This document shows, piece by piece, positions 1 to 64,000 of a DNA stretch of 64,000 nt. The translations under genes were made by a program, and so were the position numbers. Under the pieces are notes generated by a model. The model had not been told where the DNA came from, did not search any database, and worked only from the letters and a program-made list of their open reading frames with translations. The stretch lies in contig NZ_JAESVA010000004.1 in NCBI RefSeq assembly GCF_020621385.1, positions 372,001 to 436,000 of the forward strand. The letters are read 5' to 3'. The DNA is from Acidisoma cellulosilyticum (GTDB taxonomy: Bacteria; Pseudomonadota; Alphaproteobacteria; Acetobacterales; Acetobacteraceae). Within the stretch, counting starts at the first letter, position 1. The number at the start of each line of letters is the position of its first letter.

Positions 1-453
1 TCCATACTGACCGCCTGCATGCTCGGCCGCCGTTTCTCGATCGTCACCTTTTCCGCCAATCTCGCCCCCTGGTTCGAGGAATGCGTGGCCGCGAACGGAA
101 TGGGCGGCCGCCTTGCCTCGCTACGTGTCGCGCGCCAGGCCTTCAGCGACATCGATCTTGTTCAGGCGGAGATGACGGCGGCGCTTGTCGAGGCGGCGAC
201 CTTGGCGGCGCGGGAGGACGGCGCGGAAGTGATCATCCTGGGCGGCGCCCCGCTTGCGGGTCTAGCGCGTCGCGTCGCGCCGTTGCTACCCGTACCCGTG
301 ATCGATAGCGTTGAAGCCGCAACCCGCATGGCCGAGACGCTCGCCCTTCTCAAACCGCGCAAAGCCGAGATCGGCAGCTTTCGTCTGCCGGACGGAAAAC
401 CCACGGTTGGGCTGCCCGCCGCGCTCGCATCGCTATTAGGCGGCGGCGGCTGA
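1..453 (+). CDS. Asp/Glu/hydantoin racemase family protein, 5' end missing
   Basis: The frame is open from base 1, and the residues before the first Met (position 19) already match the family (SILTACMLGRRFSIVT), so the gene begins outside the window and position 19 is not the true start. About 150 C-terminal residues are present. The family racemises hydantoins, allantoin or acidic amino acids with two catalytic cysteines. The second normally sits in a GCAG-like turn after the strand EVIIL; here that turn reads EVIILGGAPLAG (about codons 74-85 counted from base 1), with Gly in place of Cys. The protein may therefore be a non-classical member or act on another substrate. A hairpin follows the stop. 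Family call fairly sure, substrate unknown. Confidence 0.75.
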   Translation, partial: SILTACMLGRRFSIVTFSANLAPWFEECVAANGMGGRLASLRVARQAFSDIDLVQAEMTAALVEAATLAAREDGAEVIILGGAPLAGLARRVAPLLPVPVIDSVEAATRMAETLALLKPRKAEIGSFRLPDGKPTVGLPAALASLLGGGG

Positions 454-460
454 GGACAAG

Positions 461-490
461 GCTCTCGCACATCCGCCAGGCGGCGAGAGC
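461..490. terminator. hairpin between convergent genes
   Basis: GCTCTCGC at 461-468 pairs perfectly with GCGAGAGC at 483-490 around a 14-nt loop. It starts 8 bases after the racemase stop and lies 45 bases before the convergent amine oxidase stop. There is no long T-run, so termination strength is uncertain. Confidence 0.5.
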
Positions 491-534
491 ATCATGGTTT
501 CCAAAGTCCCGGGAAGGCAGGCGCCGCTGAGTTG

Positions 535-2484
535 CTAGGCACAACAATGTCCGCCGCCCGCGAGGACACTCGCGCGATTGGTGCTGTCCGGCACATCGAT
601 ACCGGGATTGGCCGGGAAAAATCCACTCGGCATCAGTGAAAATCCGCAGGAGATGCAGGGCTGGACGGGAAAATCCTCGGGCCGGACGATGTGATGCAAT
701 CCAAAGACATGCCAGAGAACGATGTCCTGGTTCTCGATATTGCGATCCTGCTTGACGATTTCCGCGAGGCTGTCGCTGCCGTCCGAATTGCAGACGAATT
801 CACCGGCCGGGTAGCGCTCATTCTCATGAAAGGGCGTCACCCAGATATGATTGCGCGTGAAGCTGGAGCGCTGGCCGGACGGCCCATCCTCATTCAGAAA
901 AGGCGTGACGCAATTCGGCGCGTCCAGCTTATAGGCGACTGGCTTGCCGACATGGTTCAGCTTGCCGGGATTGATGACCTTCCAGCTGCGATGCGTTGCG
1001 GCATCGGCCTTGCGCGCTGCCGCCAATTCCGTCGTCAGCACCTTGTCCTCGGCATAGAAGGCATTGCCGTGCGGATTCCTCGGGCTGACCGGCTCGGCAT
1101 AGGTATTGGTCTCGACAACGCTATTGCCGGAACCGTCCACCGCCATATCCAGCCGCGCGCAAAACAGATGCTGATGGATGGGGCCTTGCAGGCCGGGTGA
1201 GAGTTCGGTCGCGTATTTGCTGGGCTGGCCGGGTTCGCAGGCATTGGTATTGACGATACCCGTTGCCTTCATCTCGAATTCGATATCGCCGCTTTGGGTG
1301 AAAGACCAGTATTGGGCATATTCGTAATTGCCGACCGTGCAGACGCAGGAGACGACAAGCTTGCGGCCACGCCGGATCTGGGTGCGGTCGGCGCGGAAAT
1401 CCCAATGCTTCCATAGAATGCCGGCGTCTTCTTCGTGAATGCAGATCGCCTTCTCAATCGTATAGATGCTGCCGTCGAGCATATTCACATGGGTATCGAG
1501 ATATTGGATGGCGCCGAGACAATCGCAGCCCAGTTTCAGAGAGTTGGTGAATTTCCCGAAGCCATATTCGCCGATATCGAAGATGTTCTGGCGATAATGC
1601 CCGCCCTCGGGCGAGCCATAGGGTACCACGAGTTCGGCGAGCGCCGCGCGCCGCACGATCGGCCGTCCGTCCCAGCGGATGTCATGCAGGATAAGTCCGT
1701 CGCGCGGATTGAAGCCGATCGCGAAACTCCATTGATCCCAGCGCATCGCATGGCCGTCTAGCACGAAGCTGACGCCTTCAGGCTGGACGATGTTAAGCGG
1801 CTTCAGCGCCGCGCGGGGTATGACGAATTTGGAATCGTACGGAATGTCGATCATCGGGATCGGCGGCCCACCATGATCGTCAAGCCGCAGAACCTCACCG
1901 GTCTTGATATCGACGACGACGTTCAGCCCCTCGATGGGATGGGCGTAGAAATTTTCGAATTCATGCAGACGCAGCCAGGAGAAGGTGTGGGAGATGAGAC
2001 GGCCTTCCTCATCCGGGAAGCCGAAATTGCCACCTGTCCAGGCATCGACGCAAACCGCCGTCATATCGGCAATGCCGCGCGTGGCGCAGGCCGCGATGAA
2101 ACGCGGATCGGCGCGCACGACACGCTCCACATCCAGAAGCTGCTCGACCTGCACCATGGGTCGCATGGTCGGAAAATGCTGTGCGGTCAGGATGCGCGCC
2201 TCGGACAGAGACAGCGTCAGACTCCAGACGCCCGGCTGGTCCCGCTGGCAGACCTGGGCGCGGGCGTCGCGCGGCAGGGTCTCCCCCGCCATCGCGGCAC
2301 GATATTCTGCCGGCGTCGGCTCTTTCAATTCGATGGTCTGGAACAGCGTCGCCGGTCCGAATTCTTTGGCCGCCTTGATGATGGCGACCAGGGCCGTGAT
2401 TTCATCGGGGCCGAGGGGCGCCAGCGCCGCCAGATAGGCAGGGGTTGCGGTGGCAATACTGGCCGTCTGGTCAGGGTCGTTCAT
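535..2484 (-). CDS. copper-containing primary amine oxidase
   Basis: The 649-residue product oxidises a primary amine to an aldehyde, ammonia and hydrogen peroxide, using copper and a self-made topaquinone. The cofactor motif T-V-G-N-Y-E-Y is at residues 383-389, with Tyr387 as the topaquinone precursor. Asp303 in FDIGEYG is the expected catalytic base. His437 and His439 in PIHQH plus His598 in GLHHIVRPEDFP are the expected copper ligands. Length is normal for the family. No signal peptide is evident at the N-terminus (MNDPDQTAS), so it is probably cytoplasmic. It is the last gene of a minus-strand operon, 63 bases after the MalG-like permease, which suggests the importer brings in an amine or amine-bearing compound. 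Family certain; amine unknown. Confidence 0.93.
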   Translation of the reverse strand: MNDPDQTASIATATPAYLAALAPLGPDEITALVAIIKAAKEFGPATLFQTIELKEPTPAEYRAAMAGETLPRDARAQVCQRDQPGVWSLTLSLSEARILTAQHFPTMRPMVQVEQLLDVERVVRADPRFIAACATRGIADMTAVCVDAWTGGNFGFPDEEGRLISHTFSWLRLHEFENFYAHPIEGLNVVVDIKTGEVLRLDDHGGPPIPMIDIPYDSKFVIPRAALKPLNIVQPEGVSFVLDGHAMRWDQWSFAIGFNPRDGLILHDIRWDGRPIVRRAALAELVVPYGSPEGGHYRQNIFDIGEYGFGKFTNSLKLGCDCLGAIQYLDTHVNMLDGSIYTIEKAICIHEEDAGILWKHWDFRADRTQIRRGRKLVVSCVCTVGNYEYAQYWSFTQSGDIEFEMKATGIVNTNACEPGQPSKYATELSPGLQGPIHQHLFCARLDMAVDGSGNSVVETNTYAEPVSPRNPHGNAFYAEDKVLTTELAAARKADAATHRSWKVINPGKLNHVGKPVAYKLDAPNCVTPFLNEDGPSGQRSSFTRNHIWVTPFHENERYPAGEFVCNSDGSDSLAEIVKQDRNIENQDIVLWHVFGLHHIVRPEDFPVQPCISCGFSLMPSGFFPANPGIDVPDSTNRASVLAGGGHCCA

Positions 2485-2547
2485 TAATCCGATCCTTTGT
2501 TCTTTGCGCTGATCCTAAGACCAACGACCATCGAGACTTGGTTAATC

Positions 2548-3393
2548 CTAGCCTTTGACGCCGCCTGTGGTGAGGCCGGCGACCAGGGCGCGCTGCAGGC
2601 AAGCGCCGATAATAACGGCCGGGAGTGCGGCCAGAATGCCGGCCGCCGCCAGCAGACCGTAATCCGATACGCGGCCGCTCGCGAGATCCGCGATGGCAAC
2701 CGTTATCGTCTGGGCAGAAGAGTCGCTGGTGAAGATCATGGCATAGAGGAACTCATCCCAGACCATCAGCACGGAAAACAGGATCGTGGTGCTGATGATG
2801 GGGCGCGCCAGCGGCAGCGTGACGGCAAGCCAGATCCGCCATAGGCTGGCGCCATCGATGGCGGCGGCCTGTTCCAACTCCGCCGGGATCGCGTCTATCC
2901 CGCCCTTCAGCAGCCAGGTGGTGAAGGGCAGCACGACGGTGCTGTCCGCGATCATCAGCGCGAGCGGGGAGTTGAGCAGCGAGAGGCTGGAGAAAATATG
3001 ATACAGCGGCACCACGAATAGCAGCGGCGGCAGCATATAGGTCGCGACGACCAGCATGAGCAGCTTGTCGAGCCTGCCTTCGCGCCGCGCAAACAGCCAG
3101 GACGCCGGCAAAGCAAGCGCGAAGGAGACGACCGTCGTGCCGATCGCGACTTCCACCGTATTGCGCAGGGCAAACAGGAAGGTCTGTCCGTCGCTATTGG
3201 CGGCCAGGCTCAGCAGGCGATGATAGCGGGAGAAGTCGAGTTGTCGTGGAATCCAATGCAGCGGCAGGGTGGTCAGATCCCTTGTGCTGCTGACGCTCAT
3301 GATCACCATCCAAAGCAGCGGCAGTACCACCACCAGCCCGACAAGGATCATGGCGGCATAGCCGAGAACGGCGCCTGTGCGGGTGAGCTTCAT
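2548..3393 (-). CDS. ABC sugar-type permease, MalG-like
   Basis: This 281-residue inner-membrane protein has about six hydrophobic segments and the cytoplasmic EAA loop (EQAAAIDGASLWRIWLAV, then LPLARP) that contacts the ATPase. It is the C-terminal-type partner of a carbohydrate uptake (CUT1) importer. The gene starts 1 base after the stop of the MalF-like gene, so translation is probably coupled. The cluster has no MalK-type ATPase, so the pump must borrow one encoded elsewhere. Neighbouring amine oxidase, SIS and ROK genes suggest a glycosylated or amino-sugar substrate (inference). Confidence 0.9.
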   Translation of the reverse strand: MKLTRTGAVLGYAAMILVGLVVVLPLLWMVIMSVSSTRDLTTLPLHWIPRQLDFSRYHRLLSLAANSDGQTFLFALRNTVEVAIGTTVVSFALALPASWLFARREGRLDKLLMLVVATYMLPPLLFVVPLYHIFSSLSLLNSPLALMIADSTVVLPFTTWLLKGGIDAIPAELEQAAAIDGASLWRIWLAVTLPLARPIISTTILFSVLMVWDEFLYAMIFTSDSSAQTITVAIADLASGRVSDYGLLAAAGILAALPAVIIGACLQRALVAGLTTGGVKG

Positions 3394-3394
3394 C

Positions 3395-4264
3395 TCACGC
3401 GCTCGCTGTCTGGGCGCGCGTCGCCCGCATATAGCCGCCGATCAGAACCACGCTGATGGCGACGGATAGTAATGCGATGGCCGCGCCATAGCCGGCATTG
3501 CCGAAGGAGAAGGCCTGTTCATAGACCATGATGCTGAGAGATTTGGTGGCGTTGGCGGGGCCGCCGCGCGTCATCACCCAGATGATGTCGAAGACCTTGA
3601 TGGTATCGATGATGCGAAGGACAGCCGCGATCATCAGCGGTGTCGCGATCGCCGGAAGGATGACGGTTTTGAACCGCATCCAGGGCCCGGCACCGTCGAT
3701 ATAGGCGGCTTCCTTCAATTCCCGCGGCACATTCTGCAAACCGGCGAGCGTTACCAGGGCCACGAAGGGAAAGGTCTTCCAGATATCGGCGCCGGCGATG
3801 GAGGCAAGCGCGAGACCAGGATCGCCCAGCCAGCTCCGATAGGCACCGATGATATGGGTTTGCGTCAGCAGTGCATTGAGCGCGCCGAAATCAGGGTTGT
3901 AGATGACGCGCCAGGCCATGGCGTTGATGACGGTCGGCAGCGCCCAGGGGATGATGAGGATGGCGCGCAGAATGCCGCGTCCCCGCAAGGGGAGGTCGAG
4001 CAAAAGCCCCACCAGCAGCCCGAGGACCATTTCGATCGCGACGGTCGACAGGCTGAAGGTGATCGTCACGCCCAGCGCATGGCGGAAGCCATGCGAGCGA
4101 AAGGCGTGGGCGTAATTGGCCAGGCCGACGAAATTGCCCGTGGCATCGCCCAGCTGAGCATCCGTGAAGCTCAGCCAGACGGTCTGCAGCAGGGGCCAGC
4201 CGATGACGGCAGCGAGCCCCGCAAACAAAGGCAAGAGCAGAAAAAGAGACCGTCGGCCCAGCAT
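3395..4264 (-). CDS. ABC sugar-type permease, MalF-like
   Basis: The 289-residue membrane permease starts MLGRRSLFLLLPLFAGLAAV (first transmembrane helix) and carries the EAA loop EAAYIDGAGPWMRF followed by ILPAIATP. It pairs with the MalG-like protein to form the channel of a CUT1-type importer. It sits between the binding-protein gene (stop 7 bases upstream) and malG, so all are one transcript. Length and motif spacing are normal. The substrate cannot be read from sequence. Confidence 0.9.
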   Translation of the reverse strand: MLGRRSLFLLLPLFAGLAAVIGWPLLQTVWLSFTDAQLGDATGNFVGLANYAHAFRSHGFRHALGVTITFSLSTVAIEMVLGLLVGLLLDLPLRGRGILRAILIIPWALPTVINAMAWRVIYNPDFGALNALLTQTHIIGAYRSWLGDPGLALASIAGADIWKTFPFVALVTLAGLQNVPRELKEAAYIDGAGPWMRFKTVILPAIATPLMIAAVLRIIDTIKVFDIIWVMTRGGPANATKSLSIMVYEQAFSFGNAGYGAAIALLSVAISVVLIGGYMRATRAQTASA

Positions 4265-4271
4265 TGGTCGA

Positions 4272-5537
4272 TTAATCGCCGGTGATGGTATCGGCGGCGG
4301 CCTTCAGGGCCGCGGCGGGTTCAGCCTTACCCAGCAGGGATTGCTGGATATTCGTCTGCAGGGCAGCGGAGAATTGCGGATAGTTCGGCACGAAGGGACG
4401 CGGGAAAAGTTGCGTCTGCGTCGTCTCCATCGCTTTCGCCATCGGGCCGAGCGGACCGTTCATCAGCGCAGGCTCCTCGAAGGAGGATTTCCACATCGGA
4501 ATGGCATCGGCCGTATAGGCATCCTCGACCTTCTGCGAGGTCAGGTAGGTGATATAGTCCCAGGCGGCAGCGGCATTCTTGCTGGCGGTCGGGATGCCCA
4601 GGCCCATCGCGCCGTTGACGGAGGAGATGGTGCTTTTGCCGGGCACGCCGGGTGCGGGCTCAACGCCAACCTGACCGACGATCTTCGATTCCTTCGGATT
4701 GTTATTGGCCAGCGCCCACATATAGGACCAGTTGAGCGCGAAAGCGGCCTGACCGGCCGAGAAGACGCGCCGGACGTCCTCTTCCAGATATTCGGTCGAA
4801 TGCGGGTTGCTGACACCGGACTTCAGGGAATCGACCATGAACGTCAGGGCATCCAGACCGCCGCCAGTCTGGAAGGCCGGCGCACCGGCGCTATCGACGA
4901 ACTGACCGCCATAGGCATTGAGCAAAACGGCATAGTCGCAGATCAGGGCTTCCGCCTGGCTCCAGCTCCAGGCGATCGGATATTGCAGGATCCCCTTGTC
5001 CTTGATGATCTTCGAGTCAGCGATCACCTCCGGCCAGGTCGTCGGCACCGCCGTGATGCCGGCCTTCGCGAGGATAGCCTTGTTATAATAAAGGAACTTG
5101 CTGTCCAGCAGCCAGGGCAGACCGTATTCCCTGTCCTTATAGGTAACGGTCGTCCAGGCACCGGGCTCGATCCCCGATTTCATATCGGGCGTGATACGGT
5201 CCGAGACATCCTGCAGAATATGCTTGGTCGCGAACTCGGCCGGCCAAATCACGTCATAGAGCACGACGTCATAGCCGTTGGCCGAACCCTTCGAGAGCAA
5301 AATCTTGTCGTGCAAGGACTCGTAAGGCACGAATTCGAGGTCGACCGTGACGTCCGGATGCATTTTGACATAGGCGGCGGTCATCGCGCGGACATCGGCC
5401 TCGCTATAGCCGGCCTGGCTCATGAAAAGCCCATGCAGCACGGTATTGGCGCTGGCGGCTTCGGCGAGGCCGATTTGCAGCGCCAGGAGTGAGGCGCAGG
5501 CAAGGAAAAAGCGTTTCTTGGATCTGTATTGGGTCAT
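4272..5537 (-). CDS. ABC extracellular solute-binding protein (family 1)
   Basis: The 421-residue binding protein delivers solute to the MalF/MalG-like pair. A start at 5537 gives MTQYRSKKRFF, then a hydrophobic core and AEAASA, a clear signal peptide; the reading frame opens earlier (5582) but the extra 15 residues would bury it. An AGGAA sequence lies upstream of this start. The mature part looks like a maltose/glycerol-3-phosphate-type binding protein (VTVDLEFVPYESLHDK near the N-terminus, IPMWKSSFEEPALM near the C-terminus). It is first in the operon with two permeases and the amine oxidase. The promoter region holds an imperfect inverted repeat that the adjacent ROK repressor could bind. 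Confidence 0.88.
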   Translation of the reverse strand: MTQYRSKKRFFLACASLLALQIGLAEAASANTVLHGLFMSQAGYSEADVRAMTAAYVKMHPDVTVDLEFVPYESLHDKILLSKGSANGYDVVLYDVIWPAEFATKHILQDVSDRITPDMKSGIEPGAWTTVTYKDREYGLPWLLDSKFLYYNKAILAKAGITAVPTTWPEVIADSKIIKDKGILQYPIAWSWSQAEALICDYAVLLNAYGGQFVDSAGAPAFQTGGGLDALTFMVDSLKSGVSNPHSTEYLEEDVRRVFSAGQAAFALNWSYMWALANNNPKESKIVGQVGVEPAPGVPGKSTISSVNGAMGLGIPTASKNAAAAWDYITYLTSQKVEDAYTADAIPMWKSSFEEPALMNGPLGPMAKAMETTQTQLFPRPFVPNYPQFSAALQTNIQQSLLGKAEPAAALKAAADTITGD

Positions 5538-5599
5538 GGGCGCGGTTCCTGTCGGGGTGAAGGCCGGGGCAGGCGTAACCAAAACTGGCAGGCCGATAA

Positions 5600-5626
5600 T
5601 TAATTCAAGTTTCTTTCTTAAATTGA
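5600..5626. promoter_or_regulatory. candidate ROK operator upstream of the solute-binding-protein gene
   Basis: TTAATTCAAG (5600-5609) and CTTAAATTGA (5617-5626) form an imperfect inverted repeat (8 of 10 positions symmetric, 7-base spacer) 63-89 bases upstream of the binding-protein start, in an A+T-rich patch. Size and composition resemble NagC/Mlc-type sites. The TTCAA core recurs in the palindrome at 7010-7022, on the other side of the ROK gene. Confidence 0.4.
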
Positions 5627-5645
5627 TCAGCCTCGACGCGCGCTG

Positions 5646-6959
5646 TCAACCATTCTCAGTCAAATTCGTGACAGAGACCTCCGACCGGACGAAAGGACTA
5701 CCCAGAACCGTCTGCGCCTGGGACAAGGCGGCTTGGGCCAAGGCCGCGCCCGGGCCGGCCGGCACCTTCCACAAAAGGCCAAGGCTGGGCTGGATCATGG
5801 CCGATATCGGCAAGGCCGCAGCGCCCAGCGCCGGCATGTCCGGTGCGGTCGCGACCGTCAGGCGCGGCAGGGCGCGGCCTCGGGCGGGATCAGGATAGAC
5901 CGAGGGCAGCAGGGGCTGGGTGAGGGCGACCAGACGGTTCAGCACGTCCTCCGGCAAGCTGCCGCCGATGACGACGGTTTCTGGGTCGAACATGACTTCG
6001 ATATTATGGATCGCGGTGCGCAGGTGATGGGCGGCTTCCCGCAGCCAGGTCATGAAGCTCGGTTCGTTCGCCGCGAGGCAGGCGCTGAGCTCCTCTGGCC
6101 GCACTTGATCGGCGCTGCGTTCCGTGCCGCCCACGGCCTCGCCCGCGGAGAAAAGCGAGCAATATTGTTCAAGGCAGCCGCGATTGCCGCAGGAGCAGGG
6201 CCGGCCGCCGGGCTTCACGATCATATGGCCGATTTCACCCGCGCCACCGGATCCGCCGCGGTAATGATCGCCGTCGACGATCATGCCGCCGCCGATACCG
6301 AAACCGAAATGGAGGTAGAAGAAATGCCGCGCCTCCCGCCCGATACCGTACAGCCTTTCGCCGATGGCCGCCGCCCGCGCGTCGTTTTCAGCAATCACGG
6401 GAAGGTTGAGCCTGGTGCCGAGGCTTTGGGCGAGCGGGTAATGCGGCCGATCCTCACCGCCGCTCATGGTATCGACGATCAGCACACCGTCTCGCACCAG
6501 GCCGGGCAGGCCGCAGCCGACACCCCACAACTGGTCGCGGGGCAGTCGCGCTTGCGCCAACAGTCCTTCCACGACCGATTCCATCACGCCCATCAAGCTG
6601 TCCAGCGGCAGCACGGGTGCCGCGAGCGGCAAGCTGTCGGAAGCGATCACCTCGCCGGCTAAATTGACCAGAACGCCGCTCAGGAATTGATGGCCGAGAT
6701 TGAGGCCGACTGCATAACCGCCTGTCGGCTCCAGCGACAATTCGACGGCCGGCTGGCCGCGCAGTCCCTGGCGGCGGGCGCCTTCGCGGATCAGCCCGGC
6801 ATCGCGCAATTCGGCTGAGATATTCGATACCGCTTGGGGCGTCAGCCCCGTCAGGCGAGCGAGGTCAGCGCGGGTGATGGCGCCATGACGCCGCACGGCC
6901 TCGAAGACCACGCGGCGGTTCAGCGTGCGCGCATGCTCGATATTGGTGCCGTGGAACAT
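5646..6959 (-). CDS. ROK-family transcriptional regulator (NagC/Mlc/XylR type)
   Basis: The 437-residue repressor starts with a winged helix-turn-helix (about residues 15-60; ITRADLARLTGLTPQAVSNI is the helix-turn-helix). A ROK sugar-binding domain follows, with GCGLPGLV, the EIGHM turn and the zinc motif CSCGNRGCLE. The family represses sugar-uptake genes and releases DNA when a sugar or sugar phosphate binds. It lies between the ABC/amine oxidase operon (same strand, downstream) and the divergent SIS-kinase operon, so it very likely controls both. Both flanks carry A+T-rich TTCAA-containing repeats. Confidence 0.92.
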   Translation of the reverse strand: MFHGTNIEHARTLNRRVVFEAVRRHGAITRADLARLTGLTPQAVSNISAELRDAGLIREGARRQGLRGQPAVELSLEPTGGYAVGLNLGHQFLSGVLVNLAGEVIASDSLPLAAPVLPLDSLMGVMESVVEGLLAQARLPRDQLWGVGCGLPGLVRDGVLIVDTMSGGEDRPHYPLAQSLGTRLNLPVIAENDARAAAIGERLYGIGREARHFFYLHFGFGIGGGMIVDGDHYRGGSGGAGEIGHMIVKPGGRPCSCGNRGCLEQYCSLFSAGEAVGGTERSADQVRPEELSACLAANEPSFMTWLREAAHHLRTAIHNIEVMFDPETVVIGGSLPEDVLNRLVALTQPLLPSVYPDPARGRALPRLTVATAPDMPALGAAALPISAMIQPSLGLLWKVPAGPGAALAQAALSQAQTVLGSPFVRSEVSVTNLTENG

Positions 6960-7009
6960 AGCCTATCCTCAATCCAGTCTCGGCGCTGCAACTCGCCCCT
7001 GGTTAAATC

Positions 7010-7022
7010 ATTCAAATTGAAT
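7010..7022. promoter_or_regulatory. palindrome ATTCAAATTGAAT in the divergent promoter
   Basis: A perfect 6+1+6 inverted repeat lies between the divergent ROK regulator (start 6959) and the SIS gene (start 7059). It shares the TTCAA/TTGA core with the repeat at 5600-5626, making it the likely auto- and cross-regulatory operator. Confidence 0.45.
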
Positions 7023-7058
7023 TATGTCGGAGAGCCAAGCGGAATCGAGGAGCCCGGA

Positions 7059-8102
7059 ATGAAAATCGACCTCTATATGCATGAGCAGCCGAAGCTGCTG
7101 GCAAGCCTGCCAACGGCCATAGGCGATATCCTCTCCAGGCTGTCGACCCTGGCCGTCAAGCCCGAGCGGCTTGTGCTGGTCGGCACTGGCTCCTCCATGA
7201 ACGCGCTGATCGCCGCGGCGACCGCGCTGGAACAGGCAACAGGGGCTTTGGTGACTTTCAAGGAGCCGGAAGCCTTCCTGCATCTGCCGCCGCGCCCTTC
7301 CGCTGCGCCGACCCTCGTTATCGCCGTTTCCCAATCCGGGCGCAGCACCAGCACGGTGGAAGCCGTGCGCCTGTCGGTCTCGCTCGGCTTCCCGACGCTG
7401 GCCATTGTCGGCGACGACGGCAGCCCGCTGGCGGAGACGGGGGCGGATATCGTCCTCATGCCGATCGGCGAGGAATTGGCCGGGCCCAAGACCAAGGGTT
7501 ATACCGCGAGCGTCCTGAGCTTGCTGGCGGTCGCCAGTCATCTCGGCGGCAAGCCGCTGGAGACCAGCGGGCTGGAAGCCGCGCTCGATATCGCCCTCGC
7601 GCAATCGGACAAGGCCGCGCAATGGTTGCTCTCGACCTATGGCATTCCGGATTACATCCAGGTCGCGGGCCAGCACGGCCATGTCGGCAGCGCGCTGGAA
7701 GCCTCGCTCAAGATTGCCGAAATTACCGGCGTGCCGACGGCTGGTTTCGATATCGAGGAAGCGCTGCACGGCCATGTCTACGGCACGACCGACCGCAGCC
7801 TGGTTCTGATCATTGCGCGTGACGCGGCGGAGGCGAAGGTCGCGGCCAATCTCGGTCGCGCCTTGACCGCGCTCGGGCCGCGTCTTGCGGTCTGCAATCT
7901 GTCGGATGAGCCGACACCCTATGATCTGGCGATCGACTGGCCGGCGGTGCCCGAAAGCTGGGCGGATGCGACCTGGGCATTGTTTCCTTTCCAGTGGTAC
8001 GCCTGGCATGTCGCGCGCGCCAAGGGGATGGAACAGCCCGGCATGATCTATCCCAATCTGGGCAAACAGCTGAACGTCAAAATCCGTCCGGTTGTTGTCT
8101 GA
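7059..8102 (+). CDS. SIS-domain sugar isomerase or deglycase (GlmS/FrlB-like)
   Basis: The 347-residue protein has two SIS folds and no glutaminase domain. The first fold carries VGTGSSMNAL (about residues 46-55) and the phosphosugar loop VSQSGRST. The second has EASLKIAEITGVP and EEALHGHVYG where GlmS has its catalytic Glu/His stretch. The C-terminus YPNLGKQLNVK matches the GlmS tail Lys region. Relatives isomerise, deaminate or deglycosylate 6-phospho-ketosamines. ATG 7059 is chosen because GAGGAG lies 8 bases upstream and homology starts there; the frame is open further upstream. The ROK kinase starts 2 bases after its stop, suggesting kinase then SIS enzyme on one imported compound. Release of an amine by a FrlB-like reaction would supply the amine oxidase (inference). 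Confidence 0.85.
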   Translation: MKIDLYMHEQPKLLASLPTAIGDILSRLSTLAVKPERLVLVGTGSSMNALIAAATALEQATGALVTFKEPEAFLHLPPRPSAAPTLVIAVSQSGRSTSTVEAVRLSVSLGFPTLAIVGDDGSPLAETGADIVLMPIGEELAGPKTKGYTASVLSLLAVASHLGGKPLETSGLEAALDIALAQSDKAAQWLLSTYGIPDYIQVAGQHGHVGSALEASLKIAEITGVPTAGFDIEEALHGHVYGTTDRSLVLIIARDAAEAKVAANLGRALTALGPRLAVCNLSDEPTPYDLAIDWPAVPESWADATWALFPFQWYAWHVARAKGMEQPGMIYPNLGKQLNVKIRPVVV

Positions 8103-8104
8103 TC

Positions 8105-9037
8105 ATGGCAAGTGCGGTTCGCGTCGGCGTTGGTGTCGATATCGGTGGCACGTCGATCAAGTTCGGGCTGGTGACGGAGAGCGGAGAGGTGCTCGCCAAA
8201 CGCGCCATTCCGCTCGACAAATCCACGCCCTTCGCGCGGTTCGCGACGGAATTGGGTGATGAGATCGCGGCTTTGCTCGCGGACGGCCCAGCGCCGGTCG
8301 CGATCGGCGTCGGCGTGCCGGCCTATCCCAATCCCAAGACCGGCGGGTTGATGAAATCCATCCCGAATGCACCGCCGCTGACGGGCGGATCCTTGCGCGA
8401 CGAATTCACGGCGCGCTTCGGCCTGCCGACCGTCATCGGCAATGACGGGGTCTGCGCCACGGAAGGCGAAATGGTCTGGGGCGCCGGTCGGCCCTTCCAG
8501 CGCTTCGCGGTGCTGACGCTCGGCACCGGGATCGGCGGCGCGGTCGTCATCGACCGCAAGATCATCGACGGGCCCAATGGGCTGCCCCCCGAGATCGGCG
8601 CCATCTGTCTCGATCCGTCGCGGACGGACCTGCCCGGTCCCATTCCCGGCACCTTCGAATTTCTGGCGAGTGCCAGCGCCCTGCTGCGCCGCTACCAGGC
8701 GCTGACGGGCGACGTGGGCATCACCACAACGCAGGAGGTCTATGACCGCGCGAAGGCCGGCGACGCGACAGCCCTTCAGGTGGTGCATGAGGGCGGCCGC
8801 TGGATCGCCCAGGCCATCGGCATGATGTCCAATATGCTCAACCTTGAAGCGGTGATCCTGGGCGGCGGCCTGTCCGGCGCGGGCGAGTTTCTATTGGACA
8901 CGGTGCGCCCCTACCTCAAGGGTTTCTATTGGGCGCTGTTCGAGCGCCCGCCGCTTCTGTTATTGGCCGAGACCGGCAATGACGCCGGCATTATCGGCGC
9001 CGCCGCCATCGGCCTCGCTGGCCGGCCCGTCTCATAA
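8105..9037 (+). CDS. ROK-family sugar kinase, zinc motif absent
   Basis: The 310-residue kinase has the ATP-phosphate loop VGVDIGGTSIKFG (about residues 8-20), the catalytic Asp in VIGNDGVCATEGEM and the second phosphate loop LTLGTGIGGA. Where ROK kinases normally have E-x-G-H and a CxCGxxGCxE zinc knuckle, this protein reads PPEIGAICLDPSRTDLPGP, lacking both the His and the cysteines, so it belongs to a zinc-free branch. It is translationally linked to the SIS gene (2-base gap). The ATG at 8105 gives the standard N-terminus. Its 3' end overlaps the convergent GMC gene by 6 bases. Substrate probably a hexose or ketosamine; not determined. Confidence 0.87.
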   Translation: MASAVRVGVGVDIGGTSIKFGLVTESGEVLAKRAIPLDKSTPFARFATELGDEIAALLADGPAPVAIGVGVPAYPNPKTGGLMKSIPNAPPLTGGSLRDEFTARFGLPTVIGNDGVCATEGEMVWGAGRPFQRFAVLTLGTGIGGAVVIDRKIIDGPNGLPPEIGAICLDPSRTDLPGPIPGTFEFLASASALLRRYQALTGDVGITTTQEVYDRAKAGDATALQVVHEGGRWIAQAIGMMSNMLNLEAVILGGGLSGAGEFLLDTVRPYLKGFYWALFERPPLLLLAETGNDAGIIGAAAIGLAGRPVS

Positions 9038-10735
9038 TCGCTCGGCCTTGATCAGGTCAGCGATCCGCTCCGCCATCATGATGGTGGGGATATTGGTATT
9101 GGCGCGCGGGATCGTCGGCATCAGCGATGCGTCGACGACGCGCAGATTCTGGGCGCCATGAACGCGGCCCTGGCCGTCCGTCACGGCCATAGGGTCCTCG
9201 GCGGCGCCCATGCGTGCGGTGCCGGAGGCATGCCATACGCCACCGACGCCTGCGCCGATGAAGGCGGTCAGCGCGGCGTCGTCCCGTAGAAGATCGTCGA
9301 GACGGGTGCCGAGCGTGACGGCGCCGTGGATCAGTGCGGAGCGTAGCGGCCCGGCATAGTCCAGCATGGCGCCGAAGATGCCGCGTTGGGCGGCATTGAC
9401 GAAGCCAGCCCCTGCGATCCTCGCCACGCGTGGTGAATAGCTGGTGGGGAAAACGGTCCCGGCCCAGCCCTGCATCAGCGGATCGGTCAGTGTTTTGGCA
9501 CCGAGGCGAAAGCCGAGCTTCAGCCGCTCCATATCCCGCGCATCCGAGAGCAAGCGGAAATCGACCTTCGGCTCCGCGTGCGCGTCACGCGATGCCAATT
9601 CCACCTTGCCGCGCGAATAGGCCTTATTTACCCAGATGAACAAAGTGCCGACACGCTGGCCGACCGAATGCCAGCCGGAGCGCGCGATCATGGCCGCATG
9701 CATGTCGCCCTCCGGCGTGCCGGCAAGGTCAGAGGAAAACCGCAGGATGGCGTGGTCATGATGCTCCGCCAGGTCGCGCAGCCTTGCTGACGGCGGCAGA
9801 TAGCAGGAGACGGCGGTCGAGGGATGTTCCATCAAATTGGCGCCGACACCGGCATGCGCCAGCACGACAGGAATGCCGAGCGCCTTAAGCGCTTCCGCCG
9901 GTCCTATGCCGCTGCGCAACAATAGGGCGGCCGTATGGATGGCGCCGGTCGAGATAATCACCTCCTCGGCGGCCCAGGTCTCGGGCTCGCCATTATCTGC
10001 GGCGAGCGTCACGGCACCGGTCGCGCGCTTGCCGTCGAACGTGATGCGATCGACATGACGGTCGGTGACGATGCGCAGGTTCGGCCGGCGGCGGATGTCG
10101 GGCGTGAGATAGGCGATGGAGGTCGGCACGCGCTGACCGTCATCGCCGACCGCGATGGCGCCGGTATAGATGCCGTCCGCCCATTCGCCATTCTGATCGG
10201 CTTTCGGCTGATGGCCATGCGCGGCGAGCGTGCGGCTGACGGCCTTGACGAAGGGTGACATTGCCGCGTCGCCGATGCGGCGCACCGGAATGGGGCCGTC
10301 CTTGCCATGGAAAGGCCCGTCGCAATCGACGTCGCGCTCCAGCTTGCGGAAATAGGGCAGGCAGGCGTCCCAGGACCATCCTGCGGCGCCCGACTGGCCC
10401 CATTCGTCATAGTCGCCGGGCGCGCCGCGATTGGCGACCATGGCATTGACGGCGGAGCCGCCGCCGAGGACGCGCCCTTGCTCGTAGCGACGAGGCGAAC
10501 GCCCCTCCGTCCGTCCGCCCGGCGCGCCAAGGAAGGCGGTCAGGCTGCTCCAGATATTGCCGGGGTCGAGATAGGCGCGGCCCGGATAACGGCTGCGGAT
10601 GGCGGGCGGCATGGTCTCCGCCGTCAAATCCCGCCCAGCCTCGATCAAGGTGACGCGGTGGCGCGCGTCTTCAGTCAGTCGGGCGGCTAGCGCGCAGCCC
10701 GCAGAGCCGCCGCCCAGGATCAGAAAATGCGTCAC
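9032..10735 (-). CDS. GMC-family FAD-dependent oxidoreductase (choline dehydrogenase-like)
   Basis: The 567-residue flavoenzyme oxidises an alcohol group. The N-terminal FAD loop is FLILGGGSAGCALAAR (residues 4-19), the GMC signature lies around GRVLGGGSAVNAM, and the catalytic His region is GVWHASGTARMG. The C-terminal FAD segment is LRVVDASLMPTIPRANTN. There is no signal peptide. The gene follows the ribose-type binding-protein gene by 25 bases on the same strand, so it closes that ABC operon and probably performs the first oxidation of the imported compound. Family certain; substrate unknown. Confidence 0.92.
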   Translation of the reverse strand: MTHFLILGGGSAGCALAARLTEDARHRVTLIEAGRDLTAETMPPAIRSRYPGRAYLDPGNIWSSLTAFLGAPGGRTEGRSPRRYEQGRVLGGGSAVNAMVANRGAPGDYDEWGQSGAAGWSWDACLPYFRKLERDVDCDGPFHGKDGPIPVRRIGDAAMSPFVKAVSRTLAAHGHQPKADQNGEWADGIYTGAIAVGDDGQRVPTSIAYLTPDIRRRPNLRIVTDRHVDRITFDGKRATGAVTLAADNGEPETWAAEEVIISTGAIHTAALLLRSGIGPAEALKALGIPVVLAHAGVGANLMEHPSTAVSCYLPPSARLRDLAEHHDHAILRFSSDLAGTPEGDMHAAMIARSGWHSVGQRVGTLFIWVNKAYSRGKVELASRDAHAEPKVDFRLLSDARDMERLKLGFRLGAKTLTDPLMQGWAGTVFPTSYSPRVARIAGAGFVNAAQRGIFGAMLDYAGPLRSALIHGAVTLGTRLDDLLRDDAALTAFIGAGVGGVWHASGTARMGAAEDPMAVTDGQGRVHGAQNLRVVDASLMPTIPRANTNIPTIMMAERIADLIKAERL

Positions 10736-10760
10736 GGTGATCGTCTCCCCTCAGACCGCG

Positions 10761-11927
10761 TTACGGCTTGCCACCCCAACGCTCCGGGTAGCCGGGCATG
10801 CCTTCGCAGCCGCATGCCGCGTAATGCAGGGGCGGCATCTTGGCATTCACGTATTGGTCGAGATTGGCGCTGGTGATGATGGGCTGCGGCAGAATCCAGT
10901 TCGGGCCATAGACCGGCTTGCCTTGCAGAACATCCAAGGCCGCGATCAGCGCCGTGCGCCATTGATAGGCAGGATAGGTGGGGGCGATGCCTTTGAAGCC
11001 TTCCTGCTTCCATTTCTGCAGATAGTCTTCCTGGTCCTCTCCGGTGATGATGGGGTAATCCTGCCCTGCATCCTCGAAAGCTTCGGCGACGGCCACCGAC
11101 ATGGCGCCGAAATCGACCCAGACCGCGTCGATCTTGCCGAAGCGGCTGAGATAGTCGCTGACCACGGCTTTGGTTTTGGCATTGTCGGCGCCGGTATATT
11201 CGACGCCGATCGGCTTGATGCCGGCATCGGTGAAGATTTTTGCGGCGGCGTCATCCCGCGTCTCAAACACATCGATGCCGGGCGCGGTGCGCAGTTCCAG
11301 CAGCTTGCCGCCCTTGGGCATATGATCGACGACATAGGTGGCGCCGGCGATGCCATAGGCATAGCCGCCGATCGTGCGCACGGCCGTCACGGGACAGGTT
11401 GTATTGACGCTGCGATCGAAGGTGATGACCGGCAGCACCTTGCAGGCTTCCTCGACCACCGGGGTCAGCGCATCGGATGTATGCGGCGAGACGATCAGCA
11501 CGTCGCATTTGCCGCCGGTCACGAAGGCCCGGATATCGGAAATCTGCTTGTCGTCCTTGTCCTGCGCATCCGCGTAACTCAACGATGCGATCTCAGATTT
11601 ATGCAATTCGGCTTCGGCCTGCATGACCTTCCAGCCGACCACGCGCCAGGGATTGCTGACGCTCGCATTGGAGAAGCAGACCCGATAGGGCGGTGCCTTT
11701 TTGTATTTGGCGGTATCGACCGTGGCACTGCTCAGGCTTTGCAGCCAGGGCTTGTCGGCGGGCCCGATGGGCTTGGCGGACATCAACGCCTTTTCATAGG
11801 CGAATTCCTTCGCCATGGCGGTGCTGTCACTGGTCGCTGTCTGTGCCCAGGCCGTCGCGGTGAGCGTCGTCGCGACCATTAAAGCGGCACCGCTGACGCC
11901 GAGGCGCCATGCTGTCTTTCGTTTCAT
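10761..11927 (-). CDS. ribose-type ABC substrate-binding protein
   Basis: The 388-residue secreted protein starts MKRKTAWRLGVSGAALMVAT and ends its signal peptide at about AWAQ. The periplasmic-binding fold of the sugar type follows (CFSNASVSNPWR near residue 80, DVLIVSPHTSDALTPVV, GGYAYGIAGATYVVDHM, then WVDFGAMSVAVAEAFED). It is longer than RbsB because of N-terminal and C-terminal additions (a Cys pair in YAACGCEG near the end). It is fourth in the operon ATPase, permease, permease, binding protein, GMC. The ligand is probably a sugar or cyclitol; not determined. Confidence 0.87.
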   Translation of the reverse strand: MKRKTAWRLGVSGAALMVATTLTATAWAQTATSDSTAMAKEFAYEKALMSAKPIGPADKPWLQSLSSATVDTAKYKKAPPYRVCFSNASVSNPWRVVGWKVMQAEAELHKSEIASLSYADAQDKDDKQISDIRAFVTGGKCDVLIVSPHTSDALTPVVEEACKVLPVITFDRSVNTTCPVTAVRTIGGYAYGIAGATYVVDHMPKGGKLLELRTAPGIDVFETRDDAAAKIFTDAGIKPIGVEYTGADNAKTKAVVSDYLSRFGKIDAVWVDFGAMSVAVAEAFEDAGQDYPIITGEDQEDYLQKWKQEGFKGIAPTYPAYQWRTALIAALDVLQGKPVYGPNWILPQPIITSANLDQYVNAKMPPLHYAACGCEGMPGYPERWGGKP

Positions 11928-11964
11928 GTCAAAAATTCCCCTTTTTATGTTTTTATTGGGAGAT

Positions 11965-12960
11965 TTACTGTCTTGTGCCGCTCCGTCGCGCAGTCAGCGC
12001 TGCGGCGGCGACCAGAATAAGCCCCTGCACGGCAACGCGTAGCGGCTCCGGAAAGCCGATGAGGTTCAGCAGGGTGAAGAGCGCGTAGAGTGTCAGGCCG
12101 CCGAAAATGGCGCCGGTCATGCTGCCTTCCCCGCCGAGCAGGACGACCCCGCCGATGACGGCCGCCGATGTCGCCTCCAACTCGTAGCCGGTGCCGACAT
12201 CGACCGAGACGCCTGAAAAGCCGCCGAGCAGAATACCGGCGGTGACGGCGGCGAGCGCCGAGATGACGAAGGCCAGCATGCGCTGCCGCCGCACCGGCAC
12301 GCCGGAGAGTTCGGCTGCGCGGGGATTATCCCCGATCATCAGTAGAAGTCGGCCGAAATTCGTGAAATGGAACAGCCAGACCAGAACGGCGAGGCTGCCG
12401 ACCAGCACGACCACCGCCACCGGCAGCCGCTGGATCAGCGGCACATGGCGCCAGACATAGCGGCCGAAATAGCGCAGATTGACGGGCAGATAGCCCTCCG
12501 GCGCGCCGCCGGACCAGAGCATCGCGACACCCTTGACGGAGAGCAGCATGCCAAGCGTGGTGATAATGGACGGCACCTTGCCCCAGGCGACGATGGCGCC
12601 GTTGATCAGACCGACCGTGAGGCCGATGCCATAGGCGGCCAGCAGGGCGATCCAGGTCAGGCTGCCGTCGCCCCCGGTGATGAGCGCGCAAGCGACCACG
12701 ACCAGGGTGATCAGCGACCCGACCGAGAGATCGAAACCGCCGGTCACGAGCACGAAAGTCTGGCCGGCGGAGAGAATGATCACCGGGGAGGCACGCTGCA
12801 GCAGGCTCATCAAGCCTGGAGCCGTGCGATACAGCGGGCTTATCCAGCAGATCGCGGCCAGCAGGACCAGGAAAATGACGATCGTCGGGTTGATGCGGCG
12901 CCAGGCGACACGCGGTGTGGGTGGGCGGCTGACCGCATGCGTGAGGATTTTCGCGGTCAT
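11965..12960 (-). CDS. ribose-type ABC permease (second of a pair)
   Basis: The 331-residue polytopic membrane protein is of the RbsC/AraH type, with the conserved FVLVTGGFDLSVGSLITL after helix two and a C-terminal half with EATSAAVIGGVVLLGGEGS. It overlaps the upstream permease gene by 4 bases, so two non-identical RbsC-like subunits are made together, which suggests a heterodimeric channel. It precedes the binding-protein gene by 37 bases. Confidence 0.9.
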   Translation of the reverse strand: MTAKILTHAVSRPPTPRVAWRRINPTIVIFLVLLAAICWISPLYRTAPGLMSLLQRASPVIILSAGQTFVLVTGGFDLSVGSLITLVVVACALITGGDGSLTWIALLAAYGIGLTVGLINGAIVAWGKVPSIITTLGMLLSVKGVAMLWSGGAPEGYLPVNLRYFGRYVWRHVPLIQRLPVAVVVLVGSLAVLVWLFHFTNFGRLLLMIGDNPRAAELSGVPVRRQRMLAFVISALAAVTAGILLGGFSGVSVDVGTGYELEATSAAVIGGVVLLGGEGSMTGAIFGGLTLYALFTLLNLIGFPEPLRVAVQGLILVAAAALTARRSGTRQ

Positions 12961-13934
12961 GCGACATGCGCCTTGCCGCGAAACGTATAGGCAGCGACGG
13001 AACTGATGACGATCAGCCCGCGCAGAATCTGGCCCAGAAACGGGTCGATCTGCAGCATGTTGAAAACCGCATCGATGGTGGCAAAGACGAAAACGCCGGC
13101 GATGGTGCCGGCCACCCCCCCTCGGCCGCCCGAGAGCAGAGTACCGCCGATGACGACGACGGCGACGGAATCGAGATCATAGCCGCCGTCGCGTCCCACC
13201 CAGGGCGTGCCGGCGCCGAGCCAGCTGGCGAGATAGAGGCCGCTGACGGCGGCCGTCACGCTCGCCGCGATATGCGCGCCGATGACGAACCGGTCGGTCC
13301 GGATACCGGCAAGCCGGGCTGTGCGCGCGTCACCGCCGACGCCATAGAGACGAAAGCCGATGACGGTGCGGCTGAGAACAAAACCTGCGAGCGCGACAAC
13401 CGCGGCGAGCAGGAGCAGGGCAAGCGGAATACCCAGGACATGCCCATAGGCAAGGACACGAAAGCTGGCCGGGACCGAGCCCGGCAGATCGTCATAGGCG
13501 GCGGACAGCACGCCTTGCAGTACGAGGCCAATGCCAAGGGTTGCGATCAAGGGACTGACCTTGAGCTTAGACACGATCAGCCCATTGGCGAGGCCGACGA
13601 TCACGCCGATCGCAATTGCGGCCGCAATGCCCAAGGCGATGGCGTCAGGACGGCCGTTCATGACATGGGCGGCGATGACGGCCGAGACGCTGATGAGATT
13701 GGCGACCGAGAGATCGATCGAGCCGACCAGCAGCACCAAGGTCTGGCCGCAAGCGGTGATGCCGAGGGCGACCATGCGTTGCAGCAGCCCGGCGATGCCG
13801 GCCCAGGAGAGCTGAGCGCTCTGCGCGGTTGCGAGCGAGACCACCGCATAGGTCAAGGCCGCGCCCACGATCAGCGCGGCCGGCAGCAATCCCTGCGGCC
13901 TGAACCGACGGGTCGACAGCGTGATCCCGCTCAT
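12957..13934 (-). CDS. ribose-type ABC permease (first of a pair)
   Basis: The 325-residue RbsC-like membrane protein carries TLVLLVGSIDLSVANLIS and DLDSVAVVVIGGTLLSGGRG, the two diagnostic stretches of the family. It overlaps the ATPase gene upstream and the second permease downstream by 4 bases each (ATGA junctions), indicating translational coupling across all three. It is distinct enough from its neighbour to be an old paralogue. Confidence 0.9.
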   Translation of the reverse strand: MSGITLSTRRFRPQGLLPAALIVGAALTYAVVSLATAQSAQLSWAGIAGLLQRMVALGITACGQTLVLLVGSIDLSVANLISVSAVIAAHVMNGRPDAIALGIAAAIAIGVIVGLANGLIVSKLKVSPLIATLGIGLVLQGVLSAAYDDLPGSVPASFRVLAYGHVLGIPLALLLLAAVVALAGFVLSRTVIGFRLYGVGGDARTARLAGIRTDRFVIGAHIAASVTAAVSGLYLASWLGAGTPWVGRDGGYDLDSVAVVVIGGTLLSGGRGGVAGTIAGVFVFATIDAVFNMLQIDPFLGQILRGLIVISSVAAYTFRGKAHVA

Positions 13935-15484
13935 GCGACCAGCTCCGCCACTTGGCCAGGGCCATGGACGGCATGGGCCATGATCTCGCTCTCGGCTGAG
14001 CCGGCGGGCAGTTCCACCAGAATGCGGCCGCCGCTCATGACCAGGATACGGTCGCTGGCGCCGATGATTTCAGTGAGGTCGGAGGAGACCATCACCACGG
14101 CGCCGCCGGCATCGGCGTAGCGCCGGAGAAGGGCATAGATCGTCGCCTTCGCACCGACATCGATACCGCGCGTCGGTTCGGCCACGACCCATAGATGCGG
14201 TGCGGTCGCAAGCCAGCGTGCGAAAACCACCTTCTGCTGATTGCCGCCGGACAGACGACCGACCGCCACACCGAAATCCGCGGCGCGCATTTCCACGTCG
14301 CGGAACAAAGCGTCGATGCGGCCGGGATTGCGGTTGGCGATTGACGGCAGCGCGAGACCTGCGGCCAAGGCCCGCAGGGCCAGAGATGCATTGTCGCGGA
14401 GCGATTGGCGCAGGCCGAGCCCCTCCGCCTTACGATCATCCGAGAGGTAAGCGATGCCGCGCTGCACGGCCTCTCGTGGGGATCGCGGTGCCGGCCGCCC
14501 GTCACGGAAGGTGATCTGTCCTGTCGTGAAGCGCTGATCCCCGACGAGCGCGCGGGCGAGGGCGGTCTTGCCTGACCCTTCCAGCCCAGCGACGCCCAGG
14601 ATCTGCCCGGCATAGAGCGTCAGATCGATATCGTGCAGAGCGGCATTGCCGCCGCCCAGGATCGTGAGCAAGGCTTCCCCCGGTGTGGTAGCGCTGCGGG
14701 GCGGAAAAAGCGCGCTGACGGGACGGCCGACCATCAGCCGGATGACCTTGTCCGGCGTCGCGTCTGCGGCATCGAACGTGCCCATGCCGCAACCGTCCTT
14801 GAGCACCGTGATGCGGTCGGCAATCTCGAACACTTCCCGCATGCGGTGGGAGATATAGACGATGCCGACGCCGCTGCTGCGCAGCTCGGCAATGACCCGG
14901 AAAAGCTTGGCGCTTTCGACTGTGTCGAGGGGGGCGGTCGGTTCATCGAAGACCAGCAGGCGCGCATGGGTGGCGATGGCCTTGGCGATCTCAACCACCT
15001 GCTGTTCGGCGATGGAGAGGCTTGCGACGGGCGCTTCCGGCGGAATGGCACTGCCGAGGCGGGCCAGGGCGTCGCGCGCTTCCGTCACCATCCGCCGCCG
15101 ATCGACCAGGCCGCCGCGAGAGGGCTCGCGGCCGAGCAGGATGTTTTCGGCCACGGTGCGATGCGGCAGCAGGCTGAGTTCCTGATGGATGATGCCGATG
15201 CCGGCGGCCCGTGCTTCGACCGGGTGCACGAAACGCATCTCCTGTCCGTTCAACAGGATGCGCCCGCTACTGACTGGAAAAGCACCGGTCAGGATTTTCA
15301 TGAGGGTCGATTTGCCGGCGCCGTTTTCGCCGCACAGCGCATGCACCTCACCCGCGCGCACATCGAAGGAGATAGTGTCGAGCACCTGGATGCTGCCGAA
15401 GAACTTTGAGACGTCCTGCATACTGAGCAGGACCGTTCCATCCACGGCTTTGCCGATCGCTGCTGTCCCGTTTCTGTTTGGCAC
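13931..15484 (-). CDS. sugar ABC transporter ATP-binding protein, two cassettes (RbsA/MglA type)
   Basis: The 517-residue cytoplasmic ATPase has two fused nucleotide-binding domains. Cassette one has Walker A GENGAGKST and the Walker B region LLVFDEPTAPLD. Cassette two has a diverged Walker A, GLEGSGKTALAR, and the signature LSGGNQQKVVFARWL. The cassette-one signature (VASLSIAEQQVVEIAKAIA) lacks the usual SGG, as is common in this family. It is first in the importer operon, with a promoter and TetR-type operator immediately upstream (15539-15583). Confidence 0.92.
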   Translation of the reverse strand: MPNRNGTAAIGKAVDGTVLLSMQDVSKFFGSIQVLDTISFDVRAGEVHALCGENGAGKSTLMKILTGAFPVSSGRILLNGQEMRFVHPVEARAAGIGIIHQELSLLPHRTVAENILLGREPSRGGLVDRRRMVTEARDALARLGSAIPPEAPVASLSIAEQQVVEIAKAIATHARLLVFDEPTAPLDTVESAKLFRVIAELRSSGVGIVYISHRMREVFEIADRITVLKDGCGMGTFDAADATPDKVIRLMVGRPVSALFPPRSATTPGEALLTILGGGNAALHDIDLTLYAGQILGVAGLEGSGKTALARALVGDQRFTTGQITFRDGRPAPRSPREAVQRGIAYLSDDRKAEGLGLRQSLRDNASLALRALAAGLALPSIANRNPGRIDALFRDVEMRAADFGVAVGRLSGGNQQKVVFARWLATAPHLWVVAEPTRGIDVGAKATIYALLRRYADAGGAVVMVSSDLTEIIGASDRILVMSGGRILVELPAGSAESEIMAHAVHGPGQVAELVA

Positions 15485-15538
15485 CGGTCTTCCCCGCGCT
15501 CTGGCCTTGTTCGGTCTTCCCCGGAAGGGGTGCCTAAA

Positions 15539-15552
15539 TAACCAGTTGGTTA
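15539..15552. promoter_or_regulatory. TetR-type operator TAACC-N4-GGTTA, site 1
   Basis: TAACCAGTTGGTTA has perfect 6-base arms around a 2-base centre, extending to A...T at 15538 and 15553. It sits just downstream of the -10 of the importer promoter and between the divergent importer operon and the TetR gene. The same TAACC-N4-GGTTA occurs at 16355-16368 before the catabolic operon. Confidence 0.65.
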
Positions 15553-15553
15553 T

Positions 15554-15583
15554 AAGCTAGGAAGTGACTCGCCCGCTTGTCAA
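15554..15583 (-). promoter_or_regulatory. sigma70-like promoter of the importer operon
   Basis: On the minus strand TTGACA (15578-15583) and TAGCTT (15554-15559) are separated by 18 bases. The operator at 15539-15552 begins one base after the -10, so a bound repressor would cover the transcription start. Confidence 0.5.
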
Positions 15584-15612
15584 GCGGACATCGTGCCGGT
15601 ACGCTTCACCGC

Positions 15613-16302
15613 ATGTCAGCGACAACCAAGCCGGTCCGGAAACGGGCTTCCGCCACCAAACCCGCAACCCTGCCTGCCCCCCGTGTCGCTGCAACGCGTG
15701 ATCCGGAACGCACCAGCGCCGCCATTCTTGCTGCATCCGCGAAGGAGTTCGCCGAGAAGGGCTATGGCGGTGCGCGCATCAATGCCATAGCCGCGCGCGC
15801 TGGCAGCAATAAGCGGATGCTCTATCATTATTTCGGCGGCAAGGACGCGCTCTATCTGGCGGTGCTGGAAGGCACCTATATGCAGATACGCTTGGCCGAA
15901 ACGAAGCTGCATCTGGCAGAGCGTGATCCGGAAGACGGCATCAGAGAGCTGGTTCTTTTCACCTGGCGCTACTATCTGGACCATCCGGAATTTTTGAGCC
16001 TGCTGCATACCGAGAATCTGCATCGGGCCAAATTCCTGAAGCGCTCGGCGCGGATCTTCGAGTTGAACTCCCCGCTGGTCGTCCAGACCGGGGATTTGCT
16101 GCGTCGCGGTGCCGAAAGCGGCGTGTTCCGCAAAGATATCGACCCTGTGAAAGTCTATATCAGCATTGCCGCGCTCGGGTTCTTCTATCTGTCCAACCGC
16201 TGGACGCTGTCGACGATTTTCCGCCGCGATCTCATGACGAAGGATGAGACTGACGGCTGGGCCGCGCATATCGTCAGCATGGTTCTGGCCTCTCTCCGCT
16301 AA
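15613..16302 (+). CDS. TetR-family transcriptional regulator
   Basis: The 229-residue product has a basic, Ala/Pro-rich tail of about 35 residues and then the TetR DNA-binding domain; INAIAARAGSNKRMLYHYFG is the helix-turn-helix with its typical HYF ending. The C-terminal ligand domain contains YLDHPEFLSLLHTENLHRAK. A TTG at 15577 is also in frame, but ATG 15613 places the usual tail length. It lies between an importer operon (divergent) and a catabolic operon (downstream, same strand). Matching palindromes flank it on both sides, so it probably represses both and itself, with a pathway compound as inducer. Confidence 0.88.
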   Translation: MSATTKPVRKRASATKPATLPAPRVAATRDPERTSAAILAASAKEFAEKGYGGARINAIAARAGSNKRMLYHYFGGKDALYLAVLEGTYMQIRLAETKLHLAERDPEDGIRELVLFTWRYYLDHPEFLSLLHTENLHRAKFLKRSARIFELNSPLVVQTGDLLRRGAESGVFRKDIDPVKVYISIAALGFFYLSNRWTLSTIFRRDLMTKDETDGWAAHIVSMVLASLR

Positions 16303-16354
16303 AACGATCTTGTGCGTGACGCTTGACTCCGCGCGCTCGGCCATGCTCCCATAG

Positions 16355-16368
16355 TAACCATACGGTTA
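16355..16368. promoter_or_regulatory. TetR-type operator TAACC-N4-GGTTA, site 2
   Basis: TAACCATACGGTTA, extended to GTAACC...GGTTAC at 16354-16369, lies 27 bases upstream of the Gfo/Idh/MocA start. It repeats the arms of the site at 15539-15552 with a different 4-base centre, as expected for one dimeric repressor. Confidence 0.65.
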
Positions 16369-16395
16369 CAAAAACAAGAAACGAGGGAGAGTGCG

Positions 16396-17571
16396 ATGGC
16401 CGTTCAGCAGCTTGGCATCATCATGCACGGCATCACCGGGCGGATGGGGTATAACCAGCATCTGGTCCGTTCTATCGTCGCGATCCGCGACCAGGGCGGC
16501 GTGACCTTGCCGAACGGCGATCGCGTCATGCCCGATCCCATTCTGGTCGGGCGCAATCACGATAAAGTCTCGGCCCTGGCCAAGCGCCACGGTATCGCGC
16601 GTGTCGCGACGGATATCGATGCGGCGCTGGCCAACCCCGAGGACAGCATCTTTTTCGATGCGGGATCGACCCAGATGCGGGTTGATCTGCTGAAACGCGC
16701 CATCGCCGCCGGCAAGCATGTCTATTGTGAAAAGCCGATCAGCGAGACGCTGCAGGAATCGCTGGACGTCGCGATGCTGGCGCGTGACCGCGGCGTCAAA
16801 AGCGGTGTGGTACAGGATAAGCTTTATCTGCCTGGCCTGCGCAAAATCGCCATGCTGCGCGATAGCGGCTTCTTCGGGCGTATTCTCTCGGTGCGCGGCG
16901 AATTCGGCTATTGGGTCTTCGAGGGCGACTGGCAGGCGGCTCAGCGCCCGTCCTGGAATTACCGAAAAGCCGATGGCGGCGGCATCATTCTCGATATGCT
17001 GCCGCATTGGCGCTATGTGCTCGATAATCTCTTCGGTGCGGTCCGGTCCGTCAGCTGCCTGGGCGCCACCCATATTCCCGAACGCGGCGACGAAAATGGC
17101 AGCATGTATCGGGCGGATGCGGATGACGCTGCCTATGCCACCTTCCAGCTTGAGGGCGGCATCATCGCCCATATCAATTCCTCCTGGGCTGTGCGCGTGA
17201 AGCGTGACGATCTCGTCACCTTTCAGGTTGACGGCACCCATGGTTCGGCGGTCGCGGGGTTGACGCGCTGCTTCACCCAGCACCGGGTCAATACGCCGCG
17301 CCCGGTCTGGAATCCGGATCAGCCGCAGACCATGCGCTTCGAGCAGCAATGGGATGAGGTGCCCGACAACCAGATCTATGAGAACGGTTTCAAGCTGCAA
17401 TGGGAAGACTTCATCCGCCATGTCGTGGCGGGGACGGCTTGGCGGTTTGATCTTCTGGAAGGCGCGAAGGGCGTGCAACTCGCGGAACTGGCGACCCAAA
17501 GCTGGCAGGAACGACGTTGGCTGGATGTGCCGGTGCTGACATTGCCGCAATCCGCCCGCGCGGCGGCCTGA
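16396..17571 (+). CDS. Gfo/Idh/MocA-family oxidoreductase
   Basis: The 391-residue NAD(P)-dependent sugar or cyclitol dehydrogenase has a Rossmann N-terminus with an unusual nucleotide loop, MHGITGRMGYNQHL (about residues 10-23). The family lysine motif follows in HVYCEKPISET. Downstream is the substrate-domain stretch MLPHWRYVLDN, whose His is in the usual catalytic region. It is longer than the typical 330-360 residues. It is first of four genes, 4 bases before the DUF993 gene, directly behind the TetR operator. It probably makes a keto-sugar that the next enzymes isomerise and cleave (inference). Confidence 0.88.
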   Translation: MAVQQLGIIMHGITGRMGYNQHLVRSIVAIRDQGGVTLPNGDRVMPDPILVGRNHDKVSALAKRHGIARVATDIDAALANPEDSIFFDAGSTQMRVDLLKRAIAAGKHVYCEKPISETLQESLDVAMLARDRGVKSGVVQDKLYLPGLRKIAMLRDSGFFGRILSVRGEFGYWVFEGDWQAAQRPSWNYRKADGGGIILDMLPHWRYVLDNLFGAVRSVSCLGATHIPERGDENGSMYRADADDAAYATFQLEGGIIAHINSSWAVRVKRDDLVTFQVDGTHGSAVAGLTRCFTQHRVNTPRPVWNPDQPQTMRFEQQWDEVPDNQIYENGFKLQWEDFIRHVVAGTAWRFDLLEGAKGVQLAELATQSWQERRWLDVPVLTLPQSARAAA

Positions 17572-17575
17572 CGCC

Positions 17576-18742
17576 ATGACCAGCCTGATCCTACCGTCAT
17601 CGGGCGGCCTTGCCGCCTATACCCTGACCGGTGCGCCCCTGGCGCTGCCCAAGCCCGGGGCTGCGCCGCAGTTCAACCGGGTCGCCTATGCGGCGGCCCA
17701 TATCGTCGTCGATCCGCTGGCCGATAACGCGCCCTGGCTGGACCAGGCGATCGATTGGGAGCGGACGATCGCCTTCCGCACCCATCTGTGGGACCTCGGC
17801 CTTGGCGTTGCGGAAGCCATGGATACGGCGCAGCGCGGCATGGGGTTGAGCTGGCCGGGGGCGCTTGAACTCATCGGTCATAGCGTGGCGGCAGCGAAAA
17901 ACCATCCAGGCGCCGTGATTGCCTGTGGCGCCGGCACCGATCACCTGACGCCGGGCACCGATAGCAGCATCAATGACGTGATCCGCGCCTATGAGATGCA
18001 GATCGAGGCGATCGAGGCTTTGGGCGGTCGCATCATCCTGATGGCGAGCCGGGCGCTTGTGGCCGCCGCCCGCGGGCCGGATGATTATGCGAGGGTCTAT
18101 GACCGCATCCTGCGCCAGGTCAGTCAGCCCGTCATCATCCATTGGCTGGGCGAGATGTTTGACCCCGCACTCGACGGTTATTGGGGCGCTGCCGATCATT
18201 GGGACGCGATGGCTGTCTGCACCGACATCATCAATACCCATGCCGATAAGGTGGACGGCGTGAAGATTTCCCTGCTCTCGGCCGAGAAGGAGATCGCCAT
18301 GCGCCGCCGTCTGGCACCGGCCGTGCGGATGTATACCGGTGACGACTTCAACTACGCGGAGCTCATCGCAGGCGATGCGCTTGGCCATTCCCACGCCTTG
18401 CTCGGCATATTCGACGCGATCGCGCCGGCGGCCTCGGCGGCTCTGGCAAGATTGGCGGCGGGTGACGAGGCCGGCTTCCACGCAATCCTGGCGCCGACCG
18501 TGCCATTGTCGCGGCATATCTTTGCCGCGCCGACGCGCTTCTACAAAACCGGTGTCGTCTTCCTGGCCTATCTCAACGGGTTGCAGGATCATTTCCTGAT
18601 GCTCGGCGGCCAGCAGAGTGCGCGGTCGCTGCTGCATTTCGCGGAACTGTTCCGGCTGGCGGACCAGGCCGGCGTATTGCACGACCCCGAGCAGGCAGTG
18701 GCGCGCATGCGGCGCGTCATGGCGGTCGGAGGTGTGGTGTGA
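17576..18742 (+). CDS. DUF993 / dihydrodipicolinate-synthase-like protein
   Basis: The 388-residue protein matches what I recall of the DUF993 family, treated as a TIM-barrel lyase related to DHDPS/NAL aldolases. Visible landmarks are DQAIDWERTIAFRTHLWDLG near residue 60, GAGTDHLTPG, IIHWLGEMFDPALDGYWGA, and DKVDGVKISLLSAEKE, which places a Lys where the Schiff-base lysine of the superfamily would be. No activity is established for the family. It is squeezed between a sugar dehydrogenase and a sugar isomerase, overlapping the latter by 4 bases, so an aldol cleavage of an oxidised sugar is plausible. Confidence 0.75.
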   Translation: MTSLILPSSGGLAAYTLTGAPLALPKPGAAPQFNRVAYAAAHIVVDPLADNAPWLDQAIDWERTIAFRTHLWDLGLGVAEAMDTAQRGMGLSWPGALELIGHSVAAAKNHPGAVIACGAGTDHLTPGTDSSINDVIRAYEMQIEAIEALGGRIILMASRALVAAARGPDDYARVYDRILRQVSQPVIIHWLGEMFDPALDGYWGAADHWDAMAVCTDIINTHADKVDGVKISLLSAEKEIAMRRRLAPAVRMYTGDDFNYAELIAGDALGHSHALLGIFDAIAPAASAALARLAAGDEAGFHAILAPTVPLSRHIFAAPTRFYKTGVVFLAYLNGLQDHFLMLGGQQSARSLLHFAELFRLADQAGVLHDPEQAVARMRRVMAVGGVV

Positions 18743-19563
18743 GCCTCGCCGGTCTCTCCATCAACCTTGCCACCATCCGTCAGCAATATGGTTTTGCCGC
18801 TGCGGTCGATGCCTGTCTGGCGCAGAATATTACCGCCATCGCGCCCTGGCGCGACCAGATTCACGCCATCGGCTTGGATGAGGCTGCGCGCATCGTGCGG
18901 TCGAACGGGCTGACGGTGACGGGTCTTTGCCGGGGTGGCATGTTTCCGGCGACGACGCCCGAAGGCCTGGCCGCTGCGATCGAAGACAATAAGCGCGCGG
19001 TGGATGAGGCGGTGGCGCTGGATGCCGAATGCCTCGTACTCGTCGTCGGCGGCCTGCCCGGAGGATCGCGGGACCTGCCGGCGGCACGCGGCATGGTTCT
19101 GGACGGATTGGCGGCGCTTCTGCCCTATGCGCAGGCCCAGAATATGCCGCTTGCGATCGAGCCCCTGCATCCGATGTATGCGGCCGACCGCGCCTGCGTG
19201 AATACGCTGGAACAGGCGCTTGACCTCTGTGACCAATTCGGACCCGATATCGGCGTCGCCATCGACGCCTATCACGTCTGGTGGGATCCTAAGCTGGCCG
19301 AGCAGATTGCGCGTGCGGGCGCGGGCGGCCGGATTTTGGCGCATCATATCTGCGATTGGCTGGTGCCGACGCGGGACCTGTTGCTCGATCGCGGCATGAT
19401 GGGGGATGGTGTGATCGATCTGAAGGCGCTGCGCGCCATGATCGAGGCCGCGGGCTATCACGGTCCTCAGGAAGTCGAGATTTTCTCTGCTGAGAACTGG
19501 GGAAAGCGGCCGGGCGACGCGGTTATTGCGACCTGTATCGAGCGGTTCGAGACCGTCTGCTGA
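18739..19563 (+). CDS. sugar phosphate isomerase/epimerase family protein
   Basis: The 274-residue TIM-barrel protein is of the xylose-isomerase-like superfamily. Metal-ligand candidates are the Glu in LAIEPLHPMYA, the Asp/His in VAIDAYHVWWDP, the His in LAHHICDW and the Glu in GPQEVEIFS, in the usual order. It starts GTG (overlap of 4 bases with the DUF993 gene) and is followed 38 bases later by the aldehyde dehydrogenase. Members act as epimerases, isomerases, dehydratases or lactonases; the exact reaction cannot be told. Confidence 0.85.
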   Translation: MSLAGLSINLATIRQQYGFAAAVDACLAQNITAIAPWRDQIHAIGLDEAARIVRSNGLTVTGLCRGGMFPATTPEGLAAAIEDNKRAVDEAVALDAECLVLVVGGLPGGSRDLPAARGMVLDGLAALLPYAQAQNMPLAIEPLHPMYAADRACVNTLEQALDLCDQFGPDIGVAIDAYHVWWDPKLAEQIARAGAGGRILAHHICDWLVPTRDLLLDRGMMGDGVIDLKALRAMIEAAGYHGPQEVEIFSAENWGKRPGDAVIATCIERFETVC

Positions 19564-19601
19564 GCACAATCGCGCAAAGACGCGAAGGGAAGGATGAGAC
19601 G

Positions 19602-20969
19602 ATGAGCTTCCAGTCACATAATCCGGCCAATGGCGAGCTGCTGGGCAATTATCCCGAGCATGACAAGGCGGAGACCGAACGGCGGCTGCAATCCGTCTGG
19701 GAGGGTTGGCAGACGTGGTCGCGCAAGCCCGTCGCCGATCGTTGCGCCTTTCTGCTGCGTCTGGCCGATCTGCTGGAGGAGCGGGCCGTTGACTACGGTC
19801 GGCTAATTACGCTGGAAATGGGCAAGCCTCTGCCCGAGGCGATCGGCGAGGTAAAGAAGGCCGCGTCCGGCGCGCGGCATTTCGCCGCTGCGGCCGATGA
19901 CTACCTCAAGCCCGAGGCGATTGCGGGCACACCCGCGCAGATCCATTACCAGTCGATCGGACCCATTTTCGGCATCATGCCCTGGAATCTGCCCTTCTGG
20001 CAGGTGCTGCGCTTTTTCATCCCGGCCGCGCTGATCGGCAATACCGTTCTGGTCAAACACGCGGAGACCGTGCAGGGCTCGGCCGAGGCTTTGGAGCAGC
20101 TGATACGCGATGCCGGGGGACCGGAAGGGCTTTACGTCAATCTCGCCATCCAAAGGGATGCGGCAGCGGCCGTGATCGCGGACCCGCGCATCCGCGCGGT
20201 GACCGTGACCGGCAGCGTCGCGGCGGGACGGGCGGTCGCGGCCGAGGCCGGTCGGCATGGCAAGAAGGTGGTGCTGGAACTCGGTGGCTCGGACCCCTTC
20301 GTCGTGTTGGAGGATGCCGATCTTGCCAAGGCGGTGCAGCTTGGTGTGGTCTCCCGCTTCTCCAACAACGCGCAGAGCTGCATCGCGGCCAAACGGTTCC
20401 TGGTCGCGGAGCCTTTGATGGAAGCCTTCACCAAGGCTTTCGTGGAACAGGCGGCGGCCCTGCCGATGGGCGATCCCATGGTCGAGGGGATCAAGCTCGG
20501 GCCATTGGCGCGGGCGGATCTGCGCGACAATGTCCATCGTCAGGTGCAGGCGGCGGTGGAGGCCGGCGCGCGGGTATTGACCGGCGGTGAGCCGACAGCC
20601 GGCGCAGGCAATTTCTATCCGCCGACGGTTTTGGTGGATCTGCCCTTCACCGCCCCGATTGCGGCGGAGGAATTCTTTGGCCCTGTCGCGATGATCTTCT
20701 CGTTCAAGACGGAAGACGACGCGATCCGTCTTGCCAATGCGAGCGAATTTGGCCTGGGGGCGGCGGTGTGGAGCCGTGATCTGGACCGGGCCCGCAACGT
20801 CGCCGCACAGCTGGAGGCCGGCGCCGTCTTCATCAATGATTTCGTTCGGTCCGATCCGCGCGCGCCCTTCGGCGGCGTCAAGGCTTCCGGTTTCGGCCGC
20901 GAGCTCGGCGAGTTAGGGGCACGCGAGCTCAGCAACGCAAAACTGGTCTGGGGTGGCGTCGAGGCCTGA
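19602..20969 (+). CDS. NAD(P)-dependent aldehyde dehydrogenase, succinate-semialdehyde type
   Basis: The 455-residue enzyme has the general-base Glu226 in LELGGSDPFVVL, nucleophile Cys260 in NNAQSCIAAKRF and oxyanion Asn in MPWNLPFWQ. The LGGSDPF variant is typical of Sad/GabD2-like semialdehyde dehydrogenases, and length fits. It ends the TetR-linked operon, so it probably oxidises an aldehyde fragment released by the DUF993 protein to an acid that enters central metabolism (inference). A strong hairpin follows. Confidence 0.88.
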   Translation: MSFQSHNPANGELLGNYPEHDKAETERRLQSVWEGWQTWSRKPVADRCAFLLRLADLLEERAVDYGRLITLEMGKPLPEAIGEVKKAASGARHFAAAADDYLKPEAIAGTPAQIHYQSIGPIFGIMPWNLPFWQVLRFFIPAALIGNTVLVKHAETVQGSAEALEQLIRDAGGPEGLYVNLAIQRDAAAAVIADPRIRAVTVTGSVAAGRAVAAEAGRHGKKVVLELGGSDPFVVLEDADLAKAVQLGVVSRFSNNAQSCIAAKRFLVAEPLMEAFTKAFVEQAAALPMGDPMVEGIKLGPLARADLRDNVHRQVQAAVEAGARVLTGGEPTAGAGNFYPPTVLVDLPFTAPIAAEEFFGPVAMIFSFKTEDDAIRLANASEFGLGAAVWSRDLDRARNVAAQLEAGAVFINDFVRSDPRAPFGGVKASGFGRELGELGARELSNAKLVWGGVEA

Positions 20970-21000
20970 CCCGGTCAGCGATTTCGCGTCACGGGCTGGT

Positions 21001-21030
21001 GGGCGCGACAGGTCTCCTTATGTCGCGCCC
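21001..21030. terminator. bidirectional terminator hairpin
   Basis: GGGCGCGACA (21001-21010) pairs perfectly with TGTCGCGCCC (21021-21030) over a 10-nt loop, placed between the convergent aldehyde dehydrogenase and the end of the GNAT gene, whose last codons it overlaps. Confidence 0.7.
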
Positions 21031-21584
21031 GGCATAGGATCTGAGAGGGCTCGACGGCCGGACGGGCGATTATAATCCGTCAAGCGCAATCCCATGAGAT
21101 ATTCGTCGTAATACACCCCGTCCAGCTGCACCGCGCGGGGCTCCTGGCCGTATTGGGTAAAACCTGCGCGCCGATAAAGACCGATGGCACCAGCGTTTGA
21201 CGTGCCAACGGTCAGCCTTGCCTCCTCGACGACCTGCGCGGCGTCGGTGAGCACCGCGTCCAAAAGCTTGGCCGCGAGACCCGCCCGACGCGCGCGCGGG
21301 GACACGAAGACGCCCCAGACAATGCCCTTATGCCTTGTCTTGGGGGCGTCCGAGGGAAAGAGGGCAGCCATTCCAACCAAATTCTGCCAAGCATCCAATG
21401 CGCCGAAGATGATGTTGCGCTCAAGGCGTTCGACAAACCACTCTGTTGGTTTTGCACGCTCATCTTCCCACATGGCGCCAAAGGCCTGGGGGCAAGTCTT
21501 GAGTCCTTCTAGGCGAAGCTCCCTGAAACACGCGACGTCTAAGGAGACAAGACGGCGGATCGCGTTTGGCGCAGGATCAGGCAT
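21018..21584 (-). CDS. GNAT-family N-acetyltransferase
   Basis: The 188-residue protein has the acetyl-CoA-binding segment VSPRARRAGLAAKLLDAVL (motif A, R-x-x-G-x-A) and the C-terminal GAIGLYRRAGFTQYG. It would transfer acetyl from acetyl-CoA to an amine. It stands alone, convergent with the aldehyde dehydrogenase, and context does not hint at its substrate. Confidence 0.85.
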   Translation of the reverse strand: MPDPAPNAIRRLVSLDVACFRELRLEGLKTCPQAFGAMWEDERAKPTEWFVERLERNIIFGALDAWQNLVGMAALFPSDAPKTRHKGIVWGVFVSPRARRAGLAAKLLDAVLTDAAQVVEEARLTVGTSNAGAIGLYRRAGFTQYGQEPRAVQLDGVYYDEYLMGLRLTDYNRPSGRRALSDPMPGAT

Positions 21585-21957
21585 GGCAACCTATGTCGAT
21601 TGGCGGATGAGTTGCGGTCTTTATCCTTCTTAAGACTTTGCGCTGCCACCGGATATGAGATTTGTGACGAGGCGCCGGGCCTATTCGCACAAGCATGCAG
21701 CATATTCGAACATTTATTATGTTTGATTCTTTGTATAAAAATAAGGCTGGCGACCTTACCATCTCAATGATTTCAACCTTTATCTCTATAATAAGCCGAT
21801 AATTTGGGCATAAATCGTAAGGGAAATACATTTCTGAGGGCGCTGCGATGGATGAGACGGCAGAAAATTTCTGTTGACGGATAGAAAACAACAATTCAAT
21901 TGTGCGTTCGGACATTTGAATGGACGTGCTCTCCCTCCAACGCACTGGAAAGCGACC
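21585..21957. other. A+T-rich intergenic region, no supported gene
   Basis: This 373-base spacer lies between the divergent GNAT and permease genes and is visibly richer in A+T than its flanks. A 131-codon minus-strand frame spans it but has no family resemblance and would overlap both neighbours, so I do not call it. Promoters for both genes should be here; TTGATT...TATAAA near 21724-21740 is a weak candidate. Confidence 0.5.
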
Positions 21958-23406
21958 ATGATCATCGATCAACCTGGCAAAGTTTACGACCGTCCAGGGC
22001 TTGCCGGCAATTCCGTCGGCCTAACCACGCTCGTCATGCAGAGCGTCGCGCAAATAGCACCGGCCGTCGGCGTCCTGACGACGATTGGTTTCAATACCCA
22101 GCAGGCGGGCCTGGGCGCCCCCTCCACCTATCTGCTGGCATTCGTCATCGCGATGGTCGTCGCGACATCGCTCAGCCAATTGGCGAAGTTCTTCCCGTCC
22201 GCCGGCGGGTTCTACACCTATGTCAGCGCGACCGTCGGCCCAAGCTCGGGCTTCATGGTCGGGTGGATCTATTCGTGGTTTGTGGCCGCTATACCCGGTG
22301 CTTTGGCATCCTATACGGCCTTTTTGCTTCAGGGCGAGTTGAAGCAGCAATATGGCATCAATATTCCCTGGCCGATCTTCGTCATCGCCATTTTGCTGTT
22401 CGTTGCCTATATCGGCTTCCGTGGGATCGCGGTCTCCGGCAAGATGCTGACGATTTTCTCCATCGCAGAAATGATCATTGTCCTGGCTTTGGCGATCACC
22501 GGTATCGCCGCGCCCGGCCCAGGCGGCATCTCGGTCGCAGGCTTTAACCCGGCCAGCAGCACCAGCACGCACGGGTTTTACATCGCCGTGGTGCTATCGA
22601 TCTTTGCCTTTACGGGATGGGAAGGTGCGGCGGCTGTCGCCGAGGAGGCCCGCAACCCGCGTAAAACAATTCCCCGCGCCATCCTGGGGTCTCTGATCCT
22701 GCTTGGCGTGTATTACGTATTCTGTTCCTGGGGTCTTCAGATCGGATGGGGCACGCAGCACCTGTCAAGCCTCGCGAGTTCCACGGAAAATCCTGCCTTC
22801 GTTCTCGCCCATCGGGTTTGGGGCGCCGGCTGGGTCTTGGTACTGCTCGCTTTGCTGAATTCCGGCATCGCCGTCTGCATCGCCTGCACCGTCGATTCAA
22901 CCCGGAACTGGTACGCAATGGCCCGGGCGGAGGCGCTGCCGCAATGGGTCGCCTTCATTCACCCGGAACACCGCACCCCTGCCCATGCGGTTTTTGCCCA
23001 GGCAGCGCTGGCCCTGCTGGTCGGACTTGGCGGAGGCTGGCTGGTCGGGCCGGATAATATCTTCTATCTGCTGGGAACCGTCGGTACCCTCGTCTATGTC
23101 GTGGTTTACACCTTGGGCAATATCGGTGTGGTCCGCTTCTTTCTGACCGTGCGTCGGCAGGATTTCAATCCGATCATCCATCTCATCTTTCCGATTATTT
23201 CCACGGTCGCACTCTTGGTCGTCGCCTATTATTCGCTGGTGCCTCTGCCGGCGCCGCCTGTCTCCTACGCCCCCCTGGTGGCTGCAATCCTTCTTCTCCT
23301 CGGCTTTGCCGTTCTTCTGAAACTGCGGCGCAGCGGCAAACAGGGCTGGCGAACCTTGTCCAAGGCGGTGGTCGAGCTTGACGCTAAAGGGGCAAGCGCA
23401 GTTTAG
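21958..23406 (+). CDS. APC-superfamily amino-acid permease
   Basis: The 482-residue membrane protein has about 12 hydrophobic helices. Helix one carries GLTTLVMQSVAQIAPAVGVL, matching the APC substrate-binding break, and SIFAFTGWEGAAAVAEEARN is the classic helix-6 to loop motif of the YjeH/YhdG-like branch. ATG 21958 is preferred over an upstream in-frame start because homology and the cytoplasmic tail begin there. It is a single gene ended by a hairpin. The substrate is probably an amino acid or amine. Confidence 0.88.
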   Translation: MIIDQPGKVYDRPGLAGNSVGLTTLVMQSVAQIAPAVGVLTTIGFNTQQAGLGAPSTYLLAFVIAMVVATSLSQLAKFFPSAGGFYTYVSATVGPSSGFMVGWIYSWFVAAIPGALASYTAFLLQGELKQQYGINIPWPIFVIAILLFVAYIGFRGIAVSGKMLTIFSIAEMIIVLALAITGIAAPGPGGISVAGFNPASSTSTHGFYIAVVLSIFAFTGWEGAAAVAEEARNPRKTIPRAILGSLILLGVYYVFCSWGLQIGWGTQHLSSLASSTENPAFVLAHRVWGAGWVLVLLALLNSGIAVCIACTVDSTRNWYAMARAEALPQWVAFIHPEHRTPAHAVFAQAALALLVGLGGGWLVGPDNIFYLLGTVGTLVYVVVYTLGNIGVVRFFLTVRRQDFNPIIHLIFPIISTVALLVVAYYSLVPLPAPPVSYAPLVAAILLLLGFAVLLKLRRSGKQGWRTLSKAVVELDAKGASAV

Positions 23407-23417
23407 ACGCGGTAAGG

Positions 23418-23451
23418 GGAGGGGAAGGCGTGCTGATAGCCTCGCCCCTCC
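23418..23451 (+). terminator. hairpin after the permease gene
   Basis: GGAGGGG (23418-23424) pairs with CCCCTCC (23445-23451); an inner GGC/GCC pair extends the stem around GTGCTGATA. It separates the permease from the DeoR operon. Confidence 0.5.
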
Positions 23452-23483
23452 GGCCGCCATGACATTGAGCAGGATCCAATACC

Positions 23484-24245
23484 TTGAGCGCCCATAAACG
23501 ACATGCCCGGATTCTTGAGCTTCTGGAGACCGAAGGACGCCTGATGGTGTCCGATCTGGCCAATCGGCTGGAGGTTTCGGAAATGACGATCAGGCGGGAT
23601 TTCGAGGTCCTGGAGCAGACGGGCGTGCTGTCGCGGGTTCATGGCGGTGCAGTCCCCTCCGACAGCCGCAGCTACGAGCCGCCTTTCGCGGTCCGGATCG
23701 GCCGCAATATCGAGGCTAAGCAGCGTATCGGGCAATTGGCGGCGGGATTGTTGCGTGATGGAGAAACGGTGATTCTCGATGCAGGAACGACGACGCTGGA
23801 AATCGCCCGCGCGCTGCGCGGTCGGAAAAACCTCCGCATTCTGGCATTGAGCCTGCATATCGCCGATGTGCTGGTGGATGAAACCGGAATCACGACGATG
23901 CTCAGCGGCGGGGTTGCTCGCCCGGGCGAGCGCTCCTTCATCGGCACTTTGGCCGAGCAGACATTCAGGGAATTGTCGTTTGATACTTTGTTTTTGACTG
24001 TCGGGGGTATCGACCCGCAATCCGGCCTCACCGAATACAATCTGGATGATGCCGGCATCAAGCGCGCGGCTTGCGCCAGCGCGCGGCGTCGCATCGCCGT
24101 CGCGGACGGTTCCAAAATCGGCAAAACCGCCTTCGTTAAAATCTGCGCCATCGACGATCTGGACATCCTCATCACGGATTCCACGGCGCCCGATGACGTT
24201 CTCAATCATTTTAGACAAGCAGGCGTCGAGGTCATCGTCGCTTAG
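23484..24245 (+). CDS. DeoR/GlpR-family transcriptional regulator
   Basis: The 253-residue repressor has the N-terminal winged helix (VSDLANRLEVSEMTIRRDFE, about residues 22-41, then LSRVHGGAV). The DeoR sensor domain follows with DAGTTTLEIARAL and VADGSKIGKTAF, which bind phosphosugars. It starts at TTG 23484 with AGGA 10 bases upstream. It leads an operon (GMC, SIS, ROK kinase), spaced 14 bases from the GMC gene, and probably senses a phosphorylated intermediate made by the ROK kinase. Confidence 0.9.
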   Translation: MSAHKRHARILELLETEGRLMVSDLANRLEVSEMTIRRDFEVLEQTGVLSRVHGGAVPSDSRSYEPPFAVRIGRNIEAKQRIGQLAAGLLRDGETVILDAGTTTLEIARALRGRKNLRILALSLHIADVLVDETGITTMLSGGVARPGERSFIGTLAEQTFRELSFDTLFLTVGGIDPQSGLTEYNLDDAGIKRAACASARRRIAVADGSKIGKTAFVKICAIDDLDILITDSTAPDDVLNHFRQAGVEVIVA

Positions 24246-24259
24246 CGCTAGGGGTCTCC

Positions 24260-25789
24260 ATGGCTTCCGTCCAGACAATACCATCTGACATACATACCGT
24301 CGTTATTGGCGGAGGCACCGGTGGCGCGACTTGCGCTGGCCTTCTTGCCGCACACGGATCTGAATCGGTCCTGCTTCTGGAAGCCGGCCCCGATTACGGC
24401 GCTTTTCAAGCCGGCCGATGGCCGAAGGACCTTTTGGATGCGCGGGCCATTCCCTTGTCCCATGATTGGGGTCTCAATAGCGGCGCGGTTTACCCGGACC
24501 GGATAATCGATTTTCCGCGGGCGCGGGTGATGGGTGGCTGTTCGGCGCATAACGGCTGCACCGCATCGGTCGGTGCCCGCGCGGACTACGACCAATGGGT
24601 AGAGGACGGGAATGACGGTTGGGGCGCGATTGCGATGGCCCCTTTGCTGGATTTGATGCGCAAGCGCTTCCGGGTCCAGACTTTGACAGTCGGTGAACTC
24701 ACCATGGCGCAGGCCGCCTTCATGCGGGCAGGCCAAGCCGCAGGCTTGCCCTTCGCGGATGATCTCGATCAATTGGAGGCGGGTATCGGCATAGGGCCGA
24801 TGACCGCGAATATTGTGGATGGCACGCGGTGGAACAGCGCCTTCGCTTTCGTCGACCCCGTCAGGCAAAAACCGAATTTCACCGTGATGGGGGATGTTCT
24901 GGTCGATCGCGTGGTGGTGGAGCAAGGGGTTGTGCGTGGCCTGCATATCCACCGACAAGGCGAAAGCCATTACATTCAATGCCAGCGCGTGATTCTGGCG
25001 GGAGGCGCCTATGGCAGCCCAGCGGTTCTGCTGCGATCTGGCATAGGGCCGGAAGCGGAATTGATGAAGCATCAGATCGCGGTCGCCGTCGCTCTTCGGG
25101 GGGTGGGCGAGAATCTTCTCGATCATCCTTGCATTCAACTGGATTTTGAGGGAAGTCCCGCGTTCCTGGAATCGGTTCGGACGAATAGTCGCCACGTCGA
25201 TGAGCAGACCGTGGGCCGCGCCAAATCCGACCGCTGCGATAGCGGACCCTATGATATCCACGCCTTCCTTGTGGCCGGTGCCAATAGCGGCCATCCCGGT
25301 CTGCCACCGATCTCGATCTATGGTGGTGCCATGCGCGCGAAGTCCCAGGGCCGCGTGACGCTTAAAGATGCATCGCCGCATTCGGTCGTTGCTGTCGATC
25401 CGCGTTACGGGACCGATCCAGAAGGGCATGATCTGGCCGTGCTGCGTCAGGCCAAGGCGCTATTGACGGAAATATCCGAGGAAGCGGAATTCGCCAAGGT
25501 TCTGGGCAAACCCGTGCCGCGGGACTTTTCCGATTTCGCTGGCAGCATCGTCAATTACTGCCATCCGGCGGGTACTTGCAAAATGGGTCCGCCGACCGAT
25601 CCGGACGCCGTTGTCGGCGCGGACGGGCAGGTGCATGGCGTCAGCGGCCTGTATGTGGCAGATGCTTCTGTCATGCCGAGCATAACGCGCGGCAATATCA
25701 ATCTTCCCACGGCTGCGATTGCCGCCCGCATCGTGGCGAAGATGCTGACTATAACGCCCAGTGATTTGGCGACGCGCAGCGCCATATGA
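24260..25789 (+). CDS. GMC-family FAD-dependent oxidoreductase
   Basis: The 509-residue flavoenzyme starts with an FAD loop, VVIGGGTGGATCAGLLA (residues about 14-30). The GMC signature region is ARVMGGCSAHNGCTAS, the catalytic His region NYCHPAGTCKMG and the C-terminal FAD segment LYVADASVMPSITRGNIN. It oxidises a sugar or alcohol. It is only distantly like the GMC enzyme at 9032-10735. The SIS gene follows 38 bases later, so oxidation, isomerisation and phosphorylation are encoded together. Confidence 0.9.
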   Translation: MASVQTIPSDIHTVVIGGGTGGATCAGLLAAHGSESVLLLEAGPDYGAFQAGRWPKDLLDARAIPLSHDWGLNSGAVYPDRIIDFPRARVMGGCSAHNGCTASVGARADYDQWVEDGNDGWGAIAMAPLLDLMRKRFRVQTLTVGELTMAQAAFMRAGQAAGLPFADDLDQLEAGIGIGPMTANIVDGTRWNSAFAFVDPVRQKPNFTVMGDVLVDRVVVEQGVVRGLHIHRQGESHYIQCQRVILAGGAYGSPAVLLRSGIGPEAELMKHQIAVAVALRGVGENLLDHPCIQLDFEGSPAFLESVRTNSRHVDEQTVGRAKSDRCDSGPYDIHAFLVAGANSGHPGLPPISIYGGAMRAKSQGRVTLKDASPHSVVAVDPRYGTDPEGHDLAVLRQAKALLTEISEEAEFAKVLGKPVPRDFSDFAGSIVNYCHPAGTCKMGPPTDPDAVVGADGQVHGVSGLYVADASVMPSITRGNINLPTAAIAARIVAKMLTITPSDLATRSAI

Positions 25790-25827
25790 TGGTGCGTCAT
25801 GCATTTACCCTCGAAAGAGAGAGTTCG

Positions 25828-26868
25828 ATGAATAATCTGACACAAAACGGCTATGAGCAGGACATGCTCGACCAGCCGGCGGCCCTGGACGCGCATGCTG
25901 CGCAAGCTCTCCCTCCTGCGATCGCTGCCCTTGATATGGCGCGCTTCGATCGGATCATTCTGACGGGAATGGGTTCGTCGCATTATGCGACTATTCCTTT
26001 CGAGCTCATGCTTGCCCGTCTTGGTCTGCCGGTCTGGCGTATCCAAACCGGGCGCCTGCTGGAAATGCCGCAGCTGATCGCACCACGAACATTGCTGTGG
26101 ATGACATCGCAATCGGGGCGCAGCGGTGAGGTTGTGGCACTCGTCGAGCAGCTTTCCGCTCGGGATGCTGTGACGATCGTGGCGACGACCAACGACCCGT
26201 CCAGCCCGCTCGCGGTCGGAGCCGATCTTGTCCTGCCATTGCAAAGCGGCAGTGAAGCAACCGTCAGCAGCAAAAGCTACCTCAATACCTTGGCCAGTTT
26301 CTACCGTGTCGGCGCGGCCATCAGCGGAGAAGACGATGGCAAGACCACAGACGATATCGGGCGGGTCGCCGCCAGCCTCAGCGCGCGGTTGACCGCAACC
26401 ACCGCCTTGGCCGACGGCTTGGCGGCGCGCATTCTGGCAGGACCTCGGCCGCGCCTGGCCTTGGTGGGCGCGGGGGAGGACGCGGCGACGGCGATGACCG
26501 GCGCCTTGATCCTCAAGGAAGCGTCGAAAGTGGCAGCCGAGGGCTATATCGGCGGTGAATTTCGTCATGGCCCCATGGAAATCGTCGGTGCGGGTGCCAC
26601 CGTTCTGTTGTTCGGCAGTGGCAAGCCGGAGGACGTGACCTTGACCCAACTGGCGAGAGATCTGGTGGGGACGGGCAGCCTGGTCTTGTCCTTGGCCCCT
26701 GATGCATATCCCGGCACTGAACACGTGCCACTGCCGAATGCCAATATGTTGGAGCGCCTTGCCCATGCCATGGTGTTTGTCCAGCAACTCAGCCTGGGTC
26801 TCGCAAGAGGATCTGGCCTGGTGCCGGGGAAATTTCTCTATGGACAAAAAATTACCTCGCAGGTTTGA
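25828..26868 (+). CDS. SIS-domain sugar-phosphate isomerase/aminotransferase-like protein
   Basis: The 346-residue double-SIS protein has GMGSSHYA and SQSGRSGEV in domain one, and LILKEASKVAAEGYIGGEFRHG in domain two, which matches the catalytic Glu/His stretch of the GlmS isomerase half. The C-terminal GKFLYGQKIT corresponds to the GlmS tail lysine. The glutaminase domain is absent. ATG 25828 has AGAGAG upstream; an earlier in-frame ATG overlaps the GMC stop and is less likely. The ROK kinase follows 5 bases later. Likely substrate: a phosphorylated keto- or amino-sugar. Confidence 0.87.
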   Translation: MNNLTQNGYEQDMLDQPAALDAHAAQALPPAIAALDMARFDRIILTGMGSSHYATIPFELMLARLGLPVWRIQTGRLLEMPQLIAPRTLLWMTSQSGRSGEVVALVEQLSARDAVTIVATTNDPSSPLAVGADLVLPLQSGSEATVSSKSYLNTLASFYRVGAAISGEDDGKTTDDIGRVAASLSARLTATTALADGLAARILAGPRPRLALVGAGEDAATAMTGALILKEASKVAAEGYIGGEFRHGPMEIVGAGATVLLFGSGKPEDVTLTQLARDLVGTGSLVLSLAPDAYPGTEHVPLPNANMLERLAHAMVFVQQLSLGLARGSGLVPGKFLYGQKITSQV

Positions 26869-26873
26869 CGACG

Positions 26874-27785
26874 ATGCAAGTCGTGGCAGGTGTCGACCTT
26901 GGCGGAACCGGCTGCCGCTTCGTCATTTACGGTGATGGGCAGCTGCTGGCGGCGACCAAGACGCTTACGCGTCAACTGGCCGAAGGGTCGGAGGCGACGC
27001 GCATTGCCAATCTTGCCAGGACAATTCGGGCGATCGTTCCATCGGGGGCCGAGCTTGCGGGCGTCGGACTTGGTGCCAGTGGGCCGGTGGATTGCGTGCA
27101 GGGCGTCATCCACAATCCCGACACGCTCCCTGGCTTCTCCGGCTTCCCTATCGGGGCTGGATTGGCACGAGGCCTCGGCGTTCCCGTCGTGCTGGATAAT
27201 GACGCGGTGGTCGCTGCCATTGGTGAGCAACGCATGGGCGCCGGCAAATCGGCGCGCCGTATGCTGATGATCACGCTCGGTACCGGCATTGGCGTCGCCT
27301 TTGTCGTCGACGGCTCGCCGTTTCGGGGGCCAGGAGGTCTGCACCCGGAAGCCGGCCATATACCCATCCTCGACTCAGCCCAGCCTTGCTATTGCGGGGC
27401 CTTCGGCTGTTGGGAGCAATTAGCGTCGCGGGCGGCGCTGCAAGATAGGTTAAGGCCGCATCTTCCCGGTGTCGCGGATCTTCACCTGATTGCGGAAGCC
27501 ACGTCGCAGAGCGACAAACCGGCGATCGGTCAGATTTTCATGGATTACGGGCGGCTGGTAGGCCGGGGTCTTTCAGTCCATCACGCCCTCTATATGCCGG
27601 AAAGGACGATCATCGGCGGCAGCGTCGCCCCATATTTTGAGCTTTTCCGACCGGGGATCATGGCGCAACTGACGATCGCGAACAAATTGGCTGCGTGCGT
27701 TGAACTATTGCCGGCGACTTTAGGTGATGAGGCAGGGGCGATCGGTGCAGCCTTCATGGTCGAGCGCTATCTCGATCACCCTTAA
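26874..27785 (+). CDS. ROK-family sugar kinase with zinc motif
   Basis: The 303-residue kinase has the phosphate loop VVAGVDLGGTGCRFV, catalytic Asp in VVLDNDAVVAAIGEQ and ITLGTGIGVAF. A complete zinc site follows: EAGHIPI and then CYCGAFGCWEQ. ATG 26874 is chosen; a TTG at 26865 overlaps the SIS stop. It closes the DeoR operon and is followed by a hairpin. Compared with the ROK kinase at 8105 it retains the zinc site, so the two kinases are not recent duplicates. Confidence 0.88.
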   Translation: MQVVAGVDLGGTGCRFVIYGDGQLLAATKTLTRQLAEGSEATRIANLARTIRAIVPSGAELAGVGLGASGPVDCVQGVIHNPDTLPGFSGFPIGAGLARGLGVPVVLDNDAVVAAIGEQRMGAGKSARRMLMITLGTGIGVAFVVDGSPFRGPGGLHPEAGHIPILDSAQPCYCGAFGCWEQLASRAALQDRLRPHLPGVADLHLIAEATSQSDKPAIGQIFMDYGRLVGRGLSVHHALYMPERTIIGGSVAPYFELFRPGIMAQLTIANKLAACVELLPATLGDEAGAIGAAFMVERYLDHP

Positions 27786-27796
27786 TCCGCATGTCT

Positions 27797-27824
27797 CCTC
27801 ATCAGATGGTTCCACCTGATGAGG
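27797..27824. terminator. hairpin after the ROK kinase operon
   Basis: CCTCATCAG (27797-27805) pairs with CTGATGAGG (27816-27824); an inner TGG/CCA extends the stem past one mismatch. It starts 12 bases after the kinase stop and lacks a T-run. Confidence 0.55.
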
Positions 27825-27876
27825 GATCGCTCCAAATTAACCCGTCATGCTTGCGGACTGCCCTGCGCTAACTTTA

Positions 27877-28085
27877 TCAGGCTGCCTGGACGATGAGAAA
27901 TCCCTCGACGTCCTTGACGATCGGCAGACCTTCCCAGCGATTGACGTCATGAAGAATGATCAATCGGCTGAGATCGCAGGCGAGCTCGTTATTGATCTTG
28001 TCGATTGTCTTGAGCTGCTCCCACACGCTGCCGGTCGCATTATTGAGCGGCACATAGACGCCGTTATTGCCATGGCCGGTCAGCC
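27877..28085 (-). pseudogene. 3' fragment of an unrecognised gene
   Basis: About 68 codons on the minus strand read as convincing protein (HGNNGVYVPLNNATGSVWEQ, then LIILHDVNRWEGLPIVKD) and end in a normal stop at 27877. Upstream of about 28085 the frame runs into sequence that encodes a LacI-type protein on the other strand, so the 5' part of the gene is gone. I do not recognise the family. It looks like debris from a rearrangement that joined two broken genes. Confidence 0.4.
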
Positions 28086-28243
28086 CGGCACTGCGCCAGC
28101 GTGTCGAGACAGCCATTGCGATCTTGCGTTACGCGCTGTCGCGCGCCGCCCGTAATCTTAAAAGCGGTTGCAGCCAACTCCTGGCCATTGCCGTACCAGA
28201 GCTTACCAACCCCTTTTTCGCTCGTGTCGTTTCGATCGGCTGA
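28079..28243 (+). pseudogene. remnant of a LacI-family regulator
   Basis: The frame from 28079 reads VSPALRQRVETAIA, then RYALSRAARNLKSG, then LLAIAVPELTNPFFARVV and stops at 28241. This matches the end of a LacI helix-turn-helix/hinge region and the first strand of its ligand domain. The first half of the DNA-binding domain (the start codon and recognition helix) is missing. The stop arises from a one-base shift; the next frame resumes as SAEQ, as expected for the family, and then decays. The hinge residue after KSG is Cys rather than Arg. A dead regulator, possibly once controlling the ABC importer downstream. Confidence 0.65.
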
Positions 28244-28634
28244 ACAACGAGACTGCACTTCCACCACGTCAGGCCGTGTTTCAACCAAACCTCGTCATTG
28301 GCGACAGTTGTTCACCCCTGATACTGTGAGGATCACAGATCCGATCAATGTTGTTCAATGTTTGAAATTGGTTACAAAATCGGTTTCACTGCTTCGCTCA
28401 TGCAAAAAATTTAGACCGATCAACCTGCTTGCGAGCCAGTGCAGCCTATGTCTTTATGCTGGGGCTAAGCTTGTCTTCCAGCAAGAACGGCAATAACGGA
28501 CCGAGGAATGACCGATAGCGCTTAATGGCTAGTCAGTACAAATAGGCTAAGTCTGGTGGCAAAAGTTTTGCTTTTTTGGCAAAGCTCAATAAGACTGAAA
28601 TGACGAGCAATAAAAATAAAAGGAAGCAATAAGA
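28244..28634. other. non-coding region upstream of an ABC importer
   Basis: This 391-base stretch has lower G+C than its flanks and no supported gene. Its first part is probably decayed regulator sequence continuing from the LacI remnant. The last 80 bases should contain the importer promoter and carry a palindrome (28559-28571). Confidence 0.5.
28559..28571. promoter_or_regulatory. palindrome GCAAAAGTTTTGC before the importer operon
   Basis: A perfect 6+1+6 inverted repeat sits 63 bases upstream of the binding-protein start. TGGCAAA occurs twice, at 28557 and 28577. It is a candidate operator for a regulator of this importer; none is intact nearby. Confidence 0.4.
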
Positions 28635-29564
28635 ATGCTTAAAAAGCTCGCTCTCTTCGGCTGCGTTGGTATTGCACTGGCCGTACCATCCGTATCCCAG
28701 GCCAAAACCTATTATTGGATGTCAAGCGGCTCGCCCGCTGATCCGGTCTGGACCTATTTCCTGGCGGGCGCCGAGCAATGGGCTAAGGACACCGGCAATA
28801 CGGTGAAGACATCCTTCTACAGCGGCGATGTTCCCTCCCAGCAGGAGGCGGAACGGGCCGCCATTGCGGCGAAGGCTGACGGAATCGCTACCACGAGCCC
28901 TGATCCGGGCAGTCTGGTCGAGATCGCCAAAGAAGCCAAGGCCGCCAATATTCCAATGATCAACTTCAATATGCGCGATCCGACAGCGCCCTTTCTCGCC
29001 TATGTCGGTGGCGATAATGTGGTGTTTGGTCAAAATTGGGCGCAGTATCTGGTCGACCATCATCTTGTCAAAGCTGGTGACTTCGTCTGGATGCCGGTTG
29101 AAGTGCCGGGTGCGACCTATGGGGTTCAGGAAGCACAAGGTGCCTCCACCGTCTTCAAGCCGCTTGGCATTAAATGGGAAATAACGGACGCGACGTTGGA
29201 TCAGGCCGACGCCATCAGCCGTATGTCGGACTATTTGACGGCCAATCACAGGAAGATCAACGCCATCATGGGACTGGGCGATCTCGTCACCGGCAGCATC
29301 AAACGCGTCTTCGATCAGGTCGGCATCAAGCCGGGTTCCATACCGGTGATCGGCTGGGGTAATACTCTCGACACCACTCAGGAAGTGCTGGACGGCTATG
29401 TCGTCGCGGCGCAATGGCAGGACCCTCAGGCGACGAGCTATGTCGCGCTCTCCCTCGCGGCGATGGCAGCCGGGGGCGTCCGCCCGGGCTTCAACGTCAT
29501 AACCGGTGCCCTCTACGATAAAACGAAAGCCGGGTACTACGCGAAGTTACTCTCTACAAAATGA
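28635..29564 (+). CDS. ribose-type ABC substrate-binding protein
   Basis: The 309-residue product starts MLKKLALFGCVGIALAVPSV and is probably cleaved after SQA. The mature protein shows the sugar-binding fold: WTYFLAGAEQWAKDTG, ERAAIAAKADGIATTSPDPG, VIGWGNTLDTTQEVLDG. AGGAAG lies upstream of the ATG. It leads a three-gene importer (binding protein, permease, single-cassette ATPase). The upstream DeoR-GMC-SIS-ROK operon may use its cargo, but a hairpin and 850 bases separate them. Confidence 0.88.
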   Translation: MLKKLALFGCVGIALAVPSVSQAKTYYWMSSGSPADPVWTYFLAGAEQWAKDTGNTVKTSFYSGDVPSQQEAERAAIAAKADGIATTSPDPGSLVEIAKEAKAANIPMINFNMRDPTAPFLAYVGGDNVVFGQNWAQYLVDHHLVKAGDFVWMPVEVPGATYGVQEAQGASTVFKPLGIKWEITDATLDQADAISRMSDYLTANHRKINAIMGLGDLVTGSIKRVFDQVGIKPGSIPVIGWGNTLDTTQEVLDGYVVAAQWQDPQATSYVALSLAAMAAGGVRPGFNVITGALYDKTKAGYYAKLLSTK

Positions 29565-29667
29565 GATTGGCGCGCCGAAGCGAGATTGGCGCATCGGCGC
29601 GCTCCCTCAGGAACGCCGCGACCTATCGCAGCGCCGTTCTGTTCAAGATAGAGGATGACGGAACTTG

Positions 29668-30651
29668 ATGAAAAATCGCTTCCTTCAGGGTCTTCTGGCC
29701 AAGGCCGAACTGGGTCCGCTGATCCTGCTTATTGTCGAAATCGCAGTATTCGCATCGCTAAATAGCGATTTTATTTCGATTCTCAATATCAGCAATACGC
29801 TCGCCTTCACGGTGGAGCTCGGGCTGATCGCCCTGGCGATGACATTGTTGATGACGTCCGGCGAGTTCGATCTCTCCGTGGGTTCGGTCTTCGGTTTTTC
29901 CCCTGTCCTGATGTGGACGCTGGCCAATAGTGGTGCGACGTCACTGGTTGTGGCGTTCTTTGTCGCAATTCTGATCGCGGCCTTGATTGGCCTCATCAAC
30001 GGCTGGTTCGTAACACGCTTGAAGATTCCATCCTTCCTCGTGACCCTCGGCATGTTGCTGGTCGTGCGCGGCCTGGCGCTGTTCATGACCAATGGCTTTC
30101 CGCAGCGCACATGGAGTGCCAGCGGCGCCTGGCTGCCGCGAATCCTGGCCGGTGAGTTCTATATCGGCGACTTCAGGGTCTATGCGTCCATTTTCTGGTT
30201 TCTGGGTTCGGCGATCGTGCTTGGCTATGTGCTGACACGCACCAAGATCGGAAACTGGATTCAGGCCTCGGGCGGAAACCCGAATGCGGCGCGGGCGCGC
30301 GGCGTGAATGTCAATCGCACCAAAGCCGGCCTGTTTGTTCTTTGCTCTGTCATGTCTGCTCTTGCGGGAACTATCAGCTCGATCCGCACCTCTGCGGCAA
30401 ATCCTGACAGCGGCACCGGATACGAGCTTGAAGTCATCGCCATGGTCGTCATCGGTGGCACCGCGCTGACCGGCGGCCGGGGTACGATCGTCGGAACGGT
30501 CTTAGGTGTGCTTATCCTACGCATCATGCGCAATGGCATTGTCTTCGTCGGGGTGCCTGGACTCGCCTATAACATTTTCATCGGTGCGATCATCCTCGGC
30601 ATGATGGCTCTGCATTCGGGCCTGGAACGCCGCCACAATGCGGGAGCGTGA
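29668..30651 (+). CDS. ribose-type ABC permease
   Basis: The 327-residue RbsC-like membrane protein carries LLMTSGEFDLSVGSVFGF and ELEVIAMVVIGGTALTGGRG. ATG 29668 follows GAGGA; a TTG three bases earlier is also possible. The 103-base gap from the binding-protein gene contains GAGATTGGCGC twice (29563 and 29582, period 19), the first overlapping its last codons. The ATPase starts 3 bases after the stop. Confidence 0.9.
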   Translation: MKNRFLQGLLAKAELGPLILLIVEIAVFASLNSDFISILNISNTLAFTVELGLIALAMTLLMTSGEFDLSVGSVFGFSPVLMWTLANSGATSLVVAFFVAILIAALIGLINGWFVTRLKIPSFLVTLGMLLVVRGLALFMTNGFPQRTWSASGAWLPRILAGEFYIGDFRVYASIFWFLGSAIVLGYVLTRTKIGNWIQASGGNPNAARARGVNVNRTKAGLFVLCSVMSALAGTISSIRTSAANPDSGTGYELEVIAMVVIGGTALTGGRGTIVGTVLGVLILRIMRNGIVFVGVPGLAYNIFIGAIILGMMALHSGLERRHNAGA

Positions 30652-30654
30652 GAT

Positions 30655-31416
30655 ATGAGTGAACCCTTGATCCGTATGGAGCGGGTGAGCAAATCCTATG
30701 GACAGGTCAAGGCCCTGGCCGAGGCCAATCTGACCGTCGGCGAAAGCGAAATTATCGGTCTGCTCGGCGATAACGGCGCGGGAAAATCGACCCTCATCAA
30801 GGTATTGTCCGGCGCGGTTCCCTTGACGAGCGGAGAAATTTTTGTTCGCGGCCGTAAAGTCTCGTTCAAAAGCACCAGTGACGCGATCGCCCATGGGATC
30901 GAGACGATCTATCAGGATTCCGCGCTGGTGACGCAGCTTTCGATTGTGCGCAACCTGTTTCTGGGACGAGAGCCGCTGCGCCGTCCGCGCTTCTTAAATC
31001 AGATGGATCATGCCAAGATGGAAAGGGTGGCGCGCGATCTTTTGAAACGAGTGGGGATCAGCAAGGATATTCCGCCCAACACGCCGATCGGGTCCCTGTC
31101 GGGGGGAGAGCGTCAGTCGGTTGCCATCGCAAGGGCGATGTATTTCGAAAGCGACCTCATCATCCTGGACGAACCCACGAATAATCTTGGCGTCGCGGAA
31201 ACCAAGGGCGTTCTAAGCTTCATTCGCAGCGCCCGCGATTCCGGCCATTCCTGCATCTTCATCGCGCATAATATACATCACGTCTTTCAAGTCGTGGACA
31301 GGATCGTCGTCATGCGGCGTGGCCAGGTTGTGGCCGATGATATCGATCCTCGCCATACCAGCGTGGACGCGGTGGAGCGCGTGATTACCGGCATGTCCGA
31401 GGAGGAGGAGGGTTGA
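30655..31416 (+). CDS. ABC transporter ATP-binding protein, single cassette
   Basis: The 253-residue ATPase has Walker A GDNGAGKST, signature LSGGERQSVAIAR and Walker B LIILDEPTNNLG. It is a half-size relative of RbsA, like those of the xylose/fructose (FrcA) importers, so it must work as a dimer. It is third in the importer operon and convergent with the hypothetical gene that follows. Confidence 0.92.
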   Translation: MSEPLIRMERVSKSYGQVKALAEANLTVGESEIIGLLGDNGAGKSTLIKVLSGAVPLTSGEIFVRGRKVSFKSTSDAIAHGIETIYQDSALVTQLSIVRNLFLGREPLRRPRFLNQMDHAKMERVARDLLKRVGISKDIPPNTPIGSLSGGERQSVAIARAMYFESDLIILDEPTNNLGVAETKGVLSFIRSARDSGHSCIFIAHNIHHVFQVVDRIVVMRRGQVVADDIDPRHTSVDAVERVITGMSEEEEG

Positions 31417-31476
31417 TCCGGCAGGCATCCGTGCACGTCGAAGGCGGATACAGGATCAGTCCTGGACGACGATGCG

Positions 31477-32313
31477 TCAGGGCAGGAAGGGAAGAACCGT
31501 CTCGAAGTCGATGCAAAGCAGATCAATGGCGTTCGGCTGATCGAGATGAGTAGAGAATGTCTTGAACCTCGCCGTGATGACCGCGATAGCGCTATCGATG
31601 GAATGATCGAGTTCGGCAGAAGACCCTTCCGAGAACTGGCCGTCCGCCGCGAGATAGCGGGCGGTTATCGTCGCGGCGGCAAGGGTTACAATCAGCAGAC
31701 AATAAGCTTCGGCATTCGTTTCCAGATATTCGCGTTTTGCCGATGGCTCCAGCGCGGGCGCATCGATTTCACGAATGGGGGAGCGTCGATTGAGATGGAC
31801 CAGAGTGAAGACCCAAAACCGCGTCAGGCTCAGGCGTGTGAACAGGGGCTTCTGCCGGGTCGCACGCTGCGCCTCGCGATGGTCCGACCACAGGAGGGAA
31901 AACGCGAGCGAGATTTCGACGGATGATATGAACGCGTTTTCGACGTCAAGACGAACCAGAACCTGTTCCGACAGCCGATAGATATTCTCGACAAAAATGG
32001 CCCGCGCCTCAGCACGGGATTTTGTTGTCAAGACATCACTAATGCTTTGGGAGAAGCGCTCCGACGTGATCGGAACGCTGTCATGCGAGAGAAAAGACGC
32101 GGCTTTCTCAGTCGCCGTCGCGACCGAGCCGGCAAGCCGGGCCAGCTGCGGGACAGCCGAGGATAGCCTGTTCGGTTCCATGCCAAAGCGGACCCCGCGG
32201 CGCAGCATGTAACGCGCACCGCGCAAGCCGTCTTTGAGAATGATGGACAGCTCCTCCCTGAGCGGTGACATCCTGGGCCCTCGATTAAGCATCTTCTCCC
32301 GATCTGATCCCAT
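31477..32313 (-). CDS. hypothetical protein, 278 residues
   Basis: I do not recognise the family. The product is soluble, mostly helical in appearance and rich in Ser/Ala/Leu, with one hydrophobic stretch (CLLIVTLAAATITARYLA) in the last third, no signal peptide and no known motif. Alternative starts at 32292 and 32271 exist. It lies 114 bases downstream of the HPr-Enzyme I gene on the same strand and may be the last gene of the PTS operon or stand alone. Codon use looks like its neighbours, which favours a real gene. Confidence 0.6.
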   Translation of the reverse strand: MGSDREKMLNRGPRMSPLREELSIILKDGLRGARYMLRRGVRFGMEPNRLSSAVPQLARLAGSVATATEKAASFLSHDSVPITSERFSQSISDVLTTKSRAEARAIFVENIYRLSEQVLVRLDVENAFISSVEISLAFSLLWSDHREAQRATRQKPLFTRLSLTRFWVFTLVHLNRRSPIREIDAPALEPSAKREYLETNAEAYCLLIVTLAAATITARYLAADGQFSEGSSAELDHSIDSAIAVITARFKTFSTHLDQPNAIDLLCIDFETVLPFLP

Positions 32314-32427
32314 GGAGCCCCGGAGCGCCTCTTTTCCCGTCTATTGGACAATCTAGGGCGCCCGAAGCCACTGGGCTAGCACCTTACAAACTCTTAACCC
32401 AGCCGCCCGATTGGCTCAGCCTTGGTG

Positions 32428-34365
32428 CTAGAGGCCGATCTCCGTGATGTGCTTCTTGGCCCTGAGGATCGCGGCGGGGCTCATGCTCAACTCGTCCAGG
32501 CCCAGATCGATAAAGGTCTTGGTAAGGTCGAGATTGGCGGCAGCCTCCCCGCATATGGCAACCGGTATGCCGGCCGTCTTGGCGGCCGCGCAGATATGGG
32601 CAATGGCGCGCAAAACGGCGGGATGGTCGGCACGGTTCAACGATGCCACTTTAGGGTTCGTCCTATCGGCCGCCATAATATATTGCGTGAGGTCATTCGT
32701 GCCGATGGAAAAGAAGGCGGCTTCTTGCGCCAGCTCATCGGCCATCCAGGCAGCCGCCGGTGTCTCGATCATGATGCCGAGATCGAATTTGCCGTGGGGC
32801 TTGCCCTCGGCGGCCAGTTCGGCCGCGCAATCTCTGACAATCGCCTGAACAGCGCGCAATTCGCCGATATCGGCGATCATCGGGATCATGACTTTGAGGG
32901 AGCCTTGCGTCGCGGCCCTCAGCAAGGCGCGGATCTGAGGTTTGAAGACGTCCGGCCGGTCCAGGCACATGCGGACACCACGCCAGCCGAGAAACGGATT
33001 CTCCTCCTTTGGAAACTCAATCCCGGCGACCGGCTTGTCGCCGCCGATGTCGAGCGTGCGGACAACGACGTGATGCGGCGCGAAGGCTTGCAGCACCCGA
33101 CGGTAAACCGCTTCCTGATCGTCCTCGCTCGGCAAATGCCGCGCCTCCATGAACAGGAATTCCGTGCGGAATAGCCCGACGCCCTGTGCCCCTGCCTGTA
33201 ACGCCGGGCCGATATCGCGTTCGCCGCCGATATTGGCGGCAACCAGAACAGGGCGACCATCCTTTGTCTTGGGTGCGACCAGACGGTAGGCAGCGAGCGC
33301 TGCCTTTTCCGCAAGATCGCGGCTCAGATGGGCCAGCAAGGGTGCCGCGACCGCGTCGGTGGGGTCGAGCACAACTGTCCCGGTCTTGCCGTCCAGCCCG
33401 ACCCGGCGGGCTGCCTTGAGTGCCTCGACAGAGGCATTGCAACCGATGACAGCGGGGATGCCATGGCTGCGCGCAATGATGGCGGCATGGGACAGCGGCG
33501 TGCCCGCCCGAAAGACCAGGCCCGCGATATGCGAGAGATCGATCGTGCTCAACTCCCAGGCGCCAAGTTCATCGGCAAGGATAACGGAGCCTGGAGGAAT
33601 ATCGGCCAGTAATGGCTCTGTCTGACCTTGCAGCGCGAGCGCTACATTGCGCGCGACACTGCGAATGTCTTCGGCGCGAGCGCGAAGATAGGGGTCGGCA
33701 GCGACCTCGAAACGCTCTGCGATATCGCGTCCTGCGCGCATCGTTGCATTGACGGCGTCCATCCCGCCCTGAAGATGCTGTGCGATCTCTTCGTGGAACG
33801 CAGGGTCCGCTGCCACGTCGATCAGTGCCTGAACGATCGCCTCGGCCTCGCTGTCGGACCGCTGCCTTTTGGCCGATAAGCGATCGACCGTCACCTGCAC
33901 GGCGGCTTCATAGCGCTGAAGTTCCGCCGCATAGTCGATGCCGCCGGATACCAGCGCCGGCGCTGAGATATCGGCAGGGAAGAAGTGAAAGGCAGCGCCA
34001 AGCGCGATGCCGTCACTTGCCGGCGTCCCGCTATATTCCCCCAGGGCGGTAAGGGCAGGCGAGGACGGGTCGGCGGCCGGCGGAAGCGCCGATGGTGCTG
34101 CCGCCGGCGAAGTGTCAGAAACGAAGGCCGACAGGCATTGCAACGCTTCCGTTGCGTCGTCTCCGTCGGCATGAAGCGTAATCTCATCCCGTTCCTTGAC
34201 GCCGAGCAGCATCAGACGCACGGAGCTTTTGGCGTCAGCGCGTTTCCCCTGCCGCTCGATCTGGATCGAAGCTTCGAAACCGCGCGCCAGCCGGACGAAT
34301 TGGCTGGCCGGACGGGCATGCAGCCCTTCCGGCACATTCACCACAACCCTCTGCTCCAGATACAT
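32428..34365 (-). CDS. HPr - Enzyme I fusion of the phosphotransferase system
   Basis: The 645-residue cytoplasmic protein joins two PTS steps. Residues 1-88 are HPr, with phospho-His16 in GLHARPAS. An Ala/Pro linker follows (about 85-110), then Enzyme I with phospho-His293 in GTPLSHAAIIAR and the PEP-binding C-terminal domain (FLGWRGVRMC, IGTNDLTQY, AICGEAAA). It takes phosphate from PEP and passes it to the EIIA encoded 10 bases upstream. ATG 34365 is chosen because HPr begins there; the open frame runs into the EIIA gene. Having its own HPr-EI makes this sorbitol-type PTS self-sufficient, unlike the enteric srl system, which uses general EI and HPr. Confidence 0.92.
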   Translation of the reverse strand: MYLEQRVVVNVPEGLHARPASQFVRLARGFEASIQIERQGKRADAKSSVRLMLLGVKERDEITLHADGDDATEALQCLSAFVSDTSPAAAPSALPPAADPSSPALTALGEYSGTPASDGIALGAAFHFFPADISAPALVSGGIDYAAELQRYEAAVQVTVDRLSAKRQRSDSEAEAIVQALIDVAADPAFHEEIAQHLQGGMDAVNATMRAGRDIAERFEVAADPYLRARAEDIRSVARNVALALQGQTEPLLADIPPGSVILADELGAWELSTIDLSHIAGLVFRAGTPLSHAAIIARSHGIPAVIGCNASVEALKAARRVGLDGKTGTVVLDPTDAVAAPLLAHLSRDLAEKAALAAYRLVAPKTKDGRPVLVAANIGGERDIGPALQAGAQGVGLFRTEFLFMEARHLPSEDDQEAVYRRVLQAFAPHHVVVRTLDIGGDKPVAGIEFPKEENPFLGWRGVRMCLDRPDVFKPQIRALLRAATQGSLKVMIPMIADIGELRAVQAIVRDCAAELAAEGKPHGKFDLGIMIETPAAAWMADELAQEAAFFSIGTNDLTQYIMAADRTNPKVASLNRADHPAVLRAIAHICAAAKTAGIPVAICGEAAANLDLTKTFIDLGLDELSMSPAAILRAKKHITEIGL

Positions 34366-34375
34366 GCTGCCGTCC

Positions 34376-34756
34376 TCAGTTTTGGATGGTGATCTCGCGG
34401 CCGGCCTGCAGGAGTTCCGCCAGCGCTGCGAGATTGACTTCGGAGGCACAGAGTTCGCCCGGCCGCTCAGGGACATCCTCGCCATTGAAATTCACGACGA
34501 CATGGCCGATGTCGCGCACTTTCGCCCAGGCGTGATCACCGATACCGGTCAGGATGGCAGAGAGATCGCCGATCTTGAATTCTGCCCCCGGAACCGGTGC
34601 GTCGGGTGAGGGCTGTTCGACGATCCTGTGCAGCACGGAGACTTCAGCGAGTTCCGGCGGGGCGCCTTCGGCGAACAGGATCAGAATGCCGCCCTCCAAA
34701 AGCTCAAGTACTTCAGGTCCGACACTCGTGATTGTGCTGCGGAAGATGATGGACAT
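34376..34756 (-). CDS. srlB: PTS glucitol/sorbitol-family EIIA component
   Basis: The 126-residue cytoplasmic EIIA-Gut protein matches the family from the first residues (FRSTITSVGPEVLELLEGG) to the end, with the phospho-His most likely in VSVLHRIVEQ (about residue 43). It relays phosphate from the HPr-EI fusion to EIIB. It sits 12 bases after the EIIBC gene. The symbol marks the family only; the polyol handled may not be sorbitol. Confidence 0.88.
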   Translation of the reverse strand: MSIIFRSTITSVGPEVLELLEGGILILFAEGAPPELAEVSVLHRIVEQPSPDAPVPGAEFKIGDLSAILTGIGDHAWAKVRDIGHVVVNFNGEDVPERPGELCASEVNLAALAELLQAGREITIQN

Positions 34757-34768
34757 TGTCTTTGCCTT

Positions 34769-35761
34769 TTAGAGAGTGAGGCTGGCAAGCCAGGCGATCA
34801 GCACCGAGACCGGGCCCATCACCTGCCGGCTGATCAGAACAGCAGGCACACCGATTTCGATTGTCTTGGGTTTCGCTTCGCCCAGAGCGAGGCCGACCGG
34901 CACGAAGTCGCAGCCGACCTGGGTATTATAGGCAAACAGGGCCGGCAGAGCCATGGCGGGCGCCACAGTACCGTTCGCAATCTGCGGCCCGATGATCGCG
35001 ACGCCGATAACCTGGGCAATGACGGCGCCTGGCCCGAGGATCGGCGAGAGGAAGGGCAGGCCGCAGATGGCCGATAGAACCAGCAGGCCGAGGATGGTAT
35101 TGGCAAGCGGGCCCATCGGTGCCGCGAGAAGATTACCGATCCCGGTATAAAGAATAAGGCCGATCAGCATCGTCACGAAGGCCATGAAGGGCAGCACGTT
35201 ACGAATGACCTGATCGATCGTTCGCCGCCCCGCATTGAAGAAGATATTGACGATGCGGCCCATCACGCGTCCGATGACCGTGATCATATTGATCAGGGCG
35301 TTGCCGCCTTGGTCTTCTGGCATCGGGGCGGGGGCGGCTGCCTCGACCGGTGCGGCCGCCGTCGCGGCGGCGGCAATGGCGGAGCCATCGGCAAAGCTCA
35401 GATTGGCCTCTTTGACGCCCGAGACGTAAATATCCTCGGTTATGAATTGCGCCAGAGGTCCGGACTGCCCGACCGGCGTCAGATTGATGGTCGGGATACG
35501 TTTGCGCGGATAGACGCCGCAGCGTGCGGTGCCACCGCAATCGACGACGACGGCCGCGATCTCGCCTTCGACAGGCGGCGCGCGAAAGCCATCGACCGCA
35601 ATGCCGCCCGTCATTTCCGCCAAGCGGCGCGCAACGGCCGGAATCCCGCCGCCGGTGACAGCCACGATCTTGTCGCGTTGGCTGGTGGGCTGGATGATGA
35701 GCGGGCCACCCCAACCCGTATTGCCGCGCTCGACCCGGACGGCTTTATAGACCTTGTCCAT
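34769..35761 (-). CDS. srlE: PTS glucitol/sorbitol-family EIIB-EIIC2 component
   Basis: The 330-residue protein has an EIIB domain (residues 1-120) with the phospho-Cys in CGGTARCGVYPRKRIPT and the conserved LAQFITEDIYVSGVKE. A short Ala/Pro linker and a membrane EIIC half (about residues 175-330) follow. It phosphorylates the polyol as it enters. Organisation and length match enteric SrlE. It lies between the EIIC and EIIA genes with gaps of 21 and 12 bases. Confidence 0.92.
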   Translation of the reverse strand: MDKVYKAVRVERGNTGWGGPLIIQPTSQRDKIVAVTGGGIPAVARRLAEMTGGIAVDGFRAPPVEGEIAAVVVDCGGTARCGVYPRKRIPTINLTPVGQSGPLAQFITEDIYVSGVKEANLSFADGSAIAAAATAAAPVEAAAPAPMPEDQGGNALINMITVIGRVMGRIVNIFFNAGRRTIDQVIRNVLPFMAFVTMLIGLILYTGIGNLLAAPMGPLANTILGLLVLSAICGLPFLSPILGPGAVIAQVIGVAIIGPQIANGTVAPAMALPALFAYNTQVGCDFVPVGLALGEAKPKTIEIGVPAVLISRQVMGPVSVLIAWLASLTL

Positions 35762-35782
35762 GTTCTTTTCTTTCTCTGGGGC

Positions 35783-36550
35783 CTAGAGCACGACGCCTTG
35801 GCGGCGGGCCATGACACGCGTCACCCATTCCGTCATGATGCCCTTGAGCAGGATGACGACGACGCCGACGCCGAAGTAATAGATCGCCACAGTCACATGG
35901 AAATTGGGGGGGACTTTACCTTCCTTTTCCAACTGCAGCAGCGCCACAAGGACGCCGCCCCAGACGAAATACTCGCCCGGGTTGCAGTGAGGAAACAATC
36001 CGAGCGCCGGATGCACGAAGGATACGGCGCTGTCATAGAAGGCAGGCTTATACTTCTCGTCCAAAAACGTTCCGAACGTATAGGCCATCGGATTTGTCAG
36101 AAAGAACACGGCCAGGATGGGAAGGACCGTGTAGCGCGTCAGGGCGATCTTGCCGGCGAATCTTGCGATGCCATGGACCCTCTGCTCGCCGACGAATTCC
36201 GTGACCGCGTAGAAGGCGGTCATCAGCACGACCAAGGTCGGGATGATGCCGGTGACGAATCCTTCGAAAACTGATCCGCCTTTCTGGAAAACACCGATGA
36301 AGCCGGTTCCGATCGCGGTCAGCCAACCGAGATGCGCGCCCTGATTGGTCGGCAATGCCTGCACCCGCTCGGCATAGGTCTGCGCGGAGACGGGACCGCT
36401 GGGCGCCACTGTATTCGCATCTGCCGCGAGAATAAAACCGGTATGCCCGCCGGCAGCCGGGGCGCGAAGAACCCAATGCGCGACGGTATGGAGCTGATGG
36501 ACTGCCGGGTGCGCGAGCAAAAGACTGTCGTGAACTGCCATTATTGACAT
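35783..36550 (-). CDS. srlA: PTS glucitol/sorbitol-family EIIC component with N-terminal extension
   Basis: From about residue 74 the protein follows EIIC-Gut (FIGVFQKGGSVFEGFVTGII, NPMAYTFGTFLDEKYKP, LFPHCNPGEYFVWGG). The first 70 or so residues, His/Ala-rich with AANTVAP-like sequence (HTVAHWVLRAPAAGG, then VAPSGPVSAQ), have no counterpart in the 187-residue enteric protein. AGGAAA precedes ATG 36550, supporting that start. The gene follows gutM by 56 bases. The extension could alter substrate choice or contact with EIIBC. Confidence 0.88.
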   Translation of the reverse strand: MSIMAVHDSLLLAHPAVHQLHTVAHWVLRAPAAGGHTGFILAADANTVAPSGPVSAQTYAERVQALPTNQGAHLGWLTAIGTGFIGVFQKGGSVFEGFVTGIIPTLVVLMTAFYAVTEFVGEQRVHGIARFAGKIALTRYTVLPILAVFFLTNPMAYTFGTFLDEKYKPAFYDSAVSFVHPALGLFPHCNPGEYFVWGGVLVALLQLEKEGKVPPNFHVTVAIYYFGVGVVVILLKGIMTEWVTRVMARRQGVVL

Positions 36551-36606
36551 TTTTTGTTTCCTGGACTGCCCTGATCAATGTTTCTTTTTATTGTTTTGTC
36601 CAGCAA

Positions 36607-37053
36607 TCATGCCGGGCTGGTCACCGTTGGCGTCATCGGTTTTACCAGTGCGTTTCCACTCGCCTCCGCATTGCGGGTGGCGCGTCGGATCTGCGCGATT
36701 GCGCCCGCAATCGCCTTGAACCGCGCCCGCTTTAGTTGTTCGCTGGTCAAGGTTTCCAGCGTGCTCAGCGATGAGCCGCAGAAATCCGGATAGCTTTTGA
36801 ATTTTGCAAAAACGCTTCGACCCTCCATGACGTGAACGTCGCGGATAATCTCATCCGGGGATGCGACGACAATCGCTATGACCCCTTTGCCAAGATAACC
36901 GCGGACGGCGGAAGCGCCCAGGCTGCCGTCGGGCCATTTTTCCCCGATATCGCGCATGATTGTTCGGTAGTGGCGCATTTGCACCCATGTTCCCACAACC
37001 TGGAGCGCCCAGAATATTGCAAGGGCTATCAGTCCCTTTGCCCAAAATGCCAT
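36607..37053 (-). CDS. srlM: GutM/SrlM-like glucitol operon activator
   Basis: The 148-residue protein has an N-terminal membrane helix (AKGLIALAIFWALQVVGTW), the segment MRHYRTIMRDIGEKWPDG and the conserved GKGVIAIVVASPDEIIRDV typical of GutM, an accessory activator of sorbitol PTS operons. ATG 37053 is chosen: AAGGA lies upstream, and family homology starts at the helix. It is first in the PTS operon. The C-terminal 40 residues are rich in Arg/Ala and poorly conserved. Confidence 0.8.
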   Translation of the reverse strand: MAFWAKGLIALAIFWALQVVGTWVQMRHYRTIMRDIGEKWPDGSLGASAVRGYLGKGVIAIVVASPDEIIRDVHVMEGRSVFAKFKSYPDFCGSSLSTLETLTSEQLKRARFKAIAGAIAQIRRATRNAEASGNALVKPMTPTVTSPA

Positions 37054-37151
37054 CCGCCCTGTTCCTTCTTGCCCAGTTGACCGGAATGGGTTCAGCATGC
37101 CGATCCGCAGGGGCCCGTTCGTTGCGAGCATTATTCCTTCAGGTAACGAGA

Positions 37152-37180
37152 ACAGTACAATTGACTGAGGGAAAGTCAAT
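37152..37180 (-). promoter_or_regulatory. inverted repeat and promoter in the divergent polyol control region
   Basis: ATTGACT (37160-37166) and AGTCAAT (37174-37180) form a perfect 7-base inverted repeat with a 7-base spacer. Read on the minus strand, TTGACT (37174-37179), a 16-base spacer and TACTGT (37152-37157) give a reasonable promoter for the gutM-PTS operon, with the repeat covering its -35. A good candidate site for the SorC or LacI regulator encoded downstream. Confidence 0.45.
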
Positions 37181-37279
37181 ATGTTCTGATCCCCTTGAGG
37201 TAAAATGTTGCGGGCAGACCTCGCCAAGGGGCGATCGCCGGGTTAAGGCGTGGGAAAAGACGCGAGAATGGGAAGCGCA

Positions 37280-37948
37280 ATGGCCAAGGAATTCTCCAAG
37301 GAGTTCATGCATGAGCCGGATCTGGCCCATCGCCTGCGCCGGCTGCATTTTTTTGACGAGCATTTCTGCGGTCATATGGACGCGCTGGCAGCAAGACTCG
37401 GTCTGTCGGTCACCATCGACCGTCTGAAATTGACGGACGCCTTTCTCCGCTGGGGGGAGGATTTTAACCGGCAACGCAATCTTGCCAGCGTGAACCGGCG
37501 TGACTTCATGGTGTTTACCGCCGGAACCCTGCTGGCTCATCTGGTCGAGGCTCAGCCGGTCTCCGTGCAGCAGAAATCGCAATCCAGTTTGACGGAAGCG
37601 CCCGATGACGAGGTGCAGAAGATCATCGCCTTTTGGCCGGAGGGATTTCTGTACACCACCTATTGCATCAGCGTTCTGCAGACCGTGATCGAGCAGGACG
37701 AAAAACAGGCGCTGCCGGTGTCGGAAATCGCGGGGGACTTGCGCAATTGGTGGTCATTTCGGGAAAATGTGCGGGAAGATCGTTGGAATGCGATCGGATT
37801 TTTCGATCTCTTCGTCGGTGCTGAGCCTAACTGGGCCGCGCCGGCCATCGCCGCCCATCGTCCGGCCATGCGGGCCAAGCCCAGACCCGTGATGGATAAG
37901 CAGGGGCCTTCCGCGCTCGTCGAGAAGGACCATAAAAAAGAACATTAA
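37280..37948 (+). CDS. hypothetical protein, first gene of the oxidoreductase/dehydrogenase operon
   Basis: About 222 residues; I do not recognise the family. It is soluble, with several Trp and aromatic residues in the second half (FWPEGFLYTTYCISVLQTVI, NWWSFRENVREDRWNAIGFF) and a charged, Lys-rich tail (EKDHKKEH). Start uncertain: ATG 37280 has GGGAAG upstream; ATG 37268 and GTG 37250 are in frame. It lies divergent from gutM and 90 bases before the DRL-like gene, so it is probably co-expressed with the pathway, perhaps as a regulator or accessory factor. That role is guesswork. Confidence 0.6.
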   Translation: MAKEFSKEFMHEPDLAHRLRRLHFFDEHFCGHMDALAARLGLSVTIDRLKLTDAFLRWGEDFNRQRNLASVNRRDFMVFTAGTLLAHLVEAQPVSVQQKSQSSLTEAPDDEVQKIIAFWPEGFLYTTYCISVLQTVIEQDEKQALPVSEIAGDLRNWWSFRENVREDRWNAIGFFDLFVGAEPNWAAPAIAAHRPAMRAKPRPVMDKQGPSALVEKDHKKEH

Positions 37949-38038
37949 TCTTGACCGAGAGACAAAAGTACATAAACTCGGCCAGCAACAACGCCCCCAG
38001 CGCAAAACGGCGGGCGAGCCTGGTCCGGGAGAGCACCA

Positions 38039-39361
38039 ATGAACGCAATTGCACCGGTTTCTTTAGCTGCGGAGATCGCGGCCTATGCGACGGCCAATGG
38101 TCCGATCACGATCGGCCTGGCTGGCACCGGGCAGATGGGCACGGATATCGTCGTGCAACTATCACTGATGCCATCCGTCAGATTGGGGGCCATTTCGGAG
38201 GTCCGACCGGATCTGGCGGTCAAGGCATTGTCCATGGCGGGTCGGGATCCCAGCCAGATCAAACATGCGGATAGCGCATCCGCGATCGACCATGCCATCG
38301 AAACGGGTCAGGTCGCGATTACGGATGACTATCGCGCGCTATGCGGCAGCGGTCGGATCGATGTCGTGATCGATGCGACCGGCAATCCCAATGTCGGCAC
38401 CCTTATCGCTTTGGAAGCCATGCGCCAGGGCAAGCATGTCGTCATGCTCAATGTGGAAGCGGACATCACGATCGGCCGTTTCCTGAAAGCCGAGGCGCGG
38501 CGTCACGGTGTGGTTTTCACGGGCGCCGCCGGCGATGAGCCCGCCGCCACGCTCGAAATCATCGGGTTTGCGCAATCGCTCGGGCTGGACATTGTCGCTG
38601 CCGGCAAGGGCAAAAATAATGCGCTCAACTTCAATGCCATGCCGGAGGACTACGAGGAGGAGGCGCGCAACCGCAATATGGCGGCGCGCATGCTCGTCGA
38701 ATTCGTCGACGGATCAAAGACGATGATTGAGATGGTGGCGGTCGCAAATGCCACTGGCCTGGTCCCGGATGTGCCGGGCATGCATGGGCCGCGCGCGACG
38801 CGCGAGGAGCTGGCCGGCGTTCTTTGTACGAAGGAAGACGGCGGTATTTTGTCCAAGGCCGGTGTGGTCGACTACTCCATTGGCAAAGGTGTGGCACCGG
38901 GTGTCTTTTGCGTGGTCAAACCGCGTCACCCGCGTATTCTGGAACGGATGATCGACCTCAAGGTCGGGCCCGGTCCCTGCTTCACGATCTTCCGGCCCTA
39001 TCATCTGACGAGCATGGAAGTGCCGCTATCCGCCATCCGCGCGGTAATGCGTGGGCGTCCGGATATGGAGCCGTTGGATGCGCCGGTGGCGGAGTGTACG
39101 GCTCTTGCCAAGCGGGATCTGATGGAAGGTGAGACTCTCGGCAAGATCGGTGAACGCGATTATCGTGGCTTTGCCATGACATGGGCCGGTGCCAGAAAGG
39201 CCAATGCCCTGCCGATCGGGCTTGCCGAACAAGCAACCGTTCTGACGTCGATCAAGGCTGGTGAACAGCTTACCTACGAAAATTGCCGGCCGGATGTCTC
39301 GCTGTCCGTGACCCAGATCCGGCAAAGGCAGGATCAGCTCGACTCTGTCTTCATCGTCTGA
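38039..39361 (+). CDS. SAF-domain NAD(P)-dependent oxidoreductase, DXR-like (DRL) family
   Basis: The 440-residue protein has a homoserine-dehydrogenase-like Rossmann domain (IGLAGTGQMGTDIV, about residues 25-38; VIDATGNPNVGT). The catalytic domain contains FTGAAGDEPAATLEIIGFAQ and AGKGKNNALNFNA, and a C-terminal SAF domain spans about 355-420 (ALAKRDLMEGETLGKIGE). This architecture is that of the DRL proteins, first described in Brucella, where one replaces DXR by converting 1-deoxyxylulose 5-phosphate to methylerythritol 4-phosphate. Assignment to that family is from memory and moderately sure. It starts an operon with an acetoin-dehydrogenase-type complex, opposite a polyol PTS. That suggests the reverse, catabolic direction: branched polyol phosphate to an acyloin phosphate. 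Confidence 0.72.
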   Translation: MNAIAPVSLAAEIAAYATANGPITIGLAGTGQMGTDIVVQLSLMPSVRLGAISEVRPDLAVKALSMAGRDPSQIKHADSASAIDHAIETGQVAITDDYRALCGSGRIDVVIDATGNPNVGTLIALEAMRQGKHVVMLNVEADITIGRFLKAEARRHGVVFTGAAGDEPAATLEIIGFAQSLGLDIVAAGKGKNNALNFNAMPEDYEEEARNRNMAARMLVEFVDGSKTMIEMVAVANATGLVPDVPGMHGPRATREELAGVLCTKEDGGILSKAGVVDYSIGKGVAPGVFCVVKPRHPRILERMIDLKVGPGPCFTIFRPYHLTSMEVPLSAIRAVMRGRPDMEPLDAPVAECTALAKRDLMEGETLGKIGERDYRGFAMTWAGARKANALPIGLAEQATVLTSIKAGEQLTYENCRPDVSLSVTQIRQRQDQLDSVFIV

Positions 39362-39376
39362 GCGGGAGACAAGAGC

Positions 39377-40432
39377 ATGCAAGACATGGTCGAGGCATCA
39401 AGCGCCTCTCCTGATATCATTCCCGATATCTCTCCGGGGCTTATCGGCAATTTGCCTGAGATCTATCGCCGCTTGTCGCGTCCGGCGCTTCATGAGGCTT
39501 TGCGGAAAATGCAACTTGTGCGGCGTTTTGAGGAAAATGCCGAGCAGGCCTATATGCGGGGGCTTATTCACGGCACGATGCATTTGTCCATCGGCCAGGA
39601 GGCATCAGCGATCGGCGTCTGTGTCGCCCTCACGGACAGGGACTATATCACCTCGACGCATCGTGGACATGGGCATTGCATCGGCAAAGGCGCCGAGATC
39701 GGCCGCATGTTCGCGGAGTTCTTCGGGCGTGAGACGGGTTATTGTCGTGGCCGCGGTGGGTCGATGCATATCGCCGATCCGTCGAAGGGCAATCTGGGTG
39801 CCAATGGCATCGTCGGTGGTGGCATTCCTATTGCGGTGGGTGCGGCACTTTCGGCCAAGCGGCTTGGCACGGGTGCCGTGTCCTTGTCCTTCTTCGGCGA
39901 CGGGGCCAGTAACGAAGGCGCATTCCACGAAGCGCTCAACATGGCGTCCATCTGGAAACTGCCGGTCATCTTCATTTGTGAGAACAACCAATACGGCATG
40001 TCGACATCGACCGAGCGATCGATGGCCGTTAAAAATGTGGCCGATCGTGCGGCGTCTTATGGCATGCCGGGCGTGATCGTCGACGGCAACCGCTTCGCCG
40101 AAGTCGCTGCCGCCAGTTTTGATGCGGTCGAGCGGGCAAGGCGGGGAGATGGGCCGACGCTGATCGAGTGCAAGACTTATCGCATCCGCGGCCATTCCCG
40201 CAGTGACCGCAACCGTTACCGCACGAAGGAGGAGATCGAATCCTGGCAGGAACGGGATCCGATCAAGCTCTTTCAGACCGAATTGCGGAATTACGGCCTC
40301 ATTGAGGATAGCGAGATCGCATCGATCCAGACCTCGGTCGAGGAAGAGATCAAAGCAGGCCTCCAATTCGCCAGCGACAGTCCTTTGCCTTCAACTATGG
40401 ACGTGACCCGTGACGTTTATACCAGCGTCTGA
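39377..40432 (+). CDS. acoA: TPP-dependent dehydrogenase E1 alpha subunit (acetoin/pyruvate type)
   Basis: The 351-residue subunit carries the thiamin-diphosphate motif [15 protein letters not shown] ending in ENNQYGMS, the active-site [11 protein letters not shown] and the phosphorylation-loop region [15 protein letters not shown]. With E1 beta it performs the thiamin step of a 2-oxo-acid or acetoin dehydrogenase. GGGAG precedes ATG 39377, 15 bases after the oxidoreductase stop, and its end overlaps E1 beta by 23 bases. The hydrolase-fold E2 downstream favours the acetoin type over the pyruvate type. Acyloin substrate unknown. Confidence 0.88.
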
Positions 40433-41444
40433 AAAAATTCTCGATATCGGCAATCCGGACCGCGAGCTGAGCTATTCGCAAGCGATCCAGGAAGCGATGG
40501 CCTTGGCGATGGAAGCCGATCCTCGGGTCATCCTGATGGGTGAGGATATCGGAACCTATGGCGGCGCGTTCCAGGTAACCGGAGATCTGATCCATCGTTT
40601 CGGCGAGGATCGTGTCATGGACACGCCCATCTCGGAACTGGGCGGGGCCGGTGTCGCGGTCGGCGCGGCATTGACGGGTTTGCGACCTATCTTCGAGTTC
40701 CAGTTTTCGGACTTCGCGACGCTCGCCATGGAGCAGATCGTCAATCAGGCCGCCAAGCTGCGCTATATGCTGGGCGGCGCGGTCTCGGTTCCCTTGGTCA
40801 TGCGGTTTCCCGCGGGTTCAGGGACGGGGGCTGCCGCGCAGCATAGTCAAAGCCTGGAAGCCTGGCTGGCGCATGTGCCGGGGCTGAAGGTCGTGCAACC
40901 GGCGACGCCCTATGACGCGAAGGGGCTTCTTCTGGCCGCGATCGCGGATCCTGATCCCGTGATGATTTTCGAGCATAAGCTGCTCTACAAAATGAAGGGC
41001 GCCGTTCCTGAAGGTCATTACACGGTGCCGCTCGACAAAGCAGAGATAAGGCGCGCGGGACGGGACCTCACGATCGTCGCGACATCCATCATGGTGCATC
41101 GCGCATTGGATGCGGCTGCGGCTCTGGCGGAGGAGGGGATAGAGGCGGAGGTGATCGATCTTCGCTCTCTCCGCCCGATTGACACGGCGACCATCGTGCA
41201 AAGCGTCAAGCGAACGCATCGGTTGCTTTGTGTCTATGAGGGGGTCAAGACGCTCGGCATCGGTGCAGAGGTTTCAGCGGCCATCGCGGAAAGCGAAGCG
41301 TTTGATTTTCTCGACGCGCCGATTGCGCGCCTTGGCGGCGCGGAGGCGCCACTTCCCTATAATCCGGAGCTTGAGAAGGCATCGGTGCCGCAGGTTCCCG
41401 ATATTATCGTGAGCGCTCTTGCGCTGGCGCAGGGTCGGCTCTGA
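40410..41444 (+). CDS. acoB: TPP-dependent dehydrogenase E1 beta subunit
   Basis: The 344-residue transketolase-like beta subunit has [36 protein letters not shown] and [20 protein letters not shown]. It starts at GTG 40410 inside the end of E1 alpha (23-base overlap), so the two are made in equal amounts. The next gene starts on the last base of its stop codon. Functional tetramer with E1 alpha expected. Confidence 0.88.
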
Positions 41445-42817
41445 TGGCGACCGAAGTCATCATGCCCCGTGTCGATATGGACATGGCGAGCGGGCGAATC
41501 TCGCGCTGGTATGTCGAGGAAGGGGTCCGTGTCGAGGCCGGGCAGCCGCTATTCGAGATCGAGACGGATAAGGCGGCGATGGAGATCGAAGCACCGAGCG
41601 GCGGCATATTGCGTAAGCTGCCACTGGCGGATGGTGCGGAAGTGTCCGTGGGGAGTGCTGTCGGTTGGATTTGCGCACCGGATGAGATGCTGCCGCAGAA
41701 CCAGCCTGAAGCTCAGCCTGAAAAGGCTTTGCCTGATGAGGCCTCGGCGATTCCACAGACACAAGGCCCTTCCAGCGAGGCGGCGGCGAAAGAGCCGGCG
41801 TCCGATCGTCGTTTTGTCACCGCGACCCCATTGGCGCGGCGTATTGCCGCCGGTTACGGCATTTCGCTCGCGACCGTGCAAGGAAGCGGACCCAGGGGGC
41901 GCATTCAGGCCCGTGATGTCGAGCGTCTGGGAGCAAATGGCTTCGACCACGCGCAAGGGTCACAAGATCCGGCAAGCGTTCCGATCCTGTCTCGGGACAG
42001 CGACAGCGACAGGCCGGTCGATAGAATCATAGAACCGCCCATCGCGACGCCGGCGGATTTGCCCCATGGCGCCTGGCTGCGTAAAGGCGAGGGACCGCCT
42101 GTTGTGCTCCTCCATGGCTTCGGTGCCGATCTGAATTCCTGGCGGCTTATGCTGGGGGTCATCGCGCCATCGCGTTCGGTTTTTGCGATCGACCTTCCTG
42201 GTCATGGCGCTTCGCCGGCTTTGCCGCGGCCGGATCTGCGATCTCTCGCGGATGCCGTTGCGGCGAGGCTGGCGGCCGAAGGCCTGTCGAATATCGATTT
42301 GGTCGGGCATTCCCTGGGTGGCGCGGTCGCCACCGAACTCGCGGATATCGGCACGGTCGGCGTGCGGTCTTTGTTCCTCATCGCGCCGGCAGGGCTGGGT
42401 CCGGAAATCAACGGCGCGTTTATCGCGGGCTTGGCGCGCGCGACCTCGGAGGCAAGTCTCGCGCCCTGGCTGCGACTTCTCGTCGATGACGGTGATGTAT
42501 TGACCCCGAGTTTTATTCGCAGCACGGCAAGACAGCGTGAAGACCGGGGCATAATCAAAGCACAGACAGATCTTGCGGCCGCCATGTTTCCAGACGGCAC
42601 GCAGGGATTCTCGATCCGCGGCGCCATGGAGCGTCTTGATATGCCGGTCCGTCTGGTCTTCGGCACGAATGACCGCATCATTCCACCCGGTCATGCGATG
42701 CACCTGCCGCCCTTGGCGGCTGTACATCGGCTGCCTGGCGTCGGGCATATGCCCCAGCTTGAAAGCCGGGCGATGTTAGGGCGCATCCTGGCCCATCACC
42801 TGCATGATGGTCGATGA
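41444..42817 (+). CDS. acoC: E2 component: lipoyl domain, E1/E3-binding domain and alpha/beta-hydrolase fold (AcoC type)
   Basis: The 457-residue protein starts with a lipoyl domain (Lys43 in ETDKAAME carries lipoate). Next come an acidic/Pro linker, a peripheral-subunit-binding domain (about 123-160; ATPLARRIAAGYGIS) and an alpha/beta-hydrolase fold (about 205-457) with VLLHGFGAD, nucleophile Ser290 in VGHSLGG and a His in GVGHMPQLE. The hydrolase fold in place of the usual acyltransferase core is the hallmark of acetoin dehydrogenase E2. It takes the acetyl unit from an acyloin and gives acetyl-CoA. Enteric-like AcoC lacks the binding domain, so this is a fuller version. No E3 gene is nearby. 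Confidence 0.88.
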   Translation: MATEVIMPRVDMDMASGRISRWYVEEGVRVEAGQPLFEIETDKAAMEIEAPSGGILRKLPLADGAEVSVGSAVGWICAPDEMLPQNQPEAQPEKALPDEASAIPQTQGPSSEAAAKEPASDRRFVTATPLARRIAAGYGISLATVQGSGPRGRIQARDVERLGANGFDHAQGSQDPASVPILSRDSDSDRPVDRIIEPPIATPADLPHGAWLRKGEGPPVVLLHGFGADLNSWRLMLGVIAPSRSVFAIDLPGHGASPALPRPDLRSLADAVAARLAAEGLSNIDLVGHSLGGAVATELADIGTVGVRSLFLIAPAGLGPEINGAFIAGLARATSEASLAPWLRLLVDDGDVLTPSFIRSTARQREDRGIIKAQTDLAAAMFPDGTQGFSIRGAMERLDMPVRLVFGTNDRIIPPGHAMHLPPLAAVHRLPGVGHMPQLESRAMLGRILAHHLHDGR

Positions 42818-42916
42818 CGGGCAGGCGCGGGTCCCCCACCCGATTCCCGGGCAAGCGATCCTGTGCAAGGGCGGGCGTTTGCGCCGAGAGGCGAGCCAGT
42901 GAAGGCGAGGCCGGCT

Positions 42917-42946
42917 GGATTATTCGGACCTCATCCTAGATAATCC
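42917..42946 (+). promoter_or_regulatory. inverted repeat before the SorC gene
   Basis: GGATTAT (42917-42923) and ATAATCC (42940-42946) are perfectly inverted, with a further GGA/TCC pair inside. The element ends 16 bases before the SorC start, in the only sizeable gap of the plus-strand operon. It could be the regulator's own operator or an attenuating hairpin. Confidence 0.4.
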
Positions 42947-42962
42947 GGGCAGGCTTGCATGG

Positions 42963-43994
42963 TTGGGACGTATTGTGGGTAGAGATAATCGGGCGCGTCC
43001 GGATTCTGCGAAAGCCGAGTTCGGTGAAGGCCAAGGTACCAGCGGCCGCAGGTCGGCGCGGCTTCGCCTGCGCGCCGCCTGGATGTATTACGTCGAGGAG
43101 ATGACGCAAAATGCGATAGCCGAGGCGCTCGGCGTTGGCCGCGTGACGGTCGTGCGGCTTCTCAGTGATGCCCGTGCCTTGCATGAGGTGAAGATATCTC
43201 TGCGCCGTGACATTGCGGAACTGACGGGGCTGGAACTTGCATTGCAGCAGCGCTTTGGCCTGGCTGAGGCCGTTGTCGCACCGCTGTCGTCTGGCGACGT
43301 GGATCCGACTGCGGCGATCGGCGCGGCAACGGGCCAATATATATCGGATTTCATCACATCGAATATGCTGGTCGGTGTCGGCTGGGGACGAACGCTTCTG
43401 AAGGCTCTCGGCTTTATCGATGAGAAGCCGCTGTCGAACGTCGCGGTGGTGTCTTTGCTCGGTGGCATTTCTTCCGTGCGTCAATACAATCCCGCCGAAT
43501 TCGGATGGCAGTTTTCCCGCGCCTTTGGCGCCGATTGTTTCCAGATCGCGGCGCCCGCTATCGTCGATAGCGAGCAAACAAAGAATGTGCTCGTTGACCG
43601 TTGTGGCGTGGGGGCCATTTTCGACCTGGCGCAATCTCTCGACGTCATCCTGGTCAGCGTCGGCGGCATGAATCCTGATGCGACGTCCTATCTGTTCGGG
43701 CATTTCTCGGCCGAGGAGCGTCAGACTTTAATCTCAAGAGGTGCGGTCGGAGATCTGCTTTACAATTTCTTCGATAAGGATGGCCAGATCATCGATCATC
43801 CCATTAATTCACGCATCATGAGCGTGCCGATCGACACTTTGGTCAAGACGCCCCGGCGCATTTTAACATCCGGCGGGGCTGCCAAAGTCGATGCCATCCT
43901 GGGTGCCATGACCCTCATCAAACCCAATATTTTTATTACGGACGAGATTACCGCTGGCCTGCTTTTAAACGAAAATGTTGCGAATAAAAAATGA
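42963..43994 (+). CDS. SorC/DeoR-type sugar-binding transcriptional regulator
   Basis: The 343-residue protein has an N-terminal helix-turn-helix (MTQNAIAEALGVGRVTVVRL, about residues 47-66). A SorC sugar-phosphate-binding domain follows, with VGVGWGRTLLKAL, DCFQIAAPAIVDS, VGDLLYNFFDKDG and a C-terminal ALGAMTLIKPN-like ending (ILGAMTLIKPNIFITDE). SorC relatives sense phosphorylated sugars or polyols. It starts at TTG 42963 or GTG 42975. It is last in the oxidoreductase-dehydrogenase operon and probably controls that operon and the divergent PTS. Confidence 0.9.
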   Translation: MGRIVGRDNRARPDSAKAEFGEGQGTSGRRSARLRLRAAWMYYVEEMTQNAIAEALGVGRVTVVRLLSDARALHEVKISLRRDIAELTGLELALQQRFGLAEAVVAPLSSGDVDPTAAIGAATGQYISDFITSNMLVGVGWGRTLLKALGFIDEKPLSNVAVVSLLGGISSVRQYNPAEFGWQFSRAFGADCFQIAAPAIVDSEQTKNVLVDRCGVGAIFDLAQSLDVILVSVGGMNPDATSYLFGHFSAEERQTLISRGAVGDLLYNFFDKDGQIIDHPINSRIMSVPIDTLVKTPRRILTSGGAAKVDAILGAMTLIKPNIFITDEITAGLLLNENVANKK

Positions 43995-44005
43995 TAAAAT
44001 CGAAG

Positions 44006-45085
44006 TCAAAGGGTTGCAAGAGTGGCGGCATCCGGTGCTGAACCTGGGATGGTCGCACGCCAGATCAACGGACCGGGAATAGGACGGTCAAGGCCAAGTT
44101 CGATTCCAGATCCGGGATCGTCTAAATGTAGAAGTTTCAATGTCTCAGTTATCATCGCGTCGAGAGGCTGCTCGATCGTTGTCAATTGATACGGGAGACG
44201 TCCGCTTTCGGGAATGTTGTCAAAGCTCGCTACCATGATGTCAGTCGGAACCGACAGACCATAGCTATGTGTCATGACGTCCATAGCGCCCATCGCCATG
44301 ATGTCATTGATACAAAAAAGCGCGTCAGGCAAAGGCGCTTTGCGATCTTTCAATAGTTTTTGAATGGCGATGACGCCACCGTCATAGGTCGAGAAGCCTT
44401 CGGCGGTTTCAATATCTTGTGGCCGGACACCCGATTCCCGCAACCTTTCTACGAAACCGCTGATGCGATCATGGCTGGTTGTCGCGCGTGCTTCACCGGC
44501 GATCATCGCGAAGCTTTTTGCCCCCGCCCTCAACAGGCATTCGGCCAGCACACGTCCGCCCGCAGCATTATCGCATCTCACGCATGAGGCGTCGCTTCCC
44601 GGGACATAGCGATTGAAGAAGATAATCGGGATGCCGCGCTCATGGCTCAATCCGGTCATGCGCATCGAGAGCCTGGCTTGGGTCACGATTATGCCATCGA
44701 CCTGATATTGCAATACGCGCATCATGACAGCGTCGGTATCGTCGTCCGGCCCCGCCGTGAAGGCCAGGATCTGACGTCCCTCGGCCTGAAGCCGCTCGCT
44801 GAAAGCATGCAGCATGCGAACGTAGAACGGGTTCTTTAGATCCCCGATGATCAGCGCGATGATATTGCTGCGGCGCGTGGTGAGGCTGCTCGCAATGGAA
44901 TTGGGCACGTAGTTCAATTTGCGCGCGGCCTCGAAAATCTTTTGCCGCGTGTCCTCCGAAATATTGGAGCGCTTGCTGAAGGCACGTGATACCGAGGATT
45001 GCGAAACGCCCGCCAGCGCCGCCACGTCGAAGGACGTCACGCGTGGTTGGGGGACAGCGTGCTTCGGGCGGGTCACCTGATCCAT
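44006..45085 (-). CDS. LacI-family transcriptional regulator
   Basis: The 359-residue repressor has a helix-turn-helix (SFDVAALAGVSQSSVSRAFS, about residues 18-37), the hinge helix (LNYVPNSIASSL) and a sugar-binding domain (IALIIGDLKNPFYVRMLHAF; FCINDIMAMGAMDVM; VASFDNIPES). ATG 45085 is chosen over an in-frame TTG at 45094. Its stop lies 11 bases from the convergent SorC stop. It follows the HapK-SDR pair after a 200-base gap, so it may be separately transcribed and regulate module D or E. Confidence 0.9.
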   Translation of the reverse strand: MDQVTRPKHAVPQPRVTSFDVAALAGVSQSSVSRAFSKRSNISEDTRQKIFEAARKLNYVPNSIASSLTTRRSNIIALIIGDLKNPFYVRMLHAFSERLQAEGRQILAFTAGPDDDTDAVMMRVLQYQVDGIIVTQARLSMRMTGLSHERGIPIIFFNRYVPGSDASCVRCDNAAGGRVLAECLLRAGAKSFAMIAGEARATTSHDRISGFVERLRESGVRPQDIETAEGFSTYDGGVIAIQKLLKDRKAPLPDALFCINDIMAMGAMDVMTHSYGLSVPTDIMVASFDNIPESGRLPYQLTTIEQPLDAMITETLKLLHLDDPGSGIELGLDRPIPGPLIWRATIPGSAPDAATLATL

Positions 45086-45286
45086 GACAGCCAAGCCTTC
45101 TGCGACAGGTCAAACACGCTAAGCAGCTCCACGATCAATCCTTGTCGATCCGGCGACCGTCCAGTCACCGGGTAATGTCAGGGGTGGGAAGCGGCATTTC
45201 ACCACCTTTCCAGTCGGGCAGCATAGCCCAACCTGACCCTCGGCGCGACTGGTCAGCCGAATGGGTCAGCGGAGCGGTCCAGGCGG

Positions 45287-46123
45287 TCAGTGATATTCCT
45301 CGCCGCCCGAGACATTGAGAGCCTCGGCGGTGATGTATCCGGCCGCATCCGAACAGAGAAAAGCGACCGCATCAGCCATATCCTCCGGCTTGCCGAGACG
45401 GCCGAGCGGAATGCGCCGCCGCATCTCGCCCAAGTATTCGTCCATGCTCTGCCCGCGCGCGGATGACATGAACTGGTTCTGCCAGGCGCCAAGGCCGGTC
45501 GTGACATGGTTGGGGCAGATGGCGTTGACCGTGATGCCGTAGGGGCCCAATTCCAGCGCGGCTGCCCGTGTGAAACCCACGACGCCATGTTTCGACGCCG
45601 TATAGGCCGTCGCGAAGGCGAAGCCGGATTTCCCGGCCTGGGAGGCGATATTGATGATCCTGCCCCCGCCCGCCTGTCGGATCATGTGATTGGCGGCATC
45701 CCGCGTGGCCAGGATCATAGCGCGAAGATTGACGCCGAGTACGGCGTCCAGGTCCGAGGCCTTCATCTCCGTCAATGGACCGAACAGATAGCCGATCCCG
45801 GCGTTATTGACGAGAATATCGATACGTCCGAAGCGCGCCACGGTCTTTTCGACAATCGCGGTGATGGCGTTTTCCTGCAGAAGGTCGCCGGTCACGGCGT
45901 CGACATCGGCACCAGCCGCCCGCAGGTCCTCGCACATCGCATCAAGATCGGTCTGCGTGCCGACACCATGGGCGGGCGCGATATCCCCCTCCACAGCGCC
46001 GCGATCATGCAGCATGACGGCGACGCCATCGCGCGCCAGGCGCCGCGCTATGGCCTGCCCCAGCCCGCCCTTGCGTCCGGCGCCGGTGATCAGCGCTACT
46101 CTCGCCGTCCCGGCCGGCATCAT
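45287..46123 (-). CDS. SDR-family oxidoreductase
   Basis: The 278-residue short-chain dehydrogenase has the nucleotide loop ALITGAGRKGGLGQAIARR, NNAGIGYL, active-site Ser in IINIASQAGKSG and YTASK (Y-x-x-x-K). It reduces or oxidises an alcohol/ketone with NAD(P). An insertion (DRGAVEGDIAPAHGV) follows the first strand. It overlaps the HapK-like gene by 4 bases, so the two act together. Substrate unknown. Confidence 0.9.
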   Translation of the reverse strand: MMPAGTARVALITGAGRKGGLGQAIARRLARDGVAVMLHDRGAVEGDIAPAHGVGTQTDLDAMCEDLRAAGADVDAVTGDLLQENAITAIVEKTVARFGRIDILVNNAGIGYLFGPLTEMKASDLDAVLGVNLRAMILATRDAANHMIRQAGGGRIINIASQAGKSGFAFATAYTASKHGVVGFTRAAALELGPYGITVNAICPNHVTTGLGAWQNQFMSSARGQSMDEYLGEMRRRIPLGRLGKPEDMADAVAFLCSDAAGYITAEALNVSGGEEYH

Positions 46124-46434
46124 TGGGCGGCCTCGATGGAACGGGAGAGCAGGAATTGCGGCGTGGCGATGGCCTGAAATTCGGCGGCCACACGCTGCAT
46201 GATCTCCTGCGCAACGTCCTTCCCGAAAGCGTCCATGTCCTTGACCTCGACGACCTCTATATAGTCGTAAGGCGGTGATTGGTCACTGCCGAGAAGCGAT
46301 GTGACTTCGAAGACTTCAAACGATGCGACTGAATCCAGGCCGCGCACGATGGGCAGATCGGTCTGTTTCGCCCAGGCGAGATACTCAGCCTTGCTGACAC
46401 CAGGCTTGAGATTGAACAGCACGAATATCCGCAT
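46120..46434 (-). CDS. RedY/HapK-like small protein
   Basis: The 104-residue dimeric alpha/beta-barrel-type protein resembles the HapK/RedY family (MRIFVLFNLKPGVSKAEYLA, then PPYDYIEVVEVKDMDAFGKD), found in prodigiosin gene clusters and also in catabolic loci. No catalytic activity is established for most members. ATG 46434 gives the normal length. It is translationally coupled to the SDR gene and divergent from the aconitase-family operon. Confidence 0.8.
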   Translation of the reverse strand: MRIFVLFNLKPGVSKAEYLAWAKQTDLPIVRGLDSVASFEVFEVTSLLGSDQSPPYDYIEVVEVKDMDAFGKDVAQEIMQRVAAEFQAIATPQFLLSRSIEAAQ

Positions 46435-46546
46435 CGGCTTCTCCTGTTATTGACGAGGTAAAGCGTCCATCCAGTCGATAGAGACGGCGGCCGAAGTGCC
46501 GCTTCCGGTCGCGTGGCGAAAGCCTGCGAGCCGCCGCATTAGCGCT

Positions 46547-46560
46547 TGCATGCGCATGCA
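46547..46560. promoter_or_regulatory. perfect palindrome TGCATGCGCATGCA
   Basis: A fully symmetric 14-base palindrome lies midway between the divergent HapK-SDR pair (start 46434) and the aconitase-family operon (start 46688). The nearly identical TGCATGCGTATGCA occurs at 50425-50438 before the dipeptide-type importer. GntR/FCD operators have this size and shape; no such regulator is encoded in the window. Confidence 0.5.
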
Positions 46561-46687
46561 CGGAACCATAGTATGCTCATAATGATTGAGCAAGAACGAC
46601 GATCGGATTCAGCCTTTTAAATTAGCATCTCGGAGGCGGCGGCATCGTGACAAGGCGAGGCGGACAGAAGCTGGGGTCTGGTGACGA

Positions 46688-48106
46688 ATGACAGGCCGAA
46701 CGCTGTACGGGAAAATATGGGACAGCCATCTCGTCAAAAATTATGAAGATGGATCCTCGCTCCTCTACATAGACCGGCATCTTGTCCAGGAGGTTTCCAG
46801 CCCGCAGGCCTTCGCGGGGCTTGCCCTGCAAGGGCGCGCTGTTCGCCGCCCACAGGCGAATGTCGCGGTTGCGGATCACGCCGTGCCGACCAGGAACAGG
46901 GCCAATATCGAGGTCGGCGGCCTTGCCCAGCTGCAGATTGCCCGGCTTGAGGAAAATGCCGCGCGTTTCGGCATCGACTATATCCCCATCGAAAGCCGCC
47001 ATCACGGCATCGTTCATGTCATTGGCCCGGAACTCGGCTTTACGCTGCCTGGTGCCACGCTGGTGTGCGGCGATAGTCACACCTGCACCCACGGCGCTTT
47101 CGGCGCGATTTCCTTTGGTATTGGCGCCAGCGAATGCGAGGCCGTGCTCAGCACACAATGCTTGCGGCAGACAAGGCAGAAGGTCATGCGCGTCTGGTTG
47201 GATGGCGCTTTGCCGTTCGGCCTTTCAGTCAAGGACATCATCCTCGCGGTCATCGCGCGCATCGGCACCTCGGGCGGCGTCGGTCACGCGATCGAATATG
47301 CCGGGCCGGCCGTGCAGGCCTTGTCCATGGAAGCCCGCATGACGCTCTGCAATATGTCGATCGAGGCCGGCAGCCGCGTCGGCATGGTGGCGCCTGACGA
47401 GCGGACCTTTGCCTATCTGGAGGGGCGCGCCATGGCGCCCAAAGGCAAGCTTTGGGACCAGGCCCTGGAGTATTGGCAGACTCTGCCGTCCGACGCCGAC
47501 GTGGTTTTCGACCGCGAGGTGCGGTTCGATGTCAGCGAACTCACCCCCTTCGTCAGCTGGGGCACGAGTCCGGAGGAATCCGCGCCCATCGGCGCGCGTA
47601 TTCCCGACCCTGCGGCGGAGAGCGACGGCGTCAAAAGACTACGCATGCAACGAAGCCTTGACTATATGGGCCTGACGCCGGGCACCAGGCTTGAGGATAT
47701 CGGCATCGACCGGGTCTTCATCGGGTCCTGTACCAATGGTCGGATCGAGGATTTGCGGGCGGCGGCAGCCGTCATCGCTGGCCGGCGCGTGGCATCTTCG
47801 GTCGAGGCGATCGTCGTGCCGGGCTCGGCGCAAGTCAGACTGCAAGCGGAAGCCGAGAGGCTTGACCGCGTCTTTCTGGATGCCGGTTTTGAATGGCGCG
47901 AGGCCGGATGCTCCATGTGCGTCGGCATGAATGACGACCGGCTGCGGCCGGGGGAGCGCTGCGCGTCGACCTCCAACCGCAATTTCGAGGGTAGGCAGGG
48001 TATCGGCGGGCGCACGCATCTGATGAGCCCGGCAATGGCGGCGGCGGCGGCCATCGCGGGCCATCTGGTGGATGTCCGCCGCATGGCCGGGGAGGGGCAT
48101 GCGTGA
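46688..48106 (+). CDS. aconitase/isopropylmalate-isomerase family large subunit (dimethylmaleate hydratase-like)
   Basis: The 472-residue protein has the iron-sulfur cysteines in FIGSCTNGR and [11 protein letters not shown] and the active-site loop [13 protein letters not shown]. LeuC normally has DHNVPT in the first domain; here it is DHAVPT, a change near the substrate. Rather than leucine genes, its partners are a small subunit (4-base overlap), an isochorismatase-like amidase and an isocitrate-lyase-superfamily lyase. That set matches dimethylmaleate hydratase (DmdA) followed by dimethylmalate lyase in nicotinate-fermenting Eubacterium. It would add water to a substituted maleate. Family certain, substrate inferred. 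Confidence 0.85.
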
Positions 48107-48741
48107 CGGAATTCACCAGACTGACCAGTATCGCGGCCCCTTTTCCGGAATCAGATATCGATACGGATGTCGTGATACCGGCGCGATTTCTTCTATTGCT
48201 CGACAAGGCGGGCCTTGGGCAGCATCTGTTTCATGAGCGGCGTCACGACAGGCAGAGGCAGCGCAACACAAGCTTCGTCCTCGATCATCCGCCATTCGAC
48301 ACGGCAAAAATTCTGGTCGCCGGGCGGAATTTCGGTTGCGGGTCAAGCCGGGAACAGGCTGTCTGGGCGCTGGCGGATTTCGGCATAACCTGCGTGATCG
48401 CGCCCAGCTTCGGCGAGATCTTCTTTGCCAATTGCTTCAAGAATGGCGTGCTGCCAATTATCCTGGATGCCGAACTCTACGATCGCGTCCTGCTTGTCGC
48501 CGAAGCGGGTGCTGAGATGACGGTCGATCTGCAAACGCAGGAGATCCTTCTGCCTAAGGGCACGCCGATCCCGTTTGCGGTCGATCCGCATCGCAGGCGG
48601 GCCTTACTTCTCGGTCTGGATGAGATCGGCATGATGCTGACGGATGATGGCGCCGATATCGAGGCTTTCGAGGCAAACCATCGTGTGGCGGCCCCTTGGC
48701 TGTTTCTGGATTGCGATAGACGTGAAGAGGTTAAGCTATGA
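48103..48741 (+). CDS. aconitase-family small (swivel) subunit, LeuD/DmdB-like
   Basis: The 212-residue swivel domain has [14 protein letters not shown] near residue 20 and [17 protein letters not shown] around residue 72, both conserved in LeuD. Residues 170-212 form an extra tail beyond the usual core. It overlaps its large subunit and the amidase gene by 4 bases each. Together with the large subunit it forms the hydratase active site. GTG start at 48103. Confidence 0.87.
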
Positions 48742-49367
48742 CTGAGACGAATCTGGACGAGAACTATCGCCGCGCCTACGACAACCGGATCGGGTTCGGT
48801 GCGCGCCCGGCACTCATCCTGATCGATTTCGTGCAGGCCTATTTCGACCCCGACTGTACTCTTTACGCTGGTGTCGACGATGCTTTGGCATCGGCGCTGC
48901 GGGTGCGGGATGCCGCGCGGAAGGCCGGTATTCCGGTAATCTACACCAATGTCGTCTATCATCCGAAAGCGCTGAACGGTGGCCGCTTTTACCAGAAGGC
49001 CAGGCCGTTGCAGAACTTCCTGGCCGGCAGCCCGCTCGGTGCCTGGCCTTCTGGGCTTGAGGTCGGCGCGGATGAACTCGTCGTCTCCAAGCAATATCCG
49101 AGTGCCTTTTTCGGCACGTCGCTTGCCTCCACGCTCACCTGCTGGGGCATCGATACGCTTATCCTGACGGGGCTCACCACCAGCGGCTGCGTGCGGGCGA
49201 CCTGCGTCGATACCATGTCCCACGGCTTTATTCCGATCGTGGTGCGGGAGGCCTGCGGGGACCGTCACCCTGCGCCGCATGAAGCCAATCTTTTCGACAT
49301 GAACGCCAAATATGCGGATGTCGTGAGCGAAGCAGAAGCCTTGACCTATCTTCAGTCGAAGGAATGA
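48738..49367 (+). CDS. isochorismatase-family cysteine amidohydrolase
   Basis: The 209-residue hydrolase has the triad Asp30 (LILIDFVQAYFD), Lys118 (VVSKQYPSAF) and Cys151 (TTSGCVRAT). It is closest in feel to N-carbamoylsarcosine amidase and maleamate amidohydrolase. Its position between a substituted-maleate hydratase and a lyase suggests it releases ammonia from a substituted maleamate to give the hydratase substrate (inference). It is coupled by 4-base overlaps on both sides. Confidence 0.87.
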   Translation: MTETNLDENYRRAYDNRIGFGARPALILIDFVQAYFDPDCTLYAGVDDALASALRVRDAARKAGIPVIYTNVVYHPKALNGGRFYQKARPLQNFLAGSPLGAWPSGLEVGADELVVSKQYPSAFFGTSLASTLTCWGIDTLILTGLTTSGCVRATCVDTMSHGFIPIVVREACGDRHPAPHEANLFDMNAKYADVVSEAEALTYLQSKE

Positions 49368-50263
49368 GCCAGATGGCGAAACCGAGCTTGCGCGCCGCTC
49401 TGGATAGCGGGGTCTTCGTTGCCGCTCCCGGTATTCACGACATGATCACGGCGGTCGTCGCCAACCAGTTCGGCTTCGATTTCGTCTATGCCACGGGCTA
49501 TTGGATGACGGCCTCCGCTTACGGCCTGCCGGATGCCGGTATCGCCACCTATAGCCAGATGCTGGACCGTGTGGCGACGCTGACACGCACGGTCAATTCC
49601 AGCGTCATTGCCGATGCCGACACGGGTTATGGCGGCTTGCTGAATGTCCACCATACCGTGCGCGGCTATGAGGCAGCCGGGGTGACGGCGATCCAGATCG
49701 AAGACCAGGAATTTCCCAAGAAATGCGGCCATACGCCGTTCAAGCGAATCGTTCCCATGATCGATATGGTGGAGAAGATCAAAGTCGCCTGCGAAGCGCG
49801 GACAGATCCGGTGGAGACGCTGATCATCGCGCGGACGGACGCGCGGCAGAGCGAAGGCTATGAGGGTGCGCTGAAGCGTGGCGCGGCCTATGCGGAAGCC
49901 GGCGCCGATATCGTCTTTCTGGAAGCGCTGGAAAGCGAGGAAGAAATGCGGTCCGCCAGCGGGCGGATTTCCAAGCCGCTGCTGGCCAATATGGCCGATG
50001 GCGGCAAGACCCCCATCCGTTCGGCGGATGAATTGAAGGCCCTGGGTTTCAGCCTTGCCATCTACCCGTCCATGACGGGCCTGGCCGCAGCTCAAGCCGC
50101 GCATAATGCCTTCAGCGAATTCCAGAAACTCGGCACCAGTAACGCCCCGTCGATTCCCCTGTTCTCCTTTGCGACCTTCAATTCCCTGATCGGGTTCGAG
50201 GAGGTCTGGGCGTTCGAGCGGCGATGGGCCCGAGACGACGCGAAACCGGCTGGCGAGCGTTAG
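49364..50263 (+). CDS. isocitrate lyase/PEP mutase superfamily C-C lyase (2,3-dimethylmalate or methylisocitrate lyase-like)
   Basis: The 299-residue barrel enzyme carries the catalytic KKCGH at 119-123 (Cys121), the metal-binding ADADTGYG (Asp84, Asp86) and IEDQEFP (Glu113). It cleaves a substituted malate into pyruvate plus a short acid. Length fits the short lyase branch (PrpB/Dml) rather than isocitrate lyase. It starts inside the amidase stop (ATGA) and ends the operon before a strong hairpin. Given the hydratase upstream, dimethylmalate to pyruvate plus propionate is my best guess. Confidence 0.85.
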   Translation: MSQMAKPSLRAALDSGVFVAAPGIHDMITAVVANQFGFDFVYATGYWMTASAYGLPDAGIATYSQMLDRVATLTRTVNSSVIADADTGYGGLLNVHHTVRGYEAAGVTAIQIEDQEFPKKCGHTPFKRIVPMIDMVEKIKVACEARTDPVETLIIARTDARQSEGYEGALKRGAAYAEAGADIVFLEALESEEEMRSASGRISKPLLANMADGGKTPIRSADELKALGFSLAIYPSMTGLAAAQAAHNAFSEFQKLGTSNAPSIPLFSFATFNSLIGFEEVWAFERRWARDDAKPAGER

Positions 50264-50330
50264 CAGGTTTCCACAGGGAAGCCGCTTCTGCGCCCAGCGC
50301 AGACGGCAGCGTTTGCAGCATCAAATCGAC

Positions 50331-50367
50331 AAGCGGCGGAAGCGTTGAACAAGCGCTTCCGCCGCTT
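50331..50367 (+). terminator. strong terminator hairpin after the lyase gene
   Basis: AAGCGGCGGAAGCG (50331-50344) pairs perfectly over 14 bases with CGCTTCCGCCGCTT (50354-50367) around the 9-nt loop TTGAACAAG, 68 bases after the lyase stop; CGCGTTT follows. Confidence 0.75.
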
Positions 50368-50424
50368 CGCGTTTCGGCGACGCCAGACCGCTCCGCTAAT
50401 TTATGACAGGACGTTGAATTTGAT

Positions 50425-50438
50425 TGCATGCGTATGCA
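50425..50438. promoter_or_regulatory. near-palindrome TGCATGCGTATGCA, copy of the site at 46547
   Basis: It differs from the 46547 palindrome at one central base. It lies 156 bases upstream of the importer binding-protein start and is preceded by TTGAATTTGAT, which may form part of a promoter. It suggests joint regulation of the importer and the hydratase-lyase operon. Confidence 0.5.
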
Positions 50439-50593
50439 TAGTTTGTTTAGCTGAGGAAGAGGCGCGGTGCGGTTGTCTGTTCATGCAGACAAAGGCTCCG
50501 GCATAAGAAGGCCGCCAGAAGAGAAATGCGGGGCGGCGCCAGCTTTACGACTGACAATCTTCGGCTCTCCCCATCGCAACAGGTAACAGGCCC

Positions 50594-52294
50594 ATGGCAC
50601 TTTGGCGTAATGTCTGCATGCCTATTCTTGGTGCTTCCCTGCTCTCCGCATCCATCGGTGTCGGAACGAGCCAGGCAGCGCCGTCCCAGCTTCTCATCCT
50701 CACCGAGGACGTGCCGGCCGGGCTCGACATCGACGGCCCCTCCATCGCCATCCCGACGACCCAGGAAGGCATGGTCCAGCTTCTGGAACCTCTGATCGAC
50801 TATACGCCGAAGGGCATGAATGCCGACGGCGTGGTGGTGCCGGATTTCTCGCGTCCGCGCGGCCGTCTGCTGGAAAGCTGGTCCTATGACCCAGCGACGC
50901 TGACCTGGACGCTGCACCTGCGCCACGACGTGAAAAGCTGCGCCGGCAATACCTTTACCGCCGATGATGTCCTCTATACCTGGGCGCGCGCGAAATCCGT
51001 GAGCGGCGCTGTGCCGAATGCCTGGTTCCTGCTCAATATGTCTTCGGTCGCCAATTTCTCGACCGCCGTCTTCGACAAGAACCCGGCCGTCTCCGGCCCC
51101 GCGCGCAAGCTAGGCGATGAGATCACGAAAGTCGACGACTACACCATCAAGGTGAAGCAGGCGCAGCCCAATCCGCTGTTCCTGGTGAATATGGCCGTCG
51201 TGATCTCCCAGGGTATCTACGACAAGACCGATATGCTGAAGCATGCGACACCGTCTGACCCTTGGAGCCATGACTACGCCAATAACGTGACGGCGCCATC
51301 CTTCGGTCCCTATTGCGTGTCGAAATGGGTCAAGAACGACGAAATGGTCTTCACGGCCAATCCGAACTATTATCGGGGCAAGGCTGCGATCAACCGTGTG
51401 GTCATGAAGCGCGTGCCGCAGGCGGCCAATCGCCTTGTCATTTTGCGGTCCGGTCAGGCGCAGGTCATTCAGGGCATGACAGCGCATCAGTATGACAGCC
51501 TGAAATCGGCAAAAGGCGTGACGGTCGGCGGTGTCTACGGCAACGAAGGCATGTTCATCGTCATGAACTTCAAGACCAAGCCCTTCGACAATATCAAGCT
51601 GCGTCAGGCCATTGCCGATGCCATTCCCTATTCCCGCATCATCGACGTTGGCTATGCCGGCGAGGCGAAGCAGTGGAAGAGCGTGATCCCGACCACCTAT
51701 CCCGATTACGTCGCCTCTGACGATTACAACTATGATCCCGACAAGGCGAAGCAGCTTCTCGCCGAGGCCGGCTATCCCGGCGGCAAGGGGCTTGAGCAAT
51801 ATGCCGATGCGTTCAAACTGACCTATGTGGCCGAGAAGGAAGCGACGCTCGGGCCGGTGGTGAACGCAATCCGCACCGCACTTGTGCCGCTTGGCATTCC
51901 TGTGACCCTGAACCCGATGCCTGAGACCGAATATGGCGATCATCAGATCGTTAAGAAGGATCTGGCTTTCGCGATCAACGATCAGGAAAAGCCGATCGGC
52001 GTCGATGCCGGCTATGCCATGCAGCTGTTCTTCGTCTCGAAGGAGGCGGGCGGCCTGAACAATATGGAAAACTACGCCAATCCCGAGATCGATGCGCTTT
52101 GGGCAAAGGCGAAGCTTGAGACCGATGTGACCAAGCGCAATGCCGAACTGGCCCAGATGCAGCAGATACTGATGCGCGACGTCGCCTGGCTGCCGGTCGT
52201 GACCTTCAAGACCCAATGGGCCTATAGCGACAAGCTCAAGGGCGTGGCTTGGGTGCCGGACAATTCGATGCGCTTCTACGATCTCCATTACTGA
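50594..52294 (+). CDS. ABC substrate-binding protein, dipeptide/oligopeptide (family 5) type
   Basis: The 566-residue secreted protein has a signal peptide (MALWRNVCMPILGASLLSAS, cleaved near SQAA). The family-5 fold is visible in YTPKGMNADGVVVPDFSRPR, LHLRHDVKSCAGNTFTADDV, YCVSKWVKNDEMVFTANPNY and NMENYANPEIDALW. It feeds the DppB/DppC-like pair that follows. Family-5 proteins bind peptides, opines, nickel complexes, glycosides and heterocycles, so the ligand is open. GTAACAGGCCC before the ATG gives only a weak ribosome site. Confidence 0.9.
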   Translation: MALWRNVCMPILGASLLSASIGVGTSQAAPSQLLILTEDVPAGLDIDGPSIAIPTTQEGMVQLLEPLIDYTPKGMNADGVVVPDFSRPRGRLLESWSYDPATLTWTLHLRHDVKSCAGNTFTADDVLYTWARAKSVSGAVPNAWFLLNMSSVANFSTAVFDKNPAVSGPARKLGDEITKVDDYTIKVKQAQPNPLFLVNMAVVISQGIYDKTDMLKHATPSDPWSHDYANNVTAPSFGPYCVSKWVKNDEMVFTANPNYYRGKAAINRVVMKRVPQAANRLVILRSGQAQVIQGMTAHQYDSLKSAKGVTVGGVYGNEGMFIVMNFKTKPFDNIKLRQAIADAIPYSRIIDVGYAGEAKQWKSVIPTTYPDYVASDDYNYDPDKAKQLLAEAGYPGGKGLEQYADAFKLTYVAEKEATLGPVVNAIRTALVPLGIPVTLNPMPETEYGDHQIVKKDLAFAINDQEKPIGVDAGYAMQLFFVSKEAGGLNNMENYANPEIDALWAKAKLETDVTKRNAELAQMQQILMRDVAWLPVVTFKTQWAYSDKLKGVAWVPDNSMRFYDLHY

Positions 52295-52354
52295 CTTTTG
52301 GCAAAGTGTTCACGGCCTAAACTGCCGTGAACACTTCACCGATGGAGGACTATA

Positions 52355-53383
52355 TTGATCTACCGCTACATTCTGCGCCGTCTGGGCATAAGCGTGCTTC
52401 AGCTTCTGGGCCTCGTCATCGCCGTATTCTTTCTGATCCGTATGTTACCAGCGGATCCGGTGGCGCGGCTGGTCGGTATGAATGCGTCGCCCGCGGCCTA
52501 CGCGCAGGCCGCGCATAGCCTGGGGCTAGATCAGCCGATCCTTATACAATTCCTGCGCTATTTCGGGCTCGGCCATCCGGCCCATGGCCTGCTGGAAGGC
52601 TATCTGGGCGTTTCCTGGGTGACGAATACGCCGGTCCTGACCGAAATGGGCCAGATGCTGCCGGTGACGTTTCAGCTTCTGGGCCTGAGCTTTCTGGTCA
52701 CCCTGCTGATCGCGGTGCCGGTCGGCATCATCAGCGCGCGCCGCCCCGGCGGTATCGTGGACAAGGCTGTCTTCGCCTACGGGCTTTTCGGCGGGTCGCA
52801 GCCGGAATTCTGGTGGGGTCTGCTGTTCGTCTTCGTGTTCTTCTTCAAACTCGGCGTCGCGCCGGCGCCGCTCGGCCTTGTCGATCCGATGCTGGATTCG
52901 CCGCCGACCATCACCGGTTTCATCCTCATCGACAGTCTCATCACCGGGGAGTTCGATGTCTTCGTCGATGTCCTTTATCACCTCATGCTGCCAGTGCTGA
53001 CACTGGTGTTTATCCTGTCCGGCCCGATCATGAAGATGGTCCGCCAGAACATGATCCGCGCGCTGCAATCCGATTTCATTCTCTACGGTCAGGCGGCCGG
53101 GCTGTCGCAGGGCATGATCACGCGCTATGCCTTCCGCGCGGCGCTGGCGCCGTCGATGACGCTGGTGGGCATTCTGTTCGGCGTCATGCTGGGTGGCGCC
53201 GTGCTGGTCGAAAGCGTCTTTTCCCTCGGCGGGATCGGGCAATATGCCGTGCGATCCGTCCTCGCCTTCGACTATCCGGCAATCCAGGGCGTGGTACTCG
53301 TTATCACCGGCCTGTCGCTCATCATCTACCTCGTGCTGGATATCCTCTACGCAGCTATCGATCCCAGGGTGACCCATTCATGA
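52355..53383 (+). CDS. ABC permease, DppB-like
   Basis: The 342-residue membrane protein starts YRYILRRLGISVLQLLGLVI and carries FLIRMLPADPVARLVG, typical of DppB/OppB, and the EAA-like loop GQAAGLSQGMITRYAFRAAL. It starts at TTG 52355 with GGAGG 8 bases upstream. It overlaps the DppC-like gene by 4 bases (ATGA). Confidence 0.9.
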   Translation: MIYRYILRRLGISVLQLLGLVIAVFFLIRMLPADPVARLVGMNASPAAYAQAAHSLGLDQPILIQFLRYFGLGHPAHGLLEGYLGVSWVTNTPVLTEMGQMLPVTFQLLGLSFLVTLLIAVPVGIISARRPGGIVDKAVFAYGLFGGSQPEFWWGLLFVFVFFFKLGVAPAPLGLVDPMLDSPPTITGFILIDSLITGEFDVFVDVLYHLMLPVLTLVFILSGPIMKMVRQNMIRALQSDFILYGQAAGLSQGMITRYAFRAALAPSMTLVGILFGVMLGGAVLVESVFSLGGIGQYAVRSVLAFDYPAIQGVVLVITGLSLIIYLVLDILYAAIDPRVTHS

Positions 53384-54288
53384 GCCAGGCGGAGCTTCTT
53401 GCGGCCGATACCGGTCTGGCGCCGACGATCCGGGAGCCGCGCTTCGGTGGCCTGACCATCTTTGCAGCTTGTGTGGTCGGCATCATGCTCGTGCTGGCCG
53501 TCATCGGGCCGAGCATCGCGCCCTATAACCCCTCCGCCAGCGCCTTCGCGCAATATATTCCGCCACCGGCGATCGGTGCGATCCCGCATCTGCTGTGGAA
53601 TATGGTGCGCGGCGTCGGGCCAATGCCGCATTGGTTCGGCACCGACGCGTCCGGCTTCGATGTCTTCTCACGCGTCATTTCGGCGCCCCGTGTGGATCTC
53701 GTCATCGCGGTCCTGGCCAATGGTTTCGCGCTGCTTCTGGGCGTGCCGATCGGCCTGATCGCGGGCTATTTTCGCAATCCGGCGACCGAGATCATGATGC
53801 GGGTCTCGGACGTGGTGCAGTCCTTCCCGGTCTTTATCTCAGCCATGATCCTGGTTGCATTGGCGGGCCAGTCCGTCGTCAATCTGGTGATCGCCCTGGC
53901 CATTCTCTATGCGCCCATCTATGTCCGCCTGACGCGCTCCGAAGTGATGTCACAAAAAGTGCGCGGCATGGTGGAGGCATCGCGTGCCATCGGGCTCAGC
54001 GAAATGGCGATCGCGGTGCGGCATGTGCTGCCCAATTCGCTCGGCCCGACATTGGTGCAATCCTCCGTCACCATCGGCTTCGCCATCCTGCTGACGGCGG
54101 GATTGTCCTTCGTCGGTGCCGGCGTCAGGCCGCCTGCCGCCGAATGGGGGCTGATGATCGCGACGGGCGCCAATGACATGGTTCTGGGTCAATGGTGGGC
54201 CTCGGTCTTTCCGGGCATCGCCATCTCATTGACGGTCTTCAGTTTCGCGGTTCTGGGCGAAATGCTGGAACGGCACTACCGCAACTGA
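53380..54288 (+). CDS. ABC permease, DppC-like
   Basis: The 302-residue membrane protein starts at ATG 53380 inside the DppB stop. An upstream open frame exists but is out of context. It shows LGPSIAPYNP-like sequence (IGPSIAPYNPSAS), HWFGTDASGFDVFSRVI, LLLGVPIGLIAGYF and the loop EASRAIGLSEMAIAVRHVLP, all diagnostic for DppC. The operon ends here without an ATPase; the matching two-cassette ATPase is encoded convergently at 57954-59792. Confidence 0.9.
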   Translation: MSQAELLAADTGLAPTIREPRFGGLTIFAACVVGIMLVLAVIGPSIAPYNPSASAFAQYIPPPAIGAIPHLLWNMVRGVGPMPHWFGTDASGFDVFSRVISAPRVDLVIAVLANGFALLLGVPIGLIAGYFRNPATEIMMRVSDVVQSFPVFISAMILVALAGQSVVNLVIALAILYAPIYVRLTRSEVMSQKVRGMVEASRAIGLSEMAIAVRHVLPNSLGPTLVQSSVTIGFAILLTAGLSFVGAGVRPPAAEWGLMIATGANDMVLGQWWASVFPGIAISLTVFSFAVLGEMLERHYRN

Positions 54289-54300
54289 TTGGGCGACAGG

Positions 54301-54717
54301 TCAGGGCCGCCGGTAGCTCGGCGGCCGGCGCCTGACCACATCCAGAACCGCAGGGTCGAAAGCCGGCAGCGTGAAGCCCGCCGGTTGCGGCGGGCCGGCC
54401 GCGTATCCGGTCTTCGCTTCGATCACGGCCCTGACGGCGGCGTGGGTGTAATAGGCCGAATAGGCGCTGACGATGAGCGCGTCGAAGGCTTGGCGTTCGG
54501 TCGCCTCCAAATCCCGCAGCTTGCCGACGCGCAGGGCAGGCGCCAGGGCCGCGAATCCCTCCGGCAATAGGATTAAGACTATCTCGGCTGCCTTCGCCCA
54601 TTCCGGCCGGCCCAACAGACGGCCCGCAAGGTCGATCGCTTGGGCGGCCGGAAAATCCTCCCCACCGGGCAGCAATTCGTCCAGCAGAACAGCCAGGGTC
54701 TCAGTCTTGTCCGTCAA
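54301..54717 (-). CDS. gluconate 2-dehydrogenase subunit 3-like protein
   Basis: The 138-residue protein resembles the small (gamma) subunit of membrane gluconate-type dehydrogenases (LAVLLDELLPGGEDFPAA near the start, FDALIVSAYSAYYTH and GYAAGPPQPAG later). No Tat or Sec signal peptide is visible, which is unusual for the periplasmic enzymes. It is the last gene of the minus operon, 18 bases after the GMC gene, and 12 bases from the convergent DppC-like stop. It probably partners the Cys-rich GMC enzyme encoded at 56321-57964. Confidence 0.7.
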   Translation of the reverse strand: MTDKTETLAVLLDELLPGGEDFPAAQAIDLAGRLLGRPEWAKAAEIVLILLPEGFAALAPALRVGKLRDLEATERQAFDALIVSAYSAYYTHAAVRAVIEAKTGYAAGPPQPAGFTLPAFDPAVLDVVRRRPPSYRRP

Positions 54718-54735
54718 GGCGCGGTCCTTTCAGGT

Positions 54736-56328
54736 TCAGGCGCCAAGCATCAGCCGGCCGGCCTTTTCAGCGATCATCATGGTCGGCACGCTGGTATTGC
54801 CACCGATCATCAACGGCATGGCGGAGGCATCGACTACCCGCAGATTGCCGATGCCCCGCACGCGCAGCGCCGCGTCCAGCACGGCATCGTCATCCGCGCC
54901 CATCCGGCAGGTACCGACCGGATGGAAGGTCGTGCCGGCCGTGCGGCTGACCCAATCATCCAACGCCTCTTCCGTCTGGCGATCCAGGCCGGGGGAAATC
55001 TCCGCACCGCGATAGCGGTCGAGCGCGGATTGTTCGGCAATGCGCCGCGCGATGCCGATACCGTCGCGCATCACGCGCCGGTCCTCGTCATGGGCAAGAT
55101 AATTGGCAAAGACCCGTGCGGGTGCCAGCGGATCGGCCGAGCGGAGGGTGACATGGCCACGGCTATGCGGGCGCAGCTGATAGAAGCTGGTCAGAAACCC
55201 GTGCTCGCGCTGCCCCGCCCGCGTCGCCTCCAACGACAGGCCCGGAATGAAGGTCATATGGATATCAGGTATCGCAAGCTCCGTTCGCGTGCGCAGAAAG
55301 CCGCCGGCTTCCAGCGGCAGGCTGGCGCCGGGTCCGGTGCCGGTCAGCATGGCACGGCCGATGGCGAGCGCCGCCCGGTCCGGCCGGAACAGGCCAAACA
55401 GCGTCACCGGCTGTAGGCAGCGGTGATGGATATAGACGCTGAGATGATCCTGGAGGTTCTGCCCCACCTGCGGGCGGTCCAGCCGCACGGCGATACCATG
55501 GGCCTGCAATTGCGCCGGGTCGCCAATCCCCGAGAGTTGCAGCAATTGCGGGGAGTTGATCGCGCCACCGCAGAGTGCCACCTCGCGCGTCGCCGCGATG
55601 TGATGCGACCGTCCATGCTGCTGGTAGGTGACGCCCGTGCAGCTTGTCCCGTCGAAGTTCAGGCCCGTCACCTGGGCGCGGGTGACGATGCGCAGATTGG
55701 GGCGCTTCTCGATCGGGCGCAGGAAGGCTGTCGCGGCCGAGACCCGGCGGCCTTTATCGATGTTGAAATCATAGAGGCCAAGGCCTTCCTGCTCGGCGCC
55801 GTTATGGTCCTCGTTCAGTGGCAGACCGGCTTCGGCGGCAGCTTGCAGCCAGGCGGCGTAAAGCGGATTGGCGCCGCTTGCTTTTTCCGTGAACAGTTCG
55901 CCACTGCGGCCATGCCAATGCTCGCCGTCAGGGTGAGAGGCATTGCGCTCGAAAGCCCGAAACAGCGGCAGCACATCCTCATAGCCCCAGCCGTCCAGCC
56001 CAAGTTCCGCCCAACCGTCGTAATCCGCGCGGTGACCGCGCATATACATCATGCCGTTGATGGCGGTGGAGCCGCCCAGCACCCTGCCGCGCGGCCAGAC
56101 CAGGCTGCGCCCGCCGAGGCCGGGTTCAGGCTCCGTCCGGCAATCCCAGTTGAGCGATTTCACGTAATAGAGGTAGCCCGCGAGCAGCGGCACGCTGATC
56201 AGCGGGTTGCTGTCCCGCCCGCCAGCTTCCAGCAGAATGACGCGATTGGCCGGATTGGCCGAGAGGCGGTTCGCGAGCAGACAGCCGGCAGCACCAGCAC
56301 CGACGACGATGAATTCCGCGTCAGCCAT
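54736..56328 (-). CDS. GMC-family FAD-dependent oxidoreductase (choline dehydrogenase-like)
   Basis: The 530-residue flavoenzyme starts ADAEFIVVGAGAAGCLLANR. It has GRVLGGSTAINGMMYMRG, the catalytic-His stretch TFHPVGTCRMG and the C-terminal LRVVDASAMPLMIGGNTS. ATG 56328 overlaps the upstream GMC stop by 8 bases and begins right at the FAD fold; an upstream in-frame ATG would add 31 unrelated residues. It oxidises an alcohol. Two different GMC enzymes side by side suggest two successive oxidations. Confidence 0.9.
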   Translation of the reverse strand: MADAEFIVVGAGAAGCLLANRLSANPANRVILLEAGGRDSNPLISVPLLAGYLYYVKSLNWDCRTEPEPGLGGRSLVWPRGRVLGGSTAINGMMYMRGHRADYDGWAELGLDGWGYEDVLPLFRAFERNASHPDGEHWHGRSGELFTEKASGANPLYAAWLQAAAEAGLPLNEDHNGAEQEGLGLYDFNIDKGRRVSAATAFLRPIEKRPNLRIVTRAQVTGLNFDGTSCTGVTYQQHGRSHHIAATREVALCGGAINSPQLLQLSGIGDPAQLQAHGIAVRLDRPQVGQNLQDHLSVYIHHRCLQPVTLFGLFRPDRAALAIGRAMLTGTGPGASLPLEAGGFLRTRTELAIPDIHMTFIPGLSLEATRAGQREHGFLTSFYQLRPHSRGHVTLRSADPLAPARVFANYLAHDEDRRVMRDGIGIARRIAEQSALDRYRGAEISPGLDRQTEEALDDWVSRTAGTTFHPVGTCRMGADDDAVLDAALRVRGIGNLRVVDASAMPLMIGGNTSVPTMMIAEKAGRLMLGA

Positions 56329-57964
56329 GGGCGACCGGCTTCCAACCCGTATGCGTGGGGCTGGTCGATACCGTCTGATTGCCGCGATTGCGGATGAGAT
56401 TGTCTGCCGCGCGCAGAGCAATCGCCTGGATCGTGGGTGTGGGGTTCAGCGCCGCGCCGGTCACGAAAACACTGCCGTCGATGATGAGCAGATTGTCCGC
56501 GTCATGCGCCCGGCAGAAGCCGTCCACAACGGAGGTTTCCGGGTCGTCGCCCATGCGCGCGGTGCCCATCAGGTGGAAGCCTGCCTGTGCCACCAGGCGC
56601 TGCGCCTCCACCCGCCGGGCGCCGGCGGTGCGGAAAGCGAGGCTCGCCTTCTCGATGCCGTGTTCGATCATCGCGCGCGTATTCTCGTCCACCCGGTAGT
56701 GCAGCTTCACCGCCGGAATGCCGAAGCCGTCCGTCACCGCAGGGTCCAGCGTCACGCGGTTGTTTTCGTCCGGCAGGTCCTCGGTCGTGACCGTCAGCGA
56801 CGCCGTATGGCCGAAACAGTCCAGGAAGTCGCGGTGATGATCGGCCCCCCAACGGATGCGCGGCACATAGCCGCCGAGCGCGGTGCCGAGCGGCCCGTCG
56901 CTGCGCACGACCTGCATCTGATAGCCACGGACGAAGCCATGTTCGGGCCGCGTTTCGTAGAATTCCTGGCACAGGAAGGAACAGGCGAAGGGGCCCTTAT
57001 AGCCTTCCAAAGGTTCGTCAAAAATCCCCGTCACCAGACCCGTGGGGTGATGCATCAAACGCCGCCCGACGAGGCCCGAGCGGTTCAGCAATCCGTCCGG
57101 ATGTTTGCCGCTGGCCGAGAGCAGCATCAGCCGGGGCGTGCCGACGCCATTGGCGGCCAGCACCACGATATCGGCACTGCGGAGCTGCACCTGCCGGTTC
57201 TGATCGAAATAGGCGACGCCGGTCGGGCGCCCATCCGCGTCCGTCGTCACTTCGAAGACGCGGGCATGGGTGATGAGGCGCGCGCCAGCCGCCAAAGCGA
57301 GCGGCCAATAGGTGATATCCGTGCTCGCGCGGGCCTGGGGCGGACAGCCCATGTCGCAGGGGCCGCAATTGTTGCAGGCGCCGCGCGTGCCATAGGGCGT
57401 GCTGTTGATCGCGACATCCGAGACCCACCACTGCCAGCCGAGCTTGTCGAAAGCCTGGCCCATGCGGAGCGCGCCCGGGCCGGGCGGCAGCGGCGGCATG
57501 GGTCGGGCGCTGCGCGGCGGATTGCCGGGATCGCCGGCCAGGCCCGAGACGCCCATCATGCGGTCGTTCTCGTCATAGAAAGGCGCCAACGCGTCGTAAT
57601 CGAAGGGCCAGTCGTCGGCCAAGCCGTCCAGGCTGCGCACCCGAAAGTCCGAAGGGCGGAAGCGGGGGAAATGCGCCCCCCATTTGATGGTGCTGCCGCC
57701 GACACCGTTGAACATCAGCGGCTTGATCGGCGTATCGCTCTCATCCAGCGGATAATCATAGGCGCCGCGCCGGATATTGGGATTGGCGCTTTCATCCGTA
57801 TAGCGCTGCCTTTCCCAGTCATCCCCCGTCGTGCTGGCATCTTTCGGTGAGACCCAGCCGCCTTGTTCCAGGCAGGTGACGCGAAAGCCGGCCTTGGCCA
57901 GCTTCCAGGCCAAGGCCGCGCCGCTGGCGCCGGAGCCTACGACCAGAACCTCATCATGCTCCAA
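56321..57964 (-). CDS. GMC oxidoreductase with four-cysteine motif (gluconate dehydrogenase large-subunit type)
   Basis: The 547-residue flavoenzyme starts VLVVGSGASGAALAWKLAKA. It has GGSTIKWGAHFPRF, the cluster CNNCGPCDMGCPPQA (likely an iron-sulfur site as in gluconate/fructose-type dehydrogenases) and FHLMGTARMGDDP at the active site. TTG 57964 is chosen: GGAGG lies 6 bases upstream, it overlaps the ATPase stop, and homology begins there; ATG 58000 would need a longer overlap. No Tat signal is seen. It probably passes electrons onward with the subunit-3-like protein. Confidence 0.88.
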   Translation of the reverse strand: MEHDEVLVVGSGASGAALAWKLAKAGFRVTCLEQGGWVSPKDASTTGDDWERQRYTDESANPNIRRGAYDYPLDESDTPIKPLMFNGVGGSTIKWGAHFPRFRPSDFRVRSLDGLADDWPFDYDALAPFYDENDRMMGVSGLAGDPGNPPRSARPMPPLPPGPGALRMGQAFDKLGWQWWVSDVAINSTPYGTRGACNNCGPCDMGCPPQARASTDITYWPLALAAGARLITHARVFEVTTDADGRPTGVAYFDQNRQVQLRSADIVVLAANGVGTPRLMLLSASGKHPDGLLNRSGLVGRRLMHHPTGLVTGIFDEPLEGYKGPFACSFLCQEFYETRPEHGFVRGYQMQVVRSDGPLGTALGGYVPRIRWGADHHRDFLDCFGHTASLTVTTEDLPDENNRVTLDPAVTDGFGIPAVKLHYRVDENTRAMIEHGIEKASLAFRTAGARRVEAQRLVAQAGFHLMGTARMGDDPETSVVDGFCRAHDADNLLIIDGSVFVTGAALNPTPTIQAIALRAADNLIRNRGNQTVSTSPTHTGWKPVAHG

Positions 57965-59792
57965 TAGTGGCCTCCAAAGGTTCAGGCGCGCGCAGGTCAA
58001 GCTCCCCGGCGCGAGCCCGCCAGCAGCGGGTCCAGCGGCCCTGGCCGTCCGGCAGCAGGTCCTGCGGCTCCGCTTCGCAGCGTGCGACCGCGTGCGGGCA
58101 GCGACTGAACAGGTAGCAGCCGGAGGGCAGGTCGATCGGGCTCGGGATTTCGCCGGACAGCGACCCGATCCTGGGCCGGTCGACGCGCCGGTTATGCGGA
58201 TCGGGCGCCAAATGAGAGGCGATGAGCGCGCGGGTATAGGGATGGCGCGGATTGTTGAAGATATCCTCGGTATTGCCCAGTTCCACGACCTGGCTGAGAT
58301 ACATGACCGCGACGCGGTGGCAGACCTGGCTGACCGTTGTCAGATCATGCGAGATGAACAGGAAGGACAGACCCAGTTCCTTCTGCAACCGCCGCAGCAA
58401 CCGCACCAGGCCGATGCGCGCCGAAGGGGCAAGGACGGAGGTCGGCTCGTCCAACACCAGGAATTCCGGGTCATTGGCGAGCGCACGGGCGATATTGATC
58501 CGTTGCAGCACGCCGGAGCCGAGATTGCGCGGCCGCGCGGCGGCGGTTGCGGCCGGCAGATCGACCAGGCGCAGCAGCCGCTCCACATGGCGGCGCTTGT
58601 CGGCGCGGGACAGTGTCGTGTGCTGGTCCAGCGGCTCGCGCAGGCTGCGCTCGATCGTCCAGCGCAGGTCGAGACTGTCATAGGGGTCCTGCAGCACGAT
58701 CTGCAGCTTGGCGCGGAACTTCCGCAATTCGCGTTTGGCGAGCGTGCTGATCGGCGTACCGCGATAGACGATGCGCCCGGCCGAGGGTTCCAGCAGCCGC
58801 AGCAGGCATCGCCCGACCGTGGTCTTGCCTGATCCGCTTTCGCCGACCAGACCCAGCGTCTGCCCGACGCCGATGGTGAAGCTGACCTCGCTGACCGCCT
58901 GCACACGCTTGGGCGAATTGCGGATCTCAAAAAACCGGCTGAGCTTTTCGACATCGATCAGCGGCGTGGTTTCCGCTGTCGGCAATTCCGTCGGCCGATG
59001 CTCCTCCTCCGCCGCGCTGACTTCCAGAATGGCGCGGCTTGCCGCATGCTGCGGGGCGCCAAAGAAGCGGCGGGTCGTGACCGCCTCCACGATGCGGCCG
59101 CCATGCATGACCAGGACGCGGTCGCAGTAATTGGCGATAATGCCGGTTTCCTGTGTCACCAGCAGCACGGAGGATCCGGTGGTGCGGGTCGCCTGCCACA
59201 TCTGGTCAAGCAACTGGGCCTGAATGGTCACGTCCAGGCCGCTGGTCGGCTCATCAGCCACCAGAAGCTTCGGCGCGGAGCTGAGCGCGATCGCGATCAG
59301 CACGCGCTGCGCCATGCCGCCCGACAGTTCATGCGCGTAAGCCTCGATCCGGCGCTCCGGGTCATTGATGCCGACAAGGCGCAGCATCTCGATCGCGCGG
59401 GCGCGCGCCGCTTCCTCGTTACCCTTCTGGTGGCTGCGCCAGACATTGGCGATCTGCCGGCCGACGCGCAGCATGGGGTTGAGCGCGGAGCGCGGGTTCT
59501 GCACAATCAGCCCGATGCCGCGTCCACGCACGGCACGCAGATCCTCGGCCGGCATGGTCAGCAGGTTGCGGCCCTCGAAACTGACGCTGCCGCGTGTGAT
59601 ACGACCCGGCGGCCGGGCGAGGCCGAGCAGCGAATAGGCGGCGGTGGATTTGCCGCAGCCGCTTTCGCCCAGAAGACCGACGACCTCACCCTGGCGGATC
59701 GTGATGTCCAGCCCGTTCACAACAGGCGGGGCATTGCCGTAAGCGATGGCGATGTCCTGCGCCTGCAGGACGATGGCGGGTTCGCTCGTCAT
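57954..59792 (-). CDS. dipeptide-type ABC transporter ATP-binding protein, two cassettes (DppD-DppF fusion)
   Basis: The 612-residue ATPase has cassette one with Walker A GLLGESGCGKST, signature ELSGGMAQRVLIAIAL and LLVADEPTSGLD. Cassette two has GLVGESGSGKTT, FLVLDEPTSVL and the OppF-type C-terminal FSRCPHAVARCEAEPQ. The second signature reads LGSGVLQRINIARAL instead of LSGGQ, a notable deviation. It surely serves the binding protein and permeases on the other strand at 50594-54288. It overlaps the PrpD gene by 4 bases and the GMC gene by 11. Confidence 0.9.
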   Translation of the reverse strand: MTSEPAIVLQAQDIAIAYGNAPPVVNGLDITIRQGEVVGLLGESGCGKSTAAYSLLGLARPPGRITRGSVSFEGRNLLTMPAEDLRAVRGRGIGLIVQNPRSALNPMLRVGRQIANVWRSHQKGNEEAARARAIEMLRLVGINDPERRIEAYAHELSGGMAQRVLIAIALSSAPKLLVADEPTSGLDVTIQAQLLDQMWQATRTTGSSVLLVTQETGIIANYCDRVLVMHGGRIVEAVTTRRFFGAPQHAASRAILEVSAAEEEHRPTELPTAETTPLIDVEKLSRFFEIRNSPKRVQAVSEVSFTIGVGQTLGLVGESGSGKTTVGRCLLRLLEPSAGRIVYRGTPISTLAKRELRKFRAKLQIVLQDPYDSLDLRWTIERSLREPLDQHTTLSRADKRRHVERLLRLVDLPAATAAARPRNLGSGVLQRINIARALANDPEFLVLDEPTSVLAPSARIGLVRLLRRLQKELGLSFLFISHDLTTVSQVCHRVAVMYLSQVVELGNTEDIFNNPRHPYTRALIASHLAPDPHNRRVDRPRIGSLSGEIPSPIDLPSGCYLFSRCPHAVARCEAEPQDLLPDGQGRWTRCWRARAGELDLRAPEPLEATIGA

Positions 59793-61183
59793 GCCGGCAT
59801 CAGCAGGTTCGCGAGATCGCGCATATCCGTCACCGTCTCCAGCGCATCGACCATGGCGATCAGATCGTCGGTGCGGCCGGCGGGCAGGGGGTCGGCAGCA
59901 TAGGTGCAGCAGTCGCGGAACTTCGCCAGATGCTGCTCGCGCGTCAGCCGCCGGCTGGGGCTTGCCAGCATCGCCTCGCAGCGCCAGCGATGCTCCGTCC
60001 CGTCCTTCAAGGTCGCCACGATCTCATGCGGCACCAGCGCATTCTCGTCGGGATTGCCGTCCACTTCCATGGTGAAGAGCTTTGCGAGCTCATGCGTCAC
60101 GGGGTCGAGCAGCTCATCCCCGCGATAGCGGGACAGGTCGATGCTGCCGTATTGCAACACTTTGGCGCCAATGAAGGCCATGCAGAGACGGGCGTAATTG
60201 CCGGTCGGCTCCGGCATGTCCGGACGGCTGCAGAGTTTGTTGATCAGCGGCGGCGCGATGACCTTGATGCCGGCGATGGCGTCGAGATCGAACCAAGGCT
60301 CGGCGCGCATGCGCATGAGCCCTTCGATGCCGCCGTGACCGGCGCGGCCGGACGGGAAGGGTTTATGGCTGACTTGGCTTATCTGCCAATCGCGCCCGAG
60401 ATTGTCGAGGCCGGGACCGAGAGTCCAGACGCCTTCGAACATCGGCAGGAAGCCGAAGGGACCTTCGAAGGTGCCGACCGGCCCCTTCATGCCGAGGCTT
60501 GCCAAGTCGGCGGCCTGCAAAGCGGCGCGGGCATTGAAGCCGACCTGTAGGGGCAGGGTGACATTGCCTTCCACATGCGGCTGCATGGTGCCGCTTGTCT
60601 GCGCATATTGAATGCCGAAGGCGCGGGCCATGCTGTCCGTGCTGAGCCCGGCCAGTCGGCCGACCGCCGCCACCGCCCCGAACCCGCCTGACGTCGCGGG
60701 CCGGAAGAAGCGCAGCTTCTCGCGGGAGGCCATGCCCAGGGTGGTTGAGACATCGACGCCCAGGATGATCGCGGTCAGGAAATCCTGACCGCTGATCCCG
60801 CCCTGGCGTTCGGCGAAGGCGAGGGCCGCCGGCAGTGCCGTCGCCAGCGGATGCAGCACCGCCGCCTCATGAACACAATCGAATTCCTGGCAATGAACCT
60901 GGAAGCCGTTGAGCAGCGTGGCGGTCGGCGCCGGCACGCGCGCGCGCCGGCCCCAGACCTGCGCATCCTCGCCGCTACCCCATCCCCGCGATGCGTCCAG
61001 CAGATGCTGCGCGCCGTCGGCGGTGGAGCCGGATATGCCGACGCCGATGGTATCGAGAATGAAGGTCTTCGCGTTCAGAATGGCGTCGGCCGAGATGTCC
61101 TCGAAACGGGTGCCCGTGACATGGTCGGCGAAGACGTAGGAAGCAGGCTGTTGGCTGGTCGACACGTCATTCACGATAGCCAT
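59789..61183 (-). CDS. MmgE/PrpD-family protein
   Basis: The 464-residue protein shows the family pattern TFILDTIGVGISG near residue 40, TLLNGFQVHCQEFDCVHEAA, SGFGAVAAVGRL-like GGFGAVAAVGRLAG and PFPSGRAGHGGIEGL. Members include 2-methylcitrate dehydratase, cis-aconitate decarboxylase and epimerases. The stretch differs from true PrpD (which has a longer C-terminal half with SARHGD-type residues), so a dehydratase on another acid is likelier. It overlaps the ATPase gene by 4 bases and follows the flavin monooxygenase by 51. Confidence 0.87.
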   Translation of the reverse strand: MAIVNDVSTSQQPASYVFADHVTGTRFEDISADAILNAKTFILDTIGVGISGSTADGAQHLLDASRGWGSGEDAQVWGRRARVPAPTATLLNGFQVHCQEFDCVHEAAVLHPLATALPAALAFAERQGGISGQDFLTAIILGVDVSTTLGMASREKLRFFRPATSGGFGAVAAVGRLAGLSTDSMARAFGIQYAQTSGTMQPHVEGNVTLPLQVGFNARAALQAADLASLGMKGPVGTFEGPFGFLPMFEGVWTLGPGLDNLGRDWQISQVSHKPFPSGRAGHGGIEGLMRMRAEPWFDLDAIAGIKVIAPPLINKLCSRPDMPEPTGNYARLCMAFIGAKVLQYGSIDLSRYRGDELLDPVTHELAKLFTMEVDGNPDENALVPHEIVATLKDGTEHRWRCEAMLASPSRRLTREQHLAKFRDCCTYAADPLPAGRTDDLIAMVDALETVTDMRDLANLLMPA

Positions 61184-61234
61184 TCCTTCGATGCGGCTGA
61201 CGGCCCGTCCTGTGTCGGTCGGGCGGCCGGCTGG

Positions 61235-62302
61235 TCACATGGGATGCGACCGGGATTTCATGAGGGGCAGGATGCGTTCGATGAAGATGGGCACATCCGT
61301 CGAAAAATCGGGAAAGGAGAGGCAGACGCCACTGAGATCGGCTTCGGCCAGCGCATCCAGATGGGCGGCGACACCGGCATAGGAACTGGCGATCGACGGG
61401 ATCGACATGAAGGTTGCGACGGCGGGGTCAAGCTTCGCGTAATCGGCGCGGTTGATGTCCTTGCCGGACGCGCGCAGGAATTCGGCGATTGCGACATCGT
61501 CGCGGCGGTCGATATAAGATTGCTTCCGGGCGAGCGCGATGTCCGCCGTTTCGTCGGCGATAACCGTGAGCAGCGAATAGGCGCCGACGGCACGGTCCCG
61601 GCCGGCGGCGCGGTCACGCAGCGCCTTGGTGACGGACCGCAATTGTTCAGGGCTGTCGTTGAGACGCCCGACGAAGGCGTAGTCGGCTTCGCGTGCCACG
61701 AAATCGAGCGCGCCTTCGGACTGCCCGGCGCAGACGATGGACAGCCGCTGTGCGGGTTTGGGCAGGGAGACGCAATCCTGCAACTGGAAATGCTTGCCGT
61801 CGAAAGTCACGGAGGGTTCGGACCAGAGGCGCTGCAGAATAGTCAGATATTCTGCCGCGTATTCGTAGCGGTCGATGAAATAGTTGTCGTCCTGCCACAG
61901 GCCCATCTGGGCATATTCGAACTTGTTCCACCCGGCGACGATATTCACGCCGAAGCGGCCGCCGCTGACTTCGTCGATCGTCGCGGCCATCTTCGCGAGA
62001 ATAGCCGGGTGGATGGTCCGGACCGCGACGGAGGCGTAAAGACGTATCCTATCCGTCACGGCCGCGAGCGCGGACATCAGCGTGAAGGATTCCAGCGCCG
62101 AATCCCAATGGCCGGACGGGCCGCCGAAGCCGCGCCACTTGACCTGCGACAGAGCAAACTCGAAACCGCCGGCCTCGGCCGCCACGACAGCGTTTTTGTT
62201 GAGCTGCCAAGTCGGTTTGTTCTGCGGCGGTGTGGCGTCGGCGATGATCATGCCGCCACTCGTGCTTGGGAGAAACAAACCGAGCTGCAAATGTCCGCCC
62301 AT
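61235..62302 (-). CDS. LLM-class flavin-dependent monooxygenase, RutA-like
   Basis: The 355-residue FMN/FMNH2 enzyme of the bacterial-luciferase fold follows pyrimidine monooxygenase RutA closely in the middle: RTIHPAILAKMAATIDEVSG, GRFGVNIVAGWNKFEYAQMG, LSIVCAGQSEGALDFVAREA and YSLLTVIADET. RutA opens the uracil ring at an amide; a similar attack on a cyclic amide or imide is possible here. ATG 62302 is chosen because AAGGAA lies upstream and homology begins at once; an earlier ATG at 62344 would overlap the operator. First gene of the six-gene minus operon. Confidence 0.87.
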   Translation of the reverse strand: MGGHLQLGLFLPSTSGGMIIADATPPQNKPTWQLNKNAVVAAEAGGFEFALSQVKWRGFGGPSGHWDSALESFTLMSALAAVTDRIRLYASVAVRTIHPAILAKMAATIDEVSGGRFGVNIVAGWNKFEYAQMGLWQDDNYFIDRYEYAAEYLTILQRLWSEPSVTFDGKHFQLQDCVSLPKPAQRLSIVCAGQSEGALDFVAREADYAFVGRLNDSPEQLRSVTKALRDRAAGRDRAVGAYSLLTVIADETADIALARKQSYIDRRDDVAIAEFLRASGKDINRADYAKLDPAVATFMSIPSIASSYAGVAAHLDALAEADLSGVCLSFPDFSTDVPIFIERILPLMKSRSHPM

Positions 62303-62330
62303 GCCAAATTCCTTACGGCATTGTTCCGCC

Positions 62331-62342
62331 GAATGCGTATTC
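62331..62342. promoter_or_regulatory. palindrome GAATGCGTATTC upstream of the RutA-like gene
   Basis: GAAT-GCGT-ATTC has the same GCGT centre as the 50425 site (GCAT-GCGT-ATGC). It lies 29 bases upstream of the monooxygenase start and is part of a 12-base sequence, TGCGTATTCATA, repeated at 62618. Confidence 0.4.
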
Positions 62343-62617
62343 ATAGACCGGTCGAGACCGTGGCTGTCAACGCCTCTATCCGTTCACCCCCATAAAACTG
62401 CCTAAATTTTGAGATCGATGGCATAAACGGCCAGAACGGCGAGGCGAAATCGAGCAGGGCGGACACCAAAATAAGCTGAAAAAGCCTATCATTTGAGCAA
62501 ATTTAAGGAAAACTGATCAGAGTGACGCAAAGGCAATCAGATTTCGTCTGGCGCCCTTCATCTAGGGTCAGAACATGCTTGACAAGCGTCTCGGCTGGCT
62601 TCGATAACAGTCATGAC

Positions 62618-62629
62618 TGCGTATTCATA
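62618..62629. promoter_or_regulatory. repeat TGCGTATTCATA upstream of the importer
   Basis: Exact copy of 62334-62345, 49 bases before the binding-protein start. It differs by one base from TGCGTATGCATA at 50429-50440. Possible operator half for the same regulator. Confidence 0.35.
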
Positions 62630-62677
62630 ACGCGAATAAATGCCTTATCTCCAGCTCCAACATAGGATCCGACAGCG

Positions 62678-63805
62678 ATGGCCGTTTCTCTGCGTAAATT
62701 GTCGCTTCTGACAACGATGCTTGGCATCGCGGCCGTTTTTTATCCTGGACTGGCGAAGGCGGATGCCGTCAGCGACGGCGTGGCACGTGCCACTGCGGTC
62801 ATAGATCAGTATCGCAAACTTCCCACCTTCGTGGCGCCCGGTGCGGATTTCGATATCGAGGCGACTGCGAAAGGGAAGACAATGTTGTCGATTCCCAATA
62901 CCAGCGCAAATCAATTCCTGAAGGGTATCATCACGCGGGAGATTGCGGTCGGCAAGGAAATTGGCCTGAAGGTTCAGGAATGGCAGAACCAGGGCCAGCC
63001 GAGCCAATGGGTTCAGGGCATGGACTTTGCCATCAACAACAAGATCAGCATCGTCGATCTCATCTCCGGCGTGAACCCGGCCGTGGTAGAGCCGCAGATG
63101 CAGGCAGCCAAAGCTGCCGGCGTCCACGTTTTCGCCTCGCATTTCTATGATCCCTCGCAGCCGCCCGATCCGCTGCTCGCCGGCAATCTGCCGGTCAGTT
63201 TCTATCGGCAGGGTTGGATCCTCGGGAATTGGATGATCTACAAGACCGGCGGCCATGCGAATGCGGTCATCGTCAAATCGGATGAGGTCCTGCCGACCGC
63301 GCCCTTGGTGCAGGGCATTCATGATGCGCTCGCCAAGAACTGTCCGGACTGCAAGATCTCGGCGGAGATCAATGTCGGCATTACGGAATGGGGCACCAAG
63401 ATTCAGCCCTCCGTGCAGTCGGCGCTGCTGTCCCACCCGAAGGTCAATTACGTCATTCCGATCTATGACAGCATGTCGCAATTCGTGGTCCCTGCCGTTC
63501 GCCTTTCGGGCAAGACCGGGCAGGTGCATATCGCGACCTCGAACGGCACGCCCTTCGTGCTGGACTTCATCCGCAACGGCGATGTGGAGATGGATATCGG
63601 GGAAAGCCTGGACTGGATCGCGCGGGCGACGATCGACGGCTATATGCGTGAGCTTGCCGGCCTGCCCATGCCGAAGGAAATCGGTGTTCCCTATTACTTG
63701 TTCGACGCGTCCAATGTAAAAACCGCCGGCATTCCGGCCAGTGCCAACAAGGGCTATGGCGACGACTATGTCGCGGGCTTCAAGAAGGTCTGGGAAATCA
63801 AATAG
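62678..63805 (+). CDS. sugar-type ABC substrate-binding protein
   Basis: The 375-residue secreted protein starts MAVSLRKLSLLTTMLGIAAV and is cleaved near LAKA. The mature part shows the periplasmic-binding fold (SIVDLISGVNPAVVEPQMQA, AAKAAGVHVFASHFYDP, VIPIYDSMSQFVVPA, GYGDDYVAGFKKVWEI). Two Cys (NCPDCK, about residue 225) may form a disulfide. An RbsA-type ATPase gene starts 25 bases later, so this is a third ribose-type importer. Confidence 0.85.
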   Translation: MAVSLRKLSLLTTMLGIAAVFYPGLAKADAVSDGVARATAVIDQYRKLPTFVAPGADFDIEATAKGKTMLSIPNTSANQFLKGIITREIAVGKEIGLKVQEWQNQGQPSQWVQGMDFAINNKISIVDLISGVNPAVVEPQMQAAKAAGVHVFASHFYDPSQPPDPLLAGNLPVSFYRQGWILGNWMIYKTGGHANAVIVKSDEVLPTAPLVQGIHDALAKNCPDCKISAEINVGITEWGTKIQPSVQSALLSHPKVNYVIPIYDSMSQFVVPAVRLSGKTGQVHIATSNGTPFVLDFIRNGDVEMDIGESLDWIARATIDGYMRELAGLPMPKEIGVPYYLFDASNVKTAGIPASANKGYGDDYVAGFKKVWEIK

Positions 63806-63829
63806 CGCGGGACAGCGAAAAGCGGCGTG

Positions 63830-64000
63830 ATGGAAGCGGTATCGTCCCTGGCCCGGTTTGACAGTCAGCCCGCCGTCACGGCTCTGGCGGTGCGGGACCT
63901 TGCCAAGACATTCGGCGGCGCCCGCGCTTTGAAGGGTATCAGCTTCGATATCGGTCCTGGTGAAGTGCATGGGCTGCTCGGTCAGAACGGCTGCGGGAAA
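63830..64000 (+). CDS. sugar ABC transporter ATP-binding protein, 3' end missing
   Basis: The first 57 codons are present: a 19-residue lead, then VRDLAKTFGGARALKGISFD and Walker A ending at the window edge (LLGQNGCGK). The Walker A has Cys where most have Ala or Ser. It belongs with the binding protein just upstream. GTG 63827 immediately before the ATG is an alternative start. Confidence 0.85.
   Translation, partial: MEAVSSLARFDSQPAVTALAVRDLAKTFGGARALKGISFDIGPGEVHGLLGQNGCGK

Follow-up and report, generated by a model that had tools for sequence, protein, structure and literature searches.

Carbon enters the MEP pathway through DXS and DXR, by decarboxylative synthesis from pyruvate that leads through 1-deoxy-D-xylulose 5-phosphate (DXP) to methylerythritol 4-phosphate (MEP). 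The DXR reaction is reversible and favours MEP. Acetoin dehydrogenase splits a methyl-ketone acyloin to give acetyl-CoA and an aldehyde, and the AcoABC operons encode its E1 alpha, E1 beta and AcoC-type E2 together with acetoin or butanediol dehydrogenase genes. The sorbitol (srl/gut) PTS operons carry IIA, IIB, IIC and GutM. The Brucella DXR-II, or DRL, enzyme (PDB 3UPL, 3UPY) has a described role in the synthesis of MEP for isoprenoids. The accessible text of PMC3847144 describes the DXR-II family as an isoprenoid enzyme and poses its coexistence with DXR-I as an open question.

The DNA analysed here, called the window, is a 64,000-nt stretch from Acidisoma cellulosilyticum (NZ_JAESVA010000004.1, assembly GCF_020621385.1, positions 372,001-436,000 of the forward strand). 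All of the genes that an earlier sequence-only reading had named at 32428-43994 were located there by Pfam and NCBIfam matches (Table 1). They form two divergent blocks, the PTS side at 32428-37227 (-) and the DXR-II to SorC side at 38039-43994 (+). A further gene, orf6, was absent from that gene list and sits between the GutM and DXR-II genes. Its product had zero Pfam or NCBIfam matches; the predicted model is all-helical (pLDDT 80.3, pTM 0.76) and returned 0 matches to PDB folds at E <= 0.001. The HPr-EI product scored 461 bits against TIGR01417 (cut-off 341.7). Its longest frame extends to 34485, but the HPr motif LHARPAS is downstream of Met-41 and, as the HPr domain begins right after Met-41, 32428-34365 is the likelier gene. 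Overlap with the IIA frame arises only when the first ATG is taken as the start of HPr-EI.

Table 1. Features of the Acidisoma cellulosilyticum cluster (positions are those of the window)
Feature	Position	Strand	Matches and other evidence
HPr-EI fusion, putative private phosphoryl donor of the PTS	32428..34365	-	PF00381, PF05524, PF00391, PF02896
Glucitol-family PTS IIA	34376..34756	-	PF03829 81.2 bits; NCBIfam gutA 68, below cut-off 189.55
Glucitol-family PTS IIB	34769..35761	-	PF03612, PF07663; NF049924 435.8 bits, cut-off 400
Glucitol-family PTS IIC	35783..36550	-	PF03608; NF049923 181.2 bits, cut-off 150
GutM-like protein	36607..37227	-	PF06923 66.6 bits, cut-off 25
orf6, conserved cluster protein	37250..37948	+	Relatives in related clusters
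DXR-II (DRL family), proposed MEP to DXP oxidation	38039..39361	+	PF21135; 3UPL E 1.5e-143
E1 alpha, thiamine-diphosphate dehydrogenase, proposed to cleave DXP	39377..40432	+	PF00676 305.5 bits
E1 beta	40410..41444	+	PF02779, PF02780; NF006667 393.7 bits, cut-off 321
E2, AcoC type (lipoyl, E3-binding and alpha/beta-hydrolase-fold domains)	41444..42817	+	NF011457 385 bits, cut-off 307
SorC-family regulator, proposed sensor of the pathway sugar phosphate	42963..43994	+	PF04198 182.8 bits

The IIA, IIB, IIC and GutM domains of a glucitol PTS, which the cluster has in common with srl/gut operons, were all found, IIB and IIC scoring above their NCBIfam cut-offs and IIA below. The cluster differs from those operons in adding DXR-II, E1-E2 and a private HPr-EI. 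A sorbitol-6-phosphate dehydrogenase, moreover, was annotated in none of the stretches from Terrarubrum, Nitratireductor and Priestia, and none of the 25 NCBIfam matches listed for an SDR encoded near the window cluster (45287-46123) came up to its cut-off. In a sample of 395 genomes of the order, glucitol IIB was found in eight and DXR-II in the same eight, the two draws of 395 genomes (IIB and DXR-II) being taken as the same sample from their genome labels. DXR-II was not found at E 1e-70 in the 142 other DRL_cat-positive genomes of the sample, a search that left out 15 weak DRL_cat genomes; as a control, the same query matched 31/31 genomes in another search. The eight genomes represent five genera of one family and are therefore not independent.

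The window oxidoreductase matches PF21135 (DRL_cat) at 210.2 bits (cut-off 27) and is 52.2% identical (225/431 residues) to 3UPL. Key DXR-II residues, at Brucella positions 121, 174, 178, 191, 193, 229, 250, 320, 322 and 351 as given in the accessible text of PMC3847144, are identical at 10/10 positions. In the alignment, Thr229, Lys191, Lys193, His250 and Arg320 are retained in 67/67 non-DLO rows; Thr229 is retained in 0/8 DLO rows, a label assigned in this analysis from low identity and a missing Thr229. A quick tree of 75 rows was followed by a careful tree that drops four long-branch rows (L192, L178, L177, L184), in which the five DLO rows, used as the outgroup, form one side of a 100/100 branch. 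There, 3UPL falls in an eight-row clade (100/97) with six E1E2-linked rows and one row without E1-E2; the single row nearest to it, L183, is not E1E2-linked. The window protein belongs to a clade of 34 rows (100/97), of which 20 are E1E2-linked, 13 lone and one unclassified; support for the nearest sister group of the protein is weak (57/75). A row is called lone if its fetched stretch showed none of the query genes for PTS, kinase or E1-E2, which is not a full annotation, and rows marked 'unk' are those without annotation; lone rows L159-L165, L174, L183, L191 and L196 were re-inspected. Thus, the original assignment as DRL-like holds: the protein is placed inside the DXR-II clade with a biochemically verified enzyme and apart from its DLO relatives. 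It differs from the Brucella enzyme in setting: its gene neighbours encode a PTS and E1-E2, and DXR-I is present in the same genome.

The sequence-only reading had pointed to a canonical dxr elsewhere in the genome as a telling feature, and a separate DXR-I is indeed encoded there (PF13288, E 1.6e-39). The window DXR-II is therefore not the sole DXR of this genome, and that possibility is ruled out. Another DXR was found in 16 of the 17 other cluster genomes, namely DXR-I in five, an N-terminal DXR-I fragment in one and a second DXR-II in ten. The exception is a metagenome-assembled genome (L011), in which no other DXR was found. DXR-I was searched for with PF13288 in all 17 and with PF02670 in six, including the exceptions L011 (G403) and L012 (G404). 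In the count of second DXR-II genes, G202 and G404 show the same place and were treated as a single genome, and likewise G302 with G406; each pair was counted once.

The label of acetoin-dehydrogenase type rests on E2, which exceeds the acetoin equivalog cut-off (Table 1), and not on E1 alpha, whose NCBIfam matches include no acetoin equivalog and which also falls below the PDH equivalog cut-off (379 versus 393.85). In the E1 alpha tree, 22 alphaproteobacterial DXR-II-linked rows, including the window, form one clade (100/99). The window E1 alpha does not group with those of acetoin/butanediol operons, and so differs from AcoABC systems despite the shared E1 alpha, E1 beta and AcoC-type E2; its partners are DXR-II and a PTS, where AcoABC operons have genes for acetoin or butanediol dehydrogenase. 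The window genome has eight E1 alpha matches, of which three besides the window's own entered the tree. One of these, L123, groups with acetoin-dehydrogenase E1 alpha, in another clade (100/99) with L187, L188 and L189. The Priestia E1 alpha lies outside the alphaproteobacterial clade. No E3 gene was found within the window cluster; lpdA (E3) is present in the Agrobacterium, Sinorhizobium, Rhizobium, Shinella and Priestia clusters.

The same gene set was looked for elsewhere and was found in other alphaproteobacteria and in another phylum (Priestia, Bacillota). Of 110 relatives, 80 loci were kept, a set biased to near relatives, and in 17 of the 80 E1a, E1b and E2 lie beside DXR-II (E < 1e-20, and > 50% identity for E1). 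Glucitol IIB is in the fetched stretch of 14 of these 17, and IIB without E1 occurs in 0/80. Two loci fall outside the count: L004, cut by the ends of its contig, shows GutM, orf6, DXR-II and the start of E1 alpha, and L081 has a weak E2-like match (36%). In L017, HPr-EI is at the edge of the stretch, and so its PTS may lie beyond. A Priestia plasmid carries HPr, IIA, IIB, IIC, GutM, E1a, E1b, E2, E3, SorC, DXR-II and a kinase within approximately 16 kb, and the Bacillota evidence comprises four plasmid loci (L118, L119, L176, L185). In Agrobacterium, Sinorhizobium and Rhizobium plasmids, an ABC importer and a PfkB-type kinase adjoin DXR-II-E1-E2-E3, with no PTS in the stretch. G124 also has the PTS, and is therefore no case of replacement. 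Given the co-occurrence and the recurrence across phyla, the gene set is not a chance assembly.

We consider it probable, at about 0.7, that the genes of the cluster together specify a route for the catabolism of 2-C-methyl-D-erythritol (ME). The glucitol PTS would import and phosphorylate ME to MEP, which DXR-II would oxidise to DXP. The E1 alpha/beta thiamine enzyme would then attack the DXP ketone and split C2-C3, freeing glyceraldehyde 3-phosphate; the two-carbon unit would pass via the lipoyl E2 to acetyl-CoA, and a shared E3 would reoxidise the lipoyl group with NAD+. SorC would regulate the operon. The cluster would thus share the intermediates DXP and MEP with the MEP pathway entry, but run it backwards and end in oxidative E1-E2 cleavage to acetyl-CoA. 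As the DXR equilibrium favours MEP, the reverse reaction would need the pull of E1-E2; our literature search returned no equilibrium data for it. We infer the substrate, the reaction direction and the E1-E2 products, and the proposal of a reversed MEP entry, which the sequence-only reading had made, gains support from the DXR-II clade, the separate DXR-I and the recurrence of the gene set. Two of its chemical steps have outside precedent. Going by its title, a 2004 paper by Testa et al. reports that the Salmonella sorbitol PTS transports methylerythritol. For the other step, a paper title reports that pyruvate and acetoin dehydrogenases form 1-deoxyketoses and, in the part of the literature available, deoxyxylulose is the product when purified PDH acts on pyruvate and glyceraldehyde.

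Related loci lacking E1-E2 leave room for other substrates or other product fates. In the Listeria and Enterococcus loci with DXR-II and a PTS, E1-E2 was not found in the fetched stretch. Mesorhizobium clusters combine DXR-II with an ABC importer, an FGGY kinase and two SDRs, and have no E1; indeed, an FGGY kinase is present in 36 of the 80 kept loci, more than have E1-E2. In two more alphaproteobacteria, G605 and G609, the stretch fetched around DXR-II (only 5 kb in one case) held none of the query genes for PTS, kinase or E1-E2. Another branched polyol (methylthreitol, apiitol or hamamelitol) might use the same architecture, its phosphate being converted by DXR-II to a linear ketose phosphate and processed by E1-E2 or pentose-phosphate enzymes. 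The variation in importers and kinases between loci fits this, as does Ligilactobacillus, where transketolase and an FSA-type aldolase replace E1-E2 beside DXR-II and the glucitol PTS and would suit a ketose with a normal C1. We think it unlikely, however, as on chemical grounds an acetoin-type E1-E2 suits the methyl ketone that a 2-C-methyl polyol would give, whereas the ketose phosphate expected from a hydroxymethyl polyol would not require E1-E2, and the substrate-binding residues are identical to those of a verified MEP-forming enzyme.

Isoprenoid salvage, with the PTS importing ME or deoxyxylulose, DXR-II acting as a spare MEP-forming DXR and E1-E2 belonging elsewhere, would agree with the role given to the family in PMC3847144. 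It seems very improbable here: phosphorylation of ME by the PTS would itself yield MEP and leave no need for a DXR, the window genome and nearly all other cluster genomes have another one, and E1a-E1b-E2 accompanies DXR-II too regularly, in the 17 loci and in Priestia, for an unrelated complex. An ordinary sorbitol or acetoin operon that incidentally holds DXR-II has the least to commend it: although IIB, IIC and E2 exceed curated sorbitol and acetoin equivalog cut-offs, a plain sorbitol operon was rejected on the restriction of IIB to genomes with DXR-II in the 395-genome sample, the missing sorbitol-6-phosphate dehydrogenase annotation in the Terrarubrum, Nitratireductor and Priestia stretches and the nearby SDR that reaches no cut-off among the matches listed, and a plain acetoin operon on the separate E1 alpha clade and the acetoin-type L123 in the same genome.

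The protein families are all known, but the pathway they would form is not described in the open-licence literature searched. No ME degradation route was found in those full texts, and a search for 2-methyltetrol biodegradation gave the word only inside a reference. A broader possibility, which we hold to be evenly balanced, is that DXR-II is at root catabolic, belonging to a widespread ME degradation pathway in which ME would be imported and phosphorylated by a glucitol PTS, or by an importer and a kinase. The isoprenoid role in Brucella would then be secondary, with more than one origin, in lineages losing DXR-I. Such a history would account for DXR-II where a genome already has DXR-I or lacks the MEP pathway; the idea is weakened by the Mesorhizobium lone rows, which lie beside and not inside the E1E2 rows.

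If the cluster does degrade ME, the MEP pathway can send carbon back into central metabolism, its anabolic entry step gains a natural catabolic reverse and DXR-II coexisting with DXR-I gains a role. According to the available text of PMC11192765, methylerythritol and its glucosides accumulate in plants, and 2-methylerythritol has been measured in isoprene aerosol in those of PMC5559486 and PMC10458846. The proposal also bears on the consumers of methylerythritol from plants and from the isoprene aerosol of forest air, and the pathway would be a biological sink for plant methylerythritol and for the 2-methyltetrols of isoprene oxidation.

The sequence-only reading had described a PTS with its own HPr-EI, divergent from an operon encoding a DRL-like oxidoreductase, E1, E2 and a SorC regulator, and these genes were found as stated in the 6.0 Mb, 59-contig genome that carries the window (see table). 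The oxidoreductase, which matched DRL_cat at 210.2 bits and the Brucella enzyme 3UPL at E 1.5e-143, is assigned to the DRL-family enzymes (DXR-II) by the sequence tests run (tree and residues). The ten positions checked, which are discussed for DXR-II in passages of PMC3847144, were all as in 3UPL in 29 of 30 proteins encoded beside E1 and E2 (E1E2-linked), including that of the window; the sole exception, at one position, was in Priestia. Thr229, said in the same passages to help anchor fosmidomycin, was present in 67/67 rows outside the more distant relatives (DLO), four Bacillota rows among them, and in 0/8 DLO rows. Identity to 3UPL was 52.2% for the window protein, whereas cluster proteins from Agrobacterium, Sinorhizobium, Aminobacter and Nitratireductor reached 71.9–73.5%. 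The closest row to 3UPL in the tree was L183, a Phyllobacterium copy without E1-E2, and the next four were E1E2-linked. Two DLO genes (Persicobacter, Deinococcus), whose products are about 36–37% identical to the Priestia DXR-II, adjoin dTDP-4-dehydrorhamnose 3,5-epimerase genes and have a CDP-glucose dehydratase or glucose-1-phosphate cytidylyltransferase gene nearby, hinting at nucleotide-sugar chemistry.

Features of the window cluster and of loci fetched from other genomes and plasmids
Feature	Location	Coordinates	Strand
Sugar ABC permease and ATPase	window, flank	29665-31416	
HPr-EI	window cluster		minus
Glucitol IIA	window cluster		minus
Glucitol IIB	window cluster		minus
Glucitol IIC	window cluster		minus
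GutM	window cluster		minus
orf6	window cluster	37250-37948	plus
DXR-II	window cluster		plus
E1alpha	window cluster		plus
E1beta	window cluster		plus
E2	window cluster		plus
SorC regulator	window cluster		plus
LacI regulator, SDR, small protein	window, other flank	44006-46434	
SorC, E1alpha, E1beta, E2, E3	L186, Clostridioides difficile plasmid	8016-13936	
HAD-family hydrolase	L180	12867-13553	
DXR-II to transketolase cluster	L119, Ligilactobacillus salivarius plasmid	9001-16575	
FGGY kinase-type DXR-II cluster	L022	9947-19272	
DLO relative	L177	9001-10263	
DLO relative	L184	4980-6287	

The product of orf6 belongs to a family predicted to be all-helical, with invariant Trp/Arg/Glu motifs, for which no relative was found in Pfam or PDB; orf6 was seen again beside DXR-II-E1-E2 at other loci, including Agrobacterium and Nitratireductor plasmids. 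The genes flanking the window cluster did not recur in the same order with it in PTS-type loci; they resemble components of separate sugar operons.

The gene set recurs in other alphaproteobacteria and, in another phylum, on a Priestia plasmid. Among 80 loci kept from 110 relatives, a set biased towards near ones, E1alpha, E1beta and E2 were together at 17 and partial sets of the three at none (E < 1e-20, E1 identity > 50%). Glucitol IIB lay within the stretch at 14 of the 17 and a PfkB relative was additionally present at six, while IIB was never found without E1 (0/80). In a sample of 395 genomes from the order, IIB was present in 8, the window among them, and DRL_cat in 165, with no DRL_cat match in 230. 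DXR-II proper was found in the same 8 genomes and was absent at E 1e-70 from the 142 other DRL_cat-positive genomes searched; the further 15 have weak DRL_cat scores. The chance probability of identical sets of 8 among 395 is 7e-17, but these genomes are related (five genera of one family). IIB and DXR-II are a few kilobases apart on one contig in seven of the 8. In G124 they are on two contigs, of which one starts with GutM-IIC-IIB-IIA-HPr-EI and the other with DXR-II-E1-E2; their separation may reflect a contig break. In 385 genomes from the class, IIB was confined to the window and DXR-II was present in three; the other two lacked IIB, and their fetched stretches (17.5 and 5.1 kb) contained no PTS, kinase or E1-E2 query genes.

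Across lineages, the importer varies and the core is constant. The PTS form is found in Terrarubrum and Nitratireductor, and G124 combines PTS, ABC importer and FGGY kinase. In Agrobacterium, S. meliloti Rm41 and R. sophoriradicis, a sugar ABC importer and a sugar kinase (PfkB-type or other) are encoded together with SorC, DXR-II, E1alpha, E1beta, E2 and E3; the first two also have lipoyl synthase. The Shinella cluster comprises SorC, DXR-II, E1, E2 and E3, and that of Aminobacter DXR-II, E1 and E2, where the importers carry amino-acid and polyamine annotations. The Priestia plasmid carries HPr, IIA, IIB, IIC, GutM, E1alpha, E1beta, E2, E3, two SorC regulators, an MFS carrier, DXR-II and FGGY kinase. 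As a phosphorylating importer (or importer plus kinase) and an acetyl-CoA-forming complex accompany DXR-II, this arrangement points to a phosphorylated DXR-II substrate and a methyl-ketone product; MEP and DXP fit both. A HAD-family hydrolase without counterpart in the window cluster recurs in DXR-II-E1-E2 clusters (L180; relatives at L002, L005-L008, L010, L013, L015-L018, L020 and L114), and could remove dead-end sugar phosphates.

The E1alpha proteins from 22 alphaproteobacterial DXR-II loci, window included, form one clade (100/99). A separate clade (100/99) holds those of three acetoin-type loci and L123, another E1alpha gene of the window genome; Priestia E1alpha is firmly placed in neither. 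The window E1 is therefore akin to the acetoin group but outside it, which would fit a dedicated substrate. The window E2 scores above the curated cut-off for acetoin dehydrogenase E2. The C. difficile plasmid encodes an E1alpha that shares 59% identity with the one in the Priestia cluster; no DXR-II is annotated in the stretch fetched.

Loci without E1-E2 count against methylerythritol as the substrate. DXR-II and PTS are retained in Listeria and Enterococcus with no E1-E2 in the fetched stretch. In L. salivarius, DXR-II, glucitol PTS, GutM, a regulator, fructose-6-phosphate aldolase and transketolase are consecutive. A cluster type that lacks E1-E2 (L022, L037, L113) combines DXR-II with FGGY kinase, SorC, two SDRs and an ABC importer of the ribose type; FGGY kinase and SDRs are what accompanies DXR-II in Mesorhizobium. 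Either DXP has other exits at such loci or the substrate differs. Transketolase-like genes, 45–46% identical to the Ligilactobacillus one, lie about 4–5 kb from Aureimonas DXR-II genes (L165, L174, L196) that have no PTS, kinase or E1-E2 query gene in the fetched stretch (lone copies).

Comparative genomics supports the catabolic reading, and we put the probability that methylerythritol is the substrate at about 0.72; that DXR-II acts in the catabolism of some branched polyol is more probable still. Uptake of methylerythritol by the sorbitol PTS of Salmonella has been reported (title of Testa et al. 2004). Pyruvate and acetoin dehydrogenases are reported to form 1-deoxyketoses, deoxyxylulose being a product of purified pyruvate dehydrogenase acting on pyruvate and glyceraldehyde, and the proposed cleavage of DXP would act on the same carbon bond in the opposite direction. 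DXR prefers the MEP direction, so conversion of MEP to DXP would have to be pulled against this preference. Searches of open-licence full texts found no description of such a methylerythritol pathway. Methylerythritol and its glucosides accumulate in plants (passages of PMC11192765), and 2-methylerythritol has been measured in isoprene aerosol (parts of PMC5559486 and PMC10458846), which would make the compound accessible to bacteria on leaves, in soil and in the air.

The window genome has one DRL_cat gene and, elsewhere, a canonical DXR, DXR-I (PF13288, E 1.6e-39; PF02670, E 3.9e-38). Among 17 other genomes with DXR-II, E1alpha, E1beta and E2, DXR-I was found in five (L003, L005, L006, L009 and L014, the last from an Acetobacteraceae bacterium) and an N-terminal fragment of it in Pseudoroseomonas cervicalis (L012). 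Ten have a second DXR-II, 55–71% identical to the window protein (L002, L007, L008, L010, L013, L015-L018, L020), and neither was found in a MAG (L011). DXR-I (PF13288) was found in none of three Mesorhizobium genomes. Each of these carries a DXR-II gene within a SorC-ABC-SDR cluster that includes FGGY kinase, and a second one that has no PTS, kinase or E1-E2 query gene as a neighbour. Lone Aurantimonadaceae copies form one clade with a Rhizobiaceae MAG row (L077) (97/99), inside a 34-row group with E1E2-linked rows, and lone Mesorhizobium rows are adjacent to the clade that unites 3UPL with E1E2 rows. The lone label requires four changes on the tree, suggesting more than one switch between DXR-II roles, the direction of which would depend on the root. 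Residues unlike the cluster type were seen at positions 178 and/or 322 in lone Aurantimonadaceae proteins (L019, L056, L067, L069, L070, L078 and other lone rows) and at 121 in those of Mesorhizobium.

Passages of PMC3847144 raise the question of how DXR-II evolved in strains containing DXR-I, and mention two strains that have DXR-II but lack both isoprenoid pathways; gene neighbourhood is not discussed in its passages on neighbourhoods and operons. A catabolic DXR-II would account both for its presence beside DXR-I and for its occurrence without an isoprenoid pathway.
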